DNA of 38,974 nt from Lachnospiraceae bacterium (GTDB taxonomy: Bacteria; Bacillota; Clostridia; Lachnospirales; Lachnospiraceae), in contig JAFQZU010000015.1 of NCBI GenBank assembly GCA_017405805.1, positions 1 to 38,974 of the forward strand, written 5' to 3'. Shown piece after piece: positions 1 through 38,974 of the stretch. A model generated the notes under the pieces. That model did not search any database. It was not told the origin of the DNA and was given only the letters and a program-made list of their open reading frames with translations. Positions within the stretch are counted from its first letter, which is position 1; each line of letters begins with the position of its first letter. The position numbers and the translations under genes are program-made.

Positions 1-24
1 AGCTCTGGTTGAAATAGGCTCAAA

Positions 25-45
25 AAAAGGGCCGACGGCCCTTTT
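25..45. terminator. Bidirectional intrinsic terminator
   Basis: A perfect 9-bp stem (AAAAGGGCC / GGCCCTTTT) closes a 3-nt GAC loop. It has an A-run on one side and a T-run on the other, so it can terminate transcription in both directions. It probably ends a gene lying to the left of the window. Confidence 0.8.
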
Positions 46-429
46 CTCAACAAACTATAAAACGATGATGCAGACTGAAAGAACAGGCACCAAACACTCC
101 CGTCTTACTCATGTTTAAAAACACGAGAATGCGCCGATTATTCTTCAAGAAGAGAAAGACTACTGAATGATCCTCATATTCTTCGTGTCAACAATGGTCC
201 TATGCGTGTGCGGATTGTTTTATCAATTTGATTTTACCATGGAGCATTCACATCGAAACGCTGAAATATCATTTTATCTGGCTAAGTTTTGTGCCAGGCA
301 AGATCAGCATGTGAGAAACCGAGGGTTCCACTGGTCAAAATATGGTAGAATAAGAATTAATTCAGATATTTATGCTGCAATTGTCACAGCCCCACCTCTT
401 TGTGACAGGACAAAAATCTGATTTAGTTG
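46..429. other. AT-rich stretch without a convincing gene
   Basis: This spacer holds only one open frame of note, 84 codons at 167-421 on the plus strand. It starts with a hydrophobic stretch (MILIFFVSTMVLCVCGLF) that could be a membrane segment, but there is no good ribosome site, the composition is AT-rich unlike its neighbours, and I recognise no family. An inverted repeat TGTCACA-N12-TGTGACA lies at 382-407, just upstream of a TATAAT box, and could be an operator for the leader transcript that follows. I do not call a gene here. Confidence 0.4.
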
Positions 430-435
430 TATAAT
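407..435 (+). promoter_or_regulatory. Candidate promoter of the leader / ECF operon
   Basis: A consensus -10 box TATAAT lies at 430-435. The -35 hexamer at 17-bp spacing is AGGACA (407-412), matching TTGACA at four of six positions. The inverted repeat at 382-407 touches the -35 region, consistent with regulated initiation, though this is inference. Confidence 0.45.
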
Positions 436-442
436 GTACATA

Positions 443-621
443 AAATTAAATATCTGATTCTTTGAGCAAAAGGCCCTAAACAGGAGGAAAATCTGCATGG
501 GTCTGCGCCGAGGACACCGATCCTCCGGGGCTGACAGAGAAATCGGTCAACCTACCACTATTCGTAAAAAAGAGCATGAACATTGACACTGCATGATCAC
601 TCGTTCGTGCGGTGTCTTTTT
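443..621 (+). ncRNA. Structured 5' leader with terminator; candidate riboswitch of unknown class
   Basis: The roughly 180 nt after the -10 box contain a GAGGA/TCCTC hairpin (510-525), GC-rich segments able to form alternative pairings (for example CCGA at 517-520 with TCGG at 543-546), and an end hairpin with a 12-bp stem at 585-616 followed by five T. An attenuator-type layout directly ahead of a transporter gene suggests a ligand-sensing leader. I compared it by eye with TPP, FMN, cobalamin, THF, ZTP and preQ1 consensus patterns and none fits. A molybdenum-cofactor type cannot be excluded and would suit the pterin-fold protein downstream. The class is unassigned. Confidence 0.5.
585..621 (+). 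terminator. Intrinsic terminator inside the ECF operon leader
   Basis: The left arm GACACTGCATGA (585-596) pairs with TCGTGCGGTGTC (605-616), including two G-T pairs, around an 8-nt loop, followed by TTTTT. It lies 58 bp ahead of the S-component start codon, so it should act as an attenuator rather than as the end of a gene. Confidence 0.8.
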
Positions 622-678
622 GTGTAAAAAACAATATGAGCAGGCAGCACATTCTGATCTGCAGGAAAGGAGGCGCAT

Positions 679-1239
679 GTGAAGTATAAGCTAAAGGATC
701 TTATTTTCATAGCTCTGTGCTGTGATTTGGGCCTTTTTTCGAAAAGACTGATTTCTCCGGTTGCCAACATAATTACGGATTTCATTCGAATCCCCGGAGG
801 CATAGGCACAAACTTCTCCCTGATGTTCCTGGTCGTCGCGGCGGGTATCATTCCTGTCCGTGGATGTGCCGCCCTGATGGGGCTTATCCAAAGCCTGATC
901 GCGCTTTCCCTCGGTATGGTCGGGAGCATGGGTGCTTTATCCCCGATCGGTTACATTGTTCCGGGAATTGTCATAGACATCGTCTTTTATTTGTTTCAAA
1001 AGGCAGGGTTGTCAAGACAGATGACCATGGTGACAGCCAATATGCTTGCCGGCGCCGCGGCAGGAATAACCGCAAACCTGATCGTCTTTCGTCTGATCGG
1101 TATTCCGCTTGCATTATACATCACCGTTTCCCTTGCCAGCGGGGCGCTCTGCGGGACACTGGCATACAGTCTGTCGGTCAGACTCAGTCCTATTTTTAAC
1201 CGGGAGGAAGGAAAATGCAGAAGAGAATTGTTGCGTTAA
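679..1239 (+). CDS. ECF-type transporter S component-like membrane protein
   Basis: A 186-residue, very hydrophobic protein with about five or six membrane segments. It has the size and layout of the substrate-binding (S) subunits of energy-coupling-factor vitamin importers, and resembles the ThiW/YkoE-type group by eye. The start is GTG at 679 behind an excellent AAAGGAGG site; the ATG at 677 is out of frame and meets a stop at once. No EcfA or EcfT genes are adjacent, so as in group II ECF systems it would share a housekeeping energising module encoded elsewhere. It overlaps the next gene by 25 bp. Substrate unknown; the downstream pterin-fold-like protein and upstream leader hint at a cofactor or vitamin. 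Confidence is good for a membrane transporter subunit, moderate for the ECF class. Confidence 0.6.
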   Translation: MKYKLKDLIFIALCCDLGLFSKRLISPVANIITDFIRIPGGIGTNFSLMFLVVAAGIIPVRGCAALMGLIQSLIALSLGMVGSMGALSPIGYIVPGIVIDIVFYLFQKAGLSRQMTMVTANMLAGAAAGITANLIVFRLIGIPLALYITVSLASGALCGTLAYSLSVRLSPIFNREEGKCRRELLR

Positions 1240-1694
1240 TAATTGCGGTTCTGGTCATCGCAGCCGGTATTCTGGCTTTTGTAAACAAGGGCGGCATCGA
1301 TGACAGACCGGGAATGGTGATTACATCAGGAGGAAAAGAGATCCTCGTGGCGTGGGAAGAAGTCGATTCCGGGGACTTTTCCGGAGAACTGATCAATGGA
1401 AAAGGAGAGACGTCACAGCACGATTTCACCGGCGCAGAGCTGAACAGTTTACTGCGTACCAATGGGGTGGAAGTGAGTGCGGATGCAATCATAACGGTCA
1501 CCTCAGAGGACAATTACGCAGCCGAGCTAACAGGAGCAGAGGTCCTGGAGAGCGGCAAGGTCTATGTCGCGCTGACGGACAACGGGAAGCAGATCGAGGG
1601 CATCGAAGGCGGACAGGGCGGACAGCTGATCGTGTTCGGGGATCCGAACAGTAAAAGGGCCGTGAAATACCTCAAGACGATTGAAATTAAGTAG
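1215..1694 (+). CDS. Small exported protein resembling the sulfite-oxidase-type pterin-binding fold
   Basis: A 159-residue protein with an N-terminal signal peptide or anchor (residues 4-22, MQKRIVALIIAVLVIAAGI). The remainder has a pattern recalling molybdopterin-binding oxidoreductase domains: FTGAELNSLLRTNGV, then an ITVTSEDNYAAEL strand, a VYVALTDNGK strand, and a C-terminal GGQLIVFGDP ... VKYLKTIEI end. It is shorter than a true sulfite oxidase domain, and I do not see the conserved cysteine that ligates molybdenum. It overlaps the S-component gene, so the two are co-translated. A role as an extracytoplasmic ligand-binding partner of the transporter is inference. It could equally be an unrelated small extracellular protein. 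Confidence 0.55.
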   Translation: MQKRIVALIIAVLVIAAGILAFVNKGGIDDRPGMVITSGGKEILVAWEEVDSGDFSGELINGKGETSQHDFTGAELNSLLRTNGVEVSADAIITVTSEDNYAAELTGAEVLESGKVYVALTDNGKQIEGIEGGQGGQLIVFGDPNSKRAVKYLKTIEIK

Positions 1695-1728
1695 AAGTCT
1701 TGCGCTTATCTGATCTTTTTCTTTGATA

Positions 1729-2103
1729 TTATGCCATAAGTCTGACTACAGCGTAGTTTTTGCAGTCTCCTTCGAGCTGTTTACGGACCTGTCCGAGATT
1801 GTGTGCCACTGCGCACTTGTACGGCTTTCCGTCTACGATGATCGCAACTTCTTCCGGATCAGATGCAAGATTCCAGCCTGCTGCTCCGAGCAGCTCCTTG
1901 TAATAATCAGCGTTGCCTGTCTCCTTGCCTTCCGCCCCGGCTTCCTTCACATTCGTAATGTTCACAAGCTTCAGAGGCTTATCGCCCGCAAGCTCAGCTG
2001 CCGTCTTGAAGTCTTCGGGGAAGATCTTCAGGGCAGAGAGGATCGGGGTCGATGCTCCCTGGCCCAGAGGGGAGAAGCAGGAATCGCTACAGTGCTCTGA
2101 CAC
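1729..2103 (-). CDS. Probable 3' remnant of an unrecognised gene
   Basis: An open frame of 124 codons. From about residue 25 onward (ILSALKIFPEDF ... VRLMA) it reads like a genuine globular protein, with alternating strands and helices and sensible codon choice. The first ~20 residues (MSEHCSDSCFSPLGQG) look like antisense of the neighbouring PARG-family remnant. I recognise no family. The sensible part runs up to about position 2045, exactly where homology of the opposite-strand gene begins, so the frame is probably a gene that lost its 5' end in a rearrangement. There is no clear ribosome site at the annotated start. Confidence 0.35.
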   Translation of the reverse strand: MSEHCSDSCFSPLGQGASTPILSALKIFPEDFKTAAELAGDKPLKLVNITNVKEAGAEGKETGNADYYKELLGAAGWNLASDPEEVAIIVDGKPYKCAVAHNLGQVRKQLEGDCKNYAVVRLMA

Positions 2104-2570
2104 TGCCCTATCTCCTCCGCAATTACTACAAATGGAACAGCAGGAATACCGGCGATATGGGGACAGATGCCGTGATCTGGAGTCCCGGCGGCACCGTCTT
2201 TAAGACGGACGACCCTGTCCCTGTAGAGATGAAGCGAGAGGATTGGTTTCAGGTCGACGTCCTTACCTGTGCAGCACCCTATTACGATAAAAACAAGAAA
2301 CATCCGGTGACGCCGGAAGAACTGCGTGATGTCTTTTACCACAGGATCCGCAACATCCTTGAAGTAGCCATCGCCAACGATACGGACATCCTTGTACTTG
2401 GGGCCTTCGGCTGCGGCGCCTTTAACAACCCGCCGGAGCTGGTAGCGGATGTATGCAGGGAGCTGCTCATTGATAAGGGGTATTACCGGTTCTTTAGAAA
2501 GATCGCCTTTGCGATTAAGAAGAACAACAGCGCAAACACCAATCTGGAGGCTTTTCGGAAGGCGTTTTAG
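2052..2570 (+). pseudogene. Truncated, frameshifted microbial PARG-type (TIGR02452-like) gene
   Basis: The C-terminal two-thirds match the bacterial poly(ADP-ribose) glycohydrolase-type macrodomain family: DAVIWSPGGTVF, a VDVLTCAAPYYD strand, a helix RIRNILEVA, and the hallmark ILVLGAFGCGAFNNPP followed by FRKIAFAI. In that family the catalytic loop (NFAS..PGGG....AQEESL.R.S.LYP) lies upstream. Here its remnant is split between frames: APWPRGEKQESLQCS in one frame at about 2054-2098 and RYSALTLPYLLRNYY in the frame of the rest. The N-terminal region and an intact catalytic GGG..QEE are missing, so the gene is probably non-functional. It converges on the metallo-hydrolase gene only 6 bp away. 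Confidence 0.65.
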
Positions 2571-2576
2571 TATACC

Positions 2577-3272
2577 TTATGGATATATCTCCCCCAAAAA
2601 CTCATCCTTCCCGTACGGCCTCCAGTGCCCGTCAACGATGATCTCCGCATCGATCCCGCGGATCTTCTCCGCCAGAAGGGCAAGCTTGTCAAAATCCATC
2701 CTCCAGGAAGGGAACTCTCCCAGCTGTGCATCGCCGATGAACAGGACCCTGTCTTCCGGCACGTGGACCATAAGGGCATCGTCCGTATGAGGTGAATCTG
2801 TATATAGTATCCTGGCCGTGACACCGCCCAGATCGATGTCACGGTCTCCGCAGATTTCTTCGTCTCCCGGTACGATCACGAGCGGTACACCGCCCGAATA
2901 CTCTTCCCGGACGGAAGGATCACTGGTCAGGAATCTTGTCTTCCAGGAAGGATCTTCGGCATTTTCTGCCTGCAGCTGCTGCAGTTTCTGATTTGTCTCC
3001 GGCCGAAGAAGGGTCCTTCCATGTGCGGCATGCATTCCGAAGGTATGATCCCAGTGCCAGTGTGTGATGACGGTTAAGTCCGGGAGTGCAAGGCCTTCTT
3101 TTTCCAGAGCTGCATAAAAGTCCTTCACATGGGAGGATGAGTGGCCGGCGTCTACGGCAAGCGACATGCTTTTACCGCAGATGTAACCGAGATTCGGACG
3201 GTCTTTGGGCGAATCAAAGGGGAAAAGCCATGTATGTTCGGTGAGTCTTTTCAGTTTCTGCCGTGAAATCAT
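2577..3272 (-). CDS. MBL-fold metallo-hydrolase
   Basis: A 231-residue protein of the metallo-beta-lactamase superfamily. The metal motif is VITHWHWDHTFGMHA, i.e. HxHxDH at about residues 71-76. Further ligands are supplied by the YTDSPHTDDALMVHVPEDRVLFIGDAQ segment (about 157-181; His in SPHT and Asp in GDA) and the DGHWRPYG motif near the C-terminus. Length is typical of a stand-alone single-domain hydrolase. The substrate cannot be told from the sequence. It is the last gene of a minus-strand run beginning with the regulator at 5661, 35 bp after the cyclotransferase domain, and may be co-transcribed. Confidence 0.85.
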   Translation of the reverse strand: MISRQKLKRLTEHTWLFPFDSPKDRPNLGYICGKSMSLAVDAGHSSSHVKDFYAALEKEGLALPDLTVITHWHWDHTFGMHAAHGRTLLRPETNQKLQQLQAENAEDPSWKTRFLTSDPSVREEYSGGVPLVIVPGDEEICGDRDIDLGGVTARILYTDSPHTDDALMVHVPEDRVLFIGDAQLGEFPSWRMDFDKLALLAEKIRGIDAEIIVDGHWRPYGKDEFLGEIYP

Positions 3273-3307
3273 TTGCTGCCTCCAAGTTTTTTACTATCAT
3301 ATCAATT

Positions 3308-3835
3308 TCAGATGACCAACAGCATATCGATCAGGTCCCGCATCTCCCGCTCCGTATAATATACCGCTTCCCTGTCAGAGGCTCTGCTGCCGGCCTGTAT
3401 GCTGCGGCTGTCCTGGCGAATCAGGCGCAGATCGCGCATTTTTTTGGCGGATTCTCTCGCTGCCGTAAGAGTACAGCCTGCACAATCTGCCAGATCCTGC
3501 AGAGAAACGCCGTGCTCGCTGGTGCGAAGACAGAAAAGGATTTGGCGGTCGTTTCTTTCCGCAGTGAAGGTATATATGGGCAGATTATCTTTTTTGCCGA
3601 GATATACTCTTTTTGTGTAATTTGCTCCTTCCTTCTGCTGTATCTCATCAAACTGACTCCCGGAAATCTTATAGATGCGGCCGAACGCGAAGCCTTTTTT
3701 GCTGTCGTCAAGGAAAGCTGTTCCGCCTCCATTCCAGATGCGGCTTCTTCCGGCAAAATAGATGTCGAAAGGGAACTGATGTGGTTCACTGGCTTTAGGC
3801 GGTGTCTTGTCAGTACAGCGGTCAATATATCTCAT
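3308..3835 (-). CDS. Gamma-glutamylcyclotransferase-like domain with C-terminal winged-helix-like segment, lacking a usable upstream start
   Basis: From the first in-frame ATG (3835) the product is 175 residues: MRYIDRCTDKTPP, FDIYFAGRSRIWNGGGTAF and RVYLGKKDNLPIYTF fit the gamma-glutamylcyclotransferase-like (AIG2/BtrG) fold in the variant often labelled histone deacetylase-like. The family signature YGSN is not in this ORF: it is encoded just upstream in the same frame at 3865-3854 (AAYGSNLCLERF), reading on from the TAG at 3877-3875 that ends the preceding ORF. Between the TAG and ATG 3835 there is no ATG, GTG, TTG or CTG. The last ~70 residues (RQILFCLRTSEHGVSLQDLA ... LRLIRQDSR) look like a small winged helix. 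Either the real gene is a fusion broken by an amber codon, or the TAG is read through. Confidence 0.6.
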   Translation of the reverse strand: MRYIDRCTDKTPPKASEPHQFPFDIYFAGRSRIWNGGGTAFLDDSKKGFAFGRIYKISGSQFDEIQQKEGANYTKRVYLGKKDNLPIYTFTAERNDRQILFCLRTSEHGVSLQDLADCAGCTLTAARESAKKMRDLRLIRQDSRSIQAGSRASDREAVYYTEREMRDLIDMLLVI

Positions 3836-3874
3836 GAAGCGCTCAAGGCAGAGATTGGAACCGTATGCTGCATA

Positions 3875-4456
3875 CTACACTTCGGAATTCATTTCCTCAT
3901 CGTACTCAGAAACTTCTTTCCGGAATGCTTCTTTGAAATCCTCATTCCAATCTGAAAATGTCTTCCCTGTGTTCACTGCATCCCGGAAGCCTTCGATCAC
4001 CTCGCGGATCATACCGGAGAAATCGGGAAACTGATTTCCATAGGAACGCATCCAGCTGTAAAGGCCGGCATTTTTGTATATGGAGAGCGCATCCAGCTGT
4101 TCGCGCGTTGCCGTGTAGCCGGATCCGGCCAGTCTTCTCTGCATAGCAGCCTGAAGTCCTTTCTTCAGATTCTCTGTTTCCTTCTCTCCCGGAAGGCCAT
4201 CCCGGTTCATTCGGAAGAGTAAGGCTGCAGTCGCATAGTAGGTCGGAATAAAAAGAAATCCCACCCGGAAATCTGCCGGTGCCTGGATATCGTCGATCAC
4301 ACGAAAGGAACCGTCCTCTCGCTGCAGACCGAATAGTTCGGCGGCGAGTTTGGTGCGGTATTTGCTGTCTGAAGAAGACGAGCTAAGCATTTCATCGTAA
4401 AGATTTTTGACTCTGTCGATGGCAGTTACGTAAGTGGATATCTTGTTTTTCTTCAT
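3875..4456 (-). CDS. Unrecognised 193-residue protein ending in an in-frame TAG before a cyclotransferase domain
   Basis: A mostly helical soluble protein beginning MKKNKISTYVTAIDRVKNLY behind a good AAGGAGAAACGCT ribosome site. I do not recognise the family. Notable features are a polar SSSSSD stretch near residue 25, a segment FRVIDDIQAPADFRVGFLF, and a charged C-terminus (SEYDEEMNSEV). The stop TAG at 3877-3875 is followed in the same frame by YAAYGSN, the start signature of a gamma-glutamylcyclotransferase domain, so this ORF may be the N-terminal half of one longer protein (about 384 codons). The regulator gene lies 113 bp upstream with a dyad between them. Confidence 0.65.
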   Translation of the reverse strand: MKKNKISTYVTAIDRVKNLYDEMLSSSSSDSKYRTKLAAELFGLQREDGSFRVIDDIQAPADFRVGFLFIPTYYATAALLFRMNRDGLPGEKETENLKKGLQAAMQRRLAGSGYTATREQLDALSIYKNAGLYSWMRSYGNQFPDFSGMIREVIEGFRDAVNTGKTFSDWNEDFKEAFRKEVSEYDEEMNSEV

Positions 4457-4550
4457 AGCGTTTCTCCTTGATGTTTTTAATAACCTGCAAAAACAGTGTT
4501 TTGCAATTGCTCTTCATGGTGAAATCATAGCAAAATCAAGGGATTCAAGT

Positions 4551-4567
4551 TGGAACATAAAGTTCCA
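4551..4567. promoter_or_regulatory. Candidate operator dyad between regulator and its downstream gene
   Basis: A perfect 6-bp dyad, TGGAAC-ATAAA-GTTCCA, lies directly after the regulator stop codon and about 100 bp ahead of the next minus-strand gene. A TATGAT box (minus strand, about 4530-4525) follows it. It could be a binding site for the regulator encoded next door, or a weak hairpin. Inference only. Confidence 0.35.
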
Positions 4568-4569
4568 CC

Positions 4570-5661
4570 TTACTCTATGAAGAGAATCTGTTCTTTGGTA
4601 AAACAGATTGGCTCTTTTCCCTCGCGGACCGCGGTGTAGCGGACTGCTCCGTCCTCATTCCAGGAGATCCGGATGATTGCCTGATCAAGGATCATTGTGC
4701 CGTTTTCTGCAGAAAGTGTAAGGCGGCAGATCCTGCCGGCCTTGAAGCAATACATCAGCATCTCGTCCATGCTCAGTGATGTTTCTTCCCGCATCTCACG
4801 CTCGGTACAGAAATGATCTGCCGTCGTTTCATCCGGACAGTCATCATCAAGGATCTCTACAAATCGTGCTACCGCAGGATCTCCGGGCGTAAAAACCGCC
4901 CTTACCCTTTCACGCCCATACTCTGAAAGCTGACTCCAGATCTCCATGCCGACAATGTAACTGATGTCGTTAATATGTTCTGTATAATTGCGGGCGAGTG
5001 ACTGGATCAGGGTCCCTGCCTGCAGTACGTTTTCCTGCAGGATAATCGGATGCATCGTATTGGGCGTATAGTAGCGCGTTTTCTTTTCCCCGCGCTTACG
5101 TAAAGCGGCAATCTTCACCTGGACCGGCTGTCCCCCGATACGAAGCACTTCGTCAGACTGTCTGGAATCCCCCAGTGAGTGGTCCAGTTTTGCAAGGTTC
5201 TTCAGGACAGCCCGTTCCGTGATCCCCAGATACTGTGCCATGTCTTCTTTGGTAACGCCTTCCCTGGAATGCAGCATGCGAACCATGGCAACGGCCGTAT
5301 CACTGCCCTTTCGCAGAAAGCTCTCAGGGTAAAGGGGATCTTCAATTCCATATCTTTTGGCGATCTCCCTCAGCCATAGGAGGAATTTCTCACGGATCCG
5401 CTGTTTTACCGCATATCTGGCCGGGAAATCATCTGCGTATTCCTCAAGGCTTCCGCATATCAGCTGGAAGGCAAGCTGATATCGCTGCTCTGGCTTCCCG
5501 GGTCCTGTTACACGCATGGCATCTGCATTCCGTCTGAGGATCTGATCCAATGAATGATAGGCATTGCCAATATAATAGTGGAATTCTTGCAGCGGTTTTT
5601 TGTAAGGGTTTGTGGAAGACAGCATCTCCGCAGCATCGTTGAAGACGGCAGTACCGTTCAT
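4570..5661 (-). CDS. Helix-turn-helix transcriptional regulator with WYL-like C-terminal part
   Basis: A 363-residue protein. A central winged-helix segment at about residues 131-165 (LHSREGVTKEDMAQYLGITERAVLKNLAKL) is the likely DNA-binding part. The C-terminal third (MDEMLMYCFKAGRICRLTL ... IRISWNEDGAVRYTAVREG) has the strand-rich layout of a ligand-sensing WYL-type domain, though I do not see a clean WYL triplet. The N-terminal ~110 residues are helical and unrecognised. The start ATG at 5661 lies about 10 bp after a GGGGG-type ribosome site (AAAGGGGGTAG on the minus strand). It heads the minus-strand run 5661-2577 and may control it. Confidence 0.55.
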   Translation of the reverse strand: MNGTAVFNDAAEMLSSTNPYKKPLQEFHYYIGNAYHSLDQILRRNADAMRVTGPGKPEQRYQLAFQLICGSLEEYADDFPARYAVKQRIREKFLLWLREIAKRYGIEDPLYPESFLRKGSDTAVAMVRMLHSREGVTKEDMAQYLGITERAVLKNLAKLDHSLGDSRQSDEVLRIGGQPVQVKIAALRKRGEKKTRYYTPNTMHPIILQENVLQAGTLIQSLARNYTEHINDISYIVGMEIWSQLSEYGRERVRAVFTPGDPAVARFVEILDDDCPDETTADHFCTEREMREETSLSMDEMLMYCFKAGRICRLTLSAENGTMILDQAIIRISWNEDGAVRYTAVREGKEPICFTKEQILFIE

Positions 5662-5730
5662 ATTTTCTACCCCCTTTCTTACTCATCATATCCTACCAGG
5701 GTTTGATCTTCAAATAACAAAAAGGAGTGC

Positions 5731-5759
5731 TTGACGCAGAAGATAATCCTCTCTATACT
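5731..5759 (+). promoter_or_regulatory. Consensus sigma-A-type promoter for the riboswitch transcript
   Basis: TTGACG (5731-5736) and TATACT (5754-5759) are separated by exactly 17 bp. Transcription would begin about 5766, immediately before the riboswitch P1 strand. Confidence 0.75.
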
Positions 5760-5765
5760 AAAAAC

Positions 5766-5876
5766 CAACCTATAAGGAGTGCGCGAGAGACAAGCTCGTT
5801 GACCGCACAGCAACCTGCCGGGGAGACCCGGTAAGGTGCTAATGCTTGAACGATAGGGGAACATGGATTATGCCGG
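5766..5876 (+). ncRNA. SAM-clan (S-box-like) riboswitch lacking stem P4
   Basis: The core of S-adenosylmethionine riboswitches is readable. P1 is CCTAT (5769-5773) with ATAGG (5853-5857). P2 is GTGCG (5779-5783) with CGCAC (5804-5808), with a kink-turn-like cGA / TTGAC internal loop. The conserved AGCAACC follows (5809-5815), then a P3 hairpin CCGGG-GAGA-CCCGG and the conserved AAGGTGCTAA (5833-5842). The P2 loop CAAGC (5791-5795) is complementary to GCTTG (5844-5848), the expected pseudoknot. A normal SAM-I would have a P4 hairpin next; here P1 closes at once, as in SAM-IV or SAM-I/IV types. A terminator follows, but the downstream genes are not recognisable methionine or SAM genes. Confidence 0.8.
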
Positions 5877-5877
5877 T

Positions 5878-5910
5878 AAGCACCTGTCGTGACGATGGGT
5901 GCTTTTTTTG
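5878..5910 (+). terminator. Riboswitch expression-platform terminator
   Basis: AAGCACC (5878-5884) pairs with GGTGCTT (5898-5904), followed by a T-run to 5909. Its left arm can also compete with aptamer sequence containing AGGTGCT (5834-5840), giving a plausible antiterminator switch. It lies 58 bp before the first downstream gene. Confidence 0.8.
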
Positions 5911-5967
5911 CTGCCTCCGCTCTCCTTACGGGATGTACACCGTTTAAAACAGCGAAAGGAGAACACG

Positions 5968-6360
5968 ATGAAGGCAAAAAAAAGAACCGTAGCGGCACTT
6001 CTGCATGTAAAGAAAGCGGGAGAAAAGAAGAAGCGTCAGAAGAATGCGCTGGAATTTCCAAAGCATATCTATATTCACTGCCGGAGCAGGGCCATCGCAA
6101 TGCGCTTCCTGAAAGATGCAGAAGCAGAAGGGTTCCTGTTCAGCAATGGAATAAAGCCTACTGAAAAGGAACCCGACGATATTTACGCGCTGAACAGTGA
6201 CTTCACCATCAGTTATACGGGCATGTTTCCGCACATGATGTTCGGCGGAGGCGGAGACAATGTCATCTGGATCGACTACGGAAACTACATCAGCGGGGCA
6301 AAGGATTTTCAGACGGTCAAACGCCGGATGTGGGGCTGCGGTGCTGCGCTCACCAAGTAA
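5968..6360 (+). CDS. Unrecognised basic protein downstream of the SAM-clan riboswitch
   Basis: A 130-residue protein, start chosen at ATG 5968 behind AAAGGAGA; an ATG 69 bp further upstream (5899) lies inside the terminator and has no ribosome site. The N-terminus is highly basic (MKAKKRTVAALLHVKKAGEK, then KKKRQKN). It is followed by a compact alpha/beta region with HIYIHCRSRAIAMRFLKDAE, a segment containing YALNSDFTISYTG, and a glycine-rich turn FGGGGDNVIWIDYGNY. I recognise no family and assign no function. It is the first gene after a SAM-sensing leader, so its expression is probably tied to SAM levels. Confidence 0.6.
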   Translation: MKAKKRTVAALLHVKKAGEKKKRQKNALEFPKHIYIHCRSRAIAMRFLKDAEAEGFLFSNGIKPTEKEPDDIYALNSDFTISYTGMFPHMMFGGGGDNVIWIDYGNYISGAKDFQTVKRRMWGCGAALTK

Positions 6361-6437
6361 TAAGGTGATACAGCTGTTTTCCGTATAACAGCAATCTCCC
6401 GATTGTGATAAGATTATATACACGAAAGGAATTTACA

Positions 6438-7154
6438 ATGACTGAAAAAGAGCTTATCAATTACACCGCATCAGAAATCGCTGACGTAAACGGGATCCGC
6501 ATGCACTATGCAAGAGTCGGGGCGGGACGCCCGATCGTGCTGATCCATGGGAATGCGGAGGATCACAATCTGTTCCGCATGGAGATCGGGCAGTTGGTCC
6601 GCGCCGGTTTTGAAGTCTTTGCGCCCGATTCCCGGGGGCACGGCGCCAACGAGCCGATGCCGGAGTATCACTATGACGAAATGGCAGAGGATATCTATCA
6701 GTTCATCCGTGCCATGGGACTTGAGAAGCCCGCGGTCTACGGGCACAGTGACGGAGGTATTCTCGCCCTTATGATCGAGCTCCGCCATCCCGGCACGATC
6801 GGCGTTATGGCGCTCAGCGGTACCAATCTCTCCCCGGAAGGGATCATACCGGACTTCGTGGAGGAGTATACACAGCGCAATCAAAAGAGCCCGGATCCGC
6901 TTGTCACGTTAATGCTGACAGAACCCCATATCGATCCTAAATCGCTGCAGCGCATCACGATCCCGGTCCTGGTCACGGTCGGAGATAACGATCTGATCCT
7001 GCGGTCTGAGACCGATCAGATCATGGCCAACCTGCCCAATGCGGAACTGGTCGTCGTGGAAGACGCGGATCACGGAAGCTATATCGTGGACAGCGAGGTG
7101 ATGGGGCATCTCCTGATTGATTTTCTGTGCAGGAAGGACGCAGTCAATGTATGA
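6438..7154 (+). CDS. Alpha/beta-hydrolase
   Basis: A 238-residue single-domain serine hydrolase. The oxyanion motif is VLIHGNAEDHN (about residues 35-45), the nucleophile elbow is GHSDGG (Ser near 103), the acid is in VTVGDNDLI (Asp near 185), and the catalytic His is in DADHGSY (about 215). The start is ATG 6438 behind GAAAGGAA; an earlier in-frame ATG at 6405 gives an unsupported 11-residue extension. Family members include non-haem haloperoxidase-like enzymes and esterases; substrate unknown. The stop overlaps the next ORF by 8 bp, so the two are coupled. Another promoter between 6361 and 6437 cannot be excluded. Confidence 0.85.
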   Translation: MTEKELINYTASEIADVNGIRMHYARVGAGRPIVLIHGNAEDHNLFRMEIGQLVRAGFEVFAPDSRGHGANEPMPEYHYDEMAEDIYQFIRAMGLEKPAVYGHSDGGILALMIELRHPGTIGVMALSGTNLSPEGIIPDFVEEYTQRNQKSPDPLVTLMLTEPHIDPKSLQRITIPVLVTVGDNDLILRSETDQIMANLPNAELVVVEDADHGSYIVDSEVMGHLLIDFLCRKDAVNV

Positions 7155-7437
7155 TTGGGATCATAACGGGAAAGTCGATCTGAACGACGGTTTCATACAG
7201 GATGAGATCGAGAGCAGGCACACGGGCGCTGGCGGCAGTAACGCGGGAAGCGGCGCCGGCGGAGGCGGCACTGGCTCCGGCGGCGCAGGTTCCGGCGGCT
7301 GCTGCATCTTTATCCTTTTAATACCGGTTTTGATCATATTTTTTTTCGCTGCCGCAACGAATGCGCCGGGCGAAGTATACAAGTTCATTTTTTTCCTGTT
7401 CATAGCGGCGGTGCTTTTGGGCACGCTGATCAATTAG
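7147..7437 (+). CDS. Small EF-hand-like, Gly-rich, membrane-anchored protein
   Basis: A 96-residue protein starting MYDWDHNGKVDLND. The 12-residue stretch DWDHNGKVDLND matches an EF-hand/dockerin-type calcium loop: Asp1, Asp3, Asn5, Gly6, Val8, Asp12. A low-complexity Gly/Ser linker (about residues 28-56) follows, then CC and two hydrophobic segments (IFILLIPVLIIFFFAAA and FIFFLFIAAVLLGTL). The start overlaps the hydrolase stop by 8 bp, which argues for translational coupling. I know of no defined function; a membrane-tethered calcium-binding tail is inference. The Gly-rich linker lowers certainty, but the EF loop and membrane segments support a real gene. Confidence 0.65.
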   Translation: MYDWDHNGKVDLNDGFIQDEIESRHTGAGGSNAGSGAGGGGTGSGGAGSGGCCIFILLIPVLIIFFFAAATNAPGEVYKFIFFLFIAAVLLGTLIN

Positions 7438-7459
7438 AACTCAAAAACGGAACAGAACT

Positions 7460-8575
7460 ATGACCGAGAAAAAGGTAGAATACCTGGAGCTGATCTACGA
7501 CCTGATCTTCGTCTATATCATCGGCCGCAACAACTCCATGCTCATGAATATCGAGAACGGGTTTGTAAAAGGCTCTGTTTTTGCGGCTTATGTGCTCTGC
7601 ACGCTGGCTGTCATACAGATCTGGAACTACTCCACCTACTATATGAATCTGTACGGCCGCAACAGTGTCCGGGACCACGTCTTTTTGTTCATCAATATGT
7701 ATCTTCTCTATTATGTCGGAGAGGGGATACGGGTTCACTGGGAACAGTACCAGACCCAGTTTCACATTGCCTGGGCGCTGATCCTGATCAATATCGGCAT
7801 CCAGTATGCGATCGAGATGCGGCACCACCGGGACGAACCGGCTGCCCTGCAGACCATTAAGGGGCTTATGACGGCGCTTTTTGGCGAGGCGGCGATCGTT
7901 CTTCTGACGATCCCCGTCCTGAAAATGACCGGTTTTCCCCTGGCTGCCCTGGCGATTCTATTCGGAATGGCCGCTTCCTGGTTTCTCACGGGGCCCTACA
8001 AGACCTCCCGGATCGATTTCAATCACCTGTCCGAGCGCGCCATGCTGTATGTGGTATTTACCTTCGGGGAGATGATCATCGCCGTCGCCTCCTACTTCGA
8101 GGAGGGCTTTAACCGGTCCTCCGTGTATTTCTCCCTCATGTGCTTTCTGATCGTCGCGGGTCTTTTTTTGAGCTATGAGATCTTTTACAACAAGATCCTG
8201 GACAGGAACCGGGAGACCTCCGGCATGCGCTTTATGATGATCCACATCTTCCTCATCTTCAGCATGAACAACATCACGACGTCGCTGGAGTTCATGCGGA
8301 ACCCGGACATTTCGGTCTGGCCCAAGACGCTCTTTCTGACGGGGTCCTTTCTCCTGTTTTTTGCCTGCCTCTTCGCTCTCCTTTTCTTTGCCAAGGCAGA
8401 ACTGGACCAGTGCAAGCGGTTTATGATCCCCATCGCGGGGATCTCCGCGGTTTTTGCGGTGCTCATGATCCTGCTCCGGGAAGAGATGCGCATAAATATA
8501 CTGATCTCTGTCATCTACGTGTATATTGTCTTTCTGGCAATCTACTATTTCAGCATGCGGGAAGTGCAAGCTTAG
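7460..8575 (+). CDS. LtrA-family (low temperature requirement) membrane protein
   Basis: A 371-residue polytopic membrane protein. The N-terminal motif KVEYLELIYDLIFVYIIGR is the LtrA signature (E-L-x-D-L-x-F-V). About ten hydrophobic segments follow, and an internal stretch AMLYVVFTFGEMIIAVASYF matches the second conserved LtrA block (FGE). The molecular role of the family is not established; its name comes from a cold-growth phenotype in Listeria. It begins 22 bp after the small EF-hand protein with only a weak ribosome site (AACGGAACAG), so it probably belongs to the same riboswitch-led transcript. Length is typical. Confidence 0.8.
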   Translation: MTEKKVEYLELIYDLIFVYIIGRNNSMLMNIENGFVKGSVFAAYVLCTLAVIQIWNYSTYYMNLYGRNSVRDHVFLFINMYLLYYVGEGIRVHWEQYQTQFHIAWALILINIGIQYAIEMRHHRDEPAALQTIKGLMTALFGEAAIVLLTIPVLKMTGFPLAALAILFGMAASWFLTGPYKTSRIDFNHLSERAMLYVVFTFGEMIIAVASYFEEGFNRSSVYFSLMCFLIVAGLFLSYEIFYNKILDRNRETSGMRFMMIHIFLIFSMNNITTSLEFMRNPDISVWPKTLFLTGSFLLFFACLFALLFFAKAELDQCKRFMIPIAGISAVFAVLMILLREEMRINILISVIYVYIVFLAIYYFSMREVQA

Positions 8576-8633
8576 CGGGCTGCTATGCTATAATAATAAA
8601 GTAGCCATTCACGCACCATCGGGAGGTCTCTCC

Positions 8634-9056
8634 ATGGAAAATCCCATCTACCGAAAAAAGAGTCTGGACCGGATCTCTTCCCCGGAAGCACTCAGCGATT
8701 ATCTCCACGTCACCAATCCCGCCGTATGGATGATTCTGGCGGCGGTTCTGTTCCTGCTTGTCGGAATGCTGATCTGGAGCAGCATCGCCAGCATCGACAG
8801 CTTTGCGTCCGGAATCGCGCATGTGGAAGACGGCAAAATGTACATCGAGTTTGAAAACGAGCAGATCGCGCGGAACGTGCAGAGCGGCATGACCGTCACC
8901 GTCGGGGAGACGCAGACCAGCATCACGAGCGTCGGACGCGACAGTAAGGGCGACGTCTTCGCCGTGGCGCCGGCGCCGCCGTCCCTTGCGGAAGGGTATT
9001 ATGTTGCGGACGTCCTGTTCCGGCAGACGCAGGTGATACGGCTCCTGTTCAACTAA
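8634..9056 (+). CDS. Short HlyD-like accessory protein of an NHLM/NHLP-type peptide exporter
   Basis: A 140-residue protein starting MENPIYRKKSLDRISSPEAL behind GGGAGG. The sequence up to LHVTNPAVWMILAAVLFLLV is the characteristic N-terminus of NHLM bacteriocin-system secretion proteins, with one transmembrane helix at about residues 29-50. The periplasm-side part is only about 90 residues (IASIDSFASGIAHVEDG ... GMTVTVG), with beta strands like one half of a biotinyl-lipoyl hairpin, far shorter than full HlyD adaptors of 300 residues or more. A TATAAT box at 8589-8594 sits upstream. It precedes two ABC exporters and probably forms their accessory subunit. Confidence 0.75.
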   Translation: MENPIYRKKSLDRISSPEALSDYLHVTNPAVWMILAAVLFLLVGMLIWSSIASIDSFASGIAHVEDGKMYIEFENEQIARNVQSGMTVTVGETQTSITSVGRDSKGDVFAVAPAPPSLAEGYYVADVLFRQTQVIRLLFN

Positions 9057-9131
9057 AGAACGGGCGCCGCCTGAAGAGGCGGAGGACTCCCCGACTGAGT
9101 TGAACGGAGTAAGCAGACAGAGGTAACGCAT

Positions 9132-11321
9132 ATGCCTGATTCAAAAACGCAAGGCTCTTCCATAAAAATGCGCAGGAAACGCACCCGCGTCCCTGTGATC
9201 ATGCAGATGGAGGCTCTGGAGTGCGGCGCCGCCGCGCTCGCCATGGTCATGGCCTACTACGGGAAGTGGGTGCCCCTGGAGCAGGTGCGCCTGGACTGCG
9301 GCGTCTCGAGAAACGGCTCCAACGCGCGGAACATGCTCGCTGCGGCAAGAGGGTACGGATTTGAGGCGGAAGGCTTTAAGTGTGAGCCGGAAAACCTCCG
9401 CGACGACATGATCCTGCCCTGCATCATTCACTGGAATTTCAATCATTTTGTCGTTCTGACCGGGATCAGCGACAAGTACGCCTGGATCAATGATCCTGCC
9501 AAGGGCGATATCAGGCTCCCCATCGAGGAGCTGGATCTCGCCTTTACCGGCGTTTGCATCCAGATCAAGCCGGGACCGGATTTCCATCCTTCCGGAAAGC
9601 CCAAGAGCGTCCTGGACTTCGCGAAAAGCCGCCTGAAAGGCGCGGGGACGGCGGCCGCCTTCGTTCTGCTCTCCTCGCTGGCGGGATGTCTGTTCGGCAT
9701 CATCAATCCCGCCTTTGTCCGCTTTTTCCTGGACCGGCTCCTCACCGGTGAAAACCCGGAGCTCCTGACCCCGTTCCTGGGTCTGATGCTCCTTCTGGGC
9801 ACGGCACAGGTGGCCGCGGCCTGGATCCAGGGGATATACGCTCTCAAGATCAACGGCAAAATGGCCGCCATCGGCAACAGCGAATACATGTGGAAGATCC
9901 TGCGGCTCCCCATGGATTTCTTCACGCAGCGCCTTGCGGGCGATATCCTGCAGCGGCAGACTACCAATGCGTCCATCGCCTCCACGCTCGTGAATATGGC
10001 GGCCCCGCTCCTTCTGAACGGGCTGATGATGATCGTCTATCTCGTGTTCATGCTGCGCTACAGCGTTCTCCTGACCCTGATCGGGATCATAACAGTCGTC
10101 CTCAATCTCCTCGTCTCACAGATCGTCACCGCCAAAAGAGTCAACATCACCCGCGTGCAGCTGCGCGACGCCGGCAAGCTCGCGGCAGCGACCGTCTCCG
10201 GCTTCCAGATGGTGGAGACCATCAAGGCCAGCGGCGCCGAAAACGGGTATTTCCAAAGATGGTCCGGCTTTCAGGCCTCCGTCAATAAACAGACCGTCCG
10301 CGCTGACCGGCTCAGCCGGTATCTGGGCATCATTCCCGCCGCGCTCTCTGCCGCGGCGAACGCGCTGGTCCTGATCCTGGGCGTTTTTCTCACCATGCAG
10401 GGACGGTTCTCCCTCGGCAGTATCATGCTGTTCCAGGGGTTTCTGGGCTCCTTCATGGCGCCGGCGGGAAGCATCATTTCCGTCGGGCAGCGCCTGCAGG
10501 AAATGCGCACGGACATGGAGCGCGTGGAAGACGTCATGAAGTATCCCGATGACCCGGTCATGAACGACGTCCCCTTATCGGAGGACAGGGACTACAACAA
10601 GCTGTCCGGGGAAGTGGAGCTTCGGGGTGTCACTTTCGGATACTCCAAGCTGGAGGCGCCTCTGATCAGGGACTTTTCCATGCATGTAAAGCCCGGGAGC
10701 CGCGTGGCGCTGGTGGGCCCTTCCGGCTGCGGAAAATCCACCCTCTCCAAGCTGATTTCCGGACTCTGCCAGCCCTGGAGCGGCGAAGTCCTCTACGACG
10801 GAAAGCCGGTCTCCGAGATCGACCGCAGTATTTTCACGGGCTCCATCGCGGTCGTGGACCAGGAGATCGTCCTCTTTGAAGATACGATCGAGAACAACAT
10901 CAAGATGTGGGACAACTCCATCGAGGACTTCGAGATGATCCTCGCTGCAAGGGACGCGCAGATCTATGACGATATCATGGCGCGGGAAGGCGGGTTTCAG
11001 GGAAAACTGACCGAAAACGGCAAGGACCTCTCCGGCGGGCAGCGGCAGCGCCTGGAGATCGCCCGTGCGCTGGCCCAGGATCCGACCATCATTATCATGG
11101 ACGAAGCGACGTCCGCCCTGGACGCCAAAACAGAGTACGAACTGGTCAAGGCCGTAAAGGACCGCGGGATCACCTGCATCGTCATCGCGCACCGCCTGTC
11201 CACGATCCGCGACTGCGACGAGATCATCGTACTGGATCACGGCATTGTCACGCAGCGCGGGACCCACGAGCAGCTGATGGCTGAAGGCGGCGATTACGCG
11301 ATGCTGATCGCCAGCGACTGA
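9132..11321 (+). CDS. NHLP-type bacteriocin export ABC transporter with C39 peptidase domain (PCAT)
   Basis: A 729-residue peptidase-containing ABC exporter. The N-terminal C39 cysteine protease domain (1-150) has Gln25 and Cys31 (Q-MEALE-CG), His105 (WNFNHFVVL) and Asp121 (NDPAKG), the full catalytic set for cutting after double-glycine leaders. Six transmembrane helices span roughly 165-430. The ATPase domain carries Walker A GPSGCGKST, signature LSGGQRQR, Walker B TIIIMDEATSALD and the H-loop IVIAHRLST, all intact. The 75-bp gap after the accessory gene contains a small GC hairpin. Together with the next gene it should form the exporter for the double-glycine PepSY protein at 13738. Confidence 0.93.
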   Translation: MPDSKTQGSSIKMRRKRTRVPVIMQMEALECGAAALAMVMAYYGKWVPLEQVRLDCGVSRNGSNARNMLAAARGYGFEAEGFKCEPENLRDDMILPCIIHWNFNHFVVLTGISDKYAWINDPAKGDIRLPIEELDLAFTGVCIQIKPGPDFHPSGKPKSVLDFAKSRLKGAGTAAAFVLLSSLAGCLFGIINPAFVRFFLDRLLTGENPELLTPFLGLMLLLGTAQVAAAWIQGIYALKINGKMAAIGNSEYMWKILRLPMDFFTQRLAGDILQRQTTNASIASTLVNMAAPLLLNGLMMIVYLVFMLRYSVLLTLIGIITVVLNLLVSQIVTAKRVNITRVQLRDAGKLAAATVSGFQMVETIKASGAENGYFQRWSGFQASVNKQTVRADRLSRYLGIIPAALSAAANALVLILGVFLTMQGRFSLGSIMLFQGFLGSFMAPAGSIISVGQRLQEMRTDMERVEDVMKYPDDPVMNDVPLSEDRDYNKLSGEVELRGVTFGYSKLEAPLIRDFSMHVKPGSRVALVGPSGCGKSTLSKLISGLCQPWSGEVLYDGKPVSEIDRSIFTGSIAVVDQEIVLFEDTIENNIKMWDNSIEDFEMILAARDAQIYDDIMAREGGFQGKLTENGKDLSGGQRQRLEIARALAQDPTIIIMDEATSALDAKTEYELVKAVKDRGITCIVIAHRLSTIRDCDEIIVLDHGIVTQRGTHEQLMAEGGDYAMLIASD

Positions 11322-11332
11322 AAGGAGGCGGC

Positions 11333-13516
11333 ATGGGCTGGTTTGACGAACAGATCCTCCAGCGCAAGCGCTCGGATCAGGAGATCATGGAAGAATCCCT
11401 TTTCCACATCGCCTCCTCGATACTGGGAAGGCAGCAGGCAGGGCATCTCCACGATGAACGCATTATCACGAAGCACGCTCTGGAAGAACTATTAAAATAC
11501 TACCACTTAAAAGCCCCCGAGATCCCGGAAGAGATGACGGAACTGGAGGAGCAGCTGGAATTCTGCATGCAGCCGCACGGGCTCATGTGGCGGAAGGTGG
11601 ACCTGGAAGATGGCTGGTACCGGGATTCCATGGGGCCCCTTCTGGCTTTTCGGAAGGAAGACGGCACGGCGGCCGCGCTTCTGCCGGGCGCACTTTCCGG
11701 CTACTGCTACCGCGACCCGCAGAGCGGCAAAACATGCCGCATCAACAAAAAAACCGCAGCACAGTTCGAGGAGGAGGGCATCTGCTTTTATCACCCGCTG
11801 CCCCTTAAAAAACTCGGCGTCGGGGATCTTCTGCTTTACCTGAAGAACTGTCTGGACGCGAGCGATTTTGCCGTGTTCTTTGCCCTGGCCTTTGCCGTGA
11901 CTATACTGGGCATGCTGATGACCAATATCACCCGCGCGCTGACCGGCTTCGTTCTGGAGAGCAAAGATGTCCCTCTCCTGCTGGGGACAGCGATCTTCAT
12001 GCTCTCCACCCTCCTTGCCTCTCAGCTCATCAGTACATCCCGGCAGATGATGATGAGCCGGATCCGGATCAAGGCCTCGCTGGCCATGGACGCCGCGATC
12101 ATGATGCGCATCATGAACCTGCCGCCGCGCTTCTTCAGGCAGTACGCCTCCGGTGATCTCTCCACGCGGTACGGCGCCATCGGGCAGTTCTGCGACCTCC
12201 TTTTGGGAAATGTGTTCTCGACGGGGCTGAGCGCACTTTTATCCATGCTCTACATCACGCAGATGTTTCACTACGGACCTGCCCTGGCCGGACCTGCCCT
12301 GCTCATCATCGCGGCGGGCATCCTCCTCAGCCTTCTCTCCGGCTTCACGCAGATGCGCATCAGCCGGGAGATCGTCGAGAAAAACGCAAAGGAATCCGGT
12401 CTGAGCTTTGCCCTGATCAGCGGCGTGCAGAAGATCCGGCTCTCCGGATCGGAGAAACGGGCCTTCGCCAGGTGGGGACACGCTTACGCCGACGCGGCGG
12501 AGCTCACCTACAATCCGCCCCTGCTGATCCGCGTGAGCGGCGCCATCTCCATTGCCATCTCCCTGATCGGCACGGTCGCGCTCTTTTACCTGGCAGTGGA
12601 CAGCGAACTGTCGCCCTCGGAGTATATCGCTTTCAGTACGGCTTACGGGGCGGTATCGGCCTCTTTTGGCGCGCTGACCGGGGCTGCGCTGTCCGTGGCG
12701 GGAATCCGGCCCATTCTGGACGTGGCGGAACCCATCCTGCAGACGGAGCCGGAGGCCTCGGAAAACCGTACCCTGGTCCGGAAGCTGGACGGGAACATCG
12801 AACTTTCCAACGTCTTCTTCCGCTATGACAGGAATATGCCCTGGGTCATTAAAGGGCTCAGTCTCAAGATCAACGCCGGGGATTACGTCGCGATCGTAGG
12901 CTCCACCGGCTGCGGCAAAAGCACGCTCGTCCGTCTTCTTCTCGGCTTCGAAAAGCCGGACAAAGGCGCCGTCTACTACGACGGAAAGGATATAGCCACC
13001 CTCAATCTCCACTCCCTGCGCCGCCGGATCGGGACCGTCACGCAGGACGGCAGCCTGTTCCAGGGCGACATCTTCTCCAATATTGCCATCTCTGCTCCGC
13101 AGATGACGCTCGACGAGGCCTGGGAGGCGGCTGAGCTGGCTGGGATCGCCGACGACATCCGCGCCATGCCCATGGGCATGCAGACGCAGATTTCAGAGGG
13201 ACAGGGAGGAATTTCGGGAGGCCAGAAGCAGCGTCTGATGATCGCGCGGGCCGTGGCGCCCAAGCCGGAGATCCTGATTTTGGACGAGGCGACGTCCGCC
13301 CTGGACAACCGCACGCAGCAGCAGGTGTCCGAGGCGCTCGACAAGATGGGCTGCACCCGCATCGTGATCGCTCACCGCCTTTCCACCATCCGCAACTGCA
13401 GCCGCATCCTTGTCCTGGACAAGGGCCGCATCCTGGAGGACGGCACCTATGAGGAGCTCATCGCGCGCAATGGATTTTTCGCGGAACTGATCGCGAGACA
13501 GCGGCTGGACGCGTGA
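11333..13516 (+). CDS. Second NHLP-type export ABC transporter (permease/ATPase)
   Basis: A 727-residue ABC exporter 11 bp after the PCAT gene, with its ribosome site AAAGGAGG inside the gap. Residues 1-170 form a family-specific cytoplasmic domain instead of a peptidase; no C39 Cys/His pair is seen. Transmembrane helices occupy about 180-440. The ATPase has Walker A GSTGCGKSTL, signature ISGGQKQRL, Walker B ILILDEATSALD and H-loop IVIAHRLST. Such paired NHLM ABC1/ABC2 genes are known to accompany ribosomally made peptides with Nif11 or nitrile-hydratase leaders; here neither leader type is present, but a double-glycine cargo is. No terminator is obvious before 13560. Confidence 0.92.
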   Translation: MGWFDEQILQRKRSDQEIMEESLFHIASSILGRQQAGHLHDERIITKHALEELLKYYHLKAPEIPEEMTELEEQLEFCMQPHGLMWRKVDLEDGWYRDSMGPLLAFRKEDGTAAALLPGALSGYCYRDPQSGKTCRINKKTAAQFEEEGICFYHPLPLKKLGVGDLLLYLKNCLDASDFAVFFALAFAVTILGMLMTNITRALTGFVLESKDVPLLLGTAIFMLSTLLASQLISTSRQMMMSRIRIKASLAMDAAIMMRIMNLPPRFFRQYASGDLSTRYGAIGQFCDLLLGNVFSTGLSALLSMLYITQMFHYGPALAGPALLIIAAGILLSLLSGFTQMRISREIVEKNAKESGLSFALISGVQKIRLSGSEKRAFARWGHAYADAAELTYNPPLLIRVSGAISIAISLIGTVALFYLAVDSELSPSEYIAFSTAYGAVSASFGALTGAALSVAGIRPILDVAEPILQTEPEASENRTLVRKLDGNIELSNVFFRYDRNMPWVIKGLSLKINAGDYVAIVGSTGCGKSTLVRLLLGFEKPDKGAVYYDGKDIATLNLHSLRRRIGTVTQDGSLFQGDIFSNIAISAPQMTLDEAWEAAELAGIADDIRAMPMGMQTQISEGQGGISGGQKQRLMIARAVAPKPEILILDEATSALDNRTQQQVSEALDKMGCTRIVIAHRLSTIRNCSRILVLDKGRILEDGTYEELIARNGFFAELIARQRLDA

Positions 13517-13648
13517 TTTACCACATGTTTTCCGCACATTGAGGATATTTACAAAACTGCACAAGTAAACCGTGGAATACCGGGGAGAGCCTCGTATATT
13601 AATGTGAAAACAAACTATATATTCATCGATATTCTACTAAAAATGTGC

Positions 13649-13682
13649 TATGATGGATATGAAATTTGACATATCTGTCAAA
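13649..13682 (+). promoter_or_regulatory. Candidate promoter (-10) and overlapping dyad ahead of the PepSY cargo gene
   Basis: TATGAT (13649-13654) could be a -10 box; no good -35 is visible. Immediately downstream is a perfect dyad TTTGACA-TATC-TGTCAAA (13665-13682), about 55 bp before the cargo start codon and placed where a repressor would block transcription. The 220-bp spacer suggests that the cargo gene has its own promoter separate from the exporter. Confidence 0.45.
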
Positions 13683-13737
13683 ACAAACACACTGCAGCCA
13701 AGGCGGATATGTCCCACAAAAAAAGGAGGTCTATACC

Positions 13738-14004
13738 ATGGCAAATCCTGAAAAACTCAGTGATGAAATGATGGAGCAGGTTGCGGGCGGAACTCTCACA
13801 AAAGATGAAGCTCTGGAAAAAGCTCTGGCACACGCACACCTCAAGAGAAATGAGGTCGACTATGTAAAGAAGGTCGAACTCGACTACGAGCATGGAAGAA
13901 AGGTCTATGAGGTCTCCTTCTACAAGAATGGGTACGAGTATGAGTATGACATCGATGCGGAGACCGGTAAGGTTCTGAAAGCTGAGAAGGATCTTGACGA
14001 TTAA
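13738..14004 (+). CDS. Double-glycine leader protein with a PepSY-domain cargo
   Basis: An 88-residue protein starting MANPEKLSDEMMEQVAGG behind a strong AAAGGAGG; the earlier in-frame ATG at 13666 lies in the operator region. The leader has the LSDEMMEQVAGG pattern recognised by C39 peptidases, with cleavage expected after Gly18. The predicted cargo (19-88, 70 residues) is a complete PepSY domain: helix TKDEALEKALAHAHL, then strands YVKKVELDYEHGRKVYEVSF, YEYEYDIDAETGKVL. It has no Cys and few Ser/Thr, so lanthionine-type modification is unlikely, and no modifying enzyme is nearby. PepSY domains are known protease inhibitors or propeptide modules; a secreted inhibitor or signal is inference. 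Confidence 0.85.
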   Translation: MANPEKLSDEMMEQVAGGTLTKDEALEKALAHAHLKRNEVDYVKKVELDYEHGRKVYEVSFYKNGYEYEYDIDAETGKVLKAEKDLDD

Positions 14005-14037
14005 GCATTGCATGATGATTATGAAATAAAGACTTTA

Positions 14038-14079
14038 AGCGGGGGCTGTCTGAACACGATCAGACAGCTCCCGCTTTTT
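14038..14079 (+). terminator. Strong intrinsic terminator after the PepSY cargo gene
   Basis: GCGGGGGCTGTCTG (about 14039-14052) pairs with CAGACAGCTCCCGC (14061-14074) with one mismatch around an 8-nt loop, followed by TTTTT. It ends the export cluster. Confidence 0.9.
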
Positions 14080-14103
14080 ATATATAAATATATACAAATC
14101 TGA

Positions 14104-14160
14104 TTGACAGCAGGCCAAAAGTGTACTACAGTATTATTGTACTAATTAGTTAATACAATA
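14104..14160 (+). promoter_or_regulatory. Promoter and candidate YtrA-type operator
   Basis: TTGACA (14104-14109) and TACAGT (14127-14132) are 17 bp apart. Directly downstream is the palindrome ACTAATTAGT (14141-14150) nested within TATTGTA-N12-TACAATA (14135-14160). GntR/YtrA regulators are known to bind ACTA..TAGT-type palindromes, so the regulator encoded 15 bp later probably represses its own operon here. Confidence 0.6.
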
Positions 14161-14175
14161 AGACATGGAGGAAGC

Positions 14176-14676
14176 ATGAAGTGGAAATTTAGTGACAGCG
14201 CCCCGATCTATCTTCAGATCGTGAGCGGCCTGCAGAAGGCGATCATTAACGGGACCTACCCGCCGGGATCCCGCCTCCCTTCCGTGCGGGAACTGGCACT
14301 GGAAGCAGGCGTCAACCCCAATACCATGCAGCGGGCCCTTGCGGAGCTCGAGCGCGCATCCCTGGTTTATTCGGTGCGGACCAGCGGACGTTTTGTCACC
14401 GACGATACCGCGGTGCTGGCCTCCCTGCGAAAAGATTTGGGGAGCTCTATCATAGAGGAATTCTTTTCCTCCCTGCGCGCCATCGGAATGACCGACCGGG
14501 AAATCCTGGAGGCAGTCTCCCGCCGCGTGGACGCGGGCGGTTTGACAGACGGCGCTGCGGCGGTGCAGTCAGCTTCGCAGCCAACGGCCCCATCGAAAGC
14601 GCAGTCAGCCTCGCAGCCAACGTCCCCATCAACAGCGCAGTCAGCGGAAACAGCGATCGGAGGTACTTATGAATAA
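14176..14676 (+). CDS. GntR-family (YtrA-type) transcriptional regulator
   Basis: A 166-residue regulator. Residues 1-75 form the GntR winged helix: PIYLQIVSGLQKAIINGTY, PPGSRLPSVRELALEAGVNP, NTMQRALAELERASLV, then the wing RTSGRFV. The short helical tail (about 80-120) is the YtrA-type dimerisation part. It is extended by a low-complexity tail of two 12-residue repeats (AQSASQP-TAPSK / -TSPST) that other YtrA proteins lack. Its end overlaps the ATPase start by 8 bp. In known systems such regulators repress their own ABC operon and respond to cell-envelope antibiotics or peptides; here it follows a peptide export locus, so a similar role is plausible. Confidence 0.9.
   Translation: MKWKFSDSAPIYLQIVSGLQKAIINGTYPPGSRLPSVRELALEAGVNPNTMQRALAELERASLVYSVRTSGRFVTDDTAVLASLRKDLGSSIIEEFFSSLRAIGMTDREILEAVSRRVDAGGLTDGAAAVQSASQPTAPSKAQSASQPTSPSTAQSAETAIGGTYE
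14565..14648 (+). repeat. 36-bp in-frame tandem repeat in the GntR gene tail
   Basis: Two units of 36 bp (14565-14600 and 14601-14636) and a partial third beginning GCAGTCAGC encode AQSASQPTAPSK, AQSASQPTSPST and AQSA. The units differ at only a few bases, so the expansion looks recent and copy number may vary between strains. Confidence 0.85.
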
Positions 14677-15406
14677 CGAAATGGAATTACATTCGGGCGG
14701 CACGCCCGCGCTGGAATGCCGGGCACTCCGAAAAGAATACGGCAGGACCGTGGCCCTGCAAAATGTTAATCTCTCTCTGCAGAGCGGACGGATCGTCGGT
14801 CTGGTGGGCCCCAACGGCAGCGGCAAAACAACACTGATCAAGCTGGCCCAGCACCTTCTGGTCCCCACGGAAGGGGAGATCCGTATCCTGGGCATGGAGC
14901 CCGGCCCGGAGACGAAGGCGCTCGTCTCCTATCTGCCGGACAGGGATTTTCTTCCGCAGTGGATGGACCTGAACGGACTGTTGGAATTCTACTGCGATTT
15001 TTACGCGGACTTCCGACCGGACAAGGCTCAGGAAATGCTGAATGCCCTGCACATTGATTCAAAACTCCCCCTTGGCCGCATGTCTAAGGGAACGAGGGAA
15101 AAAGTCCAGCTCATTCTGACCATGAGCCGGGAGGCCAGGGTCTATCTGTTGGACGAACCCATCGCCGGCGTGGATCCCGCCACGAGAGAATACATTCTCC
15201 ACACCATTCTTTCCGGCTATACAAGCGACGCCCTGATGGTGATCTCCACCCACCTGATCACGGATGTGGAGCCGATCCTCGAAGAAGTAGTCTTCCTGCA
15301 GAACGGAAGCGTCGCACTGCACGAAAACACCGATGCGCTTCGCCAGCGCACCGGCATGAGTATTGACGGTTATTTCCGGGAGGTGTACAGATGCTGGGAA
15401 AACTAA
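14669..15406 (+). CDS. ABC transporter ATP-binding protein
   Basis: A 245-residue ATPase with Walker A GPNGSGKTTLI (about residues 49-59), a degenerate signature MSKGTREKV, Walker B VYLLDEPIAGVDP and H-loop STHL. The KGT signature and the YtrB/CcmA-like layout fit drug or bacitracin-type exporters regulated by GntR proteins. The N-terminus (MNNEMELHSGGTPALECRAL) overlaps the regulator gene, and the 3' end overlaps the permease gene by 16 bp, so all three are coupled. The transported substrate is not evident. Confidence 0.92.
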   Translation: MNNEMELHSGGTPALECRALRKEYGRTVALQNVNLSLQSGRIVGLVGPNGSGKTTLIKLAQHLLVPTEGEIRILGMEPGPETKALVSYLPDRDFLPQWMDLNGLLEFYCDFYADFRPDKAQEMLNALHIDSKLPLGRMSKGTREKVQLILTMSREARVYLLDEPIAGVDPATREYILHTILSGYTSDALMVISTHLITDVEPILEEVVFLQNGSVALHENTDALRQRTGMSIDGYFREVYRCWEN

Positions 15407-16206
15407 TCTATTATGAAACCAAAGCCTTCGGGCGCATCATGCTGCCCCTCTATGCGGCCGCCCTTGCCTTCTCCCTTTTTATGGGACTAGGGCTGCGCAT
15501 TATTCCCGCGGATCTTCTGGAGGGTCTGCCTTATATCCTGATGTTTATGATCTATACCTTCCTGATCCTGGCAGTCATGATCATGACCGGGGTCCTTTCC
15601 GTCACCCGCTTTTACAACAATCTGCTGGGCCGTGAGGGCTATCTGATGTTCTCTCTTCCCACGGGTACGCTTTCCCTGATCGGATCCAAAGTCATCAGTG
15701 TCCTGATCTGGTCTGCGCTGAGCGGCCTGGCCGCCCTGCTCACGGTCATTTTGTGCGGCCTCGGCGCCGGAGGAATGTATTTTCTGAGAGAGATCCCGTC
15801 ACTGTTCCGCTTCCTTGCGGAGTGGAAGGATCTGCCTTCCGCACTGGCGCTCACCGGGACCACCCTGGTTTTTCTCGCCGTGACCGCCGCCGCTTCGATC
15901 GTGCGGATCTACGCAGCCATTGCCATCGGTCATCAGTTCAACGGCCACCGGATCGCCTGGAGCGTCGTCGCCTATATCGCTTTTCAGATCATCGAGACAA
16001 TGATCGGCTCCCTCTTCGGACTCTTTGCTCATTCCATGAGTCCCTTTGAAACGTGGGTCGAATCCTTCAGCCGCTTTTTTGAAGCAGAGACGGTCTCCGC
16101 CATGCTTCTTGTGGAGTGGTGGGCAGTCCTTGGGAGCGCAGTCTTCATCGTGATCTTTGGGCTGCTGACGTGGTTTTTGCTGGATCGGAGGTTGAATTTA
16201 GAGTGA
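15391..16206 (+). CDS. ABC transporter permease
   Basis: A 271-residue membrane protein with about six hydrophobic segments in the ABC-2-type arrangement, beginning MLGKLIYYETKAFGRIMLPLY behind GGGAGG within the ATPase gene. A conserved-looking FYNNLLGREGYLMFSLPTG follows the second segment, a pattern I associate with Firmicutes YtrC/D-like permeases next to YtrA regulators. It should pair with the preceding ATPase. Its stop codon overlaps the stop of the convergent phosphatase gene by 9 bp, and no terminator is seen between them. Confidence 0.85.
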   Translation: MLGKLIYYETKAFGRIMLPLYAAALAFSLFMGLGLRIIPADLLEGLPYILMFMIYTFLILAVMIMTGVLSVTRFYNNLLGREGYLMFSLPTGTLSLIGSKVISVLIWSALSGLAALLTVILCGLGAGGMYFLREIPSLFRFLAEWKDLPSALALTGTTLVFLAVTAAASIVRIYAAIAIGHQFNGHRIAWSVVAYIAFQIIETMIGSLFGLFAHSMSPFETWVESFSRFFEAETVSAMLLVEWWAVLGSAVFIVIFGLLTWFLLDRRLNLE

Positions 16207-19200
16207 GTTCTTCCCCTTATACTCCACACACAGCATCGTGATATCATCAAACTGCTCCGCATCCTTCACAAATGCATCCACCGCATTCATCACGTTTTCC
16301 AAAAGCTTCCTGGGCGCCGCATCCGCGTCCTTGTTCAGGGCATCGATCATGCGGTCCAGACCGAACATGTTGTCCTTTTTATCCGCCGCCTCCGGCACGC
16401 CGTCCGTGTACACGAACAGTTTGTCACCGGGCTCCATCGCGATCTCATATTCGCTGTACGACGTGTCTTCCATGGCGCCGATCACGAGTCCGTGCTTATC
16501 CTTCAGGATGCTGAACTCTCCGTTTCTCCTTCGAATGGCCGGATACTCGTGGCCTGCGTTGGCTGCCGAGATGATACCGGTACTGATTTCCAGAATACCG
16601 ACCCATACCGTGATGAACATTTCGTGCTTGTTGTTGGAACAGATCGCCTCGTTGGTTTTGGTAAGGATCTCCCCCGCGGACGCACCCAGCATCGCGCAGC
16701 TCTGGACGATGACTTTGGAGACCATCATAAAGAGTGCGCCGGGGATCCCTTTTCCGCTCACGTCTGCAATGACCATGCACAGATGATCGTCATCGATCAT
16801 GAAAATATCGTAAAAATCGCCCCCGACCTCTCTGGCCGGATCCATCACCGCGTAGATGTCAAACTCATCTCTTCCGGGGACAGGAGGAAAATCATGTACG
16901 AGCATGCCGCTCTGAATCTGACTGGCCATGTTCAGTTCCGTCTTCAGACGCTCTTTTTTCACTTCTTCTTTGTTGCGCTCTTCCAGCAGCCGCGTCTTTC
17001 TCCGGTAATACAGCATGACGAGGAGTCCCGCCGTGAAGATCAGTGCCAGATTGAACAAGACAATGAACCATTTTTCTTCGTAAACCGCCTTTTCCTTGAC
17101 GATCGGGACGGATATGGTTCTGCCGCCCCGCCCCATCGAATCCATCACCCGGATCTCGAACTGATAGGATCCGCCGGGCAGGTTCGTATAGTCCACGGGG
17201 TTCAGATCCGTCCGGCTTACGACCACCGCTTCCCGGTCAAAGCCCTTTAGCTGATAGGCTACTTTCGGATCCGTAAGGGAATAATTATAGACGTAGCTGT
17301 AGATCGTCACTTTTTGCACGTCTGACGAGATCCGAAACCCGCCCTGCGCATCGGGATATGTCCTTATGCCGTCCACATCGATATAGGGCACCGACACCTT
17401 CAGGTCCGCGGTGGTCTCCATGGAGGAATTGATATTGACTTTCGAGACGCCCAAATTGCCGGAGATATACAGATCCCCATCCTCTGTCAGCTCACTGTAG
17501 GAATTGCTTGTCGCAATGGAGGGAAGACCGTTGGCAAGGCCGTAGTGCACCGGCTTCAGATTATCTCCTTTCAGCAGTTCCTCCGTCGGCAGGACGTAGA
17601 TCCCGTCGCTGCTGAGGATCCACATATCGCCTTTATCGTTCTCGTACAGGTCAAAATTGTTGGAGTAGGGGAAGCTGCTAACGGTCGTCAACTGATAGTC
17701 GGACGTCATAAAGGCGATGGAATTACTGGTGATGATCCAGTAGAGATCTCTTGCCGGATCCCGCTTGATCCGCATCACAATGCCGGACGTCAGGCCGTCT
17801 TCCGTTCCGATGCAGCGGGTTCCGTTTTTGCCGATGACATAGATCCCTCCCCCGTTGGATCCCAGCAGGATATCCCCGTTTGCTGCGTTTTCAGACACTG
17901 TCAGGCTCTCCGGATTCACTATGCCGTCTTCTGCCGTATAGGAGCCGGTCACCCGGCCATCTTCGATCACGCTGACGCCCCCTGAACTGACCGCCAGGAA
18001 GGATCCGTCCTCTCTTTCGTACACCATCCTGACATGGTTGGAGACCAGTCCGTCCTTGTCCGTAAACGCAGTCACCGTCCCGCCGTCATAGCACAAAAGG
18101 CCGCAGGCCCGCCAGGTGGAGATCCAGATCCGGCCCTTGCTGTCCCGGATAATGGAACGGACCCTGCATCCGTCCAGCATCTGCAAAAGGTCGCTCTCCT
18201 CAAGATCGGTCCCGGAGGCGCTGCGGGCGCCCGTCAAAGGAAGTTCCCCCACTCTTCCCTTCTCATCCAGGACGATCAGCCCCGTATCAGTGCCGATAAA
18301 AAGTTTGTCGCCGCTTATGCATGTGGAATTGACCACCGTCTCCGGCAGTTCGTACTTCTCAAACAGATCCACAAACCGGTTGGGAACGATCTTCATCACG
18401 CCCTGACGGGTGGAAGTAAACCAGAGATTGCCCTCGTAATCCGCGATAACGTTGCCGACGGAATTTTTCATGGCGAGATCTTCCAGATAGTAGAATTTAC
18501 CGCTCTCGATCACGCCGATCCCGTTCCGGCCGCAGATCCAAATTCTTCCGTTGATCTGTTCGATATCCATGACGCCGAACAAAGGCGCGATATCAAGCTC
18601 CTTTTCGATCAGGAGCCGGTCGCGGCTCACGCTCCCGTAAAAAAACCGGGAATCCTCCGTCCCGAAATACGCTTTTCCGGGATGATCGTCATCCGGGCGG
18701 ATACAGACGATCCCCTTGAGGCTGTTGTCCGCGCTGCTGATATAGCTGATCACTTTCCCGTCCTGCAGCACAAAAATATCGTCATCGCTGCTCATGCCGT
18801 ACAGCTTCCCGTCTTTTCCGGCGACCAGGCTTTCGACGTACATACCGGAGATCCTGGAATCTTCAACGTTATGAAGCGTAAAATCCTCCCCGATAAACTG
18901 GATGCCTTCCACCGTGGCTGCATAGATCATTCCGTCCGTATCCTGCGTGATATCGCTGATCTTATCAGAGCCCATTCCGTCTGCTTTTTTCCAGTGGCGG
19001 ATCTCTCCCCTTTCCATCATGGCGAGTCCGCTGTCATTGGTGCCGATCCACAGCCGGTCGAGGCTGTCCACGAAAAGACATCCCACATTTGCGACGCCCG
19101 TGGTCGAATCCATCCGCTCAAAGGTGTTGCCGTCGTAACGGGTCAGGCCGCTGTAGCTGCCGATCCATATAAAACCGTCCTCCGTCTGCGCAATGTCGTT

Positions 19201-19383
19201 CGCTTCAGAAGTCGACAGGCCGTTCCGGTTGTTGTAGAGCACGTCGGAATAACCGCCGCTGCTCCAGACAGGAACGGACGACTCCGCACTGCAGGCCGCA
19301 ATGGCAGGCCTGGCGAACAGAATCATTACGATAAGCAATATGACAGTGTATTTGATCTTTTTCCCCATCCGATAAGATTTCAT
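16198..19383 (-). CDS. Periplasmic-propeller sensor with cytoplasmic SpoIIE-type PP2C phosphatase
   Basis: About 1061 residues from ATG 19383 (MKSYRMGKKIKY), chosen for its AAAAGGTG site; an upstream ATG at 19449 adds 22 unlikely residues. A signal/anchor segment (VILLIVMILFARPAIAAC) is followed by about 600 residues of two-component-regulator propeller repeats (GFIWIGSYSGLTRYDG, RLWIGTNDSGL, GRIWICGRNGIGVI, GNLWFTSTRQGVM). Next come a Y_Y_Y-like beta domain (YQLKGFDREAVV ... YQFEIRVMD), one transmembrane helix (WFIVLFNLALIFTAGLLVML), a coiled coil, and a complete SpoIIE/PP2C domain (EVGGDFYD, ADVSGKG, NAGH, YTDGVPEA, FDDITML). It probably senses an extracellular ligand and dephosphorylates an anti-sigma-antagonist partner; no such partner is adjacent. 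Confidence 0.92.
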   Translation of the reverse strand: MKSYRMGKKIKYTVILLIVMILFARPAIAACSAESSVPVWSSGGYSDVLYNNRNGLSTSEANDIAQTEDGFIWIGSYSGLTRYDGNTFERMDSTTGVANVGCLFVDSLDRLWIGTNDSGLAMMERGEIRHWKKADGMGSDKISDITQDTDGMIYAATVEGIQFIGEDFTLHNVEDSRISGMYVESLVAGKDGKLYGMSSDDDIFVLQDGKVISYISSADNSLKGIVCIRPDDDHPGKAYFGTEDSRFFYGSVSRDRLLIEKELDIAPLFGVMDIEQINGRIWICGRNGIGVIESGKFYYLEDLAMKNSVGNVIADYEGNLWFTSTRQGVMKIVPNRFVDLFEKYELPETVVNSTCISGDKLFIGTDTGLIVLDEKGRVGELPLTGARSASGTDLEESDLLQMLDGCRVRSIIRDSKGRIWISTWRACGLLCYDGGTVTAFTDKDGLVSNHVRMVYEREDGSFLAVSSGGVSVIEDGRVTGSYTAEDGIVNPESLTVSENAANGDILLGSNGGGIYVIGKNGTRCIGTEDGLTSGIVMRIKRDPARDLYWIITSNSIAFMTSDYQLTTVSSFPYSNNFDLYENDKGDMWILSSDGIYVLPTEELLKGDNLKPVHYGLANGLPSIATSNSYSELTEDGDLYISGNLGVSKVNINSSMETTADLKVSVPYIDVDGIRTYPDAQGGFRISSDVQKVTIYSYVYNYSLTDPKVAYQLKGFDREAVVVSRTDLNPVDYTNLPGGSYQFEIRVMDSMGRGGRTISVPIVKEKAVYEEKWFIVLFNLALIFTAGLLVMLYYRRKTRLLEERNKEEVKKERLKTELNMASQIQSGMLVHDFPPVPGRDEFDIYAVMDPAREVGGDFYDIFMIDDDHLCMVIADVSGKGIPGALFMMVSKVIVQSCAMLGASAGEILTKTNEAICSNNKHEMFITVWVGILEISTGIISAANAGHEYPAIRRRNGEFSILKDKHGLVIGAMEDTSYSEYEIAMEPGDKLFVYTDGVPEAADKKDNMFGLDRMIDALNKDADAAPRKLLENVMNAVDAFVKDAEQFDDITMLCVEYKGKNSL

Positions 19384-19460
19384 CGACTCGCAGCACCTTT
19401 TGAAAGTAAGATCCGACTCATCATCTGTCCAACCAGAAGTATAACACATCTGAACAAGGC

Positions 19461-19632
19461 TCCGCCGCCATATATAAGCAGCCGCAGGGTTTTATTGTGA
19501 GCATAGCGCAGGCTCCGCTGTTATATATATGTGCCGCAGGGTTTTAAGTGGTCACGGCCCAAGGCACATATATATAACGGCGGAGCCCTCTTCCGCACTC
19601 ACAAACTAATTGCGCTTATATAGGACGGCGGA
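19461..19632. repeat. Nested palindromic element of about 172 bp
   Basis: Three sets of arms pair concentrically. The outer set is TCCGCCG-cca-TATATAAGC (19461-19479) with GCTTATATA-gga-CGGCGGA (19614-19632). The middle set is TTGTGAG (19495-19501) with CTCACAA (19598-19604). The inner set is 25 bp with one mismatch, 19511-19535 with 19563-19587. The left half also contains two diverged direct copies (GGCTCCGC.G ... GCCGCAGGGTTTTA at about 19459-19494 and 19511-19546). It fills the space between two minus-strand genes. It could be a miniature palindromic repeat or a structured RNA; it lacks the T-run of an ordinary terminator. Confidence 0.75.
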
Positions 19633-19639
19633 TCATCCG

Positions 19640-21094
19640 TCAGATTCCGTTGGCAGACAGATCATAATCCACATAGCAGACATGCGTCTCAAGGAATTCC
19701 TCCAGACCCAGCTCACCGTCGTCTCCGCCCAGACCGGACTGTCTCACGCCGGCATGGAAGCCCTGGAAGGCCTCGAAGTGCTCGCGGTTGACATATGTCT
19801 CGCCGTAGTGGAGCTCGTTGAGCGCTCTCATGATGATATTCCAGTTGGTGGAGTAAATGGAGGAGGTCAGGCCGTAAATGCAGTCATTCGCCTTCTCGAT
19901 CACCTCGTCAAAAGTCTTGAAGCTGGTCACGGGCAGCACCGGTCCGAAGATCTCCTCGGTCATGATCCGGCTTCCGTGCTTGCATCCGGCGATGACAGTC
20001 GGCTCATAGTAGAAGCCTTTGCCGTTAATCGAGGCCTTGTGACCGCCGCAGAGGACCTTTGCGCCGTCGGCGATGGCGCTCTGCACCAGCTCGTCCACAT
20101 GCTCCTGCTGGGCCTTGTTGACCATGGGGCCCATGTCGAAGGCGCCTTCCAGAGGATTGCCGTAGGTTGCCTTCTCGAAGCGGGCCGTGATCTTCTCGAG
20201 GAATTTGTCATAGATGCCTTCCTGCACGTAAATTCTCTCCGCGCAGTTGCAGGCCTGTCCGGTGTTGATGATGCGGGAATTGAAAACATGCTCGATGGTG
20301 GCGTCCAGATCGCAGTCATTCATTACGATCACAGGTGCCTTGCCGCCCAGCTCCAGGGAGACCTTGGTGATGTTGTCAGCCGCTTTCTTCATGATCTTGC
20401 GGCCAGCTTCCGTGGATCCGGTCATGGAGACCATCTGTACCTTGGGGCTGGAGGAAAGTGCGTCGCCGACGACCGCGCCGGAGCCGGTGATCACATTGAT
20501 GACACCCTTGGGCAGGGAACTCTTCTCCACCAGCTTTGCGAACTCGTAGCAGCCGTTGGGAGAATCACTGGAGGGCTTGAGCACAACGGTGCAGCCTGCC
20601 ATCAGGACCGGCGCCACCTTGCGGCCGATCAGGAACAGCGGGAAGTTCCAGGGCATGATGCCCGCCACGACGCCGATGGGCATCTTGTACATCAGGATAT
20701 TCTCGTTGGGACGGTCGGAAGGAATGATCTGTCCCTTGATGTGGCGCGCCTGCTCGGCAAAATAGATCAGATACTCTGTCAGCCATCCGGCCTCGTCCAT
20801 GGACTGGGCCAGCGGTTTCCCCATCTCCTCGGAGTTGGTCTTTGCAAAGAGTTCCCGGTTGTCAGCCACGAGCTGGGCCAGCTCACGGATATAGCCGGCG
20901 CGTACGATCGGGGGCGTCTTGGCCCACTCTTTCTGTGCCGCCGCCGCTGCGTCGATGGCCGCTTCCACGTCGGCCGGCGTAGCCTTGGGAACTTCGGAAA
21001 TCACTTCTTCAGTCGCCGGGTTAAGGACCTGCAGCATCTCCCGGTCTCCATTGGGGATGAACTTGCCGTCAATAAACAACTCATACTGTCTCAT
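19640..21094 (-). CDS. aldA: AldA-type aldehyde dehydrogenase
   Basis: A 484-residue NAD(P)-dependent aldehyde dehydrogenase. Start ATG 21094 is preceded by AAAGGAGG; a longer frame from 21169 adds 25 residues without support. The similarity by eye is closest to lactaldehyde/glycolaldehyde dehydrogenase AldA: MPIGVVAGIMPWNFPLFLI, VSMTGSTEAG, the general base in SLELGGKAP, the nucleophile in GQACNCAER, and NREHFEAFQGFHAG...SGLGG. It oxidises short hydroxyaldehydes such as those from fucose or rhamnose breakdown, but no such pathway genes are nearby. It is monocistronic: a palindromic element follows and a divergent gene precedes. The symbol is given by resemblance only. Confidence 0.88.
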   Translation of the reverse strand: MRQYELFIDGKFIPNGDREMLQVLNPATEEVISEVPKATPADVEAAIDAAAAAQKEWAKTPPIVRAGYIRELAQLVADNRELFAKTNSEEMGKPLAQSMDEAGWLTEYLIYFAEQARHIKGQIIPSDRPNENILMYKMPIGVVAGIMPWNFPLFLIGRKVAPVLMAGCTVVLKPSSDSPNGCYEFAKLVEKSSLPKGVINVITGSGAVVGDALSSSPKVQMVSMTGSTEAGRKIMKKAADNITKVSLELGGKAPVIVMNDCDLDATIEHVFNSRIINTGQACNCAERIYVQEGIYDKFLEKITARFEKATYGNPLEGAFDMGPMVNKAQQEHVDELVQSAIADGAKVLCGGHKASINGKGFYYEPTVIAGCKHGSRIMTEEIFGPVLPVTSFKTFDEVIEKANDCIYGLTSSIYSTNWNIIMRALNELHYGETYVNREHFEAFQGFHAGVRQSGLGGDDGELGLEEFLETHVCYVDYDLSANGI

Positions 21095-21298
21095 GATTTG
21101 CCTCCTTTGCATATAATTCACAAATAATTGTTTAGTTATACTGCAATTACCGTCTAAATTGTACAGCAATTACACAAAAAGTACAACAATATATAAAAGA
21201 AGACTTGCAAAAGAAGACTTTTACAAACGCTCCTGTTTCATGTAGTATTAAATTGGATTTTTATTGATATTAATTACAAATAAACGAGGATATACAAT

Positions 21299-24200
21299 AT
21301 GCAGGAACAAAATGAAAGCATTCGCAAGAGAGCGAATTCCTACTTCTTCGCGAAGGTCATCGTCAACGTGATCCTGATCATTGTCGGCGCGGTGCTGATC
21401 ACTGTTTTTTTGCGGACCATGCAGCACCAGGCTGCCCTGTACAAGCAGCGTGTGAACAGTGAAAAGGCATTGGAGGAGGCTGTTTCCACCCTGTCCGACA
21501 ACAATGCGGAGGCGGAAGATCTGACGAAGATCTTCCACGACAACAATCAGGACATGCTGGATGATCTGTTCCACCTGTTTACCAGCGGTCTCTTCGACGA
21601 CCTCAAGGATGCGGATCTCGACACCCGCTCTTCCATCCTTGCGGACATGGTCGAGCGCTCCGGCGTGGAGCATCTCTTCATCATGGGTGACGACGGGACG
21701 ATCCTCCTGTCCCCCTACACGCAGCTCTACGGCACCAACATGGTCGATTACGGCCTTTTATCCGAGGAGAACCGGAAGGCACTGATCAAAGGAACCCTGA
21801 ATGCCGACAAAACCGTTTCGCCCATTCGGGAGAAGAACGACTACGGAGATTTCTTCTTTTACTCCATGCGCATACCTTTTGGCGGCACGGAATATAATCT
21901 CGTGCTGGGAACGGACGCGACCGTACTGGATGTGCAGATCTCTTCCCTCAAGGATATCTCGGTCGTGCTCAGCAGGGCGGCGATCGGAAACGGCGGGTTC
22001 GTTTTTGCCGTGAACCGGTCGGACAATACCTTTTTGTACTATAAAAACGGCGAGCAGGTCCTGACGGGACAGAACGCGCTGGAAGCCGGTCTCTCCGAGG
22101 AGGCCCTGCAGGACGGGTATGTCGGCGTCCAGTCCATCGGCGGCGTGCGATACCACTGTGTCTCCAAGGAATACGGCGGAAGCACCGTCATCTGCGCCGT
22201 GGCGGACACGAAGGCGATCTTTTCCAATGACAGACACGTCCTATTCTGGTCTATCACCGGCTTTATCCTTGTCATGCTCGTGTGCCTTATGTATGCGGTC
22301 ATTGTGCGCAATGACTTTGTCCGCAACGCGGTCGAGACCAACCGCCGGGTGATCGCCACCGTAAAAAACGAGAAGGTCATCTTTGACAAATCCATTTTTG
22401 ACAAAGTCTTTCCACTCATGCTCGTCGGCGTCTTTTTGATCTTCAGCATCTCCTTCTACACCCAGACTATGCTCGAGATCTCGGAGAGCATCGATGATTC
22501 CATCATCGCGCTCACTGAGATAACCGGCCGGTATGAGGAGAGCACCCGCAACCGGGACACGATCCGGAGCTACTACAACAACCGCTTCCTCTCCAAGGCC
22601 CGTCTGATCTCCTTCCTTCTGGAGGAAGACCCTTCCGTGCTGAACGAGGAGACGGATCGCTATTATTCCTACTATAAAGAAGACGGAAGCAGGGAATACA
22701 TGACCGATGACGAGGGGAACCGCCTCCGCTCCGTCTCACAGTCCACAAAGCTCCAGGAGCTGTGCGACGCAAACGACATCGACTCCCTTTACGTGTACGA
22801 CGAGGAGGGCCGGGTCATCGCGACCAGCACCCCCAACTGGTACTTCCAGATCAGCCGGTCCGCGGACAACCAGTCCAACGAATTCCTCCGCGTTCTGGAT
22901 GGGAGGGACGATTACCTGATCCAGGACGTGATGACGGACGATTTGGGCGTTGAGAGCCAGTATATCGGCGTCGTATTCCACTACTATACGACCGTGGATG
23001 ATGAAGGCAAGACAAAATATGTCTCACGCTACGAATACCTTGCTTCCCTGGAAAACGGCGATGCGGAGGCAAGTCTTGCCACGGTAGACCCTGACGCCGT
23101 CAACGTGGACGCCATGGCTGCCCAGGAAGACAAGGCGACGGTGACAGACAAAGACGGCCACCCGATCACCGTCCATAAATCCCTTCTGCAGATCGGCCTC
23201 AAGGAGACCCTCTCTGAACGGATCCTGGCCTCCACCGAGACGTCCAACGTCCTCTCCTCCAGCATGCTGAGCGGCGGTTTCATCGTCATGTTCGACGCCA
23301 GCGAGGACCATATCTGCCTTTACTCTCCCATCGAGGCGAGCATCGGCAGGAAAGCCGCCGATATGGGCGTGTCGGAGAAGGCCTTCGCCGGTTCGGATTA
23401 CTACGGCTTTACCAGGGTCAACGGCGTTCATTATTTCCAGTATTTTCGGTACGCGGAGCGCGAGAAGGAGGGAAGCTTCTACATCGGGACCGCGATCCCG
23501 CAGTCCAGTATGTACAAGACACGGCTTCCGATCGCTCTCGTCACGGCGCTGGTAAGCCTGATCCTGATCCTGATCCTGTCCGCGACTGTTACCGTCACGA
23601 CCGAAGAAGAAGAGATGCTTTATGCGACGATGAGCGAATCGGTGGCCAAGAAAGGCATGGATTCGGCCATATTCAATATCATCCTTCCTTCCGGCAAAAG
23701 GACATCGACCGTGCAGGCGGCAGCCCGCTGGGACAACCGGTATATCCCCTGGAGCGAAAAGAGCCCCGAGCAGAAACTGGTGATGCTTCTCAGTATCATG
23801 GGCGGCATTCTGGTCTTCTATGTCCTGCTGACTGTGATCGGCGTGAACCGCATTTTTGACGAGGGCTCCGTCATCCAGTACGTATTGAGCGGCGGATGGG
23901 ACCGGGGTCTGAATATTTTCGCGCTGAGCGCGTGCGCCTTCGTGCTGGTCTTCACCATCATCGCGGTCTCTCTGTTCCGGATCCCCGTCCGGATCACCTC
24001 CTCCCTCCTGGGAGCGCGGGGCGAGACCATCGCGCATCTTCTGCTCTCGGTGCTCAAGTACGGCGGCGCGCTGGGTGCAGTATTCTACTGCCTGTACCTG
24101 CTCGGCATGGATTCGCACAACCTGCTCGCCAGTGCCGGCATCCTGTCCCTGATCATCGGTCTCGGCGCACAGAGTCTGATCAAGGATATCCTGGCCGGCA

Positions 24201-24757
24201 TATTCATCGTCTTTGAAGGCGAATTCCGGGTCGGCGACATCGTCACGATCTCCGGCTTCCGCGGAACGGTCATGGATATCGGCCTGCGGACCACCAAGAT
24301 CCAGAGCGCCGACGGCAACATCAAGATCTACAACAACAGCGAGATCTCCGGCGTTCTGAACATGACCAAAGAAGCTTCTCTCGCTTCGGCGGCCATCAGC
24401 ATCGACTACGGCCAGGACATCGACTACGTGGAGGCTGTCCTGCAGCGCGAGCTGCCCAAACTGAAATCCAAGAACCCTTACCTGCTCTCCGTCCCCGAAT
24501 ATCTGGGCATTACTGCACTGGGCGACAGCGGCGTGGAGATTAAGGTCATCTGCAAGTGCAGCGAGAAAAACATCATGGCCGTCAACCGTTTCCTCAACCG
24601 GGAGCTCCTGAAGATCTTCTACAAATATGAGATCAACGTGCCGTTCCCGAATGTCACGATCTCCAACCTGGATATGTCGGGACATAAGACTATAGAGGAT
24701 CTGGAAAAAGAACTGGAAGAGCTGAAAAAGAAGGACGAAGGTCCGCTTGAATCATAA
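21299..24757 (+). CDS. Very large MscS-family channel fused to two extracellular sensor-like domains
   Basis: An 1152-residue protein. TM1 (about 17-38) is followed by a ~270-residue extracytoplasmic, Cache-like region, then TM2 (about 313-336) and TM3 (370-392). A second ~345-residue extracytoplasmic region containing SLYVYDEEGRVIATSTP, again Cache-like, ends at TM4 (744-766). Three more helices lead to an MscS pore segment (LLASAGILSLIIGLGAQSLIKDILAG, 941-966) and the beta domain (GEFRVGDIVTISGFRGTV, DIGLRTTKIQSADG). The protein ends in the MscS alpha-beta domain and a short coiled coil (IEDLEKELEELKKK). Typical MscS is about 290 residues. Gating by an extracellular ligand as well as tension is inference. 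Confidence 0.88.
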   Translation: MQEQNESIRKRANSYFFAKVIVNVILIIVGAVLITVFLRTMQHQAALYKQRVNSEKALEEAVSTLSDNNAEAEDLTKIFHDNNQDMLDDLFHLFTSGLFDDLKDADLDTRSSILADMVERSGVEHLFIMGDDGTILLSPYTQLYGTNMVDYGLLSEENRKALIKGTLNADKTVSPIREKNDYGDFFFYSMRIPFGGTEYNLVLGTDATVLDVQISSLKDISVVLSRAAIGNGGFVFAVNRSDNTFLYYKNGEQVLTGQNALEAGLSEEALQDGYVGVQSIGGVRYHCVSKEYGGSTVICAVADTKAIFSNDRHVLFWSITGFILVMLVCLMYAVIVRNDFVRNAVETNRRVIATVKNEKVIFDKSIFDKVFPLMLVGVFLIFSISFYTQTMLEISESIDDSIIALTEITGRYEESTRNRDTIRSYYNNRFLSKARLISFLLEEDPSVLNEETDRYYSYYKEDGSREYMTDDEGNRLRSVSQSTKLQELCDANDIDSLYVYDEEGRVIATSTPNWYFQISRSADNQSNEFLRVLDGRDDYLIQDVMTDDLGVESQYIGVVFHYYTTVDDEGKTKYVSRYEYLASLENGDAEASLATVDPDAVNVDAMAAQEDKATVTDKDGHPITVHKSLLQIGLKETLSERILASTETSNVLSSSMLSGGFIVMFDASEDHICLYSPIEASIGRKAADMGVSEKAFAGSDYYGFTRVNGVHYFQYFRYAEREKEGSFYIGTAIPQSSMYKTRLPIALVTALVSLILILILSATVTVTTEEEEMLYATMSESVAKKGMDSAIFNIILPSGKRTSTVQAAARWDNRYIPWSEKSPEQKLVMLLSIMGGILVFYVLLTVIGVNRIFDEGSVIQYVLSGGWDRGLNIFALSACAFVLVFTIIAVSLFRIPVRITSSLLGARGETIAHLLLSVLKYGGALGAVFYCLYLLGMDSHNLLASAGILSLIIGLGAQSLIKDILAGIFIVFEGEFRVGDIVTISGFRGTVMDIGLRTTKIQSADGNIKIYNNSEISGVLNMTKEASLASAAISIDYGQDIDYVEAVLQRELPKLKSKNPYLLSVPEYLGITALGDSGVEIKVICKCSEKNIMAVNRFLNRELLKIFYKYEINVPFPNVTISNLDMSGHKTIEDLEKELEELKKKDEGPLES

Positions 24758-24787
24758 GGCACTGCGTGCCGCCCCCGGAGGTCAGAT

Positions 24788-25774
24788 ATGTTTATTCCGA
24801 TACTGCTGTTTTTGCTTGGATTTGTCATGCTCATCAAGGGCGGCGACTGGTTCGTGGACGGCGCCGTGGGCATCGCTCACCGCTTTCATCTTCCCGAGCT
24901 TCTGATCGGTGCTACGGTCGTCTCCATCGGCACTACACTCCCGGAGGTCATGGTATCCTGCCAGGCGGCGCTGCAGGGCAACGCAGGCATCTCTTACGGC
25001 AACGCCATCGGCTCGATCATCTGCAACACCAGCCTGATCGCAGCCATCACGATCGCGGCCAAACCCGGCCCAGTCCAGACCAAGAGCCTGCGGATCCCCG
25101 CTTTCTACTTCGTCATCGCGGCGGCGCTCTACATCCTGATCGCCGTCACCACCGGCCGCTTCCAGCGCTGGCACGGCCTGATGTTCCTGGCTCTGTTTGT
25201 TATTTATATGATCACCAGTATCCGTGAAATGAAAGCGCACCCGGATCTCTCCCAGGAGACGTCAGCCTCTGAGGAAACACCCTCAGAAGAGGCATCGTCT
25301 ACCATGGCCAAAGATATCCTCCTGCTGGCTGTCGGGGCAGTTGTCATCGCCGTCGGGGCAAACCTTCTTGTCAACAACGGAACCCTGATCGCCCAGTGGC
25401 TGGGCGTGCCGGACAGCGTGATCGGGCTCACCATGATTGCACTGGGGACTTCTCTCCCGGAGCTGATCACCGCGATCACTTCCCTCCTCAAGGGACACAG
25501 CGCGCTCAGCCTCGGCAACATCATCGGGGCCAACCTTTTCAATATTGTCCTGGTATCCGGCGCGGCGATCACGCTTTCACCCTTTAAGATCCCCTCGGAG
25601 AAGACCATCGCGGGAATCAATTCCTCTTTTGTCGTGGATCTGCCCGTCATGGTCCTCGTGATGGCCATCATGTGCATACCGGCTTTTAAGACCGGGAGAC
25701 TCTCCCGCTGGCAGGGCGTTCTGCTTCTTTGCATCTACGCAGCTTTCACACTGTACCAGTTTTTCGGTATGTGA
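24788..25774 (+). CDS. CaCA-family calcium/sodium antiporter (YrbG-like)
   Basis: A 328-residue membrane protein with ten or so helices in two inverted halves. Each half bears the alpha-repeat motif: GATVVSIGTTLPEVMVSCQAA ... GNAIGSIICN in the first and GLTMIALGTSLPELITAITS ... GNIIGANLFN in the second, including the ion-binding Glu residues. The halves are joined by an acidic loop (TSASEETPSEEASST). It lies 30 bp after the mechanosensitive channel gene, behind GGAGG, and probably shares its transcript; pairing an ion exchanger with a channel suggests a common role in ion or osmotic balance. Confidence 0.92.
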   Translation: MFIPILLFLLGFVMLIKGGDWFVDGAVGIAHRFHLPELLIGATVVSIGTTLPEVMVSCQAALQGNAGISYGNAIGSIICNTSLIAAITIAAKPGPVQTKSLRIPAFYFVIAAALYILIAVTTGRFQRWHGLMFLALFVIYMITSIREMKAHPDLSQETSASEETPSEEASSTMAKDILLLAVGAVVIAVGANLLVNNGTLIAQWLGVPDSVIGLTMIALGTSLPELITAITSLLKGHSALSLGNIIGANLFNIVLVSGAAITLSPFKIPSEKTIAGINSSFVVDLPVMVLVMAIMCIPAFKTGRLSRWQGVLLLCIYAAFTLYQFFGM

Positions 25775-25787
25775 TCGGAGGACGCAG

Positions 25788-26669
25788 ATGAGGATGAACG
25801 ACTACTGCAAAAACTGTCTTCTCGGCAAAAATATCGACGCCTTCCCCGCCTCCCTGTCACCCGGGGAGGCGGTCGAGTATAAAAATGCGCTGCTCTCTAT
25901 CCTGGAGGATGAGGACCCGGATCTGACGGCACCCGAAGCCTCCTCGCGCATACGCGCCCTGAAAAAGGCATTATGGGGGGAACAGCCGCGTGACTATTAC
26001 GAGATCAAGCGCCATTTCAACGCGCTCATGCTGCGCTTCGTCCCGGATCTGGAAGAAGACATTCTGTATGCCGGGGACCCGCTCGTACGGGCTCTGCAAT
26101 ACGCCATGACCGGAAATTTCATCGATTTTGCCGCCTTCGACAGCGTAGAGGAGAGCAAGCTGATGGAGCTGCTGGGCAAAGCGCGTGAGATCCCGATCGA
26201 TCCTTCCGTACTGGAAAAACTCCGGCAGCAGCTGCTGGGGGCCCGCAAGCTCACCTATATCACCGACAACTGCGGCGAGATCGTCATGGACAAGCTCCTG
26301 CTCCGGCAGATCCTTCGCATGAACCCGTCCGTAGAGATCACCGTCCTGCTCCGCGGCGGACGGGTCGTCAACGACGCCTGCATGGAGGACGCCGAGCAGA
26401 TCGGACTGCCCGATATGGATCCGCGGGTCCGGTGCCTGGCAAACGGAACCGCGCTGGACGGCACTGTCTTACGCCGGATTTCCCGGGAAGCGAAGGACGC
26501 CATCACCCTGGCAGACCTTACCATCGCCAAGGGGCAGGGCAATTATGAGACCTTGAGCGGATGCGGATACAATTTATTCTATCTCTTTATGTGCAAGTGT
26601 GAATTGTTTATGAAGCGTTTTGGGGTGCCGCAGTTCAGCGGGATCCTTGCAAGAGAAATCCCTGAATAG
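25788..26669 (+). CDS. DUF89/ARMT1-family damage-control phosphatase-like protein
   Basis: A 293-residue protein. The DUF89 metal-site signatures are present: YITDNCGEIVMDKLLLRQI (about residues 161-179), VLLRGGRVVNDACMEDAEQIG, and the C-terminal ADLTIAKGQGNYETLSG. The N-terminal part carries MNDYCKNCLLGK, a Cys pair seen in archaeal-type members. Family members are metal-dependent phosphatases on phosphorylated metabolites, thought to remove damaged sugar or cofactor phosphates. It starts 13 bp after the antiporter behind ATCGGAGG, and a terminator follows, so channel, exchanger and this gene form one unit. Confidence 0.85.
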   Translation: MRMNDYCKNCLLGKNIDAFPASLSPGEAVEYKNALLSILEDEDPDLTAPEASSRIRALKKALWGEQPRDYYEIKRHFNALMLRFVPDLEEDILYAGDPLVRALQYAMTGNFIDFAAFDSVEESKLMELLGKAREIPIDPSVLEKLRQQLLGARKLTYITDNCGEIVMDKLLLRQILRMNPSVEITVLLRGGRVVNDACMEDAEQIGLPDMDPRVRCLANGTALDGTVLRRISREAKDAITLADLTIAKGQGNYETLSGCGYNLFYLFMCKCELFMKRFGVPQFSGILAREIPE

Positions 26670-26684
26670 ACAATCTGGAAAGAT

Positions 26685-26730
26685 AAAGGGCGTGTGAAAA
26701 ACGATTTCTCATTTTTCACACACCCTTTTT
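26685..26730. terminator. Bidirectional terminator between convergent genes
   Basis: AAAGGGcGTGTGAAAA (26685-26700) pairs with TTTTCACACaCCCTTT (26712-26727) around an 11-nt loop, with one internal mismatch. A further T-run to 26730 and an A-rich left flank allow use from both strands. It separates the DUF89 gene from the convergent BspA-like gene. Confidence 0.88.
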
Positions 26731-26740
26731 AGCAGTTCTG

Positions 26741-27481
26741 TCAAGGTCTGCTGATGCTAAGCAGCTTAGCGCCGTCCTTGTAGCAGATGATTCCGGGGAA
26801 TCCTGCGGAGCGAAGTTTGCTGCGAAGCTTCTGGTACTCAGCCCAGTTCATCGTGCTCTTTGTCACAGTAAAGACGGAAGTCTTGCTGAGACCGGAGAAC
26901 GAGCCCTTGGAGACAGTTACGTCTGCAGCAGTTCTTCTCTGGGGTCCCATGAGATAGATCTTTGCGTTCTTCTCCTGTGTGCCCTTGAAAGCATTCGCCG
27001 CGACAGTGATCTTCTTGGACTGAAGCTTCAGAGTCTTAACCTTGGAGCCAACGAAAGCGTTAGACGCAATCGTCACCTTGCTGGCGCCGGAATTGACCAC
27101 TGCAGTGGTTACACAGCGGCCCTTTGCGCTGTTAAAGACGCCTGTCTTGCCGTTACCGATCGTCTGAATGGCATGTTTTACGTTGTCCTTGTCACGGGCG
27201 ACGTTGAAGCTCACGAAACTGGCGGGCTTTTTGCCTACGCCGTGCGTGATATTCTGTACTTCAACCTTGCTGGAAGTAACAAGTGTTCTGACAACGACCT
27301 GCTTATTATGGTCCTGCTGATTGTTATCGATATCGGTAGCAATTACAAACGTCTTGTTAGCGGGTTCGGTCTCCGGACCCACATCAGGGCTCTTGGTAGA
27401 AGCCGCAAAAACAGGAAGCGCTGTAGTCAGAACCATAGCTGCAATAAGAACAAGTGCCATCAGTCTCTTTTTGATGTTCAT
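26741..27481 (-). CDS. Secreted BspA-like leucine-rich-repeat (LRR_5-type) protein
   Basis: A 246-residue protein with a clear signal peptide (MNIKKRLMALVLIAAMVL ... PVFAAS, cleavage near residue 27). The middle carries three or so LRR_5-like units of the form VTIASNAFVGSKVKTLKLQS, KITVAANAFKGTQ, VTVSKGSFSGLSKTSVFTV. No LPXTG or anchor is visible, so it is probably released or loosely wall-bound. The start is behind AAAGGAGG. It lies 77 bp downstream of the BY-kinase gene on the same strand and may be co-transcribed with the exopolysaccharide control genes. Function unknown. Confidence 0.8.
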   Translation of the reverse strand: MNIKKRLMALVLIAAMVLTTALPVFAASTKSPDVGPETEPANKTFVIATDIDNNQQDHNKQVVVRTLVTSSKVEVQNITHGVGKKPASFVSFNVARDKDNVKHAIQTIGNGKTGVFNSAKGRCVTTAVVNSGASKVTIASNAFVGSKVKTLKLQSKKITVAANAFKGTQEKNAKIYLMGPQRRTAADVTVSKGSFSGLSKTSVFTVTKSTMNWAEYQKLRSKLRSAGFPGIICYKDGAKLLSISRP

Positions 27482-27558
27482 CTCTCCTCTACACCTCCTT
27501 TCCTCGAATATTATAGATTAACCCCTCCAATAAGACGGGAATCTACCAGAGCAAGATT

Positions 27559-28278
27559 TTAATTGGCGTAGTACTTGTCACTGTAATACTTGCTTCCGTA
27601 GTGACCGTAGTACTTGCCGCCGTACTTGCCGCCGCCGGCGTTGGCCCGATTCAGGGCGATCCCAAGAAGCGGGCAGCCCGCGCGTTCAAGCTGTGCGATC
27701 GAACTGTGTATGATACTCTTGGGCGTCACGCCGCTGCGCACCGTCAGGATCGCGCCGTCGCACAGATTGCCGATCCTCTCCGCATCGGAGACAAGGCCGA
27801 GGGGCGGCACGTCCAGAAATACATACCGGTATTCCTGGGCCAGCTTGTCCAGCAGTTCGCTGAATCGGCTGCTCTCCAGAAGCATGGAGGGATTGATGAT
27901 GTTGTTTACGTTGGGAAGCAGATCGCCGCACTCGATGTCTGTCGTCAGAATGCAGTCCTCCAGCTTCTTGTTGTCGGACAGATAGTGGGTAAGGCCCCAC
28001 AGTTCCTTTCCGTCCTCTCTGGAGATCTGGTAGTTTTCCACCATAACGGACTTGCGCATATCGGCGTCGACAAGGATGGACCTCTCGCCGGCCAGCGCCA
28101 TCTGTCTCCAGAGACTCATTGCGATAAAGCTCTTACCCTCGTTGGGCTCGGAGCTGATGATCATGATCTTGCGGATATCCGTCCCGAAAAAACTCACGTT
28201 GATGCGGAGACGGTTGATGGCCTCTTCGATGGAGTAAGGCATCTGGGGATTGACCCCGATCACAGCTTTGGTATTCAT
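27559..28278 (-). CDS. cpsD: Capsule-type bacterial tyrosine kinase (CpsD/CapB/YwqD)
   Basis: A 239-residue BY-kinase. Walker A is IISSEPNEGKSFIAMSLW, Walker A' is SILVDADMRKS, and Walker B lies in YRYVFLDVPPLG. The C-terminus is a tyrosine cluster (KYGGKYYGHYGSKYYSDKYY), the autophosphorylation tail typical of this family. The start codon overlaps the stop of the Wzz-like gene by 4 bp (ATGA), matching the known need for the membrane partner to activate the kinase. It controls exopolysaccharide chain length and export in characterised systems. Confidence 0.93.
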   Translation of the reverse strand: MNTKAVIGVNPQMPYSIEEAINRLRINVSFFGTDIRKIMIISSEPNEGKSFIAMSLWRQMALAGERSILVDADMRKSVMVENYQISREDGKELWGLTHYLSDNKKLEDCILTTDIECGDLLPNVNNIINPSMLLESSRFSELLDKLAQEYRYVFLDVPPLGLVSDAERIGNLCDGAILTVRSGVTPKSIIHSSIAQLERAGCPLLGIALNRANAGGGKYGGKYYGHYGSKYYSDKYYAN

Positions 28279-29063
28279 GCCTTGTCTCCTTTCTTCCTGT
28301 TCTTATATTTTCTCGAGTGCCTTACAGCATCACTTGTCTTCTTAAGACCCTCGATCGAACCTTCCGGAATGACAGTAAGCGGCATGATACCGAATTCACG
28401 CTCAACGTCCTCCGCCGTCTTGATCGTATCGTCCATGAGATAGATGATGGTCAGGATGGCCAGAACCAGGACAAGCACTGCCAGGGCACCAACCATTACA
28501 TTTTTTGTCATGGAAGGAGAACTCTTCTGGGTGGGCATGACGGCGCGCTCTGCGATACTGGGCGAGGGCGCGTCCATGACCTTGGGGAGCTCCACTTTGG
28601 AGGTCTTGGCCATCTGGTTGGCGATTTCCATAGCCTCCGCAGGGTCCGTGCTGGTGACCGATATTTTGACGATGCGCGTGTTGCTGACCACCGTCAGATT
28701 GATCATGTTGAGAAGTTGCTCATACGTATAATCCAGACCGAGCTGTTCGATGACATCCTCCACGACCGGGCGTCCCTTCATGAGCTCCACATAGTCGTTG
28801 GAAAGGGATGCGCCGATGTTCAGGTCGGACAGATCCACGACGGAATCGGATGAAGCCGAGATCATGTACATCCGGGATACGGCAGTGAACTTGTCCGGAA
28901 TCAGATAGTGTGTGATAAGCCCGGCTGCCAGGCCGCCGATGATGATCGCTGCGATAAGGAGCGGAAACTTGCTCAGATAATACCCGAACAGGTCAAGCAG
29001 GTCGATCTCCTGGATCTCCTCTCTGCCGGCCTCGATCTTCCGCAATGAAGTCTGCTGGTCCAT
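28275..29063 (-). CDS. cpsC: Wzz/CpsC-type chain-length determinant and kinase activator
   Basis: A 262-residue membrane protein with the Wzz layout: TM1 (about 35-55, FPLLIAAIIIGGLAAGLITH), a ~140-residue extracytoplasmic domain, and TM2 (about 192-212, VMVGALAVLVLVLAILTIIY). The C-terminal juxtamembrane tail (DDTIKTAEDVEREFGIMPL) is the piece that activates the BY-kinase. The start is taken as MDQQTSLRK at 29063 with AGGAAGGGA upstream; a frame from 29126 is open but would overlap the LCP gene. A Pro-rich MDAPSPS motif precedes TM2 as usual. Confidence 0.9.
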   Translation of the reverse strand: MDQQTSLRKIEAGREEIQEIDLLDLFGYYLSKFPLLIAAIIIGGLAAGLITHYLIPDKFTAVSRMYMISASSDSVVDLSDLNIGASLSNDYVELMKGRPVVEDVIEQLGLDYTYEQLLNMINLTVVSNTRIVKISVTSTDPAEAMEIANQMAKTSKVELPKVMDAPSPSIAERAVMPTQKSSPSMTKNVMVGALAVLVLVLAILTIIYLMDDTIKTAEDVEREFGIMPLTVIPEGSIEGLKKTSDAVRHSRKYKNRKKGDKA

Positions 29064-29109
29064 GTTTCTTATTGTCCCTTCCTGTATTTCTATTCGTCTT
29101 CCTGCCGGT

Positions 29110-30138
29110 TCACTCCACCGGTTCAAGAGAAAACAGCTTTGTCATGACGTCCACGATGGACTGGGTCTCCGGATAGAACTCTTCGTGCTCGACGCCGTCG
29201 CCGAGAATGAAGCCGGTAGTGTGTTCCCCTTCAAACTGGAGAATTCCTTTGTCCTCTCCGGAAAGGAACATCTGCGTGATCCTGGAGAAGTCGTTTCCGA
29301 TCATATCCGTCGTGGCGTTGCTGCGAAGCGACTGCCAGAGGCGGTCCGCAAATTCGGAATCGTCGCTGGAGATGGATTTGACCTTGGCCAGGAATGCGTC
29401 CATATACTGCTTCTGCCGGCCCATCCGTTCCTCGTTGGTGCCTTCTCCCACCGACATACGGGATCGTACGAACCGCTCAGCCTGTTCATCGCTCAGGCGA
29501 ACTGTTTCCCCCTCTTCAAAGGCGGGATCGATCTCCGTCAGATCCTCGTCAAAAGTAATCTCCACGCCGCCCACAGTATGGTTCATGAGGCGGATATCTT
29601 CCATGTTCAGCACGTAGTACCCGTCGATCCTGTCCAGGCCTCCCAGAAGCGTGCGCACCGATTTTACCGTGTTCAGCGCGCTCATCTCCTTGTTGACGCC
29701 GTACCAGTGCGATACACAGATCTGAAGATCGCGTGTCGCGATGGCAAGTCCCTCGAAATCGGGCTCATCCACTTTCGTGACCGTATTGCGATCGATCTGG
29801 ATGCAGCCGTAGGTATCGTCCGTGTAATCCAGCACCATCAGGAGCAGGAAGTCCGCCATCTTGCCGTGGTATTTTCCTTCCTTCTCTCCGTCCTCATTGC
29901 CGCTGGCGTCTGTTCCCAGAAACAGATATGTCTCGATCCGGTGGTCAAAGCCGTAGGTCTTACCTCCGAGTTCCACCGTCTCGTCATATTTACTTGTGCT
30001 GTTGTTTTCGCTTGCCAGGCCCTTCAGCCATTCCGACTGCCGCAGCGTCTCGCTGTGCTCGTACACAAGGGCGGCACCGCCCACAGCCGCAAATGTCAGG
30101 ATCACCGCCAAAAGGGCTGTCAGCAATCTCCGATTCAT
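29110..30138 (-). CDS. LytR-CpsA-Psr (LCP) family protein
   Basis: A 342-residue protein with an N-terminal anchor (LLTALLAVILTFAAVGGAAL) and an extracytoplasmic LCP domain. Recognisable pieces are YLFLGTDASGN, FLLLMVLDYTDDTYGCIQID, RNTVTKV, and FVRSRMSVGEGTNEERMGRQ, the last resembling the R-x-R...D...R-QQ motif that binds polyprenyl phosphate. Classic LCP enzymes attach wall teichoic acid or capsule to peptidoglycan. The gap to the upstream phosphatase gene and to the downstream Wzz gene is 46 bp each, consistent with one operon. Confidence 0.85.
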   Translation of the reverse strand: MNRRLLTALLAVILTFAAVGGAALVYEHSETLRQSEWLKGLASENNSTSKYDETVELGGKTYGFDHRIETYLFLGTDASGNEDGEKEGKYHGKMADFLLLMVLDYTDDTYGCIQIDRNTVTKVDEPDFEGLAIATRDLQICVSHWYGVNKEMSALNTVKSVRTLLGGLDRIDGYYVLNMEDIRLMNHTVGGVEITFDEDLTEIDPAFEEGETVRLSDEQAERFVRSRMSVGEGTNEERMGRQKQYMDAFLAKVKSISSDDSEFADRLWQSLRSNATTDMIGNDFSRITQMFLSGEDKGILQFEGEHTTGFILGDGVEHEEFYPETQSIVDVMTKLFSLEPVE

Positions 30139-30184
30139 GTCTCTTAACTATCCTATACTGTATTCTTAGAAAAGCAGTCCTGTG

Positions 30185-30910
30185 CTACAGGTCCAAGACC
30201 ACCCTTGTTTCCGCATCGATCTTCGCGAGCGCGCCTTCTCCCAGCGCGGCCGCGATGGCAGCCCGCCCGGCCTCCAGATTGGGGCGGCGGCTGTCCGTGT
30301 TGTGGCAGTCGCTTCCTATCATGAGGTCCGGATTCTTTCTCAAAAAGTCCATGCAGAACTTCTTTTTCCTGTCCTTCATAAAGAACCCGTCTTTTCTCGA
30401 AAAGCTTCCCGCATTGATCTGCTTGTGAATCGGCAGATCCATGACCCGGTTCCAGATGTCCATATTCTTCTGAAACCCGATGTACCGCTCTATGTGGGCC
30501 AGAACGATCCGCAGATGCTGCTTACTGATCAGATCCCTGACGTCCTTCAGGACGGTCTCGGTCCACTGCTCGAAAGGCATTTCCAAAAGCAGCGTATTGG
30601 TCTCCCCGATGCAGAGCCTCGGGATCGCGTCAGCCTGTCCCATGCCTTGAAAATAATAAACTTCCGCACCCGCTATGATCTCCGGGAGCGCCGTGTCCGA
30701 CTGCCTCCGGATCTCACCGGTCTTTTCCAGCGCTTCAGCCCGCCTTTCCAGAAAGCCGTCCACCGACATTCTGTCTGCATAAAAATGAGGAGTAGCGATC
30801 ACAATTACTACCCCTTGTCGTTTTTCCTCACACAGCATGGCCTCTGTCATCTGCACATTCCTGCTGCCATCGTCAATCCCAGGCAGGATGTGTGTGTGAA
30901 AATCAATCAA
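30185..30910 (-). CDS. cpsB: CpsB/YwqE-type PHP-family tyrosine phosphatase
   Basis: A 241-residue manganese-dependent phosphatase. Signatures are MIDFHTHILPGIDDGS at the N-terminus (metal ligands His-x-His and Asp), VIATPHFY, LAHIERY and IGSDCHNTD near the C-terminus, covering the PHP metal cluster. It removes phosphate from the BY-kinase tyrosine tail in characterised capsule systems, so the pair at 30185 and 27559 forms an on/off switch. It is the first gene of the minus-strand set; its promoter should lie in the AT-rich spacer to the right. Confidence 0.93.
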   Translation of the reverse strand: MIDFHTHILPGIDDGSRNVQMTEAMLCEEKRQGVVIVIATPHFYADRMSVDGFLERRAEALEKTGEIRRQSDTALPEIIAGAEVYYFQGMGQADAIPRLCIGETNTLLLEMPFEQWTETVLKDVRDLISKQHLRIVLAHIERYIGFQKNMDIWNRVMDLPIHKQINAGSFSRKDGFFMKDRKKKFCMDFLRKNPDLMIGSDCHNTDSRRPNLEAGRAAIAAALGEGALAKIDAETRVVLDL

Positions 30911-31200
30911 TACTCATTCTCCGTAACGGCAAAAAAGCTCGTATTGAAAGGGCTGATCACTGCTATCTGAGATTATCTCACTGCTGTAACAATTTTGCAA
31001 ACTGCAATTCAAACTATTTAAAGCTTTGTACCGCAATTAAAACATGATTTTCCGGCTGAATTTTATGAAATTTCCAAAGTGTGACATTTTCGTCCCAGTC
31101 ACATACCTGACACTACTTTAACGGGGTTTTCCTCTTTTCCAGCCCCCATTGTTTGCCGCGCAAACAAATGTTATCCTTATTATTGTAAGGAGGAAACAAT
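30911..31200. other. Divergent promoter region
   Basis: This 290-bp AT-rich spacer separates the cps set from the divergent racemase-family gene. It contains two inverted repeats: TGTGAC-N12-GTCACA (31080-31103) and GTTTGC-CGC-GCAAAC (31151-31165), the latter 35 bp before the racemase start and a good candidate operator. The racemase ribosome site is AAGGAGG at 31187-31193. I see no gene or RNA in it. Confidence 0.5.
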
Positions 31201-31902
31201 ATGAAAGACTTCACCATCGGCGTCCTGGGCGGCATGGGCACCTACGCCACCATTCACCTCTTCCAGCAGTATGCGGAGCTCTTCCCCGCGGAGAAGGAAT
31301 GGGACCGGCCCCGGATCATTATCGACAACAACTGCGTCATGCCAAGCCGTGTCCGGGCGATCCTCTATCATGAAAATGTGGATCTCCTCGTTCAAAAGAT
31401 GGCTTCCTCCCTCTCTCTTCTTTTGCAGGGCGGCGCCGACCGGATCGTGCTCGGCTGCAATACCTCCCATCTCTTTCTGGATGACGTCTATCAAATCGTC
31501 CCGCAGGCCAAGGAAAAAGTCGTCAACATCATTGACGCCTGCGTGGAGGAGCTGCAGCGCCGCGGGATCTCCGACGTATACCTGCTGGCCACGGAGGGCA
31601 CCATCGTCTCCGGCGTCTACAACAAAAAACTGGAGAAGGCAGGCATCCGCTGCGCTTCTCCGGACGAGAGTGATTTTGCCGGCCTCCGACAGTGCATCGA
31701 GGCTGTCAAGCAGAACAAATATGATGAGGAGACGCGGCAGATCTTTGCCGAATTCTGCAGCCGCGGCAGTGCCTGCATCCTGGGCTGCACGGAGCTTCCG
31801 ATCCTCTACGACCGCTGCCGTGACCTTGTCTCGGCGAATAATGTCTTCGATCCGCTTTACATCGCTTTACAGAAGATCCACGAAGAATACCTCTCGCTCT
31901 AA
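31201..31902 (+). CDS. Aspartate/glutamate racemase family protein
   Basis: A 233-residue protein of the cofactor-independent racemase superfamily. It begins TIGVLGGMGTYATIHLFQ. The two catalytic-cysteine sites are present as VLGCNTSHLF (about residue 86) and ILGCTELPIL (about 196), each with the usual Asn/Thr or Thr/Glu neighbours. N-terminal IDNNCVMPSR matches substrate-binding residues of aspartate racemases. D-Asp or D-Glu supply, or another dicarboxylate, cannot be told apart from sequence. It is monocistronic and ends 7 bp before a large cruciform element. Confidence 0.88.
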   Translation: MKDFTIGVLGGMGTYATIHLFQQYAELFPAEKEWDRPRIIIDNNCVMPSRVRAILYHENVDLLVQKMASSLSLLLQGGADRIVLGCNTSHLFLDDVYQIVPQAKEKVVNIIDACVEELQRRGISDVYLLATEGTIVSGVYNKKLEKAGIRCASPDESDFAGLRQCIEAVKQNKYDEETRQIFAEFCSRGSACILGCTELPILYDRCRDLVSANNVFDPLYIALQKIHEEYLSL

Positions 31903-31908
31903 TACTTT

Positions 31909-32142
31909 AAAAAGCCATATCAGCGACAACTCTTTTGAGCGAATGTTAGTCGAACTTAGGCCGTTTCTGCACGGAGGGAAGGTCGAGGGTGCGCGGCTCC
32001 CGCGTACCCGAGTGGCCGGATGTCTGAGGAGCGCGTTCATCAGAACGCGTGACGAGTTCCGGCCTTGCCTTCCCGCAGTAAAGAAACGGTCTTAGTGAGA
32101 CTTACATTCGCGAAGTAGAGTTGTCGCTGATATGGCTTTTTT
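31909..32142. repeat. Cruciform-forming element of 234 bp (structured repeat or ncRNA)
   Basis: The outer arms are 25 bp and perfect: AAAAAGCCATATCAGCGACA... (31909-31933) with its complement at 32117-32141. Inside, a long imperfect pairing runs from GCGAATGTTAGTC (from about 31939) with GACTTACATTCGC (to about 32111), through GCCGTTTCT with AGAAACGGT and GGGAAGG with CCTTCCC. The core then branches into GCGCGG..CCGCGT (about 31990-32005) and GGCCGGA/TCCGGCC (32014-32020, 32058-32064), which encloses CGCGTTC-ATCA-GAACGCG (32032-32049). The A- and T-runs at the ends make it a bidirectional terminator as well. It lies between convergent genes. No transposase or coding frame is inside. Confidence 0.8.
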
Positions 32143-32147
32143 ATTCT

Positions 32148-32882
32148 TTAGTGTGTATAGAGCGTACTGCTGCTGACTGTGATCACATCTTCCCTTCCAT
32201 CTATGAATTCCTTGAGCTCTGCATACGTAATCTCCTTGTGCCGCCTCGTCACAAGCTCATACTCCACTGTCCCGTCTGCATTGCGCGCGATCCGGCTCTC
32301 CATGACATGGGCACGCCATTTTGCCAGCTGCTCATTCAGAGCCTGATCAAAATGCTGCCCGCTCCGGACCGTAAACTGCAGCCGGTTGCTCTCGTAGATA
32401 TCCGCATTGACGGGCAGGCGGATCAGCGCATACTGCAAAAGGAGTACCAGAAGGATCGTAAAGCCGGAGACCACATACATGCCGGCTCCGATTCCCATGC
32501 CGATCCCGGCAGTCAGCCAGATACCGGCTGCCGTCGTCAGACCGCGAATGCTGCTCCCCACTTTGAAGATCACGCCCGCGCACAGAAAACCGATGCCGCT
32601 GACCGCCTGCGAGGCGATACGCGCCGCATCCGCGCCCCTTGTGCCGAAAAATTCCATGCCCTGACCCCAATTCAGGTCCGCAAAGCCGTATTTGGAGATG
32701 ATCATGAGGAGCGAGGTGGTGACGCAGACCATCATATGGGTGCGGACGCCGGCCTCCTTGAAGTGGCGGCTCCGCTCCAGGCCGATGATCCCGCCGGCCA
32801 CAAAGGACAAAAGCAGACGTATACAAAGGTCCGCATGCTGCGCCAGCGTAAACTGATCGTGGTAAAACTCAGCAAATGTCAT
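32148..32882 (-). CDS. MgtC/SapB family membrane protein
   Basis: A 244-residue protein with about five N-terminal helices. The MgtC signature is present: IRLLLSFVAGGIIGLERSRH, KEAGVRTHMMVCVTTSLLMI, and the block RIASQAVSGIGFLCAGVIFK with GLTTAAGIWLTAGIGMGIGAG. The ~95-residue C-terminal tail is a soluble ACT-like domain. MgtC proteins act in magnesium limitation and acid survival; members outside pathogens are poorly characterised. The start overlaps the stop of the MFS gene by 4 bp, so the pair is translationally coupled. Confidence 0.92.
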   Translation of the reverse strand: MTFAEFYHDQFTLAQHADLCIRLLLSFVAGGIIGLERSRHFKEAGVRTHMMVCVTTSLLMIISKYGFADLNWGQGMEFFGTRGADAARIASQAVSGIGFLCAGVIFKVGSSIRGLTTAAGIWLTAGIGMGIGAGMYVVSGFTILLVLLLQYALIRLPVNADIYESNRLQFTVRSGQHFDQALNEQLAKWRAHVMESRIARNADGTVEYELVTRRHKEITYAELKEFIDGREDVITVSSSTLYTH

Positions 32883-34078
32883 GACTTAACCTCCTTTTTT
32901 GCCGTTCCCGCAGGTCCCCTGTTCAGCACTGCCAGAATCAAAAGAACGACGGCCGGTGCCAGAAGGACCCGCATGCTGTTTCGAATACCGGAAGTTTCCG
33001 CGATGGTACCGATCACGGACGGTGTAATGATTGAGCCAAAACCAGACAGCGTCACAAAGACGCCCATGGCTAGCGGATATCGCCCGAATACGTCGCCGGC
33101 GTTGGAGACGGTCGTGCCGTACATGCCCGACAGCGACAGTCCAAGGCCAATGGTGCCGATCAGCATAAGCGGCAGCCGGCCGGCAAGAAGGACGATGCAC
33201 AAAAACACAAGTATGCCCGCCGACAGTACGCGGATGATGCGGACGGAGGTCGTGCGGCCGCCGATGGCGCTGCAGGCAAACCGTCCGACCAGGATGGTGA
33301 TCCAAAGGAGGGAGGTCAGAAGCTGCGCCGCGTCCGAAGCCAGGACGCCGCTCTCCTCGTAATAGGTAACCATCCATCCCATGACGGAGGCCTCTATACA
33401 CTGGTAGAGAAACATGATCCCGATGGAATACCAGTAGGGGAATTCCCGTAAGAATCCAAACGCATCACTGGGGCCCTCGGAACGGCTGTACTTGACGCTG
33501 TCCATCTTCATAAAAGAAGAAGTGACCACGGACACGGCGCCCAGCGCCAGGATGATATAGACCGTCAGGCGCCACCCCGCATTGCCGTTTCTGGTACAGA
33601 CCAGCGTGATCAGAGGCGCTGTCACTGCGCCGATGGCAAAAAAGCCATGCAGCGCGTTCAGCGGCGAGGAATTGCCGCCGGACAGGGTGCTGACCGCCTG
33701 ATTATTGTAGTTGCTGATGGATCCCCTGCCGAGACCCGTCAAGAGAAGGGCGATGATCAGCGCAACGGGATTGCCCGTGACCAGCGTGATCACAAAGCCT
33801 ATGTAGGGAAGGAGATTGAGCAGCATGAGCGACTGCTTGATCCCGATCAGAAGCGGTATGAAGCCCGCAAAAAGTCCCGCCACGATGTTGCCCGTCGAGT
33901 GGGCCGAGATCAGATACCCGCCGATCTGGTAGCTGAGTCCGTATTCCTCCTTGATCATGGGCAGGATCGATCCGATCAGGATGACATAGATGCCCTGTAT
34001 CAGGTAGAGGAAAAAGAGGTTTCCGATCATATAGCGGTCGTCGCCGCTCAGAGAACGAAAAAAGGATTGCTTTTCCAT
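32879..34078 (-). CDS. Major facilitator superfamily transporter
   Basis: A 399-residue, 12-helix transporter. N-terminal FFLYLIQGIYVILIGSILPMIKEEYG, then helix 4-5 GLGRGSISNYNNQAV and ALHGFFAIGAVTAPLI resemble the FucP/sugar-MFS group by eye. A central charged loop (KMDSVKYSRSEGPSDAF) splits the two halves. The substrate is unknown. A 21-bp gap follows the acyltransferase gene upstream, and the gene overlaps MgtC downstream, so acyltransferase, MFS and MgtC likely form one operon. Confidence 0.88.
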   Translation of the reverse strand: MEKQSFFRSLSGDDRYMIGNLFFLYLIQGIYVILIGSILPMIKEEYGLSYQIGGYLISAHSTGNIVAGLFAGFIPLLIGIKQSLMLLNLLPYIGFVITLVTGNPVALIIALLLTGLGRGSISNYNNQAVSTLSGGNSSPLNALHGFFAIGAVTAPLITLVCTRNGNAGWRLTVYIILALGAVSVVTSSFMKMDSVKYSRSEGPSDAFGFLREFPYWYSIGIMFLYQCIEASVMGWMVTYYEESGVLASDAAQLLTSLLWITILVGRFACSAIGGRTTSVRIIRVLSAGILVFLCIVLLAGRLPLMLIGTIGLGLSLSGMYGTTVSNAGDVFGRYPLAMGVFVTLSGFGSIITPSVIGTIAETSGIRNSMRVLLAPAVVLLILAVLNRGPAGTAKKEVKS

Positions 34079-34099
34079 ATTGGCCTTGTCCCTCTCTTA

Positions 34100-35179
34100 T
34101 TATTTTTTCGTTTCAACAGATGGCCGTGGTTTCCGGAATATTTTGCCGATTCCCTCGGATATCAGGTAGAACAGGCAGCCCGGTATGAGCGTCACGGCGT
34201 AATCGATCAGGATGATCTTTCCCAGGCTCCCGAAGGAAGGTTCAAGCTGGAAGGACCTCGCAAAATAAAAATACAGCATCTGCACGAGCAGAATATGATA
34301 GCTTGCCTTTCCCAGAAAGGACAGCGGCGTGAGTAAAATCCTGAAACGCTGCGCCGTTTCCTCCAACTCCAGAAACAGAACGATCAGGCCAAAACAAAAG
34401 AGCCCCGTAAAGAAAGATCCGGATGTAAAGCGGCCGATCTTGAGCACCTGCTCATAATCCATGTAATTAATGCTCACCAGATAGACAAGTCCGATGATAA
34501 AAGCGATAAGCGGAAGCGCGGTGGCGGCGATCTTCTTTTGATACGTTGCAAGAAGGATACCCAGAGCGATCTGCACCGTAAAGCGCAGCAGCAGTCTGTC
34601 ATAGATCACATCCGAAAGATTCCACACATATCTCGCCATGCTCTCAAAGGCGATATTGACCGCCAGCATGCCGAAAAGTGCTGTCACGGGGTCCCGGTCC
34701 GCCCAGTATTTAATGAACGGAAAGGCGGCCAGAAATTCGAACATGAGGATCACGTAATATGCGCCGGGCCCCCTGCCGCCGAGCGTCAGGATCTCCCAGA
34801 CATTACTGAGCGTCAGCCTCCCCTTCAGTAAAAAGACGATGCCTGCGCAGAGACAGATCACCATAATGAGGTATGGTATCAGAAAACGCCTGAGCCTGGG
34901 ATAAAAGCGGTCGTTCCGAAACCAGTCCCATACAGCCCACGGACGCTGCTTTCTGCCGGCGTAATGATCCTCCGAAATGGTAAAAACATACGCGCTCATG
35001 ATCATGAAGGCGGATACAGCGGGAACGACTGTAAATCCATATTGAATCATATGGCGGAACGCAGGCGTCTTATTCGCCACGTGCGTGATGATGATCATCA
35101 GGATGCAGAAGCCCTTGATGACATCCACCATGATCTTCCGGTTTTTATCCGCGCCGGTCGGGCCACTTTTTATTTCCAT
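34100..35179 (-). CDS. Acyltransferase 3 family membrane protein
   Basis: A 359-residue protein with about ten membrane helices. The N-terminal block KIMVDVIKGFCILMIIITHV matches the family's helix 1, with the conserved His in THV. Members transfer acetyl or other acyl groups to sugars of surface polysaccharides or to small molecules; the acceptor is not evident here. It lies 46 bp after the malic-enzyme gene on the same strand. The exopolysaccharide control set 3 kb away makes a surface-glycan acceptor plausible, but this is inference. Confidence 0.85.
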   Translation of the reverse strand: MEIKSGPTGADKNRKIMVDVIKGFCILMIIITHVANKTPAFRHMIQYGFTVVPAVSAFMIMSAYVFTISEDHYAGRKQRPWAVWDWFRNDRFYPRLRRFLIPYLIMVICLCAGIVFLLKGRLTLSNVWEILTLGGRGPGAYYVILMFEFLAAFPFIKYWADRDPVTALFGMLAVNIAFESMARYVWNLSDVIYDRLLLRFTVQIALGILLATYQKKIAATALPLIAFIIGLVYLVSINYMDYEQVLKIGRFTSGSFFTGLFCFGLIVLFLELEETAQRFRILLTPLSFLGKASYHILLVQMLYFYFARSFQLEPSFGSLGKIILIDYAVTLIPGCLFYLISEGIGKIFRKPRPSVETKK

Positions 35180-35224
35180 CTTACTCTCCGGCTGTCTCAG
35201 CGCAGCTCGCTTTCAGCATGTATC

Positions 35225-36397
35225 TCAAATCCTCGCAACGCCGCTGTCGATCGCCGCCTGTGCAACCGCCTTCGCCACGGCAGGACCGACCTTGGGATCA
35301 AAGGCATACGGGATGATATAATCGGCGCTCAGTTCCTCCTCGGGAATCAGGTCTGCCAGCGCCTTCGCTGCCGCCATCTTCATCTCCTCGTTGATATCGC
35401 TGGCGCGCACGTCAAAAGTGCCTCGGAAAATTCCGGGGAAAGCCAGGACATTGTTGATCTGGTTGGGGAAATCGCTCCGGCCGGTGGAGATGACCGCCGC
35501 GCCGCCCGCTTTGGCGTCCTCGGGGTAGATCTCGGGCTCGGGGTTTGCGCAGGCAAAGACGATCGCCTTCTCGTTCATGGTCTTTACCATCTCCGTAGTG
35601 ACCGTGCCGGGGCCGGAGACGCCGATAAATACGTCCGCGCCGACCAGCATGTCCGCGAGAGAACCTTTTCTGCCGTCCAGATTGGTGACCTCTGCCATCT
35701 CTTTCTTGATCCAGTTGAGCCCGTCGCGGCCCTTGTAGATGGCGCCCTTCCGGTCACACATGGTCACGTGCCTGAAGCCCGCGGAGAGCAGGAGCTTGAC
35801 GATCGCGATGGCCGCTGCGCCGGCACCGGAAGTGACGATCTTCACGTCTTCCTTCTTCTTTCCGACGACCTTGAGGGCGTTGAGCATGCCGGCCAGCGTG
35901 ATGACCGCCGTGCCGTGCTGGTCGTCGTGGAAGATCGGGATGTCCGTGCAGGCCTTCAGTTTGCGCTCGATCTCAAAGCAGCGGGGCGCCGCGATGTCCT
36001 CGAGGTTGATCCCGCCAAAAGAACCGGAGATCAGAGAGACCGTGCGGACGAACTCGTTGACGTCCTTTGTTTTGACGCAGAGCGGGATGGCGTCTACATC
36101 GCCAAAAGCCTTGAACAGCACGCACTTCCCCTCCATGACGGGCATGCCCGCCTCGGGGCCGATATCGCCGAGGCCCAGAACGGCGGAGCCGTCCGTGATG
36201 ACGGCGCACATGTTGTGCCTTCTGGTCAGTTCATAGGACTTATTCACGTCCTTCTGGATCTCCAGACAGGACTGGGCGACGCCGGGTGTATAGGCAAGAG
36301 ACAGGTCTTCCTTGTTCTCGACCGGGACGCGGCTTGTCACCTCGATCTTGCCCTTCCATTCTCCGTGGAGCCGCAGCGATTCTTCAGCGTAATTCAT
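35225..36397 (-). CDS. NAD(P)-dependent malic enzyme
   Basis: A 390-residue short-type malic enzyme without a phosphotransacetylase tail. Motifs include YTPGVAQSC, AVITDGSAVLGLGDIGPEAG, MEGKCVLFKAFGDVDAIPL, HDDQHGTAVITLAG with the metal-binding Asp residues, and the nucleotide site VTSGAGAAAIAIVKLL. The start is taken at ATG 36397 with GAGGGA at the right distance; an ATG at 36412 is also open. The enzyme decarboxylates malate to pyruvate and CO2. The 61-bp spacer from the mntP gene has no clear terminator. Confidence 0.94.
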   Translation of the reverse strand: MNYAEESLRLHGEWKGKIEVTSRVPVENKEDLSLAYTPGVAQSCLEIQKDVNKSYELTRRHNMCAVITDGSAVLGLGDIGPEAGMPVMEGKCVLFKAFGDVDAIPLCVKTKDVNEFVRTVSLISGSFGGINLEDIAAPRCFEIERKLKACTDIPIFHDDQHGTAVITLAGMLNALKVVGKKKEDVKIVTSGAGAAAIAIVKLLLSAGFRHVTMCDRKGAIYKGRDGLNWIKKEMAEVTNLDGRKGSLADMLVGADVFIGVSGPGTVTTEMVKTMNEKAIVFACANPEPEIYPEDAKAGGAAVISTGRSDFPNQINNVLAFPGIFRGTFDVRASDINEEMKMAAAKALADLIPEEELSADYIIPYAFDPKVGPAVAKAVAQAAIDSGVARI

Positions 36398-36458
36398 GTA
36401 AGATTCCCTCATTCTTTCCTTAATTATGTTCCTCTGTTTTGTAAACCGAAAGCCTCTG

Positions 36459-37046
36459 TCAGAACAGCGCGATCTTTATTCCGATCCCGATCAGGATCAG
36501 TCCTCCCGCGATCGTCGCCCTGCCGGCGAACTGCATGCCGAACCTCCTTCCGATGGACAGGCCGGCCAGGCAGATCACGAGCGTCACAACGGCGATAATG
36601 ACCGCCGCGCCAAAAGCTCTCCCCGCGCTGTAGGAGGCAATAGCAAACCCCACGGACAGTGCGTCAATGGAAGTGGCGACCCCCTGTAAAAGAAGCTCTC
36701 TGCCGCTCACCTGCCGGTTTTGCACAGGGTCGGCGCCCTGCGGACATTGCTCCCTGTCCTCCCGGATCCCCTCCAGGAGCATCCGGCCGCCCAGCCAGAC
36801 CAGCAGCGCAAAAGCCGCCCACGGGATCAGGGGCTGAAGCGCCGTGAATGCCTCGACGACGGTGTGCACGCAGACCCAGCCGATCATGGGCATCATGAAC
36901 TGAAACCAGGCAAAAGTGCCTGCGATCTTCAGCCGATGTCCCCCGTTCATTCCGGGATCATGCAGGCCGTTGGCCAGTGAGACGGAGAAGGCGTCCATGG
37001 CCAGGCCTACGCCCAGCAGGACGCTCTCCACTATAAAATCTATCAT
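36459..37046 (-). CDS. mntP: MntP-family manganese efflux pump
   Basis: A 195-residue protein with six helices. It starts MIDFIVESVLLGVGLAMDAF behind AAGGAAAAGG; the longer frame from 37133 is not supported. The duplicated signature GVGLAMDAFSVSLANG (first half) and GVATSIDALSVGFAIA (second half), each with the Asp that defines the ion path, identifies MntP/YebN. It exports Mn2+. I looked upstream for the yybP-ykoY manganese riboswitch and did not find it. Confidence 0.92.
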   Translation of the reverse strand: MIDFIVESVLLGVGLAMDAFSVSLANGLHDPGMNGGHRLKIAGTFAWFQFMMPMIGWVCVHTVVEAFTALQPLIPWAAFALLVWLGGRMLLEGIREDREQCPQGADPVQNRQVSGRELLLQGVATSIDALSVGFAIASYSAGRAFGAAVIIAVVTLVICLAGLSIGRRFGMQFAGRATIAGGLILIGIGIKIALF

Positions 37047-37161
37047 ATCCTTTTCCTTCTGAAATGTCTGCGGCGGGTACACTGCGGCATTCTTTTTTAC
37101 TCTACTTCTTTTGGCGGAATAACTCAACCGCAAGTTAACGGTTTTTCTTTTATAAGGGCAA

Positions 37162-37187
37162 AAAAACAGCCCTCTCAGGGCTGTTTT
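37162..37187 (-). terminator. Intrinsic terminator overlapping the end of the DUF697-like gene
   Basis: AAAAACAGCCC (37162-37172) pairs with GGGCTGTTTTT (37177-37187) with a 4-nt loop. On the minus strand the left arm encodes the final codons of the DUF697-like gene (Lys-Gln-Pro-stop), so coding sequence and terminator share bases. The A/T runs would allow use from either strand. Confidence 0.85.
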
Positions 37188-37792
37188 TCATCTGAACCCA
37201 TATCCTCGTCCTTCTTCGAGAAGATCTTTAGCACATCTCCGGCGTCGATCCTGCCGTTCTTCTCGGCGGCCGCCCTGGTGACGGTCCGCACGGCTTTTCC
37301 CAGCTGGCCCTCCATGATCCTGTTGACCCAGTCCAGATTCTCGCGGTCGATCTGACCCAGATACACCTTTTCCATGATGATCCCGGAGGCAGTTCCGATG
37401 CCCATGACGACGGAGGCCGCCACAATGGCGTTGAGGACATCCGCCGCAAGGTTTGCGACGCCCGGAATGAGCTTGAGCCGGTTGATCAGCGCCTTGGCCG
37501 CAATGCCTACGGCGCCGCACTCGATGATCCGCGCGATGATATTTTTCGTCAGATCGTCCGACTTCTGCAGATCGTAGACTTTGGAGATCGACGTCACGAG
37601 GGTCGTCTCCAAAGGCGCCAGAATGAAGCCGTCGTTGATCCCCAGCGGGATCGCGCCGACTGCACCCGCCGCCGCGGCAGCGCCCAGTGTAAGGGCTCTG
37701 GCGCGTCTTCTCTTTGCCCGGAGATCGGGCTGCACCGCAGTCTCCTTCTCATGCTGTTTTCCGGAAACCTGTATATATGATCTGTTTTTCAT
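37175..37792 (-). CDS. DUF697-like membrane-associated protein
   Basis: A 205-residue protein, start ATG 37792 behind GGAAGGAAAGG. A basic N-terminus (RAKRRRARALTL) precedes a hydrophobic AAAAAGAVGAIPLGINDGFIL segment, then LIPGVANLAADVLNAIVAAS-type glycine-rich helices typical of DUF697 (GTPase-associated, YcjF-like) domains. The C-terminal ~50 residues are charged. DUF697 domains often accompany a GTPase, but none is adjacent here. A role as a membrane-embedded regulatory domain is inference from the family. Confidence 0.65.
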   Translation of the reverse strand: MKNRSYIQVSGKQHEKETAVQPDLRAKRRRARALTLGAAAAAGAVGAIPLGINDGFILAPLETTLVTSISKVYDLQKSDDLTKNIIARIIECGAVGIAAKALINRLKLIPGVANLAADVLNAIVAASVVMGIGTASGIIMEKVYLGQIDRENLDWVNRIMEGQLGKAVRTVTRAAAEKNGRIDAGDVLKIFSKKDEDMGSDEKQP

Positions 37793-37958
37793 AGCCTTTC
37801 CTTCCGTAAATGTATATATACATAGCCTGTAACAATATACGAAAAAGGGGGACAAATGCCTCGTACCGGGCACTTCCTATGCTATAATTATTTTACATAA
37901 AATGTCACGTTTTTTTGATCGGCACTTAGAAGGATTTCTACGGAGAAAGGAGCGGCAT

Positions 37959-38813
37959 ATGGGATTGTTTGATAAGAAATACTGCGATTTCTGCGGCAGC
38001 AAGATCGGCCTTTTAGGCAACAGGAAACTCGAAGACGGCAACATGTGCAAGGACTGCGCATCCAAGCTCTCTCCCTGGTTCAGCGAGAGGCGCCACAGCA
38101 CCAAAGCGGAGATCTCCGAACAGCTGGCCTATCGCGAAGACAATAAAAAAGCGGCAGCAGCCTTCCACACGACCAGGAGCCTCGGCAAAAACGTAAAACT
38201 GCTTTTGGATGAGGACGCCCATAAGTTCATGGTGACGAGCGCCCGCGATCTCACCCAGGCCAATCCGGACGTCTTCGACTATGACCAGGCCACAGGGTGC
38301 AGTCTGGATATCCGGGAGAGCAGAAACGAATTAAAGCGCAAGGACGCGGACGGCAAATCCGTCAGCTACAACCCGCCCCGCTACGAATATTCCTATAACC
38401 TTTACGCCACGATCCACGTCAACCACCCCTACGTGGATGACATGGAATTCAGCGTCAGCAACGGCTACATCAAGACAGGCGAGCAGCGCATGAACGGCGC
38501 GACCGGCGGCTGGAACGTACACACCTCCGGGCTCAGCGCCAACAGTATGCGCATGAACGAGTACTATGATTGCATGAACCTCGGCAATGAGATCAAGCAG
38601 GCCGTCGACCGGATGCACCAGATCGCGCGTGGTGAGGCACCTACAGCGGCTGCTCCGGCTCCGGCTGCACCTTCTGCTCCGGCAGCGGCATCTTCTGCTG
38701 CCCCTTCCGCAGCTTTCTCCCCTGCCGCGGGTCCCGTGACCTGCCCCTTCTGCGGCGCGACGACGACGCCCGACGCAAAGGGATGCTGCGAGTACTGCGG
38801 AAGCAAACTGTGA
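37959..38813 (+). CDS. DUF4428-type zinc-ribbon protein with C-terminal zinc ribbon
   Basis: A 284-residue protein, start ATG 37959 behind GAAAGGAG; the frame opens 57 bp earlier without a ribosome site. The N-terminal ribbon (YCDFCGSKIGLLG ... MCKDCASKLSPWF) is a DUF4428 domain with two CxxC pairs. A central beta-rich region (LLLDEDAHKFMVTSARDL ... YNLYATIHVNHPYVDDMEF) follows. An Ala/Pro-rich linker (about 225-258) leads to a second ribbon (CPFCGATTTP ... CCEYCGSKL). A TATAAT box lies at 37883-37888. Function unknown; the layout suggests a cytoplasmic protein that binds partners through zinc ribbons. Confidence 0.8.
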   Translation: MGLFDKKYCDFCGSKIGLLGNRKLEDGNMCKDCASKLSPWFSERRHSTKAEISEQLAYREDNKKAAAAFHTTRSLGKNVKLLLDEDAHKFMVTSARDLTQANPDVFDYDQATGCSLDIRESRNELKRKDADGKSVSYNPPRYEYSYNLYATIHVNHPYVDDMEFSVSNGYIKTGEQRMNGATGGWNVHTSGLSANSMRMNEYYDCMNLGNEIKQAVDRMHQIARGEAPTAAAPAPAAPSAPAAASSAAPSAAFSPAAGPVTCPFCGATTTPDAKGCCEYCGSKL

Positions 38814-38834
38814 TATTCATTCCCGGTCTAACTA

Positions 38835-38865
38835 GGGGCTGTCGCACTAACGTGTGCGACGCCCC
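38835..38865. terminator. First of three hairpins after the zinc-ribbon gene
   Basis: GGGGC-t-GTCGCAC pairs with GTGCGAC-GCCCC around a short loop (38835-38865). It is very stable but has no T-run, so it is probably an auxiliary hairpin or part of a repeat. Confidence 0.65.
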
Positions 38866-38870
38866 AACTC

Positions 38871-38898
38871 AAAAAAACAGCCTGATGGCTGTTTTTTT
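38871..38898. terminator. Bidirectional intrinsic terminator
   Basis: AAAAAAACAGCC (38871-38882) pairs perfectly with GGCTGTTTTTTT (38887-38898) around a TGAT loop, usable from both strands. Confidence 0.9.
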
Positions 38899-38911
38899 GA
38901 TGAACGGAAAA

Positions 38912-38933
38912 ACCGGGCTTCGAAAAGCCCGGT
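38912..38933. terminator. Third hairpin near the window end
   Basis: ACCGGGCTT (38912-38920) pairs with AAGCCCGGT (38925-38933) around a CGAA loop; an A-run precedes it, so it suits termination of a minus-strand transcript entering from the right. Confidence 0.7.
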
Positions 38934-38974
38934 CAGTCCTGTAAAATATAAGTATGCGAACTCCTATATCTTTA

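Follow-up and report, generated by a model that had tools for sequence, protein, structure and literature searches.

The window, a stretch of 38,974 nucleotides on contig JAFQZU010000015.1 of a gut bacterium of the Lachnospiraceae whose genome is 84% complete, contains a compact locus on its + strand. The four genes that a preliminary description had proposed here (accessory protein, PCAT, second ABC exporter and cargo) could all be located, together with several shorter signals:

8634..9056, + strand: accessory single-pass membrane protein, 140 aa (gene call, profile match, orthologues, AF2 model)
9132..11321, + strand: PCAT (NHLM ABC1), 729 aa, with intact C39 protease (TIGR03796, Pfam, catalytic residues, LahT match)
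11333..13516, + strand: second ABC exporter (NHLM ABC2-like, here ABC2), 727 aa, without peptidase domain (TIGR03797 score, ATPase motifs)
13626..13654, + strand: weak promoter-like site between ABC2 and cargo, TCGATA-17-TATGAT with a preceding TG
13723..13729, + strand: Shine-Dalgarno-like AAGGAGG (sequence)
13738..14004, + strand: cargo gene, 88 aa, GG leader plus PepSY domain (Pfam, relatives, selection, model)
13738..13791, + strand: cargo leader, MANPEKLSDEMMEQVAGG (leader tally, n=21)
13792..14001, + strand: mature PepSY mini-protein, 70 aa (Pfam, model, composition)
14037..14076, + strand: intrinsic-terminator-like hairpin 3' of the cargo, 17 pairs followed by a T run

The promoter-like site suggests that the cargo may be transcribed separately from ABC2. 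Three such sites were found versus 1.6 expected in shuffled sequences, so that the site is no evidence on its own.

The PCAT exceeds the cut-off of TIGR03796 (891.8 versus 853.3 bits) and contains the Pfam domains Peptidase_C39, ABC_membrane and ABC_tran. With an N-terminal C39 domain carrying the active-site Gln, Cys, His and Asp, followed by permease and ATPase, it shows the architecture that defines the PCAT/AMS transporters. The catalytic residues previously read as intact (Gln25, Cys31, His105 and Asp121) were all verified and correspond to Gln21, Cys27, His101 and Asp117 of LahT with an offset of +4; an alignment of the C39 domain with LahT (6mpz) spans residues 13-147 (E 6.5e-65). ABC2 matches TIGR03797 over its full length with a score just below the threshold (694.9 bits, cut-off 709.4), and Walker A, signature and Walker B motifs are unbroken in both transporters. 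The accessory protein, which has four orthologues with 58-79% identity, reaches only 19.9 bits against TIGR03794 (NHLM HlyD, cut-off 156.2), and this match is limited to residues 13-55 and model positions 1-43. Its AF2 model (mean pLDDT 71) comprises a helix at 29-51 and strands at 55-130, which suggests a single helix followed by an extracytoplasmic beta domain. A comparison of this fold with the PDB gave no meaningful match, and a full HlyD identity was rejected based on this result and the low TIGR03794 score.

The cargo matches the PepSY family PF03413 with 52.6 bits (cut-off 24, E 5.7e-14), and its predicted structure, a helix at H22-32 and four strands (H-E-E-E-E), conforms to the alpha-beta4 fold of PepSY domains. 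The mature protein has 70 residues, a mass of 8.24 kDa and a pI of 5.0; as described before, it contains no Cys. The dN/dS ratio is 0.031 between the window and its nearest relative (L082), 0.105 between the window and L083, and 0.107 between L088 and L090. The stretch from K44 to G53 is invariant. Judged from these comparisons, the cargo is a real gene beyond a chance open reading frame, because its relatives keep both leader and domain and the ratio is 0.031 for the nearest pair. Among known folds, the cargo model comes closest to the PepSY proteins CD1622, YpmB (TseB) and YpeB, in weak Foldseek matches (best E 1.1e-3, TM 0.63). These are longer membrane or lipoproteins, whereas the cargo consists of one bare domain preceded by a GG leader. 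Published abstracts link YpeB to the cortex-lytic enzyme SleB. The best PDB sequence match of the cargo is the chain 9vy3, annotated "Propeptide, PepSY and peptidase M4" (E 5.4e-6).

The cargo is probably unmodified. The precursor models for NHLP (TIGR03793) and Nif11 (TIGR03798) do not match it, and a match to the XyeA model is at chance level (E 0.15). In agreement with the preliminary description, the neighbors scanned with Pfam/NCBIfam in the window, L071, L083 and L087 include no modifying enzyme of the RiPP type. A genome-wide search, limited to LANC_like, gave no match in the 84%-complete genome.

The leader of 18 residues carries Leu-12, Met-7, Val-4, Gly-2 and Gly-1. LahT from Lachnospiraceae bacterium C6A11 accommodates Leu-12, Leu-7 and Val-4 of its leaders in defined pockets (PMC6363468), and the locus PCAT resembles it in a C39 domain aligned along its length, equal catalytic residues and the leader positions -12, -7 and -4. 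All 21 leaders tallied fit LahT-type recognition: each ends in GG and carries Val or Ile at -4. The two systems differ in their cargo. LahT handles a set of nine precursors of Nif11 type from a lanthipeptide cluster (PMC6363468), whereas the present cargo is a PepSY domain with a single short leader. Export of the PepSY cargo is well supported, and we are confident that GG-PepSY proteins are processed and exported by the PCAT clade defined below.

Leader-bearing PepSY genes were found in 11 genomes, one of them (L085) with an in-frame stop in the leader despite a clade PCAT in the same genome. The preliminary description had proposed to score how regularly such genes occur with the exporters, and the outcome is mixed. 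On the positive side, all 11 genomes possess a PCAT that falls in a single clade (17 of 93 tree rows, support 97). On the negative side, the exporter adjoins the cargo in only four of them and lies apart in seven. The gene order accessory protein-PCAT-ABC2-cargo is kept in the window, G290, L083 and L087, whose PCATs are monophyletic (support 100). The tree was built with a "quick" method without bootstrap; 116 loci were supplied and 93 rows entered. Four PCATs were omitted because of a stop within the aligned region (L118, L138, L162 and L200), and identity or coverage filters removed 19 more, including the partial PCAT of G259. In a 250-genome sample of another family, the three leader+PepSY genomes are all among the seven with a clade PCAT (hypergeometric 1.4e-5), and within the genus both leader+PepSY genomes among 62 have one (5e-4); shared ancestry is not accounted for in these values, and these genomes were already known when the clade was delimited.

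All genomes compared are incomplete MAGs, and some contain only traces of the cargo. G287 retains the first 67 codons of the accessory gene, which lead out of frame into the cargo from its codon 25 onward, and G301 has lost the first nine cargo codons; the single PCAT found in each of these two same-genus MAGs falls outside the clade. Fragments in G259 and G292, with matches 53 and 40 residues long, are at most possible remnants. Five clade genomes (G224, G323, G403, G509 and G568) have no leader+PepSY match, and no GG cargo was detected near eight of the 17 clade loci, indicating that the exporter does not depend on the PepSY cargo. A survey of the family with the cargo matched 76 of 250 genomes; apart from the own genome, the best among the matches listed are PepSY repeats in longer frames without leader. 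No strict GG-leader open reading frame (60-160 aa) occurs in 55 PepSY-repeat loci (L002-L030, L045-L070), and 21 pattern matches in viral contigs include no relative. The other neighbors in the window (LtrA, GntR, ABC and permease genes) are not kept beside the cargo in 9/9 loci tested. A role of the downstream GntR-ABC-permease genes in immunity or regulation was rejected for lack of this conservation.

The exporter clade carries further cargos. In five of its 17 loci we identified GG-leader sister proteins, five with LysM and five with CW_7 domains, all ten above the Pfam cut-offs; both are peptidoglycan-binding modules, here without catalytic domains. These were the only ones to pass a cut-off among 17 sister GG proteins scanned. 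The LysM/CW_7 association attaches to the exporter clade and not to the PepSY gene itself. A second NHLM pair, close to a GG-leader protein that appears SH3-like, also occurs in the window genome. This label was assigned by eye at eight loci, and of three proteins tested two gave sub-threshold SH3_3 matches (18.4 and 18.8 bits, cut-off 27) and one none; the leaders of the SH3-like cargos match Bacteriocin_IIc weakly. A zinc-ribbon label, likewise given by eye (nine loci), found no Pfam family for the two proteins tested, and the same holds for the cargos of L268 (143 aa) and L277 (96 aa). Strict GG open reading frames number 38 in 28 of 118 PCAT loci (1,916 kb), some of which were picked for holding a cargo, versus none in the same loci read backwards. 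None was found in 55 control loci either, but this control is weak because only ~3.4 would be expected in 170 kb at the same rate. In a wider survey, NHLM loci were often accompanied by other GG or Nif11-like peptides, or by none detected. The LysM and CW_7 proteins of the clade and the SH3-like protein near the second NHLM pair indicate that the PepSY protein is probably one of several cargos of a route serving unmodified wall-type mini-domains. In view of the LysM and CW_7 proteins, the earlier idea of a solitary system finds no support in that form.

Export of unmodified small proteins by PCATs already has precedent in CtA and EbfG. CtA and its exporter PCAT1 belong to Clostridium thermocellum, and PCAT1 (4ry2) is only a distant homologue of the locus PCAT. 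Like the PepSY cargo, CtA is a small PCAT-exported protein of ~70 residues behind a GG leader, but it is described as unstructured in transit, and PepSY is not named in the portion of that paper considered here (PMC6959990). The locus had first been read as secreting a folded, unmodified PepSY protein. An exporter of NHLM-like type is supported, with the unmodified PepSY mini-protein behind its GG leader as likely cargo, whereas folded transit is unsupported, since the cargo of the homologous PCAT1 is described as flexible and unstructured in the channel (PMC6959990). EbfG of Synechococcus elongatus (PMC4997328) and bacteriocin-type signal proteins of T. denticola (PMC11879956) are likewise described as unmodified GG-motif proteins exported without a demonstrated bacteriocin action, but they represent other cargo families; the text of PMC11879956 makes no mention of PepSY, LysM or SH3. 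NHLM/NHLP is described as a three-gene export system (TIGR03794/03796/03797; Haft 2010, PMC2887384). The locus resembles it in a PCAT that passes TIGR03796, a TIGR03797-type ABC2 just below the cut-off and a membrane protein in the HlyD position. It differs in its 140-aa mini version of the accessory protein outside TIGR03794, and in a cargo without nitrile-hydratase or Nif11 leader match and without modifying enzyme nearby. A class of GG-leader PepSY cargos was not found in the literature searched.

Based on these observations, we propose that the four genes act together as a single unit for exporting an unmodified PepSY mini-protein to the envelope, an explanation that we consider reasonably likely as a whole. 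The C39 domain would bind the 18-residue leader via Leu-12, Met/Leu-7 and Val-4 and cut after Gly-Gly. Possibly paired with ABC2 in a heteromer and helped by the membrane protein, the PCAT would move the 70 residues through the membrane in unfolded form; on the outer side they would adopt the PepSY fold without requiring a modifying enzyme. The exported domain may then stay in the envelope and bind a conserved partner there, which could be a hydrolase or synthase of the wall machinery or the wall itself, as one cargo of a PCAT clade otherwise serving stand-alone peptidoglycan-binding modules (LysM, CW_7). That the cargo acts at the envelope has, in our view, an even chance of being right; that its action consists in binding or restraining an enzyme of the wall we consider less likely than not.

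The preliminary description raised protease inhibition or signaling as possible roles, and no result here is specific to either. A secreted protease inhibitor or propeptide-like chaperone, capping or inhibiting extracellular proteases of the producer or its neighbors, would agree with the occurrence of PepSY in M4 peptidase propeptides, with the top match to 9vy3 and with a PepSY-like Bacteroides family that has been likened to beta-lactamase inhibitor protein (PMC2954215). We regard it as unlikely: a protease gene does not accompany the cargo, as none of the other window neighbors is kept in the nine loci tested, and the sister cargos are wall-binding domains and not inhibitor families.

Still less probable are unmodified class II-type bacteriocins, with the PepSY, LysM/CW_7 and SH3-like cargos killing or inhibiting competitors via wall binding. 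A GG leader together with a PCAT, as found here, is typical of class II bacteriocins (PMC6363468), wall-binding modules would supply a target, and the leaders of the SH3-like cargos weakly match Bacteriocin_IIc. Against this, the cargo shows strong purifying selection and invariant surface residues and not fast divergence, and no small immunity gene is kept beside it (homologues of the LtrA, GntR, ABC and permease genes are absent in 9/9 loci; other small open reading frames were inspected by eye). Moreover, we know of no PepSY domain acting as a toxin.

A signal protein sensed by neighbors would be compatible with the export of pheromones by GG-leader/PCAT pairs, the small size and a probable, albeit weak, own promoter, but folded domains of 70 residues are unusual pheromones and no receptor or kinase gene is kept with the cargo, making this very improbable. 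We give equally little credit to an exporter serving a modified peptide encoded elsewhere with the PepSY gene as incidental neighbor: NHLP and Nif11 precursors figured in the definition of NHLM exporters (PMC2887384), the cargo is unlinked in 7/11 genomes and the own genome is incomplete, but the cargo leader itself matches the C39 pockets, co-occurs with the PCAT clade in 11/11 genomes, and LANC_like gave no match in the own genome.

Returning to the export of an unmodified PepSY domain to the envelope, a broader and rather doubtful extension is that in rumen-type Clostridia this NHLM-type PCAT branch provides a general route for bare wall modules free of catalytic domains (PepSY, LysM, CW_7 and SH3-like). 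These might be secreted as decoys that occupy wall sites or cap wall enzymes, thereby shielding the peptidoglycan of the producer from hydrolases, whether its own or foreign ones such as phage lysins targeting via CW_7 or LysM.

PCAT/NHLM exporters are currently mined as markers of modified antibiotic-like peptides. The LysM/CW_7 neighbors of related exporters hint instead at secretion of bare wall-binding modules, and if a PCAT branch ships such unmodified, foldable domains, many "bacteriocin" calls from gut and rumen would be mislabelled. The locus offers a handle on the role of stand-alone PepSY domains, and its leader-cargo pairs could be used, in a testable manner, for display or secretion of small folded proteins. 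If true, the proposed route would give these bacteria a Sec-independent means to decorate their wall with single binding modules.

Four reading frames on the plus strand at window positions 8634-14004 account for all four proteins named in the preliminary description:

8634-9056, + strand, accessory membrane protein (TIGR03794 match over 43 residues only)
9132-11321, + strand, PCAT, the peptidase-containing ABC transporter (TIGR03796)
11333-13516, + strand, second ABC exporter, ABC2 (TIGR03797 near miss)
13738-14004, + strand, PepSY cargo (PF03413)
14037-14076, hairpin terminator 3' of the cargo (from sequence)

Of the three NHLM export families, TIGR03796 is matched above its cut-off by the PCAT (891.8 vs. 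853.3 bits), ABC2 falls slightly under that of TIGR03797 (694.9 vs. 709.4), and the 43-residue TIGR03794 match of the accessory protein scores 19.9 against 156.2. Neither ABC protein has lost its ATPase motifs, and the catalytic residues Gln25, Cys31, His105 and Asp121 already assigned to the PCAT are likewise intact. Its C39 domain aligns with the LahT protease domain (structure 6mpz) at E 6.5e-65, the LahT catalytic residues sitting four positions before those of the window PCAT (PMC6363468). A promoter-like site 5' of the cargo is weak and not above shuffle expectation. Further downstream lie a GntR regulator, an ABC ATPase and a permease-like gene (14176-16206), which resemble PmtR/PmtA modules and in relatives do not accompany the cargo, and a large sensor of the Reg_prop type that includes a SpoIIE phosphatase domain (16198-19449, - strand).

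The cargo exceeds the PF03413 cut-off (52.6 vs. 24 bits), and its mature 70 residues (8,241 Da) follow a double-glycine (GG) leader; the protein lacks Cys. Scanning genome contigs for relatives gave 18 loci. The window protein and the loci with leader and domain formed a ten-row alignment, including two with damaged leaders (L084, L085). The cargo is under strong purifying selection: dN/dS is 0.031 against L082 (the G290 copy, truncated at a contig end), 0.105 against L083 and 0.107 between L088 and L090, ratios that are rough because synonymous sites are near saturation. The AlphaFold2 model comprises one helix and four strands with a disordered leader (mean pLDDT 79.1). Its best four Foldseek matches in the PDB are PepSY proteins, the CD1622 lipoprotein, YpmB, a YpmB-MreC model and YpeB, with E values of 1.1e-3 to 4.6e-2, none at or below 0.001.

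Leader-PepSY genes occur in 11 genomes: the window's own, G290, G311 (L083), G312 (L085), G313 (L086), G314 (L087), G315 (L088), G316 (L089), G317 (L090), G428 and G493. The proposed linkage of cargo and exporter holds in part. A TIGR03796 PCAT is present in all 11, against backgrounds of 33/62 genomes of the genus, 30/250 of the family and 28/250 of the family of G315; the exporter adjoins the cargo in four (own genome, G290, G311, G314) and lies apart from it in seven.

In a PCAT tree of 93 rows, the 12 PCATs from these genomes all fall within one 17-row clade (support 97), and the four cargo-linked PCATs are monophyletic (support 100); an earlier 85-row tree gave the same grouping. G224, G323, G403, G509 and G568 account for the remaining five rows, with no leader-PepSY gene among the matches listed. 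In the G315-family sample, seven genomes carry a clade PCAT, and all three leader-PepSY genomes belong to them (hypergeometric 1.4e-5); in the 62-genome genus sample the count is two of two (5e-4). Kinship is ignored in both.

Broken copies are consistent with cargo decay upon exporter loss. In G287, accessory codons 1-67 are joined directly to cargo codon 25 in a different frame, the transporter genes between them missing; in G301, an unrelated frame ends and the cargo then starts partway through its leader. In each genome the one PCAT found falls outside the clade, but both are MAGs only 85-86% complete. L085 is a counter-example, with an in-frame stop in the leader despite a clade PCAT; directly 3' of this broken gene, a frame (2358-2639) encodes a hydrophobic N-terminal stretch and a second PepSY-like segment. 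In G259 and G292, only short fragments resemble the cargo.

At five of the 17 clade loci (G312 L119, G313 L124, G323 L266, G403 L268, G428 L254), the PCAT adjoins other GG-leader proteins, which are 66-111 residues long and contain hardly anything besides a LysM or a pair of CW_7 repeats; five LysM and five CW_7 proteins all exceed their Pfam cut-offs. No GG cargo was detected near eight clade PCATs (L120, L121, L122, L123, L177, L253, L262, L267). The window's own genome carries a second NHLM accessory-PCAT-ABC2 set on contig C6, its PCAT 59% identical to that of the window, with a GG-leader SH3-like protein ∼0.9 kb away. A common leader pattern unites the PepSY, LysM and CW_7 proteins with the SH3-like protein of the own genome: L/I/V/M at -12, L/M/V at -7, V/I at -4 and GG (21/21). 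Labelled by eye, SH3-like GG proteins, mostly without Pfam support, recur beside PCATs at eight loci elsewhere in the genus, and zinc-ribbon-like ones at nine, one outside it. The latter end in a CxxC...GGR.xCxxCG motif, and the two scanned matched no Pfam family.

L071 (contig C6, 8000-27900) 7012-7305, + strand, SH3-like GG-leader protein, 97 aa (SH3_3 under cut-off)
L118 6702-6998, zinc-ribbon-like GG protein
L125 6686-6994, likewise
L134 12568-12897, likewise
L135 518-859, likewise
L136 897-1319, likewise
L139 11068-11481, likewise
L145 3453-3776, likewise
L149 13255-13551, likewise
L150 14433-14825, likewise

Further PCAT loci resemble classical NHLM systems in that they contain short GG peptides in several copies or Nif11-like leaders. 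At L133 (G263; 2329-2514 and 2669-13166), ten GG-leader peptides (50-61 aa, mostly ending AAI or ASI) surround a single PCAT, forming a classical multi-precursor cluster. Short peptides with SGA or SGG leaders near PCATs at L259, L265, L269, L271, L273 and L277 share a tail like DPFA.TPR.PEQPIDDDLR..G. GG-leader proteins at L186 (7500-7781) and L277 (4839-5129; no Pfam match) have a cargo part in common that ends YVWIEQNGSLDGF-like, possibly another mini-domain cargo.

PCAT export of unmodified GG proteins is known for CtA (PMC6959990), EbfG (PMC4997328) and T. denticola proteins (PMC11879956). Judged by titles and abstract starts, searches of the open-access literature turned up no paper with a PepSY, LysM or CW_7 domain as PCAT cargo; two archaeal papers (PMC6393860, PMC4158269) use the term PepSY alongside either C39 or double-glycine. 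In LahT, hydrophobic pockets seat leader Leu-12, Leu-7 and Val-4 (PMC6363468), while PCAT1 trims and transports a cargo of 66 residues, which is flexible inside the channel (PMC6959990). By analogy to both, the window exporter would cut the cargo after Gly18 and move the 70-residue chain out, to fold outside.

In the Cpl-7 lysin, CW_7 is the repeat that binds the wall. LysM binds peptidoglycan (PMC4004799), PepSY proteins such as YpeB hold the cortex-lytic enzyme SleB, and CopD, in whose description the term PepSY is frequent, regulates two penicillin-binding proteins (PMC10653890), a loose parallel only, since that contact runs through transmembrane segments. From these precedents, we therefore favor an envelope role, in which the exported PepSY protein may bind or restrain a wall enzyme.
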